Shown here piece after piece: positions 1-43,883 of a stretch of DNA of 43,883 nucleotides. The stretch comes from Pseudohongiella sp. (lineage in GTDB: Bacteria > Pseudomonadota > Gammaproteobacteria > Pseudomonadales > Pseudohongiellaceae), in the NCBI GenBank assembly GCA_030696315.1, contig JAUYSM010000114.1:1-43883 (forward strand), given 5' to 3'. How positions within the stretch are numbered: the stretch's first letter is position 1; every line of letters starts with the position of its first letter. Position numbers and translations under genes: made by a program. Under the pieces are notes generated by a model. The model did not search any database. It was not told the origin of the DNA and saw only the letters and a program-made list of their open reading frames with translations.

Positions 1-1
1 G

Positions 2-1636
2 TGTCTGATCCCGGCGCTTTATGGGCAAACGGAACAAACGCCTGACGATCCTGCTCCGGTCACAGAACAAGCGGTTCAGATGACTGAACCCGCGACGCTT
101 GAAAGTCTTTTGCTGCAACTCACCGAAGCCAGTCTGGGAGAAGCCGCAGCGCTTATTCCGCAATTGGAAGAACAGGGCGGCCGCACCGTGCTGCCGCTGT
201 TCACCGCCATGCTTGCCAATGAACTGGTGTTTGATCCCATTACCCGACAGCTGTATATCCGTTCGGAAGTATCCAACACCGTGAGCGTGCGCGATGTGTT
301 TACCAATGACGATGCTGCTGAATCACTCAATATTGACTCGCTGGAACGCATTCGACTGAATAACCGGCTACGGGTATTGCTGCGCGACGGCATCGCTCGC
401 ATCAGTCTGTTTGAGGGTAATGAGCGTGAGCGCGAGGCGGCGGCGTTAAACATGCTGGGTGATCTCAACGACGCTAACCTGGCACTGCTGCAAGAAGCCT
501 TGGTAGAGGAAGAAGACGGCGCAGTCCGTGAAATGATTGAAGTTGGCATTGCCATGAATACCTTGGTGATGCAGACAACACAGGAGCAACGTATTCAGGC
601 AGTCGAGGTGCTGCGCGGGCGTCTTGAAAATCCGGTGCGTAATCTGCTCACCAGTTTGCAGGACCCCGCAGGCAGAAACGAACAGGACCCGCTGGTGCTC
701 GAAGCCGTTGATGAGGCGCTGGAATCCATTCAGACACGCATACAGTTCTTCAGATTTGTGGAAGAACTTTTTTATGGCTTGAGTCTGGGTTCGGTTTTGT
801 TACTGGCCGCCATTGGTCTGGCAGTGACCTTTGGTGTCATGGGTGTCATCAATATGGCGCACGGCGAAATGCTGATGCTGGGTGCCTACACCACCTATGT
901 GGTGCAACTGCTGATGCCTAATTTCATAAACTACTCTTTGTGGGTAGCGATCCCTGCTGCGTTTATGGTGTCGGCCTTGGTGGGCATGTTGATTCAGCGT
1001 TATGTGATTCGATATCTCAACGGTCGGCCGCTGGAAACCTTATTGGCCACTTTTGGCATCAGTCTGATTTTGCAGCAACTGGTACGCACCATTTTTTCAC
1101 CGCTGAATCGCCTGGTGGTGTCGCCCGACTGGATGAGTGGCACCTGGCAAATCAATCCGGTGTTGTCGTTTACCAACAATCGTTTATATATCCTGATTTT
1201 TTCGCTGATGGTGTTTTTTGCACTGCTGGTGATTCTGAAAAAAACGTCGCTGGGATTGCAGGTACGCGCGGTGTCGCAGAACCGCAACATGGCAAAAGCC
1301 ATGGGTATTCGTACCGACTGGGTGGATGCCATGACCTTTGGTTTGGGTTCAGGCATTGCCGGTATCGCCGGTGTGGCCTTGAGTCAGTTGACCAACGTCG
1401 GCCCCAACCTCGGGCAGGCCTACATCATCGATTCATTTATGGTGGTGGTGTTTGGTGGCGTAGGCAATCTGTTTGGCACCCTTGTTGGCGCGTTCACATT
1501 GGGTGTTTCCAATAAATTTCTGGAACCGGTCACCGGTGCTGTGCTGGCAAAAATCATAACGCTGGTGTTTATCATTGTGTTCATTCAGTTCAGACCTAAA
1601 GGCCTGTTCCCGCAAAAAGGCAGGGCAGCAGAATGA
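2..1636 (+). CDS. urtB: Urea ABC transporter permease UrtB (5' end outside window)
   Basis: UrtB is one of two inner-membrane permeases of the urea uptake system UrtABCDE, of the branched-chain amino acid (LivH) type. The frame is open from base 2, before the first internal ATG at 80, and the upstream residues (CLIPALYGQTEQ...) look like the end of a signal peptide. The real start is therefore probably outside the window, and ATG 80 is unlikely to be the start. A soluble region of about 240 residues precedes the membrane domain, which is normal for UrtB and absent from LivH. The membrane part begins near LFYGLSLGSVLLLAAIGLA and carries the LivH-like GVMGVINMAHGE motif. The stop overlaps the urtC start (ATGA at 1633). 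UrtA, the binding protein, should lie just upstream. Confidence 0.93.
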   Translation, partial: CLIPALYGQTEQTPDDPAPVTEQAVQMTEPATLESLLLQLTEASLGEAAALIPQLEEQGGRTVLPLFTAMLANELVFDPITRQLYIRSEVSNTVSVRDVFTNDDAAESLNIDSLERIRLNNRLRVLLRDGIARISLFEGNEREREAAALNMLGDLNDANLALLQEALVEEEDGAVREMIEVGIAMNTLVMQTTQEQRIQAVEVLRGRLENPVRNLLTSLQDPAGRNEQDPLVLEAVDEALESIQTRIQFFRFVEELFYGLSLGSVLLLAAIGLAVTFGVMGVINMAHGEMLMLGAYTTYVVQLLMPNFINYSLWVAIPAAFMVSALVGMLIQRYVIRYLNGRPLETLLATFGISLILQQLVRTIFSPLNRLVVSPDWMSGTWQINPVLSFTNNRLYILIFSLMVFFALLVILKKTSLGLQVRAVSQNRNMAKAMGIRTDWVDAMTFGLGSGIAGIAGVALSQLTNVGPNLGQAYIIDSFMVVVFGGVGNLFGTLVGAFTLGVSNKFLEPVTGAVLAKIITLVFIIVFIQFRPKGLFPQKGRAAE

Positions 1637-2757
1637 GCGCCTTCATCAAAAACTTCGTCAATACCTGGGCGGACATCCGGCGCGGTGGCAACACCATTAC
1701 CGTGTTTGTGCTTGTGCTGTTTACGCTCACCGTCCTGGCTTCTTTTTCGAATTTATTTATACCGGTTGATTCGGTATTTCACGTCAGCACCTACACCATC
1801 ACCTTGCTGGGCAAATACCTGTGTTATGCCATGCTGGCGCTGGCGGTGGATGTGATCTGGGGTTATTGCGGCATTCTCAGTCTGGGGCACGGCGCATTTT
1901 TTGCGATTGGCGGTTATGCCATGGGCATGTACCTGATGCGGCAGATTGGTGACCGGGGTGTCTACGGCAATCCCGATCTGCCGGACTTTATGGTGTTCCT
2001 GAACTGGGATTCTTTGCCGTGGTTCTGGCTGGGCATGGATCAGTTCTGGTTCGCCATGTTGATGGTGATGGTGGTGCCGGGGCTGCTGGCATTTGTGTTC
2101 GGCTGGTTGGCCTTTCGCTCACGTGTCACCGGTGTGTATCTGTCGATCATGACGCAGGCGCTGACTTACGCGCTGATGCTGGCTTTTTTCCGCAACGAAA
2201 TGGGTTTCGGCGGCAATAACGGCATGACCGATTTTAAAGAGTTGCTGGGCTTCAGTTTGAGCGCTGACACCACACGCGTGTCTCTTTTCATGATTACCGC
2301 GTTGATGTTGGGCATTGCGTTTGTGTGCAGCCAGCTGATTATGAAATCACGGTTGGGCCGCGTCATTATTGCGGTGCGCGACAGTGAAGCGCGAGCGCGT
2401 TTTCTGGGTTATCGCACAGAGAACTATAAGGTCTGGTTGTTTGTGTATTCCGCGTTGATTGCCGCCATTGCCGGCGCCTTGTACGTTCCACAGGTGGGCA
2501 TCATCAATCCTGGTGAGTTCAGTCCCATCAACTCGATTGAAGTGGTGGTGTGGGTAGCTGTTGGCGGGCGCGGCACACTGTACGGCGCGGCCGTTGGCGC
2601 CATTCTGGTGAGTTATGCAAAAACCCGGTTTACAGCGCTGGTGCCGGAAAGCTGGATTTTTATGCTGGGCGCGCTGTTTGTGATTGTCACGATTTTCCTG
2701 CCAAAAGGTCTGGCAGGGCTGATTCGTGGTAAATCTGCGTCGGAGGTGGGTTCATGA
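1633..2757 (+). CDS. urtC: Urea ABC transporter permease UrtC
   Basis: This 374-residue polytopic membrane protein is the second permease subunit of the urea importer (LivM type). It pairs with UrtB to form the channel. The sequence shows several hydrophobic segments, the family motif WGYCGILSLGHGAFFAIGGYA near residue 75, and the C-terminal VGGRGTLYGAAVGA and LPKGLAGL motifs typical of LivM-like permeases. The ATG at 1633 overlaps the urtB stop, and the gene ends in an ATGA overlap with urtD, so translation of the transporter genes is probably coupled. Length is normal for UrtC. Confidence 0.95.
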   Translation: MSAFIKNFVNTWADIRRGGNTITVFVLVLFTLTVLASFSNLFIPVDSVFHVSTYTITLLGKYLCYAMLALAVDVIWGYCGILSLGHGAFFAIGGYAMGMYLMRQIGDRGVYGNPDLPDFMVFLNWDSLPWFWLGMDQFWFAMLMVMVVPGLLAFVFGWLAFRSRVTGVYLSIMTQALTYALMLAFFRNEMGFGGNNGMTDFKELLGFSLSADTTRVSLFMITALMLGIAFVCSQLIMKSRLGRVIIAVRDSEARARFLGYRTENYKVWLFVYSALIAAIAGALYVPQVGIINPGEFSPINSIEVVVWVAVGGRGTLYGAAVGAILVSYAKTRFTALVPESWIFMLGALFVIVTIFLPKGLAGLIRGKSASEVGS

Positions 2758-3533
2758 TTCTCAGCCCGGTAGTAAAACCCGATGTGTCGCACAACGTCAT
2801 TTTGTACATTGAAGGTCTGTCGGTCAGTTTTGATGGTTTTAAAGCGCTGAACAATCTCAGCCTGTATATCAACGACGGCGAATTGCGTTGCCTGATTGGG
2901 GCCAACGGCGCGGGCAAAACCACCTTGATGGACGTGATCACGGGCAAAACCAAATGTGACGCTGGACAAGTATGGTTTGGTCAGACCATTGACCTGCTGA
3001 AACATGATGAAGCGGCAATTGCGCGTCTGGGGATCGGACGCAAGTTTCAGAAACCTACCGTGTTTGAAGCATTGTCTGTTTTTGAGAATCTGGAGCTGTC
3101 GCTGCGCAGCGCCAAAGGCGTGTGGGCGACGCTGTTTGCCCGCCTCAATGGTGAGCAGCGCGATCTGATTGATCAAGTGCTGCACACCATAGGTCTCACA
3201 CAAGAACGGTTGCGGCCGGCAGGGGTGTTGTCTCACGGTCAAAAACAGTGGCTGGAAATTGGCATGTTGCTGGTATCCCAGCCCCGCGTGATGTTGATTG
3301 ATGAACCGGTGGCAGGCATGACCGCCCAGGAAACCGAGCATACCGCCGAGCTGCTGACCTCGCTGGCTGGCGAGCGCACAGTGATTGTGGTTGAGCATGA
3401 CATGGAATTCGTGCGTAGCATCGCGCGCACCGTGACTGTGCTGCATCAGGGTTCAGTGCTGGCCGAAGGCACCATGGATCAGATACAGAGCAATCCGGAT
3501 GTCATTCAGGTGTACCTGGGGGAAGCGCCATGA
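2754..3533 (+). CDS. urtD: Urea ABC transporter ATPase UrtD
   Basis: UrtD is one of the two ATPase subunits that power urea import through UrtBC (LivG type). The 259-residue protein has a Walker A motif GANGAGKTT near residues 49-57, an ABC signature LSHGQKQWLEIG (His replaces the usual first Gly, as is common in UrtD), Walker B VMLIDEP and the switch histidine in VVEHDMEF. It starts at ATG 2754 inside the urtC stop codon and ends in an ATGA overlap with urtE. The order B-C-D-E and the shared overlaps indicate a single transcript. Confidence 0.95.
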   Translation: MILSPVVKPDVSHNVILYIEGLSVSFDGFKALNNLSLYINDGELRCLIGANGAGKTTLMDVITGKTKCDAGQVWFGQTIDLLKHDEAAIARLGIGRKFQKPTVFEALSVFENLELSLRSAKGVWATLFARLNGEQRDLIDQVLHTIGLTQERLRPAGVLSHGQKQWLEIGMLLVSQPRVMLIDEPVAGMTAQETEHTAELLTSLAGERTVIVVEHDMEFVRSIARTVTVLHQGSVLAEGTMDQIQSNPDVIQVYLGEAP

Positions 3534-4237
3534 GCTCTTTGCCTATGATCAGAATCGAAAAGCTCAATCAACGTTATGGCGGTTCACAAATCCTGTGGGA
3601 TATTGATCTTGACATCAAACAAGGCTCCTGCACCTGCATCATGGGGCGCAATGGCGTGGGCAAAACCACGCTGCTGAAATGTCTGATGGGTTTATTGCCC
3701 GTGCAAAGCGGCGCCATTTATCTTGATAACAAAGCGATTCAGACGCTGCCTGCCCATCAGCGTGCACGGGCGGGAATAGGCTTTGTGCCGCAGGGTCGCG
3801 ATATTTTCCCCATGCTGACAGTGGAAGAAAATCTGCTGACCGGTTTGCCTTGTCGCAAAGACGGGCTTAAAACCATTCCCGGACGAATCTTTGAGTTATT
3901 TCCGGTACTGGCAGAGATGTTGCATCGTCGTGGTGGAGATCTGTCCGGCGGACAGCAACAACAGCTGGCCATAGGGCGCGCGTTGGTGACAGATCCACAA
4001 GTGTTGGTGCTGGATGAACCAAATGAGGGCATCCAACCCAATATCGTGAGCCAGATTGGGGATGTGATCATGAAATTGAACAGCGAAGGCCTGACGGTGA
4101 TCCTGGTTGAGCAGAAACTTGGGTTTGCACGGCGAGTGGGCAGTGAATTTCGCCTGATGGGAAAAGGTCGCGTGGTGGCCAGCGATGTCATGAGCGGTTT
4201 AAGTGAAGAGCTGATCAAACGCCATTTGGCCGTGTGA
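3530..4237 (+). CDS. urtE: Urea ABC transporter ATPase UrtE
   Basis: UrtE is the second ATPase of the urea importer (LivF type) and would form the nucleotide-binding heterodimer with UrtD. The 235 residues contain Walker A GRNGVGKTT (about 39-47), the FVPQGRDIFPMLTVEENL stretch characteristic of UrtE, the signature LSGGQQQQLAIGRAL, and Walker B VLVLDEPNEGIQPNIV. The EPNEGIQP motif separates UrtE from generic LivF, which usually has EPSEGLAP or similar. The gene starts at ATG 3530 overlapping the urtD stop. Only 10 bases separate its stop from the GTG start of ureD, so transporter and urease genes are contiguous. Confidence 0.95.
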   Translation: MSSLPMIRIEKLNQRYGGSQILWDIDLDIKQGSCTCIMGRNGVGKTTLLKCLMGLLPVQSGAIYLDNKAIQTLPAHQRARAGIGFVPQGRDIFPMLTVEENLLTGLPCRKDGLKTIPGRIFELFPVLAEMLHRRGGDLSGGQQQQLAIGRALVTDPQVLVLDEPNEGIQPNIVSQIGDVIMKLNSEGLTVILVEQKLGFARRVGSEFRLMGKGRVVASDVMSGLSEELIKRHLAV

Positions 4238-4247
4238 GCATTGCCCG

Positions 4248-5144
4248 GTGATCTCAGGCTCTGATCTCAAAGCAGATGTACTGCCTGCCAGCCAATGGCA
4301 CGCATCCCTGGCGCTGTGTTTTGCGCAAACCAGTCGTGGCTGTCGACTGATGCACAGTGCGCATCACGGGCCCTTGTATGTGCAAAAACCTTTTTATCCG
4401 GAAGGCGCCGATGTGGCGCACGTGTATTTGTTGCATCCACCTGGTGGGCTGGTCTCTGGCGACCGCTTAAACGTGGATATTCAATTGCAGAGCAACGCGC
4501 ATGTGCTGCTGACCACACCTGGTGCAGGGCGCGTTTATCGCGCCCGTCGTGATCGCACTTTACAACAGTTGTGCACCACATTGGAGCTGTCGGAAGGTGC
4601 TGTGCTGGAGTATCTGCCGCAGGAAACCATCGTGTATCCGTCGGCGTCTGCACAGCTGCAAACCAGAATTGAGCTGGCACCAGGTAGCCGCTGTATTGCC
4701 TGGGAAATTTGTTGTCTCGGATTGCCGGCCAGTGATCTCAGATTTTCGGACGGTGAACTTAAACAGGCGCTCAGTATTTACGCTGGTAAAAAACCGCTGC
4801 TGATCGAGCGTTTTGAGCTCAATGCACACAACCGTGATTTGTATGAAGCGGCGATTGGTCTGCGCGGCCAGCCCGTCACGGCCTTGATGGTGGCCGGGCC
4901 GCTGAACGCCGATCAACTCGCAGACACCAGTCTGGATGCGTTGCTGGAGTTATTGCGCAGTGTGATTGCCGGTTATGAATCAAAGTCCTTGTGTGCCGTC
5001 AGCGTGATTAATGGTTTTGTCACAACACGGTACTTGGGCAGCAATGCGGATGAAGCCAAACGAATGTTTATCAGCCTGTGGCAGGTGCTGCGACCGGCTC
5101 TGATCGGACGGCAGGTGTGTGCCCCGCGCATCTGGGCGACATGA
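4248..5144 (+). CDS. ureD: Urease accessory protein UreD (UreH)
   Basis: UreD is the scaffold protein that binds apo-urease and, with UreF and UreG, delivers nickel to the active site. The 298-residue sequence has the family hallmarks YVQKPFYPEG, HLLHPPGGLVSGDRL-like (here YLLHPPGGLVSGD) and LLTTPGAGRVYRA in its N-terminal half, YLPQETIVYPSA in the middle and a terminal PRIWAT. The annotated start is GTG 4248, 10 bases after urtE. No ATG lies near this position and an upstream TTG at 4241 is a weaker option. A 64-base gap without an obvious terminator separates it from ureA, so it belongs to the urease operon. Confidence 0.94.
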   Translation: MISGSDLKADVLPASQWHASLALCFAQTSRGCRLMHSAHHGPLYVQKPFYPEGADVAHVYLLHPPGGLVSGDRLNVDIQLQSNAHVLLTTPGAGRVYRARRDRTLQQLCTTLELSEGAVLEYLPQETIVYPSASAQLQTRIELAPGSRCIAWEICCLGLPASDLRFSDGELKQALSIYAGKKPLLIERFELNAHNRDLYEAAIGLRGQPVTALMVAGPLNADQLADTSLDALLELLRSVIAGYESKSLCAVSVINGFVTTRYLGSNADEAKRMFISLWQVLRPALIGRQVCAPRIWAT

Positions 5145-5208
5145 CACTGGCAGAGATTTTGCTTTATAACAAGTGCAGTGCAATGCAATGACGTGCGGAT
5201 AAAACATT

Positions 5209-5511
5209 ATGGAATTATTGCCCAGAGAAAAAGACAAGCTGCTGTTGTTTACCGCAGCATTATTGGCTGAGCGCCGACTGGCGCGAGGCCTGAAGTTGAA
5301 TTACCCGGAAGCGGTGGCGCTGATTTCCATGGCCATCATGGAAGGTGCCCGCGATGGAAAAAGTGTGGCGCAGTTGATGAGTGAAGGCAAAAACGTGCTG
5401 CGTGCCGATCAGGTGATGGAAGGCATTGCCGAGCTGATTCCAGAGGTGCAAGTCGAAGCCACATTCCCGGATGGTACCAAGCTGGTGACCGTGCACAATC
5501 CGATTAACTGA
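5209..5511 (+). CDS. ureA: Urease gamma subunit UreA
   Basis: UreA is the small structural subunit of the cytoplasmic urease (urea + H2O to ammonia and carbamate). The 100 residues match the normal gamma-subunit length. It begins with [20 protein letters not shown] and contains [25 protein letters not shown] and the terminal [10 protein letters not shown], all family-typical. The start is ATG 5209, preceded by only a weak ribosome binding site. Separate gamma, beta and alpha genes are the usual proteobacterial arrangement, unlike the fused subunits of Helicobacter. Confidence 0.97.
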
Positions 5512-5577
5512 ACATCTGTAGCCAGGAAGCTGGTTCTGTAAAAAAACCATGGGCTGTAACACAAGAGACGCATTGAG

Positions 5578-5916
5578 ATGAGTTCAACAAGCCTTAAAAG
5601 CAGCTGTTTTATTCCCGGTGAAATAATCACTGATGGCCCGGATATTGAAATCAATGTCGGCAGACCGACACTGGCGCTGACCGTGGAAAACACCGGTGAC
5701 CGTCCTGTGCAGATTGGCTCACATTATCATTTTGCCGAAGTGAATCCTGCCTTGCGTTTTGACCGCGCAGCGGCGCGTGGATTTCATCTGAATATTGCAG
5801 CAGGCACGGCTGTCCGCTTTGAACCGGGCCAAAGTCGACACGTGGAATTGGTCGCCTATGCAGGCGATCGCCAGGTGTTTGGATTCCGCGGTGAGGTAAT
5901 GGGCGCACTCGATTAA
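5578..5916 (+). CDS. ureB: Urease beta subunit UreB
   Basis: UreB is the second structural subunit of urease. The 112-residue protein has the family core FIPGEI (here preceded by about 11 extra residues, [10 protein letters not shown]), then [24 protein letters not shown] and the C-terminal [16 protein letters not shown] and FGFRGEVMG motifs. Many UreB proteins begin directly at MIPGEI, so the short N-terminal extension is slightly unusual. There is no alternative ATG closer to the core. The ribosome binding site before ATG 5578 is weak. The gene is 66 bases after ureA and 14 bases before ureC. Confidence 0.96.
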
Positions 5917-5930
5917 TCAGGAGAAACACC

Positions 5931-7652
5931 GTGGCAAAAATTGATCGGGTAAGTTACGCACAAATGTTCGGTCCCACTGTGGGCGACCGCGTGCGGCTGG
6001 CTGATACGGACTTATGGGTACAAGTTGAAAAGGACTTCACGCGTTATGGCGATGAGGTCAAATTCGGCGGAGGCAAAGTCATCCGTGACGGCATGGGACA
6101 AAGCCAGCGCGGTGATCGCGACAGTATGGATCTGGTGATCACTAATGCCTTGATCATCGATCACTGGGGCATTGTCAAAGCCGATGTCGGCGTTAAACAC
6201 GGACGCATTCAAAAAATCGGTAAAGCCGGTAACCCGGACGTGCAGGAAGGTGTGGATATCATCATTGGTCCCGGCACCGAAATTATTGCCGGGGAGGGCT
6301 CCATATTGACGGCAGGCGGAGTGGATTCGCATATCCACTTTATTTGTCCGCAGCAGATTGAAGAAGCGCTGATGTCGGGCGTGACCACCATGCTCGGTGG
6401 TGGTACCGGTCCGGCAACCGGCACCAATGCCACCACCTGTACACCGGGCATCTGGTACATGCAGCGCATGTTGCAGGCCACCGATCAGTTACCAATGAAT
6501 TTTGGTTTTCTGGGCAAGGGTAATGGCAGTTTGCCGGGCCCGCTGATTGAACAGCTGCGAGCGGGCGCTTTTGGTCTGAAGTTGCACGAAGACTGGGGTA
6601 CCACACCGGCATCCATCGATAACTGCCTGTCGGTTGCCGACGCCCATGATGTGCAGATTGCCATTCATACCGACACCTTGAATGAATCCGGTTTTGTGGA
6701 TGACACCATTGCCGCCTTCAAGGATCGTGTGATCCACACCTACCACACCGAAGGGGCCGGTGGTGGTCACGCGCCCGACATTATCAAGGCTTGCTCCTTG
6801 CCTAACGTACTGCCGTCGTCTACCAATCCCACGCGGCCTTACACCATCAACACCGTGGATGAACATCTGGACATGCTGATGGTCTGCCACCATCTGGACG
6901 CCTCTATTCCAGAGGATGTGGCGTTTGCAGATTCGCGCATTCGCAAGGAGACCATCGCCGCTGAAGATATCCTTCACGACCTCGGTGCCTTCAGCATGAT
7001 TGCATCCGACTCGCAGGCCATGGGGCGCGTGGGAGAAGTCATCACGCGCACCTGGCAGACCGCGCACAAAATGAAAGTGCAACGTGGCGCGCTGCGTGAT
7101 CCGGATCTCGCCGCAGGCATCAGCAGTCCGGCAGACAACTTTCGTGTGCGCCGTTACATCGCCAAATACACCATCAATCCGGCCATTACTCATGGTATTG
7201 CGCATGAAGTAGGCTCCATTGAAGTGGGCAAACTGGCCGATCTGGTGCTGTGGAAGCCGGCGTTTTTTGGCATCAAGCCGTCGCTGATTATCAAGTCGGG
7301 CATGATTGCTGCGGCGCCGATGGGAGATCCCAATGCGTCCATTCCGACACCACAACCCGTGCACTATCGGCCGATGTTTGGTGCCTATGGTGCTGCGGCC
7401 GCGGCTTTGTCGGTCACGTTCACCAGTCAGTTGGCACTGGATACTGGCACGCTGCCGGCGCTGGGTTTAACGCGTCGCCTCAGCGCCTGCCGTAACACCC
7501 GCACGCTGCGCAAACAGGACATGGTGTTAAACACCTGGCTGCCTCGTATCGAGGTGGATGCTCAGACCTATGAAGTGCGCGCCAATGGCGAGTTGCTGGT
7601 GTGTGAGCCGGCGACCGTGTTGCCGCTGGCACAGCGCTACTGCCTGTTTTAA
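5931..7652 (+). CDS. ureC: Urease alpha (catalytic) subunit UreC
   Basis: UreC carries the di-nickel active site. The 573-residue protein begins at GTG 5931, with the ribosome binding site AGGAG just upstream. The nickel and catalytic residues known from Klebsiella urease are all present: the HxH pair in DSHIHFI, the carbamylated lysine in GLKLHEDWG, the histidines in [12 protein letters not shown] and [12 protein letters not shown], the mobile-flap Cys-His pair in MVCHHLD, and the aspartate in [13 protein letters not shown]. It should therefore be an active enzyme. The C-terminus [11 protein letters not shown] is canonical. An Ala-rich run ([12 protein letters not shown]) replaces the more usual GA-rich loop and is a minor variation. 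It is the core of the urt-ure operon. Confidence 0.98.
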
Positions 7653-7677
7653 GAGCTGGTTTTTAAGGAAACGCATC

Positions 7678-8250
7678 ATGTTGGAAATTTATGAGCGACT
7701 GGGCACACAGGGCAATTACCCAGCGGATACCCGTGTGATTCTCACCCATGAACAACGTGACCGTGGCCGTCTTCGCGTGTTTTCACCTGAGGGTGAGGAA
7801 ATCAGAATTTTTCTGACGCGTGGTTCGCCTTTGCTGGTGGGCGAGACCTTACGTGCGCAGTGCGGTCGTTATGTACTGGTCGAGGGGGCCATAGAGCCGG
7901 TTGCCGTGGCCAGCTGTGAAGATTGGCCGACGTTTGCGCGCGCCTGTTATCACCTTGGCAATCGTCACGTCAAAGTGCAGGTAGGGGAACGTGTGTTGCG
8001 CATTCTGCCGGATCATGTGCTGGAAGAGATGTTGCAGCAACTGGGACTGGTGATTGAGCATGCGATGCATGTGTTTGTGCCGGAATCGGGCGCGTATTCT
8101 CATGGAAGTGGGCACGGACACGGACATCACAAAGACGCCCATCACGCGGCCTTGATGCCGATCAGTAAACCAGACGCTGTGTTGAGTTCGATTGATAGCC
8201 TGGAGCTGACCTCACCGGTATCCAACAAAAGGCACCATGAACACCACTGA
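7678..8250 (+). CDS. ureE: Urease accessory nickel metallochaperone UreE
   Basis: UreE binds nickel and passes it to UreG for insertion into urease. I chose ATG 7678 (MLEIYERLG), which has a ribosome binding site (AAGGAA) 7 bases upstream. A longer frame reaches back to 7558 inside ureC but has no support. The 190-residue product shows the LTHEQRDRGRLR core, the conserved metal-site motif YHLGNRHVKVQV, and DHVLEEMLQQLGL. The C-terminal tail is rich in histidine (SHGSGHGHGHHKDAHH, and a second cluster RHHEHH at the very end), typical of nickel-storing UreE. The last 14 bases overlap the ureF start. Confidence 0.95.
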   Translation: MLEIYERLGTQGNYPADTRVILTHEQRDRGRLRVFSPEGEEIRIFLTRGSPLLVGETLRAQCGRYVLVEGAIEPVAVASCEDWPTFARACYHLGNRHVKVQVGERVLRILPDHVLEEMLQQLGLVIEHAMHVFVPESGAYSHGSGHGHGHHKDAHHAALMPISKPDAVLSSIDSLELTSPVSNKRHHEHH

Positions 8251-8905
8251 ATTGGCCCTGTTAAAACTCATGCATCTGAGCAGCCCCGGTTTGCCGGTAG
8301 GGGCCTATGCGTTTTCACAAGGCCTGGAATACGCCATCGAGGCGGGATGGCTGCGGTCGGATGTTGATGTCAGCCAGTGGTTGGAAGCACAACTGTTTTT
8401 TGCGCTGGCCCGGCTCGACATTCCGCTGCTGCTGCGTCTGCACAAAGCCATTGCGGACAATGACCACGAACAAACACAGTGGTGGAATGACTATGGTCTG
8501 GCCAGTCGTGAAACCCGCGAGTTGCAGCTGACCGATACAGCCACCGGCCTCGCCTTGCAACGCCTGTTGCCAAGCCTGTCCGTGCCTGCGCTGGCCTGCG
8601 AGCCGCCGGTGAGTTTTGTGTGTGGTTATGCACAAGCGGCCGTCAACTGGCAGATCAGCGCTGAGATGGCAGCGCTCGGTTATTGCTGGTCATGGCTTGA
8701 GAATCAGGTTAACGCCGCTACCAAACTGGTGCCACTCGGACAAACGCAGGCGCAAAAATTGTTAAACATTTTGCAGGAAAAAATTCCTCTGGCCATTGAA
8801 CAGGCCAAAGGGCTGGGTGATGACGATCTGGGCATGAGTCTGCCTGCGTTGACCCTGGCGAGTATGTATCACGAAACCCAATACACGCGGTTGTTCCGCT
8901 CTTGA
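8237..8905 (+). CDS. ureF: Urease accessory protein UreF
   Basis: UreF works with UreD and UreG in the urease activation complex and is thought to control UreG GTPase activity. The 222 residues show LKLMHLSSPGLPVGAYAFSQGLEYA near the N-terminus and SRETRELQLTDTATGLALQRLL in the middle, both UreF signatures, and the C-terminal LPALTLASMYHETQYTRLFRS. Length is normal. ATG 8237 lies inside the His-rich end of ureE in another frame, so the two are probably translationally coupled. A 70-base gap with a small 5-bp hairpin (8921-8935) follows before ureG. Confidence 0.94.
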   Translation: MNTTELALLKLMHLSSPGLPVGAYAFSQGLEYAIEAGWLRSDVDVSQWLEAQLFFALARLDIPLLLRLHKAIADNDHEQTQWWNDYGLASRETRELQLTDTATGLALQRLLPSLSVPALACEPPVSFVCGYAQAAVNWQISAEMAALGYCWSWLENQVNAATKLVPLGQTQAQKLLNILQEKIPLAIEQAKGLGDDDLGMSLPALTLASMYHETQYTRLFRS

Positions 8906-8975
8906 GCAGGGGTGATTTCACTCACTCCCGGTGAGCAGACAATACTTTGGCAATGATCAGACAGGAGGACCATAA

Positions 8976-9683
8976 ATGAGCACACAACACCCCAGACAGA
9001 CACTGAGAATCGGCGTCGGTGGCCCGGTGGGTTCCGGAAAAACCGCTTTGTTGCGCGCTTTGTGTACCGCGATGCGGGATCACTACGACATCGCGGTTGT
9101 CACCAATGATATCTACACTAAAGAAGACGCCAATTTTTTAACCAAACACGAAGCACTCAGCGCGGATCGTATTATCGGGGTGGAAACCGGTGGTTGCCCG
9201 CACACCGCGATTCGGGAAGATGCCTCCATGAATCTGGCAGCCATTGATGAGCTGTTACGCCGTCATGGCCCGGTTGAGCTGATTTTTGTTGAAAGTGGCG
9301 GTGACAATCTCAGTGCGACTTTCAGTCCGGAACTGTCGGACTTGACCCTGTACGTGATTGACGTATCGGCAGGTGACAAAATTCCGCGAAAAGGCGGGCC
9401 GGGTATTACCAAATCAGATCTGCTGATTATTAATAAAACCGACCTGGCGCCGTTGGTCGGTGCGTCACTGGACGTCATGCGTGACGACGCTGCGCGCATG
9501 CGAGGGGAACGCCCGTTTGTGTTCAGTAATCTCAAAACCGGCCAGGGACTGGATCAGATCATCGACTTTATTGTTGAGTACGGCATGCTGCAGGAGCGAC
9601 TCAGCGGATCGGTGCTGGTCAGTATGATGGCAGGGGTCACTGCCGCTGGCGCTGGTTTTCCACACGATAATCGAGGTGCATGA
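8976..9683 (+). CDS. ureG: Urease accessory GTPase UreG, with C-terminal extension
   Basis: UreG is the SIMIBI-class GTPase that carries nickel from UreE to the UreDF-urease complex. The sequence shows the P-loop GGPVGSGKT (15-23), the metal-binding CPH motif (74-76), [15 protein letters not shown], the [10 protein letters not shown] segment and the guanine-specificity NKTD (153-156). A strong AGGAGG ribosome binding site precedes ATG 8976. Known UreG proteins are about 200-210 residues and end soon after the equivalent of [11 protein letters not shown]. This one continues for roughly 27 more residues (from about 207 to 235), which I do not recognise. The stop TGA at 9681 overlaps the start region of the following small gene. 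Confidence 0.96.
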
Positions 9684-9931
9684 TGAAAAAATTGAGCAAA
9701 CTGAGCGCTGCTTTGATGTCCGCGCTGGGCAGTGTTTCACTGCAGGCCCATGAAGGTCATGCGGCCGTGGGTTCCATGGCGCACGAGATTGAACATGCCG
9801 GCTGGATGGCGGCGGCACTGATGCTGGGTTCGGTGATGATTCTGCTGGTGTTCAGTCTGTCTGTGAAGTTTGCGGACAAACTTGTCTCGCCGCCTGCAGG
9901 CGTCAAGGATACACACTCAAGCGCGCGTTGA
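9683..9931 (+). CDS. Small His-rich exported membrane protein at the end of the urease operon
   Basis: This protein of about 82 residues is not one I can assign to a family. It starts at ATG 9683, with GAGG 6 bases upstream (ATG 9680 is an adjacent alternative), at the ureG stop, so it is probably co-translated with ureG. It has a signal-peptide-like N-terminus ending near SLQA, then a mature N-terminus HEGH and further histidines (about positions 23, 26, 34, 38), one transmembrane segment (about 40-62, GWMAAALMLGSVMILLVF), and a short polar tail. The HEGH start resembles the HPGH start of mature HupE/UreJ nickel-permease-like proteins, but it is far shorter and has only one membrane span. 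A periplasmic nickel-handling role is an inference from position and histidines only. Confidence 0.7.
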   Translation: MKKLSKLSAALMSALGSVSLQAHEGHAAVGSMAHEIEHAGWMAAALMLGSVMILLVFSLSVKFADKLVSPPAGVKDTHSSAR

Positions 9932-9944
9932 GTGCCAACTGGAT

Positions 9945-9967
9945 GCGGGATTGTGTGTTAATCCCGC
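9945..9967. terminator. Hairpin between convergent urease operon and response regulator
   Basis: A perfect 8-bp inverted repeat (GCGGGATT, loop GTGTGTT, AATCCCGC) sits 14 bases after the last + strand urease-operon gene and overlaps the TAA stop of the - strand response regulator (9958-9960). Convergent position suggests a bidirectional terminator. There is no clear U-tract on either side, so intrinsic termination would be weak. Confidence 0.4.
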
Positions 9968-10896
9968 TCCAGCACGCTCAGAGCAATTCGTGCCGCAGCT
10001 GTGCGGTTTTGCACGCTGAGCTTCTTGAAAATCTGTTCCAGGTGTTTGTTTACTGTGCGCGGGCTCATCTGCAGAATTTGCGCGGCTTCCCAGTTGGTTT
10101 TGCCCTGGCTGATCCACGCCAGCACTTCGGATTCACGTTTGGTCAGGTTGAGTTTTTCGCGCAGCAAATCTTCGCCGGTGGTTTCCGCAGCTTCCGACAG
10201 GCGCAGCAGTTTTTCATCCTCATTGATGTGACGGATGAAGGTCACACTCAGGCGTTTTTCCTGCAGACTCGCGCCGCTGCCGGAGGTCACCGCCAGCGAT
10301 AACATCTGCTCGGGTTCACGTTGCGCGGGTGGTGCAAACCAGTTGTGCAAGGCCGTGGCTAAGGATGTAGTCTGCCATTCCTCACTGGCGCCGGCGCGCG
10401 CAAACAAGGCCAATGTTTGTGGGGTAGCCCACAAAATGCGGCCCTGCCGGCTGACCGAGAACAGGTGTTGTCCTGCAGAGTCCAGGGCGTTGTAGGCACT
10501 GCTGGTCAGACGTGCGTTATTCAGATGCACACTCATCCGCGCCAACAATTCTTCCGGTTTTATCGGTTTGGTCAGGTAATCCACACCGCCGGCTTCCAAT
10601 CCTTTGACGATGCTCGCAGAATCACTCAGGCCGGTCATAAAAATTACCGGAATGGCTGCCAGTTCTGGAATGGCCCGTAATTCACGGCAGGTTTCAAAGC
10701 CATCTTTGTTGGGCATGATGGCATCCATCAAAATCATGTCCGGTCGTATCCTGCGCGCGATGGTCAGCGCTTGTCTGCCTTCAAGCGCTACCAGCACGTT
10801 ATAACCGGCATCCTCCAGTGTGTCATTGACGAAGCTTAATGATTCGGGAGAATCATCAACCACCAGCACTACATTTGAATGGGATTTTTTGCTCAT
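9958..10896 (-). CDS. Response regulator, receiver + middle domain + LuxR-type HTH
   Basis: This 312-residue transcription factor has an N-terminal receiver (VVLVVDDSPE, phospho-acceptor D58 in ILMDAIMPNKDG, conserved K110 in LTKPIKPEE). A middle region of about 90 residues resembles a degenerate PAS-like segment (LFSVSRQGRILWATPQTLALFARAG). The C-terminal LuxR/NarL helix-turn-helix reads LTKRESEVLAWISQGKTNWEAAQIL...SPRTVNKHLEQIFKKL. It starts at ATG 10896, in an ATGA overlap with the hybrid kinase gene upstream, so the two form one operon and a likely cognate pair. It runs towards the urease operon. Control of urea or nitrogen-source genes is plausible from context but not shown by the sequence. 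Confidence 0.9.
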   Translation of the reverse strand: MSKKSHSNVVLVVDDSPESLSFVNDTLEDAGYNVLVALEGRQALTIARRIRPDMILMDAIMPNKDGFETCRELRAIPELAAIPVIFMTGLSDSASIVKGLEAGGVDYLTKPIKPEELLARMSVHLNNARLTSSAYNALDSAGQHLFSVSRQGRILWATPQTLALFARAGASEEWQTTSLATALHNWFAPPAQREPEQMLSLAVTSGSGASLQEKRLSVTFIRHINEDEKLLRLSEAAETTGEDLLREKLNLTKRESEVLAWISQGKTNWEAAQILQMSPRTVNKHLEQIFKKLSVQNRTAAARIALSVLERD

Positions 10897-13800
10897 GATC
10901 CTGTGTCGCTCATGTTATCGCCTGTTGCAGGCGAGTCGGGAAGGGGACTTTTTGGTTTTTGAAAACTGCGCACAATCTGATTGAATTGCATCACGTCCAG
11001 CAGGCCTTTCAGATAACGACGCGCCGGTTCATTGATAAGTCCTTTTTGTGTCATCTCGTCGAGTTTGTTCTGCACACCACGTTTGTAACCAAGCTCCGCG
11101 CAGGTCACCAGTTCGCGCGCCAGTTCATGATCAACCAGTGCCGCAAGATCGGTGGGTGGCACCAGCGCCAAGCTGTCGTCGTGTTCTTTGTCCGGATTTT
11201 TATGAATCCAGTTGAGCGACAACAGACGGCCAATGGTCTCAAGCAATTGTTGATGATTGATGGGTTTGACCAGATAGGCATTGTGGGCATCCAGCCTCTG
11301 CAGATTGCGGTGGCGTTCCTGCGCATCCGCAGAAATCATGATGATGGGCTGCTGTAAGCCCAGCGTTCGAAGACGCGCCGCCAACTCAAGGCCATCCATG
11401 CCCGGCATGCTGACATCCACCAGAAATAGATCAGGTGATACGGTTTTCACAACTTCCAGACAGTCAAACGCGTCAGGTGATTCAAGCAGTGTGAAACCCA
11501 GCGGCGGTAACAACTCTGCCATCAAACCTCGGTGAATAGGATCGTCGTCGATCACCATCACCACTTTGCGCTCACCGGCATACCCTTCGATATGTCGCTG
11601 CGGCGGGGTTTGCAGCAAAGGTTCGGTGACACGCGACATCATCAGGCTGACTTTAAAACAACTACCGATACCGGGTTGACTCTGAATGTCCAGTTCACCG
11701 CCCATGATGTCGGTCAGCAAACGCACTATCGTCAGACCAAGACCGGTGCCGGGTACATTGGGTGCATCCGGGCCGCGCACTCGTTCAAACGGATCAAGAA
11801 TGCGCTGCATGTCCTTTTCATTGATGCCTATGCCGGTATCCACCACTGAGAATTCCGCGACCTGGTTGCGATAGCGCACATGAAATTCCACACTGCCTTG
11901 TTGGGTGTATTTGATGGCGTTTGAAAGCAGATTGATCAGGATCTGCCGCAGACGTTTTTCATCTGTGGTAACCACTTCCGGCAACTTGTTGTGTACATGG
12001 CAGGTGAACTGAATGCCTTTTTCCAATGCCATGGTGCGGAACATCTGAATCATCTGCTCCACCAGTTCCGGCAACTTGACATGGTTGCGATAAATCTCGA
12101 GACGACCCGCTTCGATTTTTGAAATATCCAGCAAGCCCTCAATCAAACCAGCCAGATGTTCACCGCTGCGCTTGATGATCTGAATGGCTTCGCGGCTGCG
12201 TAGCGGTATCTCATCGCGCTGACTCAGTATCTGCGCATAGCCGAGAATCGCCTGCAGGGGCGTACGCAGTTCATGGCTGATGCCCGACAGATATCGGCTC
12301 TTGGCTTCATTGGCGCGTTCTGCCAGATCCTTGGCTTTTTGTAACTGTTGGTCAGTCTGATTGTGTGCCTCAATTTCCAGCATCAGGCGACTGGTCTGCC
12401 GGGTGGATTCCTGTTGTGCAACTTCGCGGCTTTCACTGGCCAACAGGTACAGCCAACAAATGACCCCCAAAACAATCAGCATGACAAAAAACAACATGGT
12501 CAGCGCTTGCTGCAACAACTGCGAATCTGCTCCAGCCAGTGGTGCCATCTGGAAATACACCAGTCCCAGCATGGCGGCGCTGATGGCATTGGCCGTACCA
12601 AACAAGGTGAAAAAACGCACCATGCGACGGCCGACCGGCTGAAAAAATACCGTGTGCAGCCAGGGTTTTAGCCAGTTCTCCAACTGATTAGCCAGCCGGC
12701 CATTGGGTTTGCAACTGTCCATACACCGCGAATCAAGCGAGCAACACAAGGAGCAGATGGCACCCTGATACGCTGGGCAATACGCCATATCCTGTCGTTC
12801 AAACGGGTTCTCGCAGATACAACATTGCAGAGAGTTGTCATGATCTTTAACGTGTATCAACTCGTTAAGTTCAGGAGACTGACGCGCCAGATAAAACCGG
12901 CCGCGCGTGAGAATTGCAATCAGAGGTACGGTAATAAAACACATGCCCAGGCTGATAAAGTGCGCCAGGTGTTTAGCCGTGTCGCCAAACAAACCCAGGT
13001 AACACAACACACCGGTGATCGATGCCAGCAATACGGAAACGGTGCCAACCGGGTTGATGTCATACAAATGCGCGCGTTTGAACTCAACAAAGGACGGACT
13101 GAGTTTGAGCGGTTTGTTGATCATCAGATCTGCTGACAAAGAGCCCAGCCAGCTCAATGTGACAATGGAGAACAGACCCAATATGGCTTCCAGCGCGCGA
13201 TACAGCCCCAGCTCCATCAACAGCAGCGCGATGGCCACATTAAACACCAGCCACACAACACGCCCGGGATGACTGTGTGTCAGCCGCGAGAAGAAGTTTG
13301 ACCAGGCGATCGAGCCCGCATAGGCGTTGGTAACATTGATCTTCATTTGCGAGATCACCACCATCAGGCCGGCCAGCACCAGCGACAGGGTAGGTGAGCT
13401 GCTGATGTAGTTGAACACCATCTGGTACATATAGGTGGGGTCGGCAGCACGCTCCGGGCTGTCGCCTGCCGTGATGGCGATATAGGCCAGAAAGGAGCCC
13501 AGCAACATTTTGATGATGCCAATCAGAATCCAGCCCGGTCCGGCGAGTGACAACCAGAACCACCAGCGTCGTGAATTGGTTTTAGTTTTTTCCGGCATAA
13601 AACGCAGGTAATCCACTTGCTCACCAATTTGTGCAACCAGTGAAAACAACACTGCGGCTGATGCGCCAAACAATCCCAGATTAAAGCCGCTGACACCCGC
13701 ACCGGTGGTGGCGGGCATGTACGCTGCCCAGTCTTCCACGCGGGCAAATTCAAACCAGGCGACCACGGCCAGCGCGGTGCATTGCAGCGTCAGCCAGAAT

Positions 13801-14384
13801 GTCTGAGTGCCGACCTGAAATTTGGAAATCATGGTGATGCCATGCGTCACAATCGGAATGACCGCGATGGCACATAATATGTACCCCAGCCACAAAGGAA
13901 TGCCGAGCAAGGCGCGTAACGCAGAGGCAAGAATGGCGCCTTCAATGGCAAAAAAGATGAAGGTAAAGGAAGCGTAAATCAGTGAGGTGATGGTGGAGCC
14001 CAGATAGCCGAAGCCTGCACCGCGTGTCAGCAGATCGATGTCCAGCCCGTACTTGGCAGCGTTATAGGCAATCGGGAAACCGGTCACAATAATCACCAGC
14101 CCCACTGCCAGCATGGCCGCCACAGCATTGACTGCACCGTAACTGAGCGTGATGGTCGCGGCAATCGCTTCCAGCGCCAGAAAGGCGGTTGCGCCAAGCG
14201 CTGTCTTGGCAACCTGCTCGATGCTCCAGCGCCGCGCCTTGACGGCGGTAAAACGCAGCGCGTAGTCCTCCAGCGTCTCGTTGCCTACCCAGACGTTGTA
14301 CTTGCGTCGTACGCGGAATATCTGTTGTGTCGCTTTCATCGAGCAGTGGTCCAAAACCTGACACAGCACATTCCATTGCTTCAT
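10893..14384 (-). CDS. Hybrid sensor histidine kinase fused to an NCS1-type transporter domain
   Basis: This protein has 1163 residues if started at 14384. Met16 (14339) is an equally plausible start, and neither has a clear ribosome binding site. Residues about 30-500 form a multi-span domain resembling NCS1 nucleobase/allantoin permeases (NETLEDYALRF; AYNAAKYGLDIDLLTRGAGFG; YAGSIAWSNFFSR). Residues about 521-558 are a Cys cluster (C521, C522, C524, C536, C544, C547, C548, C554, C558) resembling a zinc-binding module. Two more membrane spans (about 590-612, 628-648) precede HisKA (H704 in ISHELRTPLQ), HATPase (N822; DTGIGI 849-854; GTGLGL), and a receiver (DDD 946-948; D990; K1040). A 120-residue tail follows. 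Autokinase residues are intact. The substrate is unknown; neighbouring urea genes suggest a nitrogen compound. Confidence 0.9.
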   Translation of the reverse strand: MKQWNVLCQVLDHCSMKATQQIFRVRRKYNVWVGNETLEDYALRFTAVKARRWSIEQVAKTALGATAFLALEAIAATITLSYGAVNAVAAMLAVGLVIIVTGFPIAYNAAKYGLDIDLLTRGAGFGYLGSTITSLIYASFTFIFFAIEGAILASALRALLGIPLWLGYILCAIAVIPIVTHGITMISKFQVGTQTFWLTLQCTALAVVAWFEFARVEDWAAYMPATTGAGVSGFNLGLFGASAAVLFSLVAQIGEQVDYLRFMPEKTKTNSRRWWFWLSLAGPGWILIGIIKMLLGSFLAYIAITAGDSPERAADPTYMYQMVFNYISSSPTLSLVLAGLMVVISQMKINVTNAYAGSIAWSNFFSRLTHSHPGRVVWLVFNVAIALLLMELGLYRALEAILGLFSIVTLSWLGSLSADLMINKPLKLSPSFVEFKRAHLYDINPVGTVSVLLASITGVLCYLGLFGDTAKHLAHFISLGMCFITVPLIAILTRGRFYLARQSPELNELIHVKDHDNSLQCCICENPFERQDMAYCPAYQGAICSLCCSLDSRCMDSCKPNGRLANQLENWLKPWLHTVFFQPVGRRMVRFFTLFGTANAISAAMLGLVYFQMAPLAGADSQLLQQALTMLFFVMLIVLGVICWLYLLASESREVAQQESTRQTSRLMLEIEAHNQTDQQLQKAKDLAERANEAKSRYLSGISHELRTPLQAILGYAQILSQRDEIPLRSREAIQIIKRSGEHLAGLIEGLLDISKIEAGRLEIYRNHVKLPELVEQMIQMFRTMALEKGIQFTCHVHNKLPEVVTTDEKRLRQILINLLSNAIKYTQQGSVEFHVRYRNQVAEFSVVDTGIGINEKDMQRILDPFERVRGPDAPNVPGTGLGLTIVRLLTDIMGGELDIQSQPGIGSCFKVSLMMSRVTEPLLQTPPQRHIEGYAGERKVVMVIDDDPIHRGLMAELLPPLGFTLLESPDAFDCLEVVKTVSPDLFLVDVSMPGMDGLELAARLRTLGLQQPIIMISADAQERHRNLQRLDAHNAYLVKPINHQQLLETIGRLLSLNWIHKNPDKEHDDSLALVPPTDLAALVDHELARELVTCAELGYKRGVQNKLDEMTQKGLINEPARRYLKGLLDVMQFNQIVRSFQKPKSPLPDSPATGDNMSDTGS

Positions 14385-14587
14385 GACAGGTCAACGTGTT
14401 TGCGCGCGCCGGATCGTGCTGCCTGCTTTTGGCGCGCTTGCAAAACCAACGCCCGCTAACAGGGCGTAACGCCATAAAAATACGTTAAAAACCGGGGTTT
14501 TTACGCAGATTGATGACTCTGGGAGGGTAGTAGCAAGATTTGTACCGGGGGGATGGTGTGCCTTGATGTATGAGGGGTTTCATGGTG

Positions 14588-14611
14588 ATTCGTGTAAGTG
14601 TAAACACGAAT
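14588..14611. promoter_or_regulatory. Inverted repeat upstream of the ArsR-family gene, candidate operator
   Basis: A perfect inverted repeat with 8-bp arms (ATTCGTGT, 8-base spacer AAGTGTAA, ACACGAAT) lies 13 bases upstream of the putative -35 box of the ArsR-family gene. ArsR-type repressors usually bind such dyads near their own promoter, so autoregulation is a reasonable inference. The dyad could instead serve the divergent hybrid kinase gene. Confidence 0.45.
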
Positions 14612-14623
14612 AAAAACTAAAAC

Positions 14624-14652
14624 TTACCTATTTGGAAAAGCAATGCTATAGT
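14624..14652 (+). promoter_or_regulatory. Putative sigma-70 promoter for the ArsR-family gene
   Basis: A -10-like TATAGT (14647-14652, 5 of 6 consensus) is spaced 17 bases from a weak -35-like TTACCT (14624-14629). The predicted transcription start falls at about 14659, directly at the ATG 14660. No ribosome binding site is seen before that ATG, so the transcript may be leaderless. Confidence 0.45.
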
Positions 14653-14659
14653 TACCCAC

Positions 14660-15016
14660 ATGAATAACTATTCAGAAGACCTCAATTTACGCTTTGGCGC
14701 GCTGTCGGATCCGACCCGGCGTCAAATCATGACCAGACTTTGCGCAGGGCCGGCCTCTGTCGGCGAACTGCGCGAGCCTTTTACTATCGCGCTGCCGAAC
14801 TTGCTCAAGCACATTCATGTGCTGGAGGCCAGTGGTCTGATCCAAACGCATAAACACGGTCGCACGCGGATATGTGCGCTCAACCCTGATGCGTTGTCTG
14901 CGACGGAAAATTGGTTGGCAGAGCAACGTCAGTTGATGGAAGGCCGCTTTGATCGCATGGAAGCCTATCTAAAAACGCTCAAAACGAACCCGGACAAGGA
15001 GAATGATAGTGAGTGA
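14660..15016 (+). CDS. ArsR-family winged-helix transcriptional regulator
   Basis: This 118-residue DNA-binding protein belongs to the ArsR/SmtB-like group commonly paired with SRPBCC proteins. It has the signature FGALSDPTRRQIMTRLCAGP at residues about 12-31, a recognition region around ALPNLLKHIHVLEASGLIQT, and the beta-wing HKHGRTRICALNPDAL. No cysteine metal site is visible, so it is probably not a metal sensor. The gene overlaps the following AHSA1/SRPBCC gene, an arrangement seen widely in bacteria. ATG 14660 has no upstream ribosome binding site and sits at the predicted transcription start. Confidence 0.9.
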   Translation: MNNYSEDLNLRFGALSDPTRRQIMTRLCAGPASVGELREPFTIALPNLLKHIHVLEASGLIQTHKHGRTRICALNPDALSATENWLAEQRQLMEGRFDRMEAYLKTLKTNPDKENDSE

Positions 15017-15500
15017 TCAAAACCAATCCGCGTGGCCGCAAGATTTGCTGCAAAGAGAGATTGTCCTGACCCGGTTGATTGATGCACCAAGGGAGCTTGT
15101 CTTTGAGGTCTGGAGCAACCCTGAACATTTACCCAATTGGTTTGGGCCAGCAGGTTTCACACTGCACACAAAAGAGATCAGTATTGCCGTGGGTGGTCGC
15201 TGGCGATTTGACATGATCGCGCCGGACGGCACGTGCTACACCAACCGTATGGTGTTTAAACGTATAGAACGGCCGTTACTGATCGAGGCAGATCATGGTG
15301 CTGACATAGACAACGATCCCAATACGTTTCATATGCTGGTTACGTTTATGGAGCAGAGCAATGGTAAAACTGTTGTCACGCTGCGCCAGATCCATCCGTC
15401 ACAGATGCGTCGCGATCAAGGTGTTGCGTTTGGGGCAGTGGAATATGGCAATCAGACCTTGGATAAACTGGCACAGTATGTGGCGATGCGGTCGTTATAA
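15009..15500 (+). CDS. SRPBCC (AHSA1/CalC-like) domain protein
   Basis: This single-domain protein of about 163 residues has the helix-grip START-like fold of the AHSA1/CalC family, which binds hydrophobic ligands or acts in stress responses; the ligand is unknown. Recognisable parts are TRLIDAPRELVFEVWSNPEH and LPNWFGPAGF near the N-terminus, VGGRWRFDMIAPDG in the middle, and a C-terminal helix GNQTLDKLAQYV. I prefer GTG 15009, 7 bases after AAGGAG (14996-15001); ATG 15003 lies too close to it. It overlaps the ArsR stop by 8 bases, suggesting coupled expression. It ends 6 bases inside the convergent kinase-like gene. Confidence 0.88.
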   Translation: MSDQNQSAWPQDLLQREIVLTRLIDAPRELVFEVWSNPEHLPNWFGPAGFTLHTKEISIAVGGRWRFDMIAPDGTCYTNRMVFKRIERPLLIEADHGADIDNDPNTFHMLVTFMEQSNGKTVVTLRQIHPSQMRRDQGVAFGAVEYGNQTLDKLAQYVAMRSL

Positions 15501-15995
15501 AAGTTCAGAGGTCTTGGTTGCCGCAAGATCGGTTAACTCAACCTTCTTTCCCTGAAAACTCTGGAAGAGCGCCCGGTGTGCCGGGTATGACAGCACGTCA
15601 TCCCGTTGATGGTAACCGGCAATCCAATCCAGCAGCATCGGCAGGTTATCATCCTGAGCTTGTTTTGATGGATACTTGTGAGATTCCCATGGTCGATTGC
15701 GCGCGTTTTGCTGACATTGCGCGATCGACAGATTCATAAAAATTGCTTCATTTGCGAACGGTTTTACCAAGTCGAGCAAGTCCGCATAACAACCTTCAAT
15801 GACCCACGCGTTATGGTTGCGGATAAACTCGTCAATCTGCTCACTGGCTTCCTGCAGCGGACGCCGCTCGGGCGGATTCACAGGGAGCCAGGCAAGAACA
15901 TCCAGATCAAGGTGGGACAATCCTTCGTCAGCAAATTTTTTGGCCAACGTTGACTTTCCGGAGCCTGAGTTGCCAAAGATAATTATTTTTTTCAT
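15495..15995 (-). CDS. P-loop nucleotide kinase (adenylate kinase / FlaR-like)
   Basis: This 166-residue protein begins KKIIIFGNSGSGKSTLAKKFA, a Walker A P-loop (GNSGSGKST, about residues 8-16), followed by LDLDVLAW, an NMP-kinase-like substrate segment, and WVIEGCYADLLDLV. Such small proteins are often annotated as adenylate kinase-like or DNA topology modulation protein FlaR. The true substrate is not known. A CGGAG ribosome binding site lies 6 bases before ATG 15995. Its 3' end overlaps the end of the convergent SRPBCC gene by 6 bases. Confidence 0.8.
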   Translation of the reverse strand: MKKIIIFGNSGSGKSTLAKKFADEGLSHLDLDVLAWLPVNPPERRPLQEASEQIDEFIRNHNAWVIEGCYADLLDLVKPFANEAIFMNLSIAQCQQNARNRPWESHKYPSKQAQDDNLPMLLDWIAGYHQRDDVLSYPAHRALFQSFQGKKVELTDLAATKTSELL

Positions 15996-16043
15996 AGAAT
16001 CTCCGGTTTGAATCGACTGCCTTACAAACTCTTCTAATGCAGG

Positions 16044-16403
16044 CTAAACAAACCCCTGCTCTTTGTAGCTGTTGTACCCTGCTTTTGTCAGGGCGGCCAA
16101 CTCGTCAAGCAACCGTGGTTCAATCGATTTGAAGTTGAAACATGACTTGCCCTGCATATGTTTTTTGAGTTCGTCCGACACCTGTTCAAGCAGCGCAGGC
16201 TGCGAATACACCGGCATGAGGTGATAACTGACATACGACTTCTTGATCTGCACCGCCCCAAAGAACAAAGGTGTCTTGTTCTTTTGAATGTGCGCCGTGT
16301 TGACATACAACTCGTCGTTGGTGTCTTTTTGGGTGGTTAACTCGGCGGCGTAGGGCGCCATTATGTTGCGTAGTTCGCTGAAAACTAAATGAAAATCGGA
16401 CAT
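16044..16403 (-). CDS. DUF1801/YdhG-like small protein
   Basis: I start this gene at ATG 16403 (MSDFHLVFSELR), which has a strong AAGGAGT ribosome binding site. A longer frame to 16436 adds 11 residues without support. The 119-residue product has the pattern of the DUF1801/YdhG superfamily: an N-terminal helix, YVNTAHIQKNKTPLFFGAVQIKKSYVSYHLMPVY, then LKKHMQGKSCFNFK and a C-terminal helix. Function is unknown. It lies in a same-strand series of small genes with gaps of about 50 bases on each side. Confidence 0.75.
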   Translation of the reverse strand: MSDFHLVFSELRNIMAPYAAELTTQKDTNDELYVNTAHIQKNKTPLFFGAVQIKKSYVSYHLMPVYSQPALLEQVSDELKKHMQGKSCFNFKSIEPRLLDELAALTKAGYNSYKEQGFV

Positions 16404-16458
16404 AAGTGACTCCTTGTGGTCGTGGTTGTGATACATAACGCTCCACTCGATGAGTGGT

Positions 16459-16779
16459 TTATTCTCTGGGCTTCTTGTCGATTAACACGTCTTGCTGCCA
16501 TTTACTGGGCTTTTTGTCTGTGCGATGAATGCAGCCCGCCCAGCAACATGGGCGTTTTTTCCCTTCATGAAGTTCCTCAACAGTCCTTTGAATGCGTTTT
16601 AATCGGGTTTTTTGCTGTTTTGCGTCTTCTATCCAGCAAATGAATTCATTACGCCCGATTGGGCTCAGGCGTTCCCAGAGGTCTGCCGTTTGAATGTTGT
16701 CGCCCAGGACATTAGCCAGATCTTGGGGTATTTCATGTACAAGACCACCGGAAATATTCGACATAATTGTGTAGCTCAT
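16459..16779 (-). CDS. YdeI/OmpD-associated (OmdA) family protein
   Basis: This small protein (about 106 residues from ATG 16779; a TTG at 16806 would add 9) carries the core LWERLSPIGRNEFICWIEDAK, followed by KTRLKRIQRTVEELHEGKKRPCCW and GCIHR. These match the OmdA/YdeI family sometimes called bacteriocin-protection proteins. The molecular function is not established. The Cys pair and Cys-Ile-His may be a metal site, which is inference. It sits between the GNAT gene and the DUF1801-like gene on the same strand. Confidence 0.78.
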   Translation of the reverse strand: MSYTIMSNISGGLVHEIPQDLANVLGDNIQTADLWERLSPIGRNEFICWIEDAKQQKTRLKRIQRTVEELHEGKKRPCCWAGCIHRTDKKPSKWQQDVLIDKKPRE

Positions 16780-16824
16780 CTCCCGCCCCGTCGAATCGGG
16801 GCTCAATGCGAGTCCTGCGGATTG

Positions 16825-17340
16825 TCATGCCGCATTGCGCAGATCCTTTACCATCATTTTTGTCATAAGAGTTGACCCTTCTCTCAACTCTTCAACCTGC
16901 CCGGACGCAAGGAAACCTGAATTTTGATAGAGACCTACAGCCGCATCATTCGTAGTAGTAACAGACAACTCTATAAAATCACAATTTCTGGCAATGGCCC
17001 ATGCGATGATGCGATCAAGCAATGCTTTGGCGATTCCTTTTCCGCGCGCGTCCGGAGATACCCACATTTGATAGACATGGGCTACTTTTGAATCAGTGTC
17101 GTGCACCAAGCCCCAAGCAATTCCGATCGGATTTTTAGTGAATTCTGCGATCAGCGGCAGCGCAGCTTTAGCACGCCCAGTAGGATCTAAACGAGATTCC
17201 CATTCAGACTGCGAGAACGCTGATTCTCGCTCATAAGTTGATCCAAATGAATCTGGAGCATCTTTCAACGACGCCAGCCGAACTGACTTATACGTAAGCC
17301 AATCTGCGGGTGTCAGTATTCTTATTTTGAGTTCACTCAT
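16825..17340 (-). CDS. GNAT-family N-acetyltransferase
   Basis: This 171-residue protein has the GNAT fold. The N-terminal strand is KIRILTPADWLTYKSVRLASL, followed by PIGIAWGLVHD, the acetyl-CoA binding motif A VYQMWVSPDARGKGIAKALLDRII (R/Q-x-x-G-x-G/A as RGKGIA), and the motif B region IELSVTTTNDAAVGLYQNSGF. The acceptor substrate cannot be read from the sequence. ATG 17340 has no obvious ribosome binding site. About 186 bases of non-coding sequence separate it from the vapC stop upstream. Confidence 0.88.
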   Translation of the reverse strand: MSELKIRILTPADWLTYKSVRLASLKDAPDSFGSTYERESAFSQSEWESRLDPTGRAKAALPLIAEFTKNPIGIAWGLVHDTDSKVAHVYQMWVSPDARGKGIAKALLDRIIAWAIARNCDFIELSVTTTNDAAVGLYQNSGFLASGQVEELREGSTLMTKMMVKDLRNAA

Positions 17341-17526
17341 GCAGGTGGTCCAGTCTACTAACTGGGTGGCGATTCAATCGGGAGGACCGAAAACCTATCC
17401 AGTTGCCAGATAACGCCTCAACATTAAACCCTTCAATTAGTCCACAATCCCTGTGGGTCGGAGATTTTTATGATATCCATCCATTTTTCATAGCGTTGCT
17501 GAACCTCGACGCAGTTGTTCAGATTG

Positions 17527-17907
17527 TTATGTGTTTTTCCTGGAAATGTACCTGACATTCTCCAATCCCTCAAAATCATTATCTTGAGTCCAAACCACCG
17601 CTGCGTACTTTTGAGCCGTGGCGAAGACAATGCTGTCAGCCAATGGCAGCTTGTGGAGCACACCATATTTTGCAGCATCCATTGCAAGATCCGAATCCAA
17701 GGGAATCACTTTGCCTAGCTTCATATGTGCAGTTACTATCAAGGCTGCTTCCTCACCACGCTGGCGGAGCACATTCTTGAAAACTTCTGTAATCGTGATA
17801 CTCGGCACAAGGAGCTCTGGGAGTTTTTCGATTGGTTTCGAAAATATCGCAGCATTGCCGTCACCGGCGAAATACGACAACCAAGCTGATGAATCCACGA
17901 CATTCAT
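17527..17907 (-). CDS. vapC: PIN-domain toxin (VapC family ribonuclease)
   Basis: This 126-residue PIN-domain protein is the likely toxin of a type II toxin-antitoxin pair; VapC toxins are Mg-dependent RNases. The acidic active-site residues are visible: D5 in VVDSSAWLSYF, E41 in ITITEVFKNVL, D91 in LPLADSIVFATA, and D109 in WTQDNDFEGL. The start ATG 17907 overlaps the stop of the AbrB-type gene upstream (ATGA), the usual antitoxin-first order. The catalytic set looks intact, so the toxin should be active unless mutated elsewhere. Confidence 0.88.
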   Translation of the reverse strand: MNVVDSSAWLSYFAGDGNAAIFSKPIEKLPELLVPSITITEVFKNVLRQRGEEAALIVTAHMKLGKVIPLDSDLAMDAAKYGVLHKLPLADSIVFATAQKYAAVVWTQDNDFEGLENVRYISRKNT

Positions 17908-18110
17908 ATACGATCTTCTTCCCTGACAACGGAGGTGTCGATGCCCTCAAGAAAACCCTTCATTTCCTTCATAGGCCTTAGCGGGACTAGCTCGATTCGC
18001 CCCTGATAGCACACGATCTGGACTTTCTGGCCAGAGAAAATGCCCATGGATTCACGAATTTCTTTAGGAATTACAATCTGATACTTCGGGGAAACAGTTA
18101 CTGCTGTCAT
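17904..18110 (-). CDS. vapB: AbrB/SpoVT-type antitoxin (VapB)
   Basis: This 68-residue protein has an N-terminal swapped-hairpin AbrB domain (VTVSPKYQIVIPKEIRESMGI, then GQKVQIVCYQGRIELVP). A C-terminal tail (MKEMKGFLEGIDTSVVREEDRI) would be expected to thread through and block the VapC toxin. The start ATG 18110 has an AGGT about 6 bases upstream. It overlaps vapC by 4 bases. VapB-VapC complexes usually repress their own promoter, and repeated CTATCGAT elements lie just upstream. Confidence 0.87.
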   Translation of the reverse strand: MTAVTVSPKYQIVIPKEIRESMGIFSGQKVQIVCYQGRIELVPLRPMKEMKGFLEGIDTSVVREEDRI

Positions 18111-18118
18111 GATGTTAC

Positions 18119-18157
18119 CTATCGATAAGAGTTCGGTATTACGATACGTCTATCGAT
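18119..18157. promoter_or_regulatory. Paired CTATCGAT elements upstream of vapBC, candidate operator
   Basis: Two identical octamers CTATCGAT (18119-18126 and 18150-18157), each with a palindromic ATCGAT core, occur 31 bp apart, close to three helical turns, immediately upstream of the vapB start (18110). This is the position expected for the autoregulatory operator of a VapBC complex. The binding assignment is an inference. Confidence 0.5.
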
Positions 18158-18223
18158 TGGCGAGGTCAAGGCACACAACACCCCGCAATTACCCAACTGG
18201 CTATGCCATCGCCGAGCAGCCAA

Positions 18224-19156
18224 TCATTTCATTTTACCAAGATTCAAAATCTCGGTAAGCCCAGCCACAGCTCCACCAATATTGGCCAGTTCTGCCGGCA
18301 CTATCATGGTGTTGTTCTGCTTGGCCAGGTTGCCAAATTCTTTGACGTATTGTTCCGCAACGCGCAGGCTGACGGCGTCTTTGCCGCCGGGTTCCTGGAT
18401 GGCGGCGGCTATCAGTCGCAGGCCGGTGGCGGTGGCTTCGGCGATCAGTTCGATTTCGCGGGCGCGACCTTCGGCCTCGTTGATCTGGCGCATTTTGTCG
18501 CCTTCAGACAGGTTGATGACTTCCTGCTTCTGGCCTTCAGACACATTGATCATGGCCTGGCGTTCACCTTCTGACTTGGCGATGGCGGCGCGCCGTTCAC
18601 GCTCTGCGCGCATCTGCTGTTCGAGCGCATCTTTGATACTGGCTGGCAGTTCGATGTCGGAGATCTCGTAACGCAGGACTTTGATGCCCCATGGGGTTGC
18701 TGCTTCATCCAGGGCGTTCACCACGTCTTCGTTGATCTTGGCGCGCTCTTCAAAAGTTTTGTCCAGATCAGTCTGGCCAATCACTGAACGCATGGTGGTT
18801 TGTGCAAGCTGGCTGGCGGCGTAACGGTAGTTATTGATGCCGTAGCTGGCTTTGTGCGCATCAACCACCTGCATGTACAGCACACCGTTGATGCCGACCT
18901 GAATGTTGTCGCGAGTGACACAGGTCTGACGCTCGACGTCGATGACTTCTTCCTTCAACGTGTGCTGGTATGCCACTTTATCAATAAACGGGATCAGAAT
19001 ATGAAAGCCGGAATCCAGCGTGCGTGAGTATTTGCCCAGCCGTTCAATGACATAATTGGAACGCTGCGGGACAATGCGCGCGGTTTTGGCGACGGTGATG
19101 ACGGCGATCAATGCAAAACCGATCGCTAGGATATTGCCGAAGCTGAGTTCTTCCAT
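18224..19156 (-). CDS. SPFH/band 7 (stomatin, QmcA-like) membrane protein
   Basis: This 310-residue protein has one N-terminal membrane segment (about 7-23) and an SPFH domain (ARIVPQRSNYVIERLGKYSRTL; SGFHILIPFIDKVAY). A long charged, Ala/Glu-rich coiled-coil region (about 185-250, with repeated SEGE/SEGQ/SEGD units) and a Gly-rich end follow. Such proteins build ring-shaped microdomain scaffolds and are usually paired with NfeD proteins, exactly as here; the E. coli counterpart pair is qmcA-ybbJ. The start ATG 19156 has AGGGGA upstream. The NfeD gene lies 62 bases upstream on the same strand. Confidence 0.92.
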   Translation of the reverse strand: MEELSFGNILAIGFALIAVITVAKTARIVPQRSNYVIERLGKYSRTLDSGFHILIPFIDKVAYQHTLKEEVIDVERQTCVTRDNIQVGINGVLYMQVVDAHKASYGINNYRYAASQLAQTTMRSVIGQTDLDKTFEERAKINEDVVNALDEAATPWGIKVLRYEISDIELPASIKDALEQQMRAERERRAAIAKSEGERQAMINVSEGQKQEVINLSEGDKMRQINEAEGRAREIELIAEATATGLRLIAAAIQEPGGKDAVSLRVAEQYVKEFGNLAKQNNTMIVPAELANIGGAVAGLTEILNLGKMK

Positions 19157-19218
19157 GGTGTTCCCCTGTTAATAATCCGTATGTGTTGAAAGTTGTTGAG
19201 TAGATGCTGGTCAGCAGG

Positions 19219-19662
19219 TCAGGGCTTGTTTTTTGACACTGTCAGTTCAATCCCGTTGTTGCTGGTTACCCAGACGGCGTCGCCTGCTTTCAGATCTTCG
19301 TCGGAAAATGCTTTCCAGCGCACACCGTTGAGGGTGATGCGTCCGCCACCTTGCGCAAAATCATCCACGACCACCCCGCGCGCACCAATGTCGTGCTGAA
19401 AGTCGGGTCTGCCCTCGCTGGCGTCGGCCGTATAACCCTTGAACCAGCGCTTGAACTTGCCGCGCGCCAGCAACAGCGTTGACAGGCTGATGACACCGAA
19501 TGCCGTAAATTGCGCGGCCATGGATTCAATGATTCCAAGCTGCAGCAGCAGGCCGACTACCACGGCTGCAATGCCAAAAAAGACAGCAATCACGCTGGTG
19601 GCCATCAACTCCGACACAATCAGAATGATGCCGACCAGTATCCACAATAACGTTGCGCTCAT
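19219..19662 (-). CDS. NfeD-family membrane protein (short, YbbJ-like)
   Basis: I start this gene at ATG 19662 (MSATLLWILVG), preceded by AGGGAGA. The longer frame to 19779 lacks support. The 147-residue product has three or so N-terminal membrane spans (LLWILVGIILIVSELM; VIAVFFGIAAVVVGLLLQLGI; a third near FTAFGVISLSTLLLA) and a C-terminal OB-fold (IGARGVVVDDFAQGGGRITLNGVRWKA...KAGDAVWVTSNNGIELTV) typical of NfeD. It lacks the ClpP-like protease domain of long NfeD. It presumably works with the adjacent SPFH protein in membrane organisation. Confidence 0.9.
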   Translation of the reverse strand: MSATLLWILVGIILIVSELMATSVIAVFFGIAAVVVGLLLQLGIIESMAAQFTAFGVISLSTLLLARGKFKRWFKGYTADASEGRPDFQHDIGARGVVVDDFAQGGGRITLNGVRWKAFSDEDLKAGDAVWVTSNNGIELTVSKNKP

Positions 19663-19728
19663 AACATTCTCCCTGTCAGTGTGTTTGTGCGGTGGCCCGG
19701 GTGCCGGCTGAAAACTTATTTTGAAACA

Positions 19729-19776
19729 ATTGGCGAATAAGTACACAGCAGTTGTGTATATATTGCAACAGCCAAT
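19729..19776. promoter_or_regulatory. Nested inverted repeats in the nfeD / Yip1 divergent region
   Basis: Two nested inverted repeats occur between the divergent nfeD and Yip1-like genes: an inner TACACA (19742-19747) / TGTGTA (19753-19758) and an outer ATTGGC (19729-19734) / GCCAAT (19771-19776). On the - strand, TTGCAA and TGTACT are 17 bases apart in this stretch and could form a promoter for the nfeD-SPFH operon. The repeat could bind a regulator; none is identified. Confidence 0.35.
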
Positions 19777-19896
19777 CATTTTTGAAAGCGTGCGACGGAT
19801 TGCCGGACTTTTCGCTTTAACGCATTCAGAGTGACAATTGCAAACTCAGGGTTTACCCTCCGACTAAATGCTGCATTTTTTAAAGGGAGATCGAAT

Positions 19897-20622
19897 ATGG
19901 ACGTCAATAACCGCGCTCAGGCTGAGCAATCCCCGTCAGGCAATCTGGCGACTGCCGTTGATATCATTGCTACGCCGACGGCCGCCATGGCGCGCATCGA
20001 GCAACGCCCCTCCATTCTGTTTCCCTTATTGCTGGTCATGTTGCCCATGTTGCTGGTCATGGCGTGGTATGTGCAAATTGTGGATCAGGCGTGGATGCTT
20101 GACGACATGATGTCACGCTTTGGTGACATGACCCCCGAGCAATTGGAGGCATTTCGCGCGGCAGCAGGTGAGAATCCGGTATCTCTTGGGTCAACGGTGC
20201 TGGGTGCAGCGGTGTCTACCATTGTGCTGTACGCCATCCATGCCGGTTACCTCACGCTGGTCTCACTGATGAGCGGCGATCGCTACCGTTTTCGCCATTG
20301 GTTTTCGCTGTTGTGCTGGACCAATGTGCCGATGCTGCTGGTCACCCTGGTGATGGCAGTGAACATCCTGCTGGATACCAATGGTCAGCTCAGTATGTAC
20401 GATGCCAATTCTCTCAGCCTCGCGAGTCTGGGTTTGAATTCAGAGAGCATGGGCATCAATGCGTTGCTGGATACCTTCAGTCTGCCACTGATCTGGGCGC
20501 TGGCTCTATTGGTGGCAGGCTATCGGCAATGGCTGCGCTGCGGCTGGCTGCGCGCAACACTGCTGGTGCTGGCGCCGTATTTACTGGTCATCAGTGTGGT
20601 GATGTTTTTTGCGCTTCGTTAA
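19897..20622 (+). CDS. Yip1-family (PF04893-like) polytopic membrane protein
   Basis: I start this gene at ATG 19897 (MDVNNRAQAEQ), which has AGGGAG 6-7 bases upstream. The frame extends to 19831 without support. The 241-residue protein has a polar N-terminus with the family-like segment VDIIATPTAAMARIEQRPS, then about five or six membrane spans (near LLLVMLPMLLVMAWYV, VSTIVLYAIHAGYLTLVSL, MLLVTLVMAVNILL, and the end ATLLVLAPYLLVISVVMFF). Yip1-type proteins have no firm bacterial role. It is 28 bases upstream of a MacA-like gene and apparently in the same operon, so a link to the efflux system is possible. Confidence 0.8.
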   Translation: MDVNNRAQAEQSPSGNLATAVDIIATPTAAMARIEQRPSILFPLLLVMLPMLLVMAWYVQIVDQAWMLDDMMSRFGDMTPEQLEAFRAAAGENPVSLGSTVLGAAVSTIVLYAIHAGYLTLVSLMSGDRYRFRHWFSLLCWTNVPMLLVTLVMAVNILLDTNGQLSMYDANSLSLASLGLNSESMGINALLDTFSLPLIWALALLVAGYRQWLRCGWLRATLLVLAPYLLVISVVMFFALR

Positions 20623-20650
20623 CGTTGTTCATCGATAAAAGGCCAAGTCA

Positions 20651-21826
20651 ATGCGTGCCAGCAAGATCGTTTTTGTCCTGTTGATTGTGGTGTTGGTCGT
20701 GGCGCTGCCCATCGCCAATCGCAACTTTTTTGGTACTGCGGCAAAACCGGTGGATATTGCACCTGTTGCGACCCGCGTAATCAGCCCCTCCATTCTGGCG
20801 TCGGGTTTTCTGGCACATGAGCAAGAGGTTTTACTCAGTTCCGAAGTAATTGGCCGTGTGGCAGAGTTGTTTGTTGAGGAAGGTGACTCGGTAAAGGCCA
20901 ATGACCTGGTGCTGCGTGTGGATGATCGCAACCTGCTGGCGAGTCTCGAGCAGAGCCAGGCAGCCGTGCGTCTGAATGAAATTGATATCGAGCGGCAGCA
21001 GGTGCGGGTTGAAAACCTGCAACTGCAGTGGGACAGATCAAACAGCTTGCATAACCGCGGCATGATCGGTGATGAGGAGTTTCAGACAGTTTCCAACCAA
21101 CTGGCGCTGGCGCGTATTGATCTGAAGTCGGCGCAGGAGCGTCTGCTGCAAAGCCATGCTCAGCTTGATCAGGTGAATGATCAGCTCAGCAAGACCAAAA
21201 TTGTTTCTCCAATCGATGGCGTGGTGACCAGCCTGGATATCAAGGTGGGCGAAACGGCCATTGCCAGTGCCACCAACATCCCGGGTTCCTCGCTGATGAC
21301 CATCGCAAATCCTGACAGTATTTATACTGAAGTGCTTGTGGATGAAGCCGATGTTGCGACCATACAGGTCGGGCAGCGTGCCGAGATTGTGGCGATTGCT
21401 TACCCCGATCAGGCGATGGTGGGCACGGTGCAGTTTATAGCCAACACCGCAAAAATCGCGACCGGGCGACAGGGCTTGAGTTTTACCGTGAAAATTGCCA
21501 TCACCGATCCGGGTGATGTGGTACTGCGCCCGGGCATGTCCTGTCGTGCGGAGATTTTTACCCGTCAGGATCTGGAGGTGCCTGCGGTGCCGATCAGGGC
21601 AATCTCGTTTGAAGAGAATCGCTCCGCCCGCCGCAACGAGTACTTTGTTTTTGTGAATGACAACGGTGTCGCCAGAAAAACGCAGGTGGAAGTCGGTGTT
21701 TCAGACGATGAATATCAGGAAATCATCAGTGGCGTGCAAACCGGCACTCAGATAGTAGTGGGTCCGGATTCTGTACTACGTCACTTGCTGGACGGTGATC
21801 AGATTGACGTCACTCTCACCAATTAG
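20651..21826 (+). CDS. Periplasmic adaptor (HlyD/MacA-type membrane fusion protein)
   Basis: This 391-residue adaptor has an N-terminal membrane anchor (KIVFVLLIVVLVVALPIA), a lipoyl/biotinyl-like half (LLSSEVIGRVAELFVEEGDSV), and a coiled-coil hairpin (about 95-180, SLEQSQAAVRLNEIDIERQQ onward). The second lipoyl half is KTKIVSPIDGVVTSLDIKVGE, and a beta-barrel follows (YTEVLVDEADVATIQVGQRA). It would link the following ABC transporter to an outer-membrane channel such as TolC, which is not encoded here. ATG 20651 has AAGG upstream. The downstream ATPase starts 21 bases after the stop. Confidence 0.9.
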   Translation: MRASKIVFVLLIVVLVVALPIANRNFFGTAAKPVDIAPVATRVISPSILASGFLAHEQEVLLSSEVIGRVAELFVEEGDSVKANDLVLRVDDRNLLASLEQSQAAVRLNEIDIERQQVRVENLQLQWDRSNSLHNRGMIGDEEFQTVSNQLALARIDLKSAQERLLQSHAQLDQVNDQLSKTKIVSPIDGVVTSLDIKVGETAIASATNIPGSSLMTIANPDSIYTEVLVDEADVATIQVGQRAEIVAIAYPDQAMVGTVQFIANTAKIATGRQGLSFTVKIAITDPGDVVLRPGMSCRAEIFTRQDLEVPAVPIRAISFEENRSARRNEYFVFVNDNGVARKTQVEVGVSDDEYQEIISGVQTGTQIVVGPDSVLRHLLDGDQIDVTLTN

Positions 21827-21847
21827 CCTCAGAGTAGCGCATAACGT

Positions 21848-22600
21848 ATGTCACTGATCGAGCTGCAGGATATCACCAAGTTCTATGAGATGGGCGACCA
21901 GACAGTGCGCGCGCTGGATGGCATTTCTATCCGCATTGAGAAAAATGATTACGTCGCTTTTATAGGGTCTTCTGGCTCTGGCAAGTCCACCATGCTGAAC
22001 ATTCTAGGCTGTCTGGACAGGCCTACCAGCGGGCGTTATCACCTCAATGAGCAAAATGTGGAGAATCTGACAGCGAATGAGCTGGCTGCAATACGCAATC
22101 ACGAAATCGGGTTCATTTTTCAGAGTTTTAATCTGCTGCCGCGCGCCACTGCCTTGTACAACGTGATGCAGCCGCTGATTTACCGCAACGTGGGTTGGAG
22201 CAAGCGCAAGGCCATGGCCATGGAAGCGTTGCGGCGCGTGAATCTGGGTGAGCGTGTCAATCATCTGCCAAACCAGTTATCTGGCGGGCAGCGGCAGCGT
22301 GTGGCCATTGCCCGGGCGCTGGTGACCAATCCGTCCATTTTGCTGGCTGATGAACCTACCGGCAACCTTGATTCGCGTACGACCGCAGAGATCATGCAGC
22401 TGTTTGATGACTTGCATAGAGAAGGGCACACATTAATTCTGGTCACGCACGAGGATGAAATTGCGCGCCACTGCAAGCGTATTGTTGAGATGAAAGACGG
22501 CCGTGTGCATCGGGACTTTGTAACAGAGCGTCAAGACATGGACGCCGCAAACCCGGTCGCCGCGCACACTCAGGTTTCAAGTGCACAGGTGTCAAACTGA
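21848..22600 (+). CDS. MacB-type ABC transporter ATP-binding protein
   Basis: This 250-residue ATPase belongs to the LolD/MacB/FtsE group. It shows Walker A GSSGSGKST (40-48), the family motif IGFIFQSFNLLPRATALYNV after the Q-loop, signature LSGGQRQRVAIARAL, Walker B ILLADEPTGNLD and the switch HEDEIARHC. The transporter half is encoded separately by the next gene rather than fused as in E. coli MacB. Substrates of this type include peptides, lipoproteins or macrolides; the exact one is unknown. It lies in an adaptor-ATPase-permease operon. Confidence 0.93.
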   Translation: MSLIELQDITKFYEMGDQTVRALDGISIRIEKNDYVAFIGSSGSGKSTMLNILGCLDRPTSGRYHLNEQNVENLTANELAAIRNHEIGFIFQSFNLLPRATALYNVMQPLIYRNVGWSKRKAMAMEALRRVNLGERVNHLPNQLSGGQRQRVAIARALVTNPSILLADEPTGNLDSRTTAEIMQLFDDLHREGHTLILVTHEDEIARHCKRIVEMKDGRVHRDFVTERQDMDAANPVAAHTQVSSAQVSN

Positions 22601-22601
22601 C

Positions 22602-23828
22602 ATGTTTTTTGTCATTATCGAAAGCACCCGTTCTGCCCTGGCCTCGATTTGGGCGCATGGTTTTCGTAGCTTTCTGACCACTCTAGGCATTGTGATTGGG
22701 GTGGCCAGTGTCATTGCGGTGATCTCGCTGACGCAAGGGCTGCGCGCCTCTGTGGGTGAACAGTTTTCAGCATTGGGCAGCAACAGTCTGACCATCTCTG
22801 CCTATACCCCGCTGCAGGATCAGATTCAGGGGCGCCGCGCGCGGCTGACACCGGATGATCTAGAGATTGTTGAGCGCCGCGTAGATGGGGTAGCGTCCAT
22901 TACGCCGCTGTTGTACGCCACCCGTTCTTCACAGATACGTTACGGTTCACAAACGACCTTCAGTCAGATCATGGGCACCGGTTATGCCTATCGTGATGTT
23001 GGTCAGTTTTATGTACAAACCGGGCGCTTTCTGGCCAACAGTGACAACGATACCCGGCGCCGGGTGGCGGTGATTGGTGATGCGGTGAGGGATAACCTCA
23101 ATCTGCCTGACAACCCGGTTAATGAATATGTCGAGCTCGGCGGCGAGTGGTTCCGAATTGTGGGGCTGCTGGAACCTAAAGGCGACATCATGGGATTTAA
23201 TCAGGACGACATTGTGCTGGTGCCGTTTGCAACCATGCAAAGTATTCAGGGCAATCAAGCACAAACCGATATTCAGATCCAGTTGCGGGTCAGTGATGAT
23301 GCGGACGTGGACGCCGTGGTCAGCCGTGTTGAATCTGTGCTGCGCAATGCGCGTGGAATTGAGCCGGGCCAGCGTGACGATTTCCAGATTCAGACACCTG
23401 AGCAACTGATGGAGACCGTCGACAACGTCATTGGCATGGTAACCATTGTGCTGGGTGGCATTGTCAGCATCTCCTTGCTGGTTGGCGGCATCGGTATCAT
23501 GAATATCATGCTGGTGTCCGTAACCGAGCGTACCCGGGAGATCGGTATCTGCAAAGCCATTGGCGCTAAACGTCATCACATCTTGCTGCAGTTTCTGATT
23601 GAAGCGGTGGTGTTGTCGATGCTGGGTGGGCTGGTTGGCGTTGCCGCAGGTTATGGTCTTGGCATGCTGGTCGCAGCCAATATCCCCGGATTTCCACCCG
23701 CCACCGTGCCGCTATGGGCGGTGATGCTGGCCCTTGGTTTCTCTGGTTTTGTTGGCGTCCTGTTTGGCATTCTGCCCGCCGGCAAAGCAGCCAATCTCGA
23801 TCCAATCGACGCACTACGTTACGAATAA
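22602..23828 (+). CDS. MacB-type ABC transporter permease
   Basis: I start this gene at ATG 22602 (MFFVIIESTRSALASI), directly after the ATPase stop (22598-22600). A GTG at 22581 is possible but overlaps the ATPase end. The 408-residue protein has an N-terminal span (SFLTTLGIVIGVASVIAVISL), a large MacB periplasmic domain (about 45-280), and three C-terminal spans with GGIVSISLLVGGIGIMNIML, SVTERTREIGICKAIGAKR and the end GILPAGKAANLDPIDALRYE. These are the FtsX/MacB permease hallmarks of mechanotransmission transporters. A strong terminator follows. Confidence 0.93.
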   Translation: MFFVIIESTRSALASIWAHGFRSFLTTLGIVIGVASVIAVISLTQGLRASVGEQFSALGSNSLTISAYTPLQDQIQGRRARLTPDDLEIVERRVDGVASITPLLYATRSSQIRYGSQTTFSQIMGTGYAYRDVGQFYVQTGRFLANSDNDTRRRVAVIGDAVRDNLNLPDNPVNEYVELGGEWFRIVGLLEPKGDIMGFNQDDIVLVPFATMQSIQGNQAQTDIQIQLRVSDDADVDAVVSRVESVLRNARGIEPGQRDDFQIQTPEQLMETVDNVIGMVTIVLGGIVSISLLVGGIGIMNIMLVSVTERTREIGICKAIGAKRHHILLQFLIEAVVLSMLGGLVGVAAGYGLGMLVAANIPGFPPATVPLWAVMLALGFSGFVGVLFGILPAGKAANLDPIDALRYE

Positions 23829-23905
23829 CCGCAGCTTTCACCTCATGACCAGTACCCGCGGCCAGCGGATGCCTGCCTACGACAAAATCTTTTTTGAGTC
23901 CAAAA

Positions 23906-23941
23906 AAAAGCCCCACCAAGTAAAAACAAGGTGGGGCTTTT
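23906..23941. terminator. Strong bidirectional intrinsic terminator
   Basis: A perfect 12-bp inverted repeat (AAAAGCCCCACC, 12-base loop, GGTGGGGCTTTT) lies between the MacB-type permease (+, stop 23828) and the TonB-dependent receptor (-, stop 23980). The GC-rich stem is flanked by A-tracts on the left and T's on the right, so it can terminate transcription from both directions. Confidence 0.9.
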
Positions 23942-23979
23942 AGTCAGAACCCTGTCACAGGTTCCGGTATGTCAGCCGA

Positions 23980-26900
23980 TCAGAAACGCTTGGTCAGACC
24001 AATTTCGAACGTACGACCCAGTGGGTTGCCGATACGTGGGTCGTAACCCATTTCCTGGCGCGACTCGGGCGGATTTTCATCCGTCAGGTTCTGGATAGAA
24101 GCATTCAAAGTAGCATCCCAACGAGCCAGGTCCACTGTGTAGTGGAAGTCCAGCGCGATCCAGTCGTCACCGTATACACCGTAGGTGCTTGGGCCGAATG
24201 GCGTAGTTGTGCCAGGCTGACGGCCGTTTGGCGTCAGTGCTGCGTCACCAACACGGGTGCCATCAGCATTGAAGTAACGATCATCCTTCACGCCTTTGAT
24301 GTACTGAGTCATCAGACGGAAGTTGTGGTCGCCCTGTGAGTAGTTGGCAGTGAAGTTACCGCGCCACTCGGATACCGCGTTAGCGATGGTTGCGAAGTTC
24401 AGGAAGCCCAAACGATCGTCACCAGCACTGATGGTGTAGCCATCGAGTGTTGTTGCGGTGAATTTGAACTCGTTGATTTTGGTTGCAGTGGCGCTGAATG
24501 TCAGGTCACCTGCAAACGCCGGGAAGCCGTAGCTGGTCTGGATATCAAAACCAGAGGTTGTCTGTCCTGGGCCGTTACCAAAGTCAGTACGCACAGATGC
24601 GAAGTCAGCTGCTGATGTCACGCCTTGTTGGCACTGACCGTTGAATACAACTCGGCCTGCCAGAGGGTGTGCACAGTTAGCCAGCGCTGTACCATTGGTT
24701 GGAATGGTCGCAGAGCCGGTTGGAGAAATGCTGAATACCGCGGAGGCGATCTGGTTGGCAGATGCCAACAGCGCCAGTTCGTTTTCAGTTTCGATGTTGA
24801 AGAAGTCAACAATAAAACGGAAATCGCTGCCAGCGTTGAAACCTTCAGATTGCCAGATGGCACCGGTGCTCCAGACAGTAGCTTCTTCCGGCACGATACC
24901 AGCAGCAGTCACAGTCTGTGCGCCACGCCAGTTACCGGCCGCGATGGTGTAGCTGTTGGTGCCGTTGGTGACTTCACCGGGGATGACGTCAGCGCCTGGC
25001 GCCTGGTAGTTGGTGCCGTAAGAACCACGGAATGACAGGTTATCAGTCAATGTGTACTGACCAGATACCTTGTAAACCGTTGAGTCCAGGTCGCCAGAGA
25101 ATTCTTCGTAACGCACAGCCGCTGACAGGTACAGGGAATCAAATACTGGCAAGCTCAACTCACCGAATACTGAGGTCTGATCCTGAGTGCTGTAGTCAGG
25201 TACGTTGGTACCAAAGAACTGGAATGGGCCTGGGCCGTCAGGCGTACAGCCGTTGTACAGCGGGTCAGTTGGAGCACGTGGAACCTGGCCGCCTGATGCA
25301 GGCACCTGGCAAGGGGTTGAACCATTAAACAGCGGATCGCTGACGATCTCGTTGTTCTCAGTAGTACGCACCTGGCCACCGGCCGCCCAACCTACATTGC
25401 CACCTGGCAATGCGATCGGGGTTTCGCCGCTGAACACAGCGTCAAAAGTCAGGTTCCAGTTGATGTCACGTGCAGCACGGTCGTTAAACAACCAGGCAAT
25501 CAGCTCGTCCGAGTTCTCTGCACCAGCAACATAGCTTGGGTTAGCCAGGCCATACACAGGCTGTGACGCAAAGTTGGATGCGAAGGGGTTGTACCATGAG
25601 CAACCGGCAGAGCCAGCCATCGCTGGGTTCTGTGTACCAAAACGGTTAGGGTTCTGGTCGGTTACGTTACAGTTCGGGCCACCAAAACCGTTTAATGCTT
25701 CCTGAACACGGTACAGCATCATGTCCGGGCTGTCAGCATACAGGTTGGTACGGTTGTAGGTTGCTGCGATGTCGTAGCTGATGCCGTTGTCAAACTCGCC
25801 TTCAAAGCCTGAGGAAATGTGGGCAAACTTGTTACGGATTTTGCTGGGGGTACTGAATTTGCCATCTTCTGCAAAGGTATCCAGACCACCGTGTGCAAAC
25901 GCGCGGTAGGTCACCGGGGTGAAACCCTGGGTTGCCGCAAACGCCGGGTTGCTGGCAAAACCGGTACGCTGTGCAAAGTCAGCTACAAACGGGTTGGACT
26001 TCGGTACGTACAGCTGGTAAGTCGCGCCGCCATGGATAGCGGGGCCACGAATCACAGGCTGTGACGGTGAGCCGTACTGGTACGGTGTGTCAACCATGGA
26101 GTACGCGGCACGCACGTAGAAATCCATGGTATCGGTCACGGCAGTTTTTACCTGGGTGTACAGACGGTAAATGTCGTTGTCAGACACAACGTTGTAGTAA
26201 GGAATGTAGTTATACGCACAGCTGAAGTTGTTAACGTATACGCCACCCACCGCTTCACAGGAGCTCTGTGTAAAGTCGGAAATGATGCCACCGGTTGGTG
26301 CGCCCCAGTCGCCGTTGGCTGTGGATGAAGCCGGGTTGTAAACCTGTGATGCCGGCAGTGTGCCACGTGGCAACCAGCCCGCCAGGTTGGTCAGAGTTGA
26401 CCAGGGCGCAGGGTTGACGCCGTAAGGCTGGTCAGTAAATGAACGGTCTTTGGCATCCAGACGTGAACGGTGTTCCCACTGTGCAGCCCAGATAACGTCG
26501 GTGTTATCGCTGCCGAATCCGCCGAGGATACCAAAGGTGTAATCACCGTCAGAACCGTCGATGGCTTTGTAAGAAGATTGAATTTCAACGCCGTCGTAGC
26601 TGTCGCGGCTGATGAAGTTAACAACACCACCGGTAGCATCCGCACCGTAGGTTACGGCCGCGCCGTCCTTCAGAATCTCGGTACGTGACAATGCGATTGA
26701 TGGGATCACAGAGGTGTTCTGGGTTACGCGGCGGCCGTTGAACAGGGACAGTGTTTTGTCCGAGCCGATACCGCGCAGGTTGTAGCTGACGCTACCGGTC
26801 AGGCCGGCACCGCCAAAATAGTAAGACTCACCGGATGTGGCACCGGAGATGCTCAGGCTTTTTGCAAAGTCCAGAGCGGATGGAGAACCTGACAGTTTCA

Positions 26901-27072
26901 GGTCTTCCTGTGAATAAACTTCGACTGGCAGTGCTGCGTCAACAGGTGTGCCACGAATCAATGAACCTGTAACAACAACCTCTTCGATTTCAGGCGCTTG
27001 TTGAGCGAACACCAGCGTGGGTGCAACCAGTGTTACGCAAGCTATACACCGATACAGTTCTTTCAATTTCAT
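23980..27072 (-). CDS. TonB-dependent outer-membrane receptor
   Basis: This 1030-residue outer-membrane receptor would import a large or scarce substrate using TonB energy. It has a signal peptide ending near LVFA, a TonB-box-like IEEVVVTGSLIRG, and a plug domain (PVEVYSQEDLKLSGS; VSYNLRGIGSDKTLSLFNGRRV). The beta-barrel ends with GRTFEIGLTKRF, the aromatic terminus required for outer-membrane insertion. It contains scattered Cys pairs, as in extended extracellular loops. The AAGGGGGGG ribosome binding site sits 7 bases before ATG 27072. Substrate is not evident; no iron regulator or SusD partner is nearby. The divergent beta-propeller operon is the only neighbour likely to share its purpose. 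Confidence 0.94.
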   Translation of the reverse strand: MKLKELYRCIACVTLVAPTLVFAQQAPEIEEVVVTGSLIRGTPVDAALPVEVYSQEDLKLSGSPSALDFAKSLSISGATSGESYYFGGAGLTGSVSYNLRGIGSDKTLSLFNGRRVTQNTSVIPSIALSRTEILKDGAAVTYGADATGGVVNFISRDSYDGVEIQSSYKAIDGSDGDYTFGILGGFGSDNTDVIWAAQWEHRSRLDAKDRSFTDQPYGVNPAPWSTLTNLAGWLPRGTLPASQVYNPASSTANGDWGAPTGGIISDFTQSSCEAVGGVYVNNFSCAYNYIPYYNVVSDNDIYRLYTQVKTAVTDTMDFYVRAAYSMVDTPYQYGSPSQPVIRGPAIHGGATYQLYVPKSNPFVADFAQRTGFASNPAFAATQGFTPVTYRAFAHGGLDTFAEDGKFSTPSKIRNKFAHISSGFEGEFDNGISYDIAATYNRTNLYADSPDMMLYRVQEALNGFGGPNCNVTDQNPNRFGTQNPAMAGSAGCSWYNPFASNFASQPVYGLANPSYVAGAENSDELIAWLFNDRAARDINWNLTFDAVFSGETPIALPGGNVGWAAGGQVRTTENNEIVSDPLFNGSTPCQVPASGGQVPRAPTDPLYNGCTPDGPGPFQFFGTNVPDYSTQDQTSVFGELSLPVFDSLYLSAAVRYEEFSGDLDSTVYKVSGQYTLTDNLSFRGSYGTNYQAPGADVIPGEVTNGTNSYTIAAGNWRGAQTVTAAGIVPEEATVWSTGAIWQSEGFNAGSDFRFIVDFFNIETENELALLASANQIASAVFSISPTGSATIPTNGTALANCAHPLAGRVVFNGQCQQGVTSAADFASVRTDFGNGPGQTTSGFDIQTSYGFPAFAGDLTFSATATKINEFKFTATTLDGYTISAGDDRLGFLNFATIANAVSEWRGNFTANYSQGDHNFRLMTQYIKGVKDDRYFNADGTRVGDAALTPNGRQPGTTTPFGPSTYGVYGDDWIALDFHYTVDLARWDATLNASIQNLTDENPPESRQEMGYDPRIGNPLGRTFEIGLTKRF

Positions 27073-27556
27073 CGGGTTTCCCCCCCTTAGTACTTATTGT
27101 TACTGCAGTTAAGTTTATCGACTGACTTTTTTCAGAACATAAAAAAAGCAAAGCCGAACATAACTGGAATGTAGAAACCAATCCGCTGCGTAGATAGTAA
27201 AACACGTCTCTATAGGCGCTACGGGGCTGTCTACAGCCCTCTATGCTCGTTCTTTGCTTATTGTTGTTCTAATACAGGGTCAGGCGATGTTACAACTCTC
27301 CGGATGACGGGAAAGTGTTACCAATCTCCACAGAATGATCAGTTTGTTACTTTTCATAACACTTTGTTTTGACGTGATTTTCTGTGCGATCGATCGTTCG
27401 AAGAATAAACCAAATGCTTCGAATGAGTCAATTTTTGTTACAAGGACATGTCAAAACCATGACGGGCTGGACGGCTGCCGAGACGCAGGTTTATCCTTAT
27501 GGCGACACGTTTTTGTGGAAAAACTGGAACAATAAAAACCAACGGAGGGATCGACC
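27073..27556. other. 484-base intergenic region between divergent receptor and beta-propeller genes
   Basis: This stretch separates the TonB-dependent receptor (-) from the beta-propeller gene (+) and must hold both promoters. I see no confident -35/-10 pair. It contains a compact dyad GGGCTGT-CT-ACAGCCC (27224-27239), a dyad TTCGAAG-N13-CTTCGAA (27397-27423) next to the palindromic GATCGATC, and an A-rich 5' leader for the receptor. A 66-codon frame (27335-27535) is present, but nothing supports it as a gene. Confidence 0.6.
27397..27423. promoter_or_regulatory. Inverted repeat TTCGAAG-N13-CTTCGAA
   Basis: Perfect 7-bp arms separated by 13 bases lie about 135 bases upstream of the beta-propeller gene, next to a GATCGATC stretch. 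Spacing of about 20 bp between arm centres (two helical turns) would suit a dimeric regulator. No cognate regulator is encoded nearby. Confidence 0.35.
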
Positions 27557-28711
27557 ATGACGGGCAAAACCGCACTTCTTATCGGCACGCGCAAAGGCGC
27601 CTGGGTGCTGGAAAAGCATGATGTCCAGAACACCTGGCGGCTCATCGGGCCGAAACACCTGGGGTCAGTCGTCAGCCATATAGTGGCCGATCCGCGCAAA
27701 CCTGCTTATCAATTGATGTCTGTTGGCAGCGGACACCTTGGCCCCTCCGTGTTTATGTCCAGTGATGCTGGCGCCAGCTGGACAGAAGCCAAAACACCGC
27801 CGGCATTCTCGCCGGTTGCCACCGAACAAGGTGAAGGACGCAGCGTTGACCACGTATTCTGGCTGACGCCAGGTCATGTATCAACGCCGGATGTCTGGTA
27901 TGCCGGCACCTCTCCGCAGGGTATGTTCCGTTCGGATGATGCCGGCAATACCTGGCAGGAAGTGACGGGGTTTAACCACCATCCTGACTTTTTCCAATGG
28001 CGCGGCGGGGACAAAGATGGCACGCCGGATGGCCCCAAATTGCACTCGATTATTGTAGATCCCTCAAATCGCCAGCATCTGATTGTAGGCATGTCAGGGG
28101 GAGGCATCTTTGAAAGTACCGATGAGGGAGTCAGCTGGAAGGCCCTGAACAAAGGGGTGGCGATGGATTTTTATCCGCCCAAAGACGACGGCAGCGAGTA
28201 CGAATTTGGCCACGATCCCCATTGTATTGTGATGCATCCCATCCACACCAATCGCCTGTATCACCAGAACCATTGTGGTTTGTATCGTATGGATCGTGAC
28301 GTCAGTGATGTCTGGCAGCGTATTGGCAACAATATGCCCAAAGAGGTCGGCGACATCGGCTTCCCGATTCTGGTGCACCCGACAGATCCTGACTGTATCT
28401 GGGTGTTCCCGATGGATGGCTCCGGTTTATGGCCGCGCACCAGCCCTGATGGCAAACCCGCGGTGTATTGCAGCCGTGATGGCGGCGCGAGTTTTATCCG
28501 TCAGGACAAGGGCTTTCCCGCTGATCAGGCCTGGTGGACGGTAAAACGTCAGGCGATGGCCTTGCATGCTGACGAAAAGGGAGCTGTGTCAGTATTTCTG
28601 GGTAATACACAAGGACAGATCTGGGCAAGTTTTGACAATGGCGAGCATTGGCAGTGCCTGGTGAATGATTTGCCGCATATTTATGCACTTGAAGTGGCGA
28701 GTCTGCCGTGA
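27557..28711 (+). CDS. BNR/sialidase-like beta-propeller protein
   Basis: This 384-residue cytoplasmic-looking protein (no signal peptide) is a beta-propeller of the BNR/sortilin-like class often annotated as exo-alpha-sialidase or glycosyl hydrolase. Asp-box-like repeats are visible: SSDAGASWTEA, SDDAGNTWQEV, STDEGVSWKAL, SRDGGASFIRQ and SFDNGEHWQCL. The typical catalytic set of a true sialidase (Arg triad, Tyr/Glu) is not recognisable to me, so enzymatic activity is uncertain. A good GGAGG ribosome binding site precedes ATG 27557. The stop overlaps the GTG start of the MoaD/ThiS-like gene (GTGA), so the two are made together. Confidence 0.82.
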   Translation: MTGKTALLIGTRKGAWVLEKHDVQNTWRLIGPKHLGSVVSHIVADPRKPAYQLMSVGSGHLGPSVFMSSDAGASWTEAKTPPAFSPVATEQGEGRSVDHVFWLTPGHVSTPDVWYAGTSPQGMFRSDDAGNTWQEVTGFNHHPDFFQWRGGDKDGTPDGPKLHSIIVDPSNRQHLIVGMSGGGIFESTDEGVSWKALNKGVAMDFYPPKDDGSEYEFGHDPHCIVMHPIHTNRLYHQNHCGLYRMDRDVSDVWQRIGNNMPKEVGDIGFPILVHPTDPDCIWVFPMDGSGLWPRTSPDGKPAVYCSRDGGASFIRQDKGFPADQAWWTVKRQAMALHADEKGAVSVFLGNTQGQIWASFDNGEHWQCLVNDLPHIYALEVASLP

Positions 28712-28980
28712 TCCGGGTGTTTTTGCCCAGTCAGGTAGATTCCTATACCGCGGGTGAGCGCGAGCAGCACTTTGACGCGCAAGGCATTCGCAGTTTGAGC
28801 GATGTTATGGTGGCATTGGATAGACGTTTCCCCGGCATACGGTTTCGGCTGGTTGATGAGCAGGGCGGTATACGCCGCCATATCGCCATGTTTGTCGGGG
28901 AAACCATGGTGCGTTCGCTGGAAGTGCCTGTTGCAGACAATAACAGAGTGCAGATTGTCGGCGCGCTCAGTGGCGGGTAA
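28708..28980 (+). CDS. MoaD/ThiS-family beta-grasp protein with Gly-Gly C-terminus
   Basis: This 90-residue protein has the ubiquitin-like beta-grasp fold of MoaD/ThiS sulfur carriers: IRVFLPSQVDSYTAGE at the start, LSDVMVALDRRFPGIRFRLVDE in the helix region, and VQIVGALSGG at the end. The terminal Gly-Gly is the adenylation/thiocarboxylation site in MoaD and ThiS. It starts at GTG 28708 inside the stop of the beta-propeller gene. No molybdopterin, thiazole or E1-like (MoeB/ThiF) gene is in the window, so its partner enzyme must be elsewhere or the role differs from cofactor synthesis. Confidence 0.85.
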   Translation: MIRVFLPSQVDSYTAGEREQHFDAQGIRSLSDVMVALDRRFPGIRFRLVDEQGGIRRHIAMFVGETMVRSLEVPVADNNRVQIVGALSGG

Positions 28981-29046
28981 GCTTGGGGTTCTGATAAACC
29001 CGGTCAACTGACCACCACACTGCCTATGCAGTTCTGGAGCCACACC

Positions 29047-30390
29047 ATGAAGCAGTCGCTGTGTTCGACAAACACTCCCTCTATCCTTAACAAGACGCAG
29101 CTCTCCACCCGATCCACGCCGGGTTTGAGGCGTAAGGCTATGATTGCACTGGTCTTGCTGCTGCCACTTGCCAATGCTGCTCAGGCGCAGTCAGTATCAA
29201 GCCTGCCCGGGTTTGAAAGTGTCAGTGCCTCCGCCGTCGGCATGTCAGCCGCAAAACTGGAGCAGGTCACTGCCGCCTTGCAGGCGCAGATAGATGCCGG
29301 TGATATACCGGGCGCCGTTGCCGCCATTTTAAAAGACGGCAAATTGGTTTATTTGCAGGCGCTGGGTTACAAACAGATTGAATCGCAGCAGCCAATGACG
29401 GCCGATGCCTTATTTCGCACCTACTCCATGACCCGACCCATCACCGCGCTTGGCATACTGATTCTTCAGGACAAGGGCATGCTCAGTGTGAACGATGCGG
29501 TACAGACGTACCTGCCGCAGTTTTCGGATCAGCCAGTTCTTCAGGACGCCAATGATGCTGACGTAGAAGAAGTGCGCCCACGAAACGGTGACATCACCAT
29601 CGCGCAATTACTGTTGCACACCTCAGGCATCGGCGACAGAAACAGCGCCTTATACCGCGCCAACAACGTGCACAGTTACGACCAGACACTGGAGCAAGTG
29701 GTTGATAACGTGGCGGCCTTGCCGTTGTTTGAAGACCCGGGTACGGCTTATCGTTATGGCATGCACTCTGAAGTGTTGGGTCGCATCATCGAAGTCGTGT
29801 CCGGGCAAGACATTCTGAGTTTTTATCAGCAGGAAATTTTTGAACCATTGGGGATGACCGACACGGTGTTTTATGTCGACGAAAGTCGCCGCGATCGGCT
29901 GGCAACAGTCTATCGTCCTGATGCCGAGGGTAAACTGCGCCCGCATGAGATGGAGCACATTCCTGTGACTGAGCCGCGCGCCCTGAGCAGCAGCGGAGTA
30001 GGGCTGGTGTCATCCACTGCAGATTTTCTGAAGTTCTCCCAGTTATTCCTGGACAATGGCATGGCGAATGGACAACGGGTACTGAGTGAAGAGGGCGTGC
30101 GTCAGGCCGCTGAAAACGCCGTGCCTGATGCCTTGATGCCCATCGGCAGCAATGGCTACTGGGCGGGTTCCGGCTGGAGCTTGGGCGGTTTTGCCGTGGC
30201 ACTGGACCCTGGCGCCTACAACCATACCGTGAACGAGGGCGAATACTGGTGGGATGGTTCCGCCGGCACACGTTTCTGGATTGACCCCAGTGAAAATATG
30301 GTCACCATCATCATGTCACAGGTATCACCCGCCGGCGGCAATGGCTTCCGAGAGCGCTTCAAAACCGGGGTTTATGAAGCGCTCGAGTAA
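29047..30390 (+). CDS. Exported serine hydrolase, beta-lactamase (class C/EstB) fold
   Basis: I start this gene at ATG 29047, with GGAG 8 bases upstream; a longer frame to 29026 is less likely. The 447-residue protein has a long N-terminus with a hydrophobic signal (AMIALVLLLPLANAAQAQ). The nucleophile motif, normally SxxK, reads S127-M-T-R130 (FRTYSMTRPITALGIL), with Arg in place of the general-base Lys. Other family features are present: LLLHTSGIG, the Tyr segment PGTAYRYGMHSEVLG, and a C-terminal WDGSAGTRFWIDPSENM. Substrates of such proteins range from peptides to esters. It follows the MoaD-like gene by 66 bases on the same strand. Confidence 0.88.
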   Translation: MKQSLCSTNTPSILNKTQLSTRSTPGLRRKAMIALVLLLPLANAAQAQSVSSLPGFESVSASAVGMSAAKLEQVTAALQAQIDAGDIPGAVAAILKDGKLVYLQALGYKQIESQQPMTADALFRTYSMTRPITALGILILQDKGMLSVNDAVQTYLPQFSDQPVLQDANDADVEEVRPRNGDITIAQLLLHTSGIGDRNSALYRANNVHSYDQTLEQVVDNVAALPLFEDPGTAYRYGMHSEVLGRIIEVVSGQDILSFYQQEIFEPLGMTDTVFYVDESRRDRLATVYRPDAEGKLRPHEMEHIPVTEPRALSSSGVGLVSSTADFLKFSQLFLDNGMANGQRVLSEEGVRQAAENAVPDALMPIGSNGYWAGSGWSLGGFAVALDPGAYNHTVNEGEYWWDGSAGTRFWIDPSENMVTIIMSQVSPAGGNGFRERFKTGVYEALE

Positions 30391-30410
30391 CATGGTAATT
30401 TTGGCCGGTA

Positions 30411-30701
30411 TCAGGTTCTGCCAAGGCCTGTTGCCGGCACCTGCCAGTACACAATATCGCGTCCAATCCGGCTGCCAAGCTCGGCCGTCAGTGCATCCAC
30501 CTCATTGCTATTCATAAGGATCTGAAACTGCACGCGTTTGCGCCGGCCGGTGACTTGTTCTGTGACGGACAGATTGCTGGTGCTGCCATGGCCATGGGCT
30601 GCAAATGTTGTAAAACCCTCAATGTCGGGATATTCCAGCAGATAGTCCACCAGGTCTTCTTCCAATGCGGGCGAGGCATTGAGTATCAGCATGGTTTTCA
30701 T
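30411..30701 (-). CDS. DUF3240 small protein linked to RND efflux
   Basis: This 96-residue protein has the DUF3240 pattern (KTMLILNASPALEEDLVDYLLEYPDIEGFTTFAAHGHG, then SVTEQVTGRRKRVQFQI), a small ferredoxin-fold/PII-like domain often found beside CusA/CzcA-type pumps. Its role is not established; a regulatory or metal-sensing contact with the pump is plausible. ATG 30701 overlaps the pump gene stop by 4 bases (ATGA), so it is the last gene of the efflux operon. Confidence 0.82.
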   Translation of the reverse strand: MKTMLILNASPALEEDLVDYLLEYPDIEGFTTFAAHGHGSTSNLSVTEQVTGRRKRVQFQILMNSNEVDALTAELGSRIGRDIVYWQVPATGLGRT

Positions 30702-33700
30702 AGGTGAGCTCCTGTCAGGGTTTTAGTCTGGTGAAAGCGCCGATAGGTGATTGGCAACAAAAACAGCGTCAACAGTGTGGAGCTGATCAGCCCGCCAATG
30801 ACCACAATCGCCAGTGGTTTCTGAATCTCGGAGCCAGGCCCGGTGGCCAGCAGCAAGGGCACCAGACCAATGGCACAAATGGTGGCAGTCATCATCACCG
30901 GGCGCAGACGCCGCATTGCGCCTTCCTGCACCACATGCGCCACATCAAAACCTTTGTCAGCCAGATGATTGAAGTGCGACATCATCACCACACCGTTGAG
31001 CACCGCAACACCCAGCAGGGCTATAAACCCGACCGATGCCGGCACCGATAAAAATTCCCCGGTCAACCACAGCGCAATCAAACCACCGGTCATGGCAAAA
31101 GGAATGTTGGACAGAATAATCAAGGTCTGTTTGATGGAATGAAATGTCATAAACAGCACCAGCGCAATCAGCAGCAACGCCACCGGGATCACCAGACCGA
31201 GTCGTGCCGCAGCGCGTTGCTGATTTTCAAATTCGCCACCCCATTCCAAGGTGTAGCCTTCGGGCAAGTCCAATTGCGCGGCAATCATACTGCGCGCTTC
31301 ATCCACAAACCCTACCAGATCGCGGCCTTCAACATTGCTGCGGATCACTGCAAAGCGTTGGCTGTTTTCTCGATTGATCACAACTGGGCCTTCCACACGC
31401 TGAATGTCCGCGACATCGGCCAGTGGTATAAAACCACCCTCCGGCAGATTGATCAGATTGTTGCGCATGAGTGTCAGGCCATCACCACGCACTTTGTCAA
31501 AACGAATCATCAAGGCAATGCGGGCGCCATCTTCAATCACAGTGCCCACTTGCAGGCCTTCAATTTCAGCGCGCAACCGGCGCTGCAATTCATCGGCGTT
31601 GATGCCAAGTTGCCCAGCGCGCTGTCGGTCAATACTGACCTGAAGGTACTGGGCACCTTCGTTCAAGGTGGCTGTGGTATCAACCGCGCCGGGCACACCA
31701 GAGACGGTATCGGAAATGCGTTGCGCGTATTCATTCAAGGCATTCAGATCGGCGCCAAACAGTTTGATCGCCACATCACCACGTGAACCCGTCAACATTT
31801 CTGAAATTCGCATATCAATGGGCATGGTAAAGCCGTAGTTGATACCGCTGAATTTATCCATCACCGAACGCAGACGTTCTTCCAGTTCAGCTTTGGTGCG
31901 GACCTGCCATTCGCTGTGTGGCCTGAGATGCAGAAACATGTCGGATTCGTTGAGACCCATGGGATCAAGGCCCAGTTCATCTGATCCTGTGCGCGAGACT
32001 ACCCGCAAAATCTCCGGCACTTCGGCCAGCAGTGCTTTTTCAACTTGCTGAACCAGGTGCGTCGAGGTTTCCAGATTGATGGACGGAATCATTTCCAGCT
32101 GAATGATCAGATCACCTTCATCCATGGTGGGCATGAAGGTCTTACCCACCAGTGGAAATATCGCCACGGTCACCCCGAGCAGGCCCGCTGCCAGCACCAG
32201 CACATAGATGGGTTTTGCCAGCGCTTTTATCAACAGGGGTTTGTAAATTTTGAGCAGATTCCTGGCCAGCCAGGGCTCTTCATGACCTTCCGCCTTGATC
32301 AGGAATGAAGCAATCACGGGAATGACGGTCAGCGACAATACCAGTGAGCCAATCAATGCAAACACAATGGTCATGGTCACCGGGCCAAACAGCTTGCCCT
32401 CCAGACCTTCCAGGGTCAGCAAGGGCAGGAACACAATAATGATAATCAGAATACCTGCCGTGACCGGTGCAGCGACATCTTTGACTGCACGGTAAATAAT
32501 GTGCAGGCGTGGCAGCTTTGTGTTTTTGCTGTGGTGACTCATCGACGATACGATGTTTTCCACCACCACAATGGCAGAATCCACCAACATGCCGATGGCG
32601 ATCACCAGGCCCCCTAAACTCATCAGATTCGCGCTCATCGACATGTTGCTCATCAGCAAAAATGTCACCAATGCCGACAAGGGCAGAATCATGGCTGCGG
32701 TGATTGCTGCGCGCAGGTTCCCGAGGAATAACACCAGCAACACAATCACCAGCACTACCGCTTCAATCAATGCGGTGGATACCGTCTGGACTGCGCCTTC
32801 GATCAGCACGCTGCGGTCATAAAACACCTCGGTGTGAGTGCCTTCCGGCAGCGTTGCTTCAATGTCAGCCAGTTTGTTTTTGACGCCTGTCACCACTTCG
32901 CGGGCATTGGCGCCGGCCAGACCAATTACCAAGGCTTGCACGGCTTCCGAGGTGCCATCGGCAGTCACCGAACCGTAACGCTCCAATGACCCTATGGCCA
33001 CCGCTGCGATCTGTGCCAACGGCACCCGCGTCCCATCGGCGCTCTCCACCTGGATATACTCAATGTCCGAGATATCGCTGATCGCACCGGCCACACGGAT
33101 TAACATGGCTTCTTCGCCCTGATTGATGCGTCCTGCCCCGTCATTTTTGTTGTTAAGTTCCAGCGCCGCGATCAATGCTTCGGTGCTGACATTCAGTTGC
33201 GCCATGGCCGCCGGATCGGGAGTGACTTCATACGTACGGACAAAACCGCCCAGTGCATTAACGTCAGCCACGCCGGGGACAGTACGCAGTGCCGGGCGGA
33301 TCACCCAGTCCACCAGATAGCGCTTTTGTTCCAGTGTCAGCGTGTCGCTCTCTATGGTGAACATAAACATGTCACCGAGCGGCGTACTCATTGGAGCCAG
33401 TCCTCCGCTGATATCACCGGGCAGGTTCTCCCAGACGTTTCCAATACGTTCACTGACCTGCTGACGCGCCCAGTAAATATCGGTACCTTCCTCAAAATCG
33501 AGGGTAATGGAGCTCAATGCATACTTTGAAATAGAGCGCAGAATGGTCTTTCGGGGAATACCCAGTAACTCAACTTCAATGGGCTGGGTAATTAACGCCT
33601 CAACTTCTTCCGGTGTCATGCCCGGGGCTTTGATGATGATTTTTACCTGCGTCGGGGAAATATCCGGAAAGGCGTCAATCGGCAGTTGCAGCAATGCGCG

Positions 33701-33784
33701 CGTTCCGAAGCCTGCCAGCAGCAGGGCGAGCAGGCCGGTCAACAAGCGTTGGCTGAGAGAGAGCTGAACCAGTTTAGCCAGCAT
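30698..33784 (-). CDS. Heavy-metal efflux RND transporter (CusA/CzcA family)
   Basis: This 1028-residue inner-membrane proton-driven pump is the central component of a tripartite metal exporter. It has the RND architecture of 12 spans and two large periplasmic domains. It starts LVQLSLSQRLLTGLLALLLAGFG, contains LPIDAFPDISPTQVKI, and has the TM4 motif AIGMLVDSAIVVVEN, whose acidic residue is part of the proton relay in HME-RND proteins. The C-terminal half holds VASFLIK-like and MSHFNHL segments. The TM4 motif is closer to the AIG-type of Cu/Ag pumps than to the DFG-type of Zn/Co pumps, but I cannot name the metal with confidence. The start overlaps the adaptor stop by 1 base. Confidence 0.93.
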   Translation of the reverse strand: MLAKLVQLSLSQRLLTGLLALLLAGFGTRALLQLPIDAFPDISPTQVKIIIKAPGMTPEEVEALITQPIEVELLGIPRKTILRSISKYALSSITLDFEEGTDIYWARQQVSERIGNVWENLPGDISGGLAPMSTPLGDMFMFTIESDTLTLEQKRYLVDWVIRPALRTVPGVADVNALGGFVRTYEVTPDPAAMAQLNVSTEALIAALELNNKNDGAGRINQGEEAMLIRVAGAISDISDIEYIQVESADGTRVPLAQIAAVAIGSLERYGSVTADGTSEAVQALVIGLAGANAREVVTGVKNKLADIEATLPEGTHTEVFYDRSVLIEGAVQTVSTALIEAVVLVIVLLVLFLGNLRAAITAAMILPLSALVTFLLMSNMSMSANLMSLGGLVIAIGMLVDSAIVVVENIVSSMSHHSKNTKLPRLHIIYRAVKDVAAPVTAGILIIIIVFLPLLTLEGLEGKLFGPVTMTIVFALIGSLVLSLTVIPVIASFLIKAEGHEEPWLARNLLKIYKPLLIKALAKPIYVLVLAAGLLGVTVAIFPLVGKTFMPTMDEGDLIIQLEMIPSINLETSTHLVQQVEKALLAEVPEILRVVSRTGSDELGLDPMGLNESDMFLHLRPHSEWQVRTKAELEERLRSVMDKFSGINYGFTMPIDMRISEMLTGSRGDVAIKLFGADLNALNEYAQRISDTVSGVPGAVDTTATLNEGAQYLQVSIDRQRAGQLGINADELQRRLRAEIEGLQVGTVIEDGARIALMIRFDKVRGDGLTLMRNNLINLPEGGFIPLADVADIQRVEGPVVINRENSQRFAVIRSNVEGRDLVGFVDEARSMIAAQLDLPEGYTLEWGGEFENQQRAAARLGLVIPVALLLIALVLFMTFHSIKQTLIILSNIPFAMTGGLIALWLTGEFLSVPASVGFIALLGVAVLNGVVMMSHFNHLADKGFDVAHVVQEGAMRRLRPVMMTATICAIGLVPLLLATGPGSEIQKPLAIVVIGGLISSTLLTLFLLPITYRRFHQTKTLTGAHL

Positions 33785-34878
33785 TATTCTGTGCCTCCCA
33801 AACCGAGCTGAATACCTTTCAGCACTGCGGTGCCTTGCACCACCACCTCTTCACCCGCTTGCAGTCCATCGGCGGCAATGTAATGTCGACCTGAGGGCGT
33901 CAGTTGCAGCACTCTGGCTTCTGCGCCATTTGTGGTGCGCACATATACGGTGGTTTCTTCACCTGTGTGCACCACAGCCTCTGCCGGCACCCGCACGCCG
34001 TGATCAGCTGGTGGGAGGATCAAGGTCACTAGCTGACCCGGCAACATGGACGCACTGTTGTCGGCATCAAACTCCGCCAGAATGCCCAAGGTCTGGTTGG
34101 TGCTGTCAATTTGTCTGTCAATCTGTCGCAAGGTCAGTGTTGCGCTGCTGTTAGCCAGTGACAGACTGCTGCCTGTTGTCAGTCTGTCGGCAATACGCGC
34201 TGGCACACGCGCATTGACCCACAGTTGGTCGGTGCTGCGCAGAGCAAGTAAGGCGTCGCCGTCACTGACCTGGGCGCCGGCCTGCACCAAGCGTTGGGTG
34301 ATCACCCCGTCTGTGGGTGCTTTGAGCTGGTATTGCCCAAGTGTGCTGGTGCCACTTTGCAACTGGGAAAGGTCGCTGTTGCTGAAACCTGCTGAACTGA
34401 GGCGACGCCGGGCACTGGACTCAGCCACAGCGGCCATTTGCCGGTCACGGTTGCTGGCCTGCAGGCGTTGCTCGGAGATAATCCCTTCGTCAAACAGGCG
34501 CTGATCGCGTGTATGCGCGGCGTCTGCGTGGCCGAGTGAAATGACAGCATCCATAAAAATCTGTTGGGCTTCCAGCAAGTCCTCGCTGCGCAGGGTGGCC
34601 AGCAACTGGCCGGCGCTGACGTCTGCTCCAGTGTCGACATGCCAGCTTTGCAGCTGTCCTTCGAATAATGCGTTGAGAGTGGCGGGCGCATTGGGTGGAC
34701 TGACAACCGTTGCTGTGACCCGATCACCGTCGCTGTTGGCTACTGCCTGCACGGGCGCAAACACAATCGCCATTCGTTGCAGGTCATCAGCGGCCAGCGG
34801 GATGGATTCCTGTGCATGAATGGCACTTGCCATAACAGGCATAATGAATGCAAATACCAGTGGTTTCAGGGCGTTCAT
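33784..34878 (-). CDS. RND efflux periplasmic adaptor (CusB/CzcB type)
   Basis: This 364-residue adaptor bridges the RND pump and the outer-membrane factor. It has a signal peptide (ALKPLVFAFIMPVMASAIHAQ), a lipoyl-like half (FEGQLQSWHVDTGADVSAGQLLATL), and an alpha-helical hairpin (about 105-165). A second lipoyl half (LKAPTDGVITQRLVQAGAQVS) and a beta-barrel/membrane-proximal end follow. No Met-rich or His-rich N-terminal metal motif is obvious, so metal specificity is not revealed. It overlaps the outer-membrane gene by 4 bases (ATGA) and the pump gene by 1. Confidence 0.9.
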   Translation of the reverse strand: MNALKPLVFAFIMPVMASAIHAQESIPLAADDLQRMAIVFAPVQAVANSDGDRVTATVVSPPNAPATLNALFEGQLQSWHVDTGADVSAGQLLATLRSEDLLEAQQIFMDAVISLGHADAAHTRDQRLFDEGIISEQRLQASNRDRQMAAVAESSARRRLSSAGFSNSDLSQLQSGTSTLGQYQLKAPTDGVITQRLVQAGAQVSDGDALLALRSTDQLWVNARVPARIADRLTTGSSLSLANSSATLTLRQIDRQIDSTNQTLGILAEFDADNSASMLPGQLVTLILPPADHGVRVPAEAVVHTGEETTVYVRTTNGAEARVLQLTPSGRHYIAADGLQAGEEVVVQGTAVLKGIQLGLGGTE

Positions 34879-36167
34879 GGCAGTACTCCAATAATCTGAT
34901 TGTATTCGGACGTCAGGTGTTGCTGGCGCATTAGCAGCAGTTGATGTTCGCGTGCACTGTCTTGTGCGCGCTGCATGGCCATGATGACGTGTGTGAGATC
35001 GGTTTCACCGACGGCAAAGGCGGTCTGCGCCATTTGCCACTGTTGATGATTGACGTCGCGTTGGCGCTCAGTCAGGGGCAAGGCTTGTTCCAGGGTAAAC
35101 AGTTCGTGTTCAACTTCATGCAGCTGCGCCGTCAACGCGCGCATGTCCTGAATCATGGCCAGTTCGCTGTCAGTTCTGGCGGAACGTGCATCGGCGCTGC
35201 CGGCTGACACAAGCGCGCGGCTTGCGAAGGGAATGGAAACACTGACGCCAACACTTTGAATGTGATTCTGTTGCCAGTCGCCGCGTTCACGCCGTACTCC
35301 CAGACTGACATTCGGGCTACCTTTGGCCTGCCGTTCAGCGTCGGCTATGTTGCTGTCGCTGATCATGATTTCACTGCGCCGCAGCGCTAACAGTGGATGA
35401 TTCTGTTCAAGTTCTTCTTGCGCCGCGCGCACTTCCTGATGCGGGGCTGCCGGGCGCACGGTCAGTCCCGTCAGCACCTGCCAGCTGCGTTCAGCATCAA
35501 CCAGCATTGCGCGGGCATCCAGCACGGATCGGCCCTGTTGCAACCACACGCTTTCGACTTGCAGCACATCCAGTGTAGACGCCGCACCTGCGCCTTGCAG
35601 ACGCTGTGTGGTTTCAAGCAACCGTAATGCATCCTGCTCAGCCTGCTCAGCCGCTGCCAATTGCAGATCAGCGGATTCCAACTCAGCAAGATTGCTGCGC
35701 ACCCGGCCCGCGACCAGCCAACGCAGGTAGTTCTGCATGGCGGTGCTGCGCTGTTCAAAAGCGCTACCACGGATGCGGGCATCCTGGCGTTCACCGGGGC
35801 GCCACAGATTGACGGCAAGGCTGGTTTCCAGTTCGCGCAGGCCACGATCACTGAGCAGTCGGTCATTGATGACCGAGGTTTGCCAGGCTGGCGCGCCGAC
35901 AATCCAGCGCTCGGCAATGGCGCGGGCACTGTCGGCCTGATCGCGCGCGGATCGAGTCAGCGCATCTTCAGGTGCCTGTTGCAATGCCTCGTCAAATGCA
36001 TCAGCAAACAGGATGCTGTTGCTTTTCTGCAAGGGAGGATGCTCTGGCGGGTGTTGATCAGTCTGTGCATAGCTTTGACTATTGCACAGGGCTATCGCCA
36101 ATAGCAGCGTCAGACACGGTAGTTTTCTAAATCGGCCCGTCACGGTCAGGTACTCCGAAGTTATCAT
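34875..36167 (-). CDS. TolC-type outer-membrane efflux protein
   Basis: This 430-residue protein is the outer-membrane channel of the tripartite metal exporter. It has an N-terminal signal (RKLPCLTLLLAIALCNSQSYAQ) and long helical repeats typical of the OEP family (SADLQLAAAEQAEQDALRLLE, QVESVWLQQGRSVLDARAM, and a mirrored set near the C-terminus). ATG 36167 has AAAGG close upstream. A GTG at 36143 with GGAG 9 bases upstream is an alternative that gives a more compact signal peptide. It is the first gene of the efflux operon and diverges from the OmpR-type regulator. Confidence 0.87.
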   Translation of the reverse strand: MITSEYLTVTGRFRKLPCLTLLLAIALCNSQSYAQTDQHPPEHPPLQKSNSILFADAFDEALQQAPEDALTRSARDQADSARAIAERWIVGAPAWQTSVINDRLLSDRGLRELETSLAVNLWRPGERQDARIRGSAFEQRSTAMQNYLRWLVAGRVRSNLAELESADLQLAAAEQAEQDALRLLETTQRLQGAGAASTLDVLQVESVWLQQGRSVLDARAMLVDAERSWQVLTGLTVRPAAPHQEVRAAQEELEQNHPLLALRRSEIMISDSNIADAERQAKGSPNVSLGVRRERGDWQQNHIQSVGVSVSIPFASRALVSAGSADARSARTDSELAMIQDMRALTAQLHEVEHELFTLEQALPLTERQRDVNHQQWQMAQTAFAVGETDLTHVIMAMQRAQDSAREHQLLLMRQQHLTSEYNQIIGVLP

Positions 36168-36192
36168 CAGGCCTTTAGCTTAAGTTTGGCGA

Positions 36193-36212
36193 TGTCGAAA
36201 TTTTGTCGAAAT
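36193..36212. promoter_or_regulatory. Tandem direct repeat, candidate response-regulator binding site
   Basis: The 9-mer TGTCGAAAT occurs twice, at 36193-36201 and 36204-36212, with an 11-bp period, i.e. one helical turn. It lies 26 bases upstream of the first gene of the metal efflux operon. OmpR/PhoB-type regulators bind tandem head-to-tail repeats of about 10-11 bp, and such a regulator is encoded divergently at 36349. The match of site type and neighbour supports the inference. Confidence 0.55.
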
Positions 36213-36283
36213 ATCCAAATCGTGCGTTTAATGGCATAAATTGTGGGACGGGCGGGTGTGATCTGGCCATGATCAGTGGCGTG

Positions 36284-36289
36284 TTGACA
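36284..36289 (+). promoter_or_regulatory. Consensus -35 box upstream of the two-component operon
   Basis: A perfect TTGACA lies 59 bases before the response-regulator ATG. The best -10 candidates (TACATA at 36309-36314) are weak and 19 bases away, which would fit a promoter that needs activation. Only the -35 element is clear. Confidence 0.35.
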
Positions 36290-36348
36290 TTTTTTTTGCA
36301 AGCTGACTTACATACTGACTTGATTCGGCACAAACAGCGGACAGCTTT

Positions 36349-37059
36349 ATGAATATTCTGGTGATCGAAGACAATCGTGATATCGCAGCCAACATCGCGG
36401 ATTATCTGGAGCCATTGGGGCACACGCTCGATTTTGCGGCCTCGGGCCCAGCGGGTCTGGCATTGGCGACTGCCCAACTGACCGGTCAGTCATCGGCTGC
36501 AGGTTTTGATGTCATTGTGCTGGATGTGATGTTGCCGGGGATGAACGGTTTTGTTTTATGTCAGCAATTACGGGAAAAGTGGGGCGTCACAACGCCTGTG
36601 CTGATGCTGACTGCGCGCGATCAGCTGGATGACAAATTGGAAGGCTTTTCAGCCGGTGCTGACGATTATCTGGTGAAACCGTTTTCGATTAAAGAACTGG
36701 AAGCGCGTTTGCAGGCGCTGGTAAAACGTGGCGCGCTGAAAACGGCCGCCTCGACGCTGATGGTAGAAAATCTGAGTTATACACCTGACACGCGTCAGGC
36801 CCAACGCGAAGGCGTCCCCCTTGAGCTAAATCCGGTGCAACGTCGTCTGCTGGAGTTGTTGATGCGAAACTCACACCGGGTGGTCCCTCGAGAGGAGCTG
36901 GAACAGCATGTCTGGGGTGATAGTCCGCCAGACAATGACATTTTGCGCACGCATATTTACGCCTTGCGTATGATTGTCGACAAACCTTTTTCTGAAAAAC
37001 TGATTCATACCGTGCACGGTATTGGTTATCGCCTGTGTGCACAGCGAGAAATTCGATGA
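36349..37059 (+). CDS. OmpR/PhoB-family response regulator (probable metal-responsive)
   Basis: This 236-residue regulator has an N-terminal receiver (MNILVIEDNRDIAANIADYL; phospho-acceptor D59 in VIVLDVMLPGMNGF; K110 in YLVKPFSIKE) and a C-terminal winged helix (LELNPVQRRLLELLMRNSHRVVPREEL; the recognition and wing part DNDILRTHIYALRMIVD...HTVHGIGYRL). It overlaps the kinase gene by 4 bases (ATGA) and is divergent from the metal efflux operon, the standard layout for CusR/CzcR-like control. Its target is probably the tandem repeat at 36193-36212. Confidence 0.92.
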   Translation: MNILVIEDNRDIAANIADYLEPLGHTLDFAASGPAGLALATAQLTGQSSAAGFDVIVLDVMLPGMNGFVLCQQLREKWGVTTPVLMLTARDQLDDKLEGFSAGADDYLVKPFSIKELEARLQALVKRGALKTAASTLMVENLSYTPDTRQAQREGVPLELNPVQRRLLELLMRNSHRVVPREELEQHVWGDSPPDNDILRTHIYALRMIVDKPFSEKLIHTVHGIGYRLCAQREIR

Positions 37060-38342
37060 TAAAACAGCTGAGTCTGCGTGCCCGGGTGATGTGGGCGATT
37101 GTGATGTTGGTCACCGTGATCAGTACCTTGTTTGTGGGAGTTATCTGGGAAATTAAAGTCAGGCTGGAGGCGGTGGCCTTCGGGCATATGGTCTCTGATC
37201 AGCTGACGCTGATCATGAATTCACCCAATGGCCCGGAGCAGTTTGATGACAGCTTGTTGATAGGTTGGAACTTGTATTACGGCGACGGGCTGGACGGTTT
37301 GCCTGAACAGTTTGCATCCTTGCCTGAGGGGTCTCATCACAGTGTGCGCGTGGATGAACGCTATTTTCAGGTAGAAGTACGTGCAGCTGACAGAGATCTC
37401 GTCGTACTAAGCCAGGACATCACTGAGTGGGAGTATCAAGAACACTGGTTGTTGCAACTACTGGCAATGGGGACTTTATTGGTACTGATGGTTGCCATTT
37501 TTGCCGGTTACCGCGCGTCATTGGCGGTTTTGTCGCCCTTACAGGCATTGACTGAAAAACTCTCCTCCATCCGACCTGATCAACGCGGAGTGCGTGTGGC
37601 ATCCGGCCCCTATGGCAGCGAGGTCTCGCGTATCGCACGCGCGTTTGATCAGTATCTTGAGCGTCTGGATCGTTTTGTCGAGCGCGAAAAATATTTTGCT
37701 GTGGCGGCCAGTCATGAGTTGCGTACACCCTTGTCGGTTGTGATGGGTGCCGTGGAAGTGCTGGAGTCTCAGGCTGCCACTCAATCGCCATCTTTTGACC
37801 GTGCCTTGCAGCGGATATCCCGCGCGTGTTACGACATGTTGGGCTTTATCGAAGTCAGTTTGTTGTTGTCACGCGAGGATGCGCGTCCCGTGCAAAGTTC
37901 ACAGCAAACTCAACTCGGTCATGTCATCAGCCGTCTGGTAGAAGATCATGATGCGCAGTTGAAGGCGCACAATATTGAGTTGCAGCAACAGATAAACAAC
38001 GATCTGTTGCTGGATCAAAGTGAAAGTATTGTGCAAGTGGTGCTGAGCAACCTGCTGCGCAATGCCATCGAACATACCCAGAACGGACTGATAATTATTC
38101 GATTGCAAGGCAATTGCCTGAGCATAAAGGACACTGGTGAGGGTATAGCCGCAGATCAGCTCGACAGAGTATTTGAGCGCAGTTTTTCCACCAAACAACA
38201 GGGCACTGGCATGGGCCTCGATCTGGTGAAGCGATTGTGTGAACGCTTCAATTGGAAAATCAGTCTGAGCAGTCAGGTTGGGCAGGGCACGCGCGTGGAA
38301 ATTGACTTTGGTGCACAGGCTGATGAGTTCTCAAAAGTTTAA
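37056..38342 (+). CDS. Sensor histidine kinase
   Basis: I start this gene at ATG 37056 (MIKQLSLRARVMWAIVMLV), overlapping the regulator stop; a longer frame to 37035 is unlikely. The 428-residue kinase has two membrane spans (about 11-31 and 131-151) enclosing a periplasmic sensor of about 100 residues. HAMP-like and HisKA regions follow (H220 in VAASHELRTPLSVVMG), then an HATPase with VVLSNLLRNAIEHT, KDTGEGI and GTGMGLDLVKRL. The sensor contains an HH pair (GSHHSVRVDE), which could bind metal, but that is inference. It is the partner of the preceding regulator. Confidence 0.92.
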   Translation: MIKQLSLRARVMWAIVMLVTVISTLFVGVIWEIKVRLEAVAFGHMVSDQLTLIMNSPNGPEQFDDSLLIGWNLYYGDGLDGLPEQFASLPEGSHHSVRVDERYFQVEVRAADRDLVVLSQDITEWEYQEHWLLQLLAMGTLLVLMVAIFAGYRASLAVLSPLQALTEKLSSIRPDQRGVRVASGPYGSEVSRIARAFDQYLERLDRFVEREKYFAVAASHELRTPLSVVMGAVEVLESQAATQSPSFDRALQRISRACYDMLGFIEVSLLLSREDARPVQSSQQTQLGHVISRLVEDHDAQLKAHNIELQQQINNDLLLDQSESIVQVVLSNLLRNAIEHTQNGLIIIRLQGNCLSIKDTGEGIAADQLDRVFERSFSTKQQGTGMGLDLVKRLCERFNWKISLSSQVGQGTRVEIDFGAQADEFSKV

Positions 38343-38815
38343 TGTTCTTCATCTGCAATACGGGCAAAGCTGCCCCTGGTCAAGGTAGCCAGGTCGGCCG
38401 CCGCCAGTTCTATTTCCAGGCCGCGTCGCCCCGCGCTGGCAAAAATAGTGTCGAACTGTTGGGCTGATTCATCGATAAAAGTGCGCAGTGCTTTTTTTTG
38501 CCCTAGCGGGCTGACACCGCCCAGCACATAACCGCTGCTGCGTTGTACATCAGCGGCTGCCGCCATGGCAGCTTTTTTGGCACCAGCGGCTTTGGCAATC
38601 TGTTTCATGTTCAACATGGCGCTTACCGGCACAATGCCCACCAGCAGTTCTTTGGTGTCGGTGGCAACAATCAAGGTCTTGAAAACACGGGCGGGTTCTA
38701 CCCCCATTTTTTCCGCAGCCTCAAGGCCATACGATTCATGTCCGGGCTCGTGTTTGTACTCGTGGATGTTGTGTTTGATGCCGGCTTTTCGGGCAACATT
38801 GATGGCGGGGGTCAT
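38339..38815 (-). CDS. ybaK: Cys-tRNA(Pro)/Cys-tRNA(Cys) deacylase YbaK
   Basis: This 158-residue cytoplasmic editing enzyme hydrolyses cysteine mischarged onto tRNA(Pro). The family features are the N-terminal TPAINVARKAGIKHNIHEY, the Lys-containing RVFKTLIVATD (the conserved lysine contacts the tRNA end), AAGAKKAAMAAAADVQRSSGYVLGGVSPLG and the terminal region GLEIELAAADLATLTRGSF. ATG 38815 overlaps the stop of the upstream GGDEF-EAL gene by 4 bases. The 3' end overlaps the convergent histidine kinase stop by 4 bases. Confidence 0.93.
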   Translation of the reverse strand: MTPAINVARKAGIKHNIHEYKHEPGHESYGLEAAEKMGVEPARVFKTLIVATDTKELLVGIVPVSAMLNMKQIAKAAGAKKAAMAAAADVQRSSGYVLGGVSPLGQKKALRTFIDESAQQFDTIFASAGRRGLEIELAAADLATLTRGSFARIADEEH

Positions 38816-41436
38816 GATGTGTGTGCATTCCCTTCGTTCAGTTTCACTATCCAGTGTTCAAATTCGTCGGGGGGTAATGGTTTTGAAAACAGGTAGCCTT
38901 GCCCTTGTTCACAACCGATGGCCCGCAGAAAGTCTGCCTGCGCCTGCGTCTCCACACCCTCCGCAATGGTGACCATGCCCAGCGTGTGCCCAAGGCTGAC
39001 GATGGCGCGCGCAATGGCGGCTGCATCCGGGTCGTCGGGGAGTGCACTGACAAAGGATTGATCAATCTTGAGTCGCTGCGCCGGGAACTGCCGCAAATAC
39101 GCAAGGCTGGAATAGCCGGTGCCAAAGTCGTCGATAGCAAACTGTACATTTAACGCGAGCAGACGAGATAAGGTGTCTCTCACCTGCTCAATTCCGGTCA
39201 TCACAACGCTCTCCGTCAGCTCCAGCTCCAGTGCGGACGGCGGCAAGCCATGTGCCTCAATTACCTGAATGACCTGATCCACAAAATGTGGTTGTCTGAA
39301 TTGCAACGCTGATACGTTAACCGCAACCGGGCAAGTCAGCACACTCTGACGCCGCCAGCTGGCCGCCTGCCGACAAGATTCTTGTAATACCCAGGCACCT
39401 ATCGGCAAAATAAGTCCGCTGTCTTCGGCCAAGGGTATAAATTCCGCGGGCGGGACCAGTTCCTTGCCATCTCGTTGCCATCGCAGCAGCGCCTCAACAC
39501 CTACGAGTGACTGATCTGCCAGATTGATCTGTGGCTGGTAGTGAAGACGTAACTGGTGCTTGCCGACAGCATTATGCAGATCGTGCAGTAATCTCAGACG
39601 ATGACTGGCGTCTGTCAGCAAGGTATCCACTACAAAATGATACTGATTTCTGCCGGAATCTTTGGCGGCCAACATGGCGAGATCGGCAAGACGCAGCAAA
39701 TCCTCCGCGTTTTTGCTGTTGTCCGGATACAGAGCAATGCCCACACTGGCTGTCATGATCAGGTCAGTTTTGTGTACCGTAATAGGTGACGCAATTTCAC
39801 TGATCAGGCGACTGGCCATTTGTGTAGCGCCTTCTGTCGAGCGCAGCATGGGCATTAACACCACAAATTCATCGCCGCCCACCCGGCTGGCCGTGTCGTC
39901 TCTGCTCAGTGAGCGACGGATGCGCAGTGCGACTTCTTTTAACACCAGATCACCGGTGTCGTGACCCAGTGAATCGTTGACCAGTTTGAATTTGTCCAGG
40001 TCGATAAACAAAACGGCTATCGATTGTTTTTTGATCTCAGCGTCACACATGGCCGCCCTGATTCGATCAACCAGCATGACGCGATTGGGCAGATCGGTCA
40101 GGCTGTCATGGCTGGCCAAATGTTCGATCTGCAGCAGTGCTTCGCGACGCCGATGTTGTTCTTCGGTTTTGCGTGCATGGAGAATCAACTGGTATACCCG
40201 GCGTTGCTGCAACCACAACATAACCAGTGTGGCAGCCATGGCGGTGAGTGCTACAAAAACAATCAGGGAGACCCAGTATGCCAACTCCGTTACGCCTGAC
40301 AAAGCCTCCGCTCTGTCAATTTTGCTGATAACCACCCAGTCGGTATTGGTTACTGGCGCAAAAGCGCCAAGCACCTCAATATTTCGGTAGTCAACACCAC
40401 GCTGCCAGCCAAGTGAGCGCGTGCGTGCAGCTACCGCTGCGATCAGGTTTGGATGGCTGACAGAGAGTGTCAAGGTTGGCAAGGCGTCCGGGAATCGTAA
40501 GGGGGTCAGGTAAATTAATTCGTCCTGAAATTGTTGCACCAGAAGGGTCTCTGAAGACGCGCTGTTTCCCGGCCAATCTACAATCAACGGGAACAACATC
40601 TTTCGGGGATCTGCACGCAACACCAGATAGACCCGCGTCGTGTCAGTGGCATTGGCTGGTGCGCCAGTGCTGACCAGATCAAGGGGTAACAGATAATCAA
40701 CCACAGGTTCATTCAGTTCATTTAAGTACAGGCTGGTGTGGCGAATGTTCTGGTCATTGATATTGGAGAGTAATGCCTGGATGCGTGGGCCGATCAGGAT
40801 GTCAGGTCCCGCACTTAGCTGCGTTTGTGTCTGCAGTTGTGCGTCGGTCACCTTAACGGCGCTGTAGCCATTGGCGTCAACAATGGTTTGTAATGTAGTC
40901 TGGACTTCAGCAATCGCGTCTGTGTCGGCCTGAAGACTGTTGTACAGGGCTCTGACGAAAAATCGATTGCCAGCAAGCGCCGCTGCGTCAGTCAGCCGTT
41001 GCTGATGCCAGAGTTCCACCTGTTCTGCCCGGATAGTTGCAATCGCCAAAAGATTATCAGCAACATCACGTTCCTGAGCAGGGCCATAAATGCGCAGGAT
41101 GGCAATGCCAATCAACGGCACCAGTGTCAGCATAACGCCGGCGACAAAAAGACTGCCCCCCTGACTGCGCACTGACGCTTTGGAAGCATCTGCCAGTTGC
41201 AGGGGCTGCTGATTGCGCAATACTCCGTACAACAACAGACTTGTCACCACCACAAACCCGATGCCTTTGGCGACTTCTATGCGTGCATGCAACGTGTGAT
41301 TTTCGACTACATATTCAACCAGATAACCAGAGAGCAAAATCCAGGTGCTGGCAAATACCGCATACAACAGTGCCAACACCAGAGGACTGATTCTGGGGAT
41401 TGTGTCGTCCTTTTCCGGATGCCCGGGTTGTACCAT
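38812..41436 (-). CDS. Membrane GGDEF-EAL bifunctional cyclic-di-GMP protein
   Basis: I start this gene at ATG 41436 (MVQPGHPEKDD), with GAGG about 10 bases upstream; a TTG two codons earlier is possible. The roughly 874-residue protein has several N-terminal spans (ISPLVLALLYAVFASTWILLSGYL; a second and third near GFVVVTSLLLYGVL and SLFVAGVMLTLVPLIGIAIL). A periplasmic sensor of about 250 residues resembles a double Cache domain, and a further span follows (near LIVFVALTAMAATLVMLWL). The GGDEF domain has an intact RVGGDEF, and the EAL domain has VEALLRW, DDFGTGYSSL and LKIDQSF. Both active sites look complete. It shares an ATGA overlap with ybaK. Confidence 0.92.
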   Translation of the reverse strand: MVQPGHPEKDDTIPRISPLVLALLYAVFASTWILLSGYLVEYVVENHTLHARIEVAKGIGFVVVTSLLLYGVLRNQQPLQLADASKASVRSQGGSLFVAGVMLTLVPLIGIAILRIYGPAQERDVADNLLAIATIRAEQVELWHQQRLTDAAALAGNRFFVRALYNSLQADTDAIAEVQTTLQTIVDANGYSAVKVTDAQLQTQTQLSAGPDILIGPRIQALLSNINDQNIRHTSLYLNELNEPVVDYLLPLDLVSTGAPANATDTTRVYLVLRADPRKMLFPLIVDWPGNSASSETLLVQQFQDELIYLTPLRFPDALPTLTLSVSHPNLIAAVAARTRSLGWQRGVDYRNIEVLGAFAPVTNTDWVVISKIDRAEALSGVTELAYWVSLIVFVALTAMAATLVMLWLQQRRVYQLILHARKTEEQHRRREALLQIEHLASHDSLTDLPNRVMLVDRIRAAMCDAEIKKQSIAVLFIDLDKFKLVNDSLGHDTGDLVLKEVALRIRRSLSRDDTASRVGGDEFVVLMPMLRSTEGATQMASRLISEIASPITVHKTDLIMTASVGIALYPDNSKNAEDLLRLADLAMLAAKDSGRNQYHFVVDTLLTDASHRLRLLHDLHNAVGKHQLRLHYQPQINLADQSLVGVEALLRWQRDGKELVPPAEFIPLAEDSGLILPIGAWVLQESCRQAASWRRQSVLTCPVAVNVSALQFRQPHFVDQVIQVIEAHGLPPSALELELTESVVMTGIEQVRDTLSRLLALNVQFAIDDFGTGYSSLAYLRQFPAQRLKIDQSFVSALPDDPDAAAIARAIVSLGHTLGMVTIAEGVETQAQADFLRAIGCEQGQGYLFSKPLPPDEFEHWIVKLNEGNAHTS

Positions 41437-41476
41437 GTGCAACTTGCCTCACCAAACCGTGGTTTTGCTCTGTTTA

Positions 41477-42415
41477 TCAACGCGGTGCTTCAATGACCTG
41501 CTGCATTTCGCCCATGCCGGCCACGCCGATACGCACGACGTCGCCAGGTTGCAGATACTGAGGTGGCGTCATGGCATCACCCACGCCTTGAGGTGTGCCG
41601 GTGTAGATCAGATCGCCGGGCATCAGCGTCATAAACTGGCTCAGGTAGCTGACAATGTGTGCGACACCAAACACCATCTGATTGGTATTGCCTTGCTGGC
41701 GCATTTCACCGTTCACTTCCGACCACACCGCAAGGTTCTGCACATCCTTAATGCGATCGCGCGTGACCAGCCAGGGGCCAAACGGCGCAAAGGTATCGGC
41801 ACTTTTGCCTTTTACAAACTGGCCGCCACGGTCACGTTGAAAGGCGCGCTCTGAAACGTCATTGCCGGTGCTGTAGCCGGCGACATAATCCAGTGCATCA
41901 GCTTCGCTCACATACTGAGCTTTTTTTCCAATCACCACCACCAGTTCCGCTTCATAGTCCAGTTTGGTCACGCCCCGCGGTTGCAGCACCGGTTCAAACG
42001 GGCCCGAGATCGCCGTGACGGATTTCATAAAGACCAGCGGTTCGGTGGGTAACTCAACAGCCATTTCCGCAGCGTGATCCACGTAGTTAAAGCCGATGGC
42101 GATGATTTTCTGGACACCGGCGACCGGCTCTGCCAGTCGGGGATTGCCAGCGACAACGGGCAGTGAATTCACTGGAATCTGTGCAAGACGTGCCAGACTT
42201 TCGTCGGACAACTGATCAGGTGTGATATCACGGATATGCGCTGACAAATCCCGTACCTGTTGCTGATCGTCAATCAGGCCGGGTTTTTCCTGGCCTGGCG
42301 GGCCGAATCTGACCAGCGTCAGTTCAGTAGCAAATGCCTGACTGGCAGCGCTGGCAAACATGCCGGTCATCAGAGCGGTGATCAGTGTGCGGCGAATCCG
42401 TGTTGAATGTGACAT
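41477..42415 (-). CDS. Exported fumarylacetoacetate hydrolase (FAH) family protein
   Basis: I start this gene at ATG 42415 (MSHSTRIRRTLITALM); a longer frame to 42517 has no support. The 312-residue protein has a signal peptide with an RR pair and cleavage near SQAFA, so it should be exported (Sec, possibly Tat). The mature part is a full FAH domain: IAIGFNYVDHAAEM, FMKSVTAISGPFEPV, the metal-binding LDYEAELVVVIGKKA, GYSTGNDVSERAFQ and the C-terminal MLMPGDLIYTGTPQGVG. FAH-family hydrolases are normally cytoplasmic, so a leader is unusual. A -10-like TATACT (42448-42453, - strand) may be its promoter. It is divergent from a secreted amidohydrolase. Confidence 0.86.
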   Translation of the reverse strand: MSHSTRIRRTLITALMTGMFASAASQAFATELTLVRFGPPGQEKPGLIDDQQQVRDLSAHIRDITPDQLSDESLARLAQIPVNSLPVVAGNPRLAEPVAGVQKIIAIGFNYVDHAAEMAVELPTEPLVFMKSVTAISGPFEPVLQPRGVTKLDYEAELVVVIGKKAQYVSEADALDYVAGYSTGNDVSERAFQRDRGGQFVKGKSADTFAPFGPWLVTRDRIKDVQNLAVWSEVNGEMRQQGNTNQMVFGVAHIVSYLSQFMTLMPGDLIYTGTPQGVGDAMTPPQYLQPGDVVRIGVAGMGEMQQVIEAPR

Positions 42416-42534
42416 GGGGGGATGCTCTTTAATTGTTGTCAGGTCCGAGTATAACGCTGGTTTTTGCCATATACGACTATTGGTGATCTGGGTAAACTGT
42501 GGCTTGTACAAAAACACTAAGACGGAACAATATC

Positions 42535-43883
42535 ATGCGAGTTCAGAAAACCCTCCTGCTTGGCGCCGCGTTGACGGTATCGGCCATGATCAGTCAGTTG
42601 CTGTTTGCGCAATCCGCGCCGCAGACCTCAACACTCCTTACCAACGTTAATGGTTACACCATGAACAGCAATCGGGAACTGGTGCAGTTCACAGCCTTGC
42701 AGTTCACTGGCGATACCGTTGATCGGGTTTTTTCTGCGACAGATACACTGCCAGAAGATGAGTCTTTGACCGTGATTGACGGTGAAGGCAAAACCCTGTT
42801 GCCGGGGCTGATTGATGCCCACGGACATATACTCAACTACGGACTCAGTCTGCTGCGCGTTGACATGACCGGTACTCGTTCAGAAGCGGAAGCCGTGCAG
42901 CGAGTGATTGAATTCCAGCAGGCCAATCCGGGTTTGCAGTGGATTCAGGGTCGCGGCTGGAATCAGGTGCTGTGGGACAGCAATGAGTTTCCGTCTGCGG
43001 CTGCTCTGGAAGCCGCCAATTCTGATGTGCCCATGTGGTTCAGTCGTATTGATGGACACGCCGGCTGGGCCAACCGGGCCGCGATTGAGCTGGCCGGTGT
43101 TGATTCCACGACGGCCGACCCGGACGGCGGCATGATCATGCGTGATTCCGAAGGTCGCCCAACCGGCACCTTTGTTAATAATGCCATGCGCTTTATCACG
43201 CAACATATTCCACAGCCCAGTCTTGAGGACCAGAAACTTGCCCTGCGTCGTGCTATGGATGCCTTGGCGGCAGAAGGCTTGACCAGTGTGCATGACGCCA
43301 GTATCAACAGCACCACCTTGCAGGCCTATAAAGAATTGTTGGCAGAAGGGCCGTTGCCAATTCGTGTGTACGCGATGTTAGCCGGGCAGGATCCACAACT
43401 GGCAGACAGACTTGCTGAAGGGCACTTCCTCAGTGATGACGGCACGTTTTCTGTGCGCAGCGTAAAAATCTCTGCTGACGGAGCACTGGGCAGCCGCGGC
43501 GCGTACCTCAACGATGATTACAGCGACATGCCCGGACATCGCGGGCTGTTGCAGATTACGCCGGAACGGCTGACACAGTTGATGAATCAATCCATGCTCG
43601 CTGGTTTTCAGGTCAATGTGCATGCCATCGGCGACGGTGCCAACATGATTGTCATGGATAACTTTGAAGCCTTGATTCAAAACACCAACACCCGTGAACA
43701 GCGCCATCGTATCGAGCACGCCCAGATTCTGCGGTATGAGGACATTCTGCGCTTCAGCGAACTGGGCGTGATTCCGTCCATGCAAGGTATGCATGCCACC
43801 AGTGATAAAAACATGGCACAGGATCGTATTGGCGAAGTGCGTATTCTGGGGGCCTATGCCTGGCGCAAACTGCTGGATACCGG
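42535..43883 (+). CDS. Exported YtcJ-type amidohydrolase (3' end outside window)
   Basis: The gene starts at ATG 42535 and the frame stays open to the window end, giving at least 449 residues. A signal peptide (VQKTLLLGAALTVSAMISQLLFAQ) precedes an amidohydrolase_3 domain. The metal-binding H96-x-H98 is in LIDAHGHIL, a downstream lysine/aspartate region is VKISADGALGSRGA, and further metal-ligand histidines are in NVHAIGDGAN and HRIEHAQIL. The final Asp ligand would lie beyond the end. YtcJ-type enzymes hydrolyse amides or related bonds in unidentified substrates. It is divergent from the exported FAH-family gene, 119 bases away. Confidence 0.88.
   Translation, partial: MRVQKTLLLGAALTVSAMISQLLFAQSAPQTSTLLTNVNGYTMNSNRELVQFTALQFTGDTVDRVFSATDTLPEDESLTVIDGEGKTLLPGLIDAHGHILNYGLSLLRVDMTGTRSEAEAVQRVIEFQQANPGLQWIQGRGWNQVLWDSNEFPSAAALEAANSDVPMWFSRIDGHAGWANRAAIELAGVDSTTADPDGGMIMRDSEGRPTGTFVNNAMRFITQHIPQPSLEDQKLALRRAMDALAAEGLTSVHDASINSTTLQAYKELLAEGPLPIRVYAMLAGQDPQLADRLAEGHFLSDDGTFSVRSVKISADGALGSRGAYLNDDYSDMPGHRGLLQITPERLTQLMNQSMLAGFQVNVHAIGDGANMIVMDNFEALIQNTNTREQRHRIEHAQILRYEDILRFSELGVIPSMQGMHATSDKNMAQDRIGEVRILGAYAWRKLLDT

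Follow-up and report, generated by a model that had tools for sequence, protein, structure and literature searches.

A hybrid histidine kinase with an NCS1-like permease domain as a candidate sensor of urea and short-chain amides

What might a histidine kinase with a transporter-like input domain sense next to the genes of urea utilization? The question is raised by a stretch of 43,883 nucleotides from Pseudohongiella sp. (contig JAUYSM010000114.1; hereafter the window), in which urtBCDE-ureDABCEFG (80 to 9683, forward strand) lie tail to tail with a kinase-regulator gene pair. An initial reading of the sequence alone described this pair as facing a complete urt-ure operon. The pair does face the operon, but the latter is incomplete in the window, as the contig starts with urtB, and another contig of the same genome carries urtA. 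The relevant features are listed below.

80-4237, forward strand: urtB, urtC, urtD and urtE, urea ABC transporter (UrtB and UrtC over the NCBIfam cut-off; urtD and urtE identified solely from gene order and length)
4248-9683, forward strand: ureD, ureA, ureB, ureC, ureE, ureF and ureG (ureC and ureG from NCBIfam; ureD, A, B, E and F from matches to annotated K. pneumoniae genes)
9958-10896, reverse strand: response regulator, receiver and LuxR-type HTH (GerE; Pfam)
10893-14384, reverse strand: hybrid sensor histidine kinase with NCS1-like permease input (open reading frame; kinase domains from Pfam)
12870-14339, reverse strand: NCS1-like permease domain, residues 16-505 (AF2 model, PDB folds, profile match)
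12705-12830, reverse strand: Cys-rich, zinc-ribbon-like module, residues 519-560 (eight invariant Cys; putative metal binding)
12318-12638, reverse strand: two further helices (putative TM) and a signalling helix, residues 583-689 (AF2 secondary structure)
12105-12305, reverse strand: HisKA, residues 694-760, phospho-acceptor H704 (Pfam)
11640-11966, reverse strand: HATPase_c, residues 807-915 (Pfam)
11232-11561, reverse strand: receiver domain, residues 942-1051, phospho-acceptor D990 (Pfam)
C23:333-1430, other contig of the same genome: urtA (UrtA model match)

Architecture of the kinase and fold of its input domain

The kinase reading frame is uninterrupted over 1163 aa. The protein probably starts at the Met at residue 16 (position 14339), as most aligned relatives begin close to this residue. 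It combines HisKA, HATPase_c and receiver domains, as expected of a hybrid histidine kinase, and all the catalytic residues are there. Thus, H704, the invariant residues of the N and G boxes and the receiver D990 are present in 91/91 aligned kinases and the receiver K1040 in 90/91, near-copies being counted; this alignment comprises kinases of >1000 aa from loci L040-L139 only, together with the window kinase. In an NCBIfam search, the NahK/ErcS-type and TorS-type kinase models matched the kinase part alone, far under cut-off, and were not retained. The regulator is of the LuxR/NarL type, with a receiver and a GerE HTH in Pfam. Its reading frame overlaps that of the kinase by 4 bp, and it is encoded directly 3' of the kinase at 97 of the 102 non-redundant loci with enough sequence. 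Both the intact autophosphorylation and receiver residues and the operonic arrangement with a LuxR-type regulator had been predicted in the initial reading.

The assignment of the input domain to NCS1 is based on its fold, on profile-profile comparisons and on a 42%-identical free-standing relative that matches PF02133. The AF2 model of the domain (pTM 0.83) has a LeuT-type fold nearest to those of Mhp1 and CodB, and its five best PDB fold matches are all NCS1 proteins (Mhp1, CodB; E 2e-8 to 5e-7, TM by target 0.68-0.75). With hhalign, NCS1 ranked over the other LeuT-fold families tested (prob 98.6 over 410 columns, against 44.3 over 179 columns for SSS and 10.4 over 119 columns for AA_permease_2). 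No PF02133 match was obtained in Pfam at E<=10 for the fused domain, which gave chance matches under cut-off only (e.g. GerPE, E 0.12), nor in the entire genome of the organism, and a PDB sequence search with the domain returned nothing credible (two chance matches, E 0.5-0.7). The kinase has no match to PF00474 (SSS, SLC5) in Pfam, its best folds being NCS1 instead. No STAC match appears in the Pfam results, which would be informative only if that database includes a STAC model; the linker is Cys-rich. The fold, the profile comparison and the Pfam kinase domains thus bear out the predicted fusion of an NCS1-like permease to a hybrid kinase, as well as the parallel drawn with the SLC5-fused kinases CbrA and CrbS, with NCS1 in place of SLC5.

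Genomic neighbours and a candidate operator

We scored the neighbourhoods as type U (urtABCDE/ure) or type F (FmdDEF-like amide/urea transporter together with a formamidase or amidase). From a scan of genome contigs, the best 80 of 590 relatives were kept, so the counts favour relatives of the window kinase; among the 155 loci scored there are near-copies drawn from two collections, and two loci carry a free-standing permease gene alone. The kinase and its LuxR-type regulator recur beside type U or type F operons across many bacteria. One type U locus is on pSymB of Sinorhizobium meliloti AK76 (L212). The 112 non-redundant domains that are not free-standing, four of which are cut by contig or locus ends, comprise 55 of type F, 31 of type U, 2 of both and 24 of neither type within the stretch fetched. 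Thus, type F and/or U genes, mostly including a dedicated ABC transporter, are present at 88/112 loci. In the last group, some kinases are at least 16-23 kb from urtA (kinase-urtA distances are lower bounds), some are on short contigs and the rest are unexplained; L254 was placed there despite an adjoining free-standing permease. The sequence-only reading would have been abandoned had homologues shown no conserved neighbourhood with urea genes, and the neighbourhood proved to be conserved.

The permease domains cluster by operon type, with 10 changes for type F against 40.5 in shuffled data and 15 against 27.8 for type U, in a tree of 123 rows of <90% identity built by a quick method. In the permease alignment, the two main U lineages have no clean common substitution that sets them apart from type F, and hence we claim no specificity residue. 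The UrtA model scored over cut-off in 75/80 genomes with the domain versus 69/213 without it (Fisher 4e-23), a comparison in which the 80 include one 98-aa fragment (G073), cut-off status is taken from E-values and the model picks up type F binding proteins as well. Two genomes of the order sample (G098, G180) have two kinases each, one at least about 10 kb from urtA and the other with an fmd operon. A congener (G001) has kept the kinase and the regulator, with no UrtA match among the matches listed. One candidate relative (G047:C317) was rejected: it is a weak partial match (E 9e-4), and no urea/amide query matches there, where a generic kinase alone was found.

Free-standing relatives of the permease domain have similar neighbours. 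Of the 13 loci examined (ten of the 25 matches listed, plus L208, L210 and L231), nine adjoin urease (four) or formamidase/amidase genes (five), one has a sensor kinase only (L254) and three (L210 of Streptomyces, L250 and L257) have none of these nearby. The four urease-side loci correspond to the same K. pneumoniae locus twice, where the 42%-identical gene lies just 3' of ureDABCEFG, and to two near-identical Acinetobacter plasmids, where the gene is 5' of ure. The relatives accompanied by fmdA/fmdB or amidase genes are those of Moraxella, Tsukamurella, one of two Arthrobacter, Methylovirgula (L253) and G576. PF02133 was matched by 1/6 free-standing relatives tested, the K. pneumoniae protein P0003 (38.1 bits, cut-off 23.5). 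As the free-standing relatives often lie beside urease/amidase genes, a urea/amide permease seems to have been repurposed as the sensor.

Between the kinase and the transporter operon, we found a palindrome, ATACGTCA-NN-TGACGTAT, a candidate operator. At least 11 of its 14 positions are matched in 41/50 type F and 7/9 type U regions, versus 18/1180 shuffled regions. In a case-control comparison, the palindrome is present upstream of urtA in 16/20 kinase-bearing and 0/20 kinase-less genomes, and by genus in 7/9 versus 0/17 (p 5e-5); the 20 + 20 genomes were hand-picked before scoring, other kinase-positive genomes being left out, eight of the 20 positives belong to a single genus, and the positives are phylogenetically different from the controls. 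The urtA regions of the positives lie outside the operator training set. Thus, among the sampled genomes, only those with the kinase have the palindrome upstream of urtA. Among the four kinase-bearing genomes missing a good operator there, two have weak sites (10.5 and 11.4) and two have none. The genome of the organism itself harbours two palindrome sites upstream of urtA on contig C23, one of which is the only site with <=1 mismatch in 3.96 Mb. The candidate regulator-binding site there spans C23:1631-1666. No genome-wide over-representation was found in this genome (5 places versus 15 for a reversed control), and the evidence therefore lies in the position of the palindrome. The functional tie to the urea genes suggested by the initial reading is supported by gene order, co-occurrence and this conserved operator, the latter two being comparative evidence.

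Three matches near the kinase within the window were discarded as operators, as they have three mismatches each and were equalled in 18/100 shuffles. Another strong operator-like site lies ahead of a TonB-receptor-like ORF. The Cys-rich linker, the two extra helices, the free-standing permeases, the formamide branch and the operator did not figure in the initial reading.

Proposed mechanism and its alternatives

The computed architecture and fold, the conserved catalytic and permease-core polar residues, the linkage to amide operons of two kinds and the candidate operator lead us to propose, with good confidence, that a permease-derived receptor for urea or short-chain amides signals through the kinase and the LuxR-type regulator to the palindrome at urtA and turns on urt-ure. 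Urea, or formamide or another small amide in type F relatives, would bind directly in the pocket at the centre of the NCS1-fold domain. The resulting change of conformation would travel to the kinase via the Cys-rich module and the two long helices that precede the kinase, putatively TM as judged from their hydrophobicity. The kinase would then phosphorylate the adjoining regulator, and the phosphorylated regulator would bind ATACGTCA-NN-TGACGTAT ~100 bp upstream of urtA, most likely activating rather than repressing the operon.

Is the fused domain a receptor or a transporter? In Mhp1, we take W117 and W220 to form the aromatic clamp on hydantoin, Q121 and N318 to belong to the substrate site, and S312 and T313 to provide the sodium-site side chains. 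W117, W220 and Q121 align with F144, G240 and E148, respectively, leaving N318 (N353) as the sole retained residue of the four, and S312 and T313 align with K348 and I349 in 154/154 copies, a count that takes in near-copies and the variants L234-L236. The initial reading, which proposed a transport-coupled sensor, had held that a lack of most substrate and sodium-site residues would speak against it, and these residues are indeed largely missing. A different conserved set replaces the Mhp1 side chains, and we read this replacement as a probable change of substrate and coupling, not as a loss of function. Ten polar/core residues of TM3, TM6 and TM8 (E148, Q252, E255, Q256, D258, Q346, K348, I349, N350 and N353) are identical in the fused and free-standing forms (153-154/154 and 12/12 copies). 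In contrast, F68, E72, I186 and A356, which all or nearly all sensors have (152-154/154), are found in 0/12 free-standing copies, which suggests a change near the pocket. Given that E72 of TM1 is specific to the sensors and that the Na-site side chains are lost, a receptor-only or Na-independent role is plausible for the fused domain.

The shared core residues would also fit a true transceptor, which would itself transport urea or an amide and whose kinase activity would reflect the transport cycle, a mechanism proposed for CbrA. In CbrA, the Na2 site is occupied by a lysine (PMC13022988), and K348 aligns with Mhp1 S312. We consider a transceptor possible, if rather unlikely, given the four sensor-only residues and the type F/U genes at 88/112 loci, which mostly include a dedicated ABC transporter.

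The proposed receptor might alternatively control the urea/amide operons in response to another nitrogen signal, such as ammonium, cyanate, an imide or a nucleobase-like compound. The substrates of characterized NCS1 transporters are nucleobases, allantoin, hydantoins and related compounds (PMC13390362). However, the genes found next to the sensors and to most of the free-standing permeases examined are those of urease, formamidase and aliphatic amidase, and F144 and G240 occupy the positions of the aromatic clamp, which makes another ligand improbable. The sensing of nucleobases or allantoin, raised by the NCS1 fold, is disfavoured for the same two reasons. Of the substrates listed in the initial reading, urea is therefore kept, whereas allantoin, cytosine and hydantoin are not, as the neighbouring genes are indicative of urea and short-chain amides.

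In a third explanation, the kinase would receive its real signal, a metal (nickel for urease, or zinc) or the redox state, through the Cys-rich module, the permease fold being a mere anchor. The Cys pattern, CxxC-X11-C-X7-CxxCC-X5-C-X3-C (residues 519-560), may bind metal; its eight Cys, at residues 521-558, are invariant in 91/91 kinases, and urease needs nickel. Nevertheless, both operon types, U and F, are represented among these kinases, and the permease core residues are conserved as highly as the cysteines. In addition, 9/12 free-standing copies with tails that were compared have the CxxC..CxxC form or the full motif, which is absent from three actinobacterial copies (L251, L252 and L257); hence, the module belongs to the permease family. 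We thus regard such an input as quite improbable. Zn_ribbon_11 gave matches below cut-off only, in two free-standing relatives.

Finally, coincidence of neighbourhood and operator, the pair regulating something else, is largely refuted and barely credible: some kinases do lie apart from urt/fmd genes and one strong site precedes the TonB-receptor-like ORF, but the operator counts, both by genome and by genus, and the UrtA co-occurrence contradict it.

Beyond the receptor circuit, we put forward a wider reading whose parts, taken jointly, have in our view about even chances. An unrecognized NCS1 branch, including the 'cytosine permease' of the Klebsiella urease cluster, would carry urea and short-chain amides. 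Its permease would have been re-used repeatedly for sensing, in fusions to hybrid kinases, a plain kinase and a GGDEF-EAL enzyme; E72 of TM1, absent in the transporters, would turn transporter into receptor; and one palindrome would serve urea/formamide nitrogen in Alpha- and Gammaproteobacteria and on Klebsiella plasmids.

Known systems and implications

The SLC5/STAC kinases CbrA, CrbS and RpuS similarly have a LeuT-fold permease N-terminal to a histidine kinase and, in the case of CbrA, share a lysine at a Na-site position. They differ by their SLC5 fold and by a STAC domain in place of the Cys-rich module and two further helices. In the accessible parts of the literature, they are linked to histidine, acetate and pyruvate, rather than to urea/amide operons, and CbrA is a sensor that transports histidine (PMC13022988). 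In the Ks-Amt5 ammonium sensor kinase, a transporter has likewise been recruited as a nitrogen-source sensor, and its binding site, to which E31 in helix 1 belongs, is missing in the assimilatory transporters; it has an Amt fold and a trimeric core, and the accessible part of that report mentions no amide operons (PMC5764959).

Among the NCS1 transporters (Mhp1, CodB, PucI and MetT), Mhp1 and CodB are close in fold to the fused domain, which also has profile similarity to PF02133 members but lacks the Mhp1 clamp and Na-site side chains, has a C-terminal Cys module and would recognize urea/amides.

Among operons of related content, fmdCABDEF of Methylophilus codes for an amide/urea ABC transporter, a formamidase and a putative positive regulator and is induced by formamide and urea; its inducer sensor is not described in the accessible part of the source (PMC10781810). 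The 'urtABCDE operon III' of Ectopseudomonas guguanensis G3, which includes a hybrid histidine kinase and a LuxR regulator, resembles the type F gene set by annotation; the names are generic, and the accessible part of that source describes no permease domain, operator or sensing role (PMC13296017). In a non-exhaustive search of the openly accessible literature, we found no description of an NCS1-fused kinase or of a dedicated urea-sensing kinase.

For marine, soil and rhizobial bacteria, and likewise for Klebsiella plasmids, the pair would thus provide a candidate sensor-regulator-operator circuit for urea/formamide nitrogen, and it adds an NCS1 example to transporter-derived sensors such as CbrA and Ks-Amt5. 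As close free-standing relatives exist, residues that may distinguish sensing from transport can be named, i.e. E72, F68, I186 and A356. Our analyses also suggest that some 'cytosine permease' or 'allantoin permease' genes in urease/amidase clusters are misnamed urea/amide transporters.

The sensor-regulator pair and its permease domain

The kinase gene is intact, catalytic residues included, and the LuxR-type regulator that the sequence-only reading had placed in the same operon is indeed the next gene.

10893-14384, minus strand: hybrid histidine kinase with HisKA, HATPase_c and receiver domains (Pfam)
9958-10896, minus strand: regulator with receiver and LuxR-HTH domains (Pfam), overlapping the kinase gene by 4 bp
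C23:333-1430: urtA, in the same genome but on a contig other than the window

As most relatives start near the Met at residue 16, the probable start of the kinase is 14339. The pair is arranged tail to tail with urtBCDE-ureDABCEFG. The facing urt-ure operon was thus correctly identified but is not complete as claimed, because the window, which is the entire contig C48, begins at urtB, and urtA is on C23. Divergent from the kinase, window positions 14660-15500 (plus strand) encode an ArsR-type regulator (HTH_20) and then a 165-aa protein that resembles SRPBCC/AHSA1 by eye; these two genes show no sign of a urea link.

Pfam and PDB sequence searches with the N-terminal domain gave chance matches or nothing. 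The structure of residues 14-690 was predicted from an alignment of 65 sequences (pLDDT 83, pTM 0.83), and the five best PDB fold matches of the N-terminal domain are Mhp1 and CodB, both NCS1 proteins. Profile comparisons gave 98.6% over 410 columns with NCS1, versus 44% over 179 columns with SSS and 10% over 119 with AA_permease_2; as a yardstick, the NCS1 profile itself gives 95.6% and 97.3% with the latter two. These results bear out the proposed fusion of an NCS1-like permease to a hybrid kinase. Among six free-standing relatives (i.e. permeases without a kinase), that of K. pneumoniae (42% identical) scores above the PF02133 cut-off and the other five do not, and genome G077 encodes a 552-aa protein with matches to PF02133 as well as to the window domain. 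We read the domain as a divergent NCS1 branch mostly unseen by Pfam.

The pocket was mapped onto Mhp1 through an NCS1 member. Mhp1 residues W117, W220, Q121, N318 and Q42 align with F144, G240, E148, N353 and F68 of the sensor, and the Na-site residues S312/T313 with K348/I349. The comparison with Mhp1 that had been suggested earlier therefore turned out unfavourable to a shared site, with only N318 kept. Residues E148, Q252, E255, Q256, D258, Q346, K348, I349, N350 and N353 are identical in 12/12 free-standing copies, and also in 154/154 fused copies except for E148 (153/154, one gap). In contrast, F68, E72, I186 and A356 are found in 152-154 of the 154 sensors and in 0/12 free-standing copies. 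We infer that the pocket suits a small polar, non-aromatic ligand.

Distribution and urea/amide gene neighbourhoods

Among 293 genomes sampled from the order, 80 have a match to the domain (in G073 a 98-aa fragment only); in a sample of 398 genomes from the phylum, 52 match the free-standing query. At least 590 relatives occur in GTDB, the best 80 of which are mostly labelled Alpha- and Gammaproteobacteria. The domain is also matched by 533 plasmid records, 342 of them from Klebsiella, at least two of these through a free-standing gene. Of the 102 non-redundant loci long enough to judge, 97 have the regulator directly after the kinase, six further loci being too short to tell; the exceptions are L156, L157 and L234-L236. 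A MAG labelled Burkholderiales (L079) contains a domain 67% identical, possibly through mis-binning or transfer. Genome G562 (C1, loci L232/L233) has two fused kinases on the same strand, separated by ~9 kb, of which the first adjoins a type F operon.

Two types of loci were distinguished. Type U loci have urtABCDE and/or urease genes near the kinase. In type F loci an FmdDEF-like ABC transporter, in most cases divergent from the kinase, precedes the formamidase gene fmdA, then fmdB and in many cases a gene for an aliphatic amidase; the transporter is annotated 'urea ABC transporter' in both annotated records examined. The 155 loci, near-copies included, comprise 77 F, 39 U, 3 both and 36 neither, and the 112 non-redundant domains 55, 31, 2 and 24, respectively. 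Conservation of urea- or amide-related neighbours thus holds for 88/112 domains. Counting against the mechanism proposed below, the other 24 have no urea/amide genes nearby, and the genome of a congener, G001, has kinase and regulator but no UrtA match; the 19 kb of sequence examined there (L174, G001:C2) contain no match to urease either.

The UrtA model, on which type F binding proteins score as well, is above cut-off in 75/80 genomes with the domain versus 69/213 without, and it has a match within 5 kb of the kinase at no fewer than 28 of 82 kinase places and within 25 kb at no fewer than 48. G098 and G180 have two kinases each, one ~10 kb from urtA and the second with an fmd operon (L140, L141). 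Operon types cluster on the domain tree (10 changes versus 40.5 shuffled for F; 15 versus 27.8 for U), and the window's clade (37 rows, SH-aLRT 100) comprises 22 U, 15 neither and 0 F. On a conjugative K. pneumoniae plasmid (L209, 5909-16243), a type F sensor and its regulator occur together with a urtABCDE-like transporter and a formamidase.

Free-standing relatives often have similar neighbours. In K. pneumoniae, the gene lies 153 bp after ureG of ureDABCEFG; this 'cytosine permease' 3' of urease (L208 8944-10551 / L255 8001-9608), a relative of the sensor domain, is probably misnamed. On two Acinetobacter plasmids the gene is 5' of ureEFG-J-DABC, and in Moraxella, Tsukamurella, Methylovirgula and one of two Arthrobacter it adjoins a formamidase or amidase gene. 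In G576, regulator and sensor are divergent from permease-fmdA-fmdB-amidase, the permease occupying the place of the ABC transporter in other loci, and in an A. baumannii record sensor and free-standing permease are divergent. No urease, formamidase, amidase or sensor neighbour was found at 3/13 free-standing loci (L210, L250, L257).

A palindrome upstream of urtA

Counting words and dyads, with no motif assumed beforehand, yielded the palindrome ATACGTCA-NN-TGACGTAT in 59 divergent regions between the kinase and a urtA-like gene. At least 11 of its 14 positions are matched in 41/50 type F and 7/9 type U regions, versus 18/1180 shuffled regions. With a matrix built from 48 sites, none from the window's genome, two adjacent sites were detected ~100 bp upstream of the putative start codon of urtA (C23:1631, score 20.9; C23:1648, 17.3), five shuffles of the 44-kb window reaching at most 12.9. 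The whole genome has five places with up to two mismatches, a number not above chance given the 15 of the reversed control; the urtA-upstream site is the sole place with a single mismatch, and its neighbour is also among the five.

In a case-control comparison of ~800 bp upstream of UrtA, 16/20 genomes with the kinase versus 0/20 without scored at least 14 (Fisher 1.5e-7; highest score in 200 shuffles, 12.4), eight of the 20 positives belonging to one genus and positives and controls differing in phylogeny. Counted by genus, the values are 7/9 versus 0/17 (p 5e-5). Upstream of UrtA, no site was found in G274 and G182, and only weak ones in G081 and G142. In L231 and L254, sites also occur between the sensor and a free-standing permease, as they do on the Klebsiella plasmid L209 in the stretch from the sensor to the urtA-like gene. 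A strong operator-like site (score 25.1; G000:C23:13384-13402, L309 4385-4403) is 12 kb from urtA; a 1145-aa TonB-dependent-receptor-like ORF starts ~500 bp downstream, and this site is possibly a further target of the regulator.

The input module and a possible mechanism

Between permease and kinase is a Cys-rich module that the sequence-only reading had overlooked, CxxC-X11-C-X7-CxxCC-X5-C-X3-C, whose eight Cys are all kept in 91/91 aligned kinases. The predicted structure has two further long helices between it and the kinase. The full motif is retained in two free-standing permeases (L231, L253) and a CxxC...CxxC form in seven others, so the module seems, from these sequences, to be part of the permease family rather than of the kinase; three actinobacterial permeases (L251, L252, L257) are devoid of it. 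The Cys module may bind a metal.

Transporter-derived sensor kinases are already known, namely CbrA, CrbS and RpuS, and Ks-Amt5. In CbrA, a lysine occupies the Na2 site and transport is dependent on the proton motive force (PMC13022988); similarly, K348 of our sensor aligns with an Mhp1 Na-site residue. Ks-Amt5 has a site that is absent from assimilatory Amts and includes an acidic residue of helix 1 (PMC5764959), which resembles the sensor-specific E72, absent from free-standing permeases. A non-exhaustive search of the open PMC literature found no NCS1-type sensor kinase, Cys module or urea/amide role; the nearest item was a genome paper in which a urtABCDE operon is listed with a hybrid kinase and a LuxR-type regulator, all generically named (PMC13296017).

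In the mechanism that we propose, ligand binding, probably of urea or a small amide, would be coupled conformationally to the kinase, which would transfer phosphate to the adjacent regulator; the latter would then bind the operator and activate transcription. The unit formed by permease, Cys module and two helices is also fused to PAS-GGDEF-EAL (L234, 6849-10520), to PAS-PAS-kinase-receiver (L235) and to a plain kinase (L236), and these varied outputs support its role as an input module. The first of these fusions points to amide-responsive c-di-GMP signalling.
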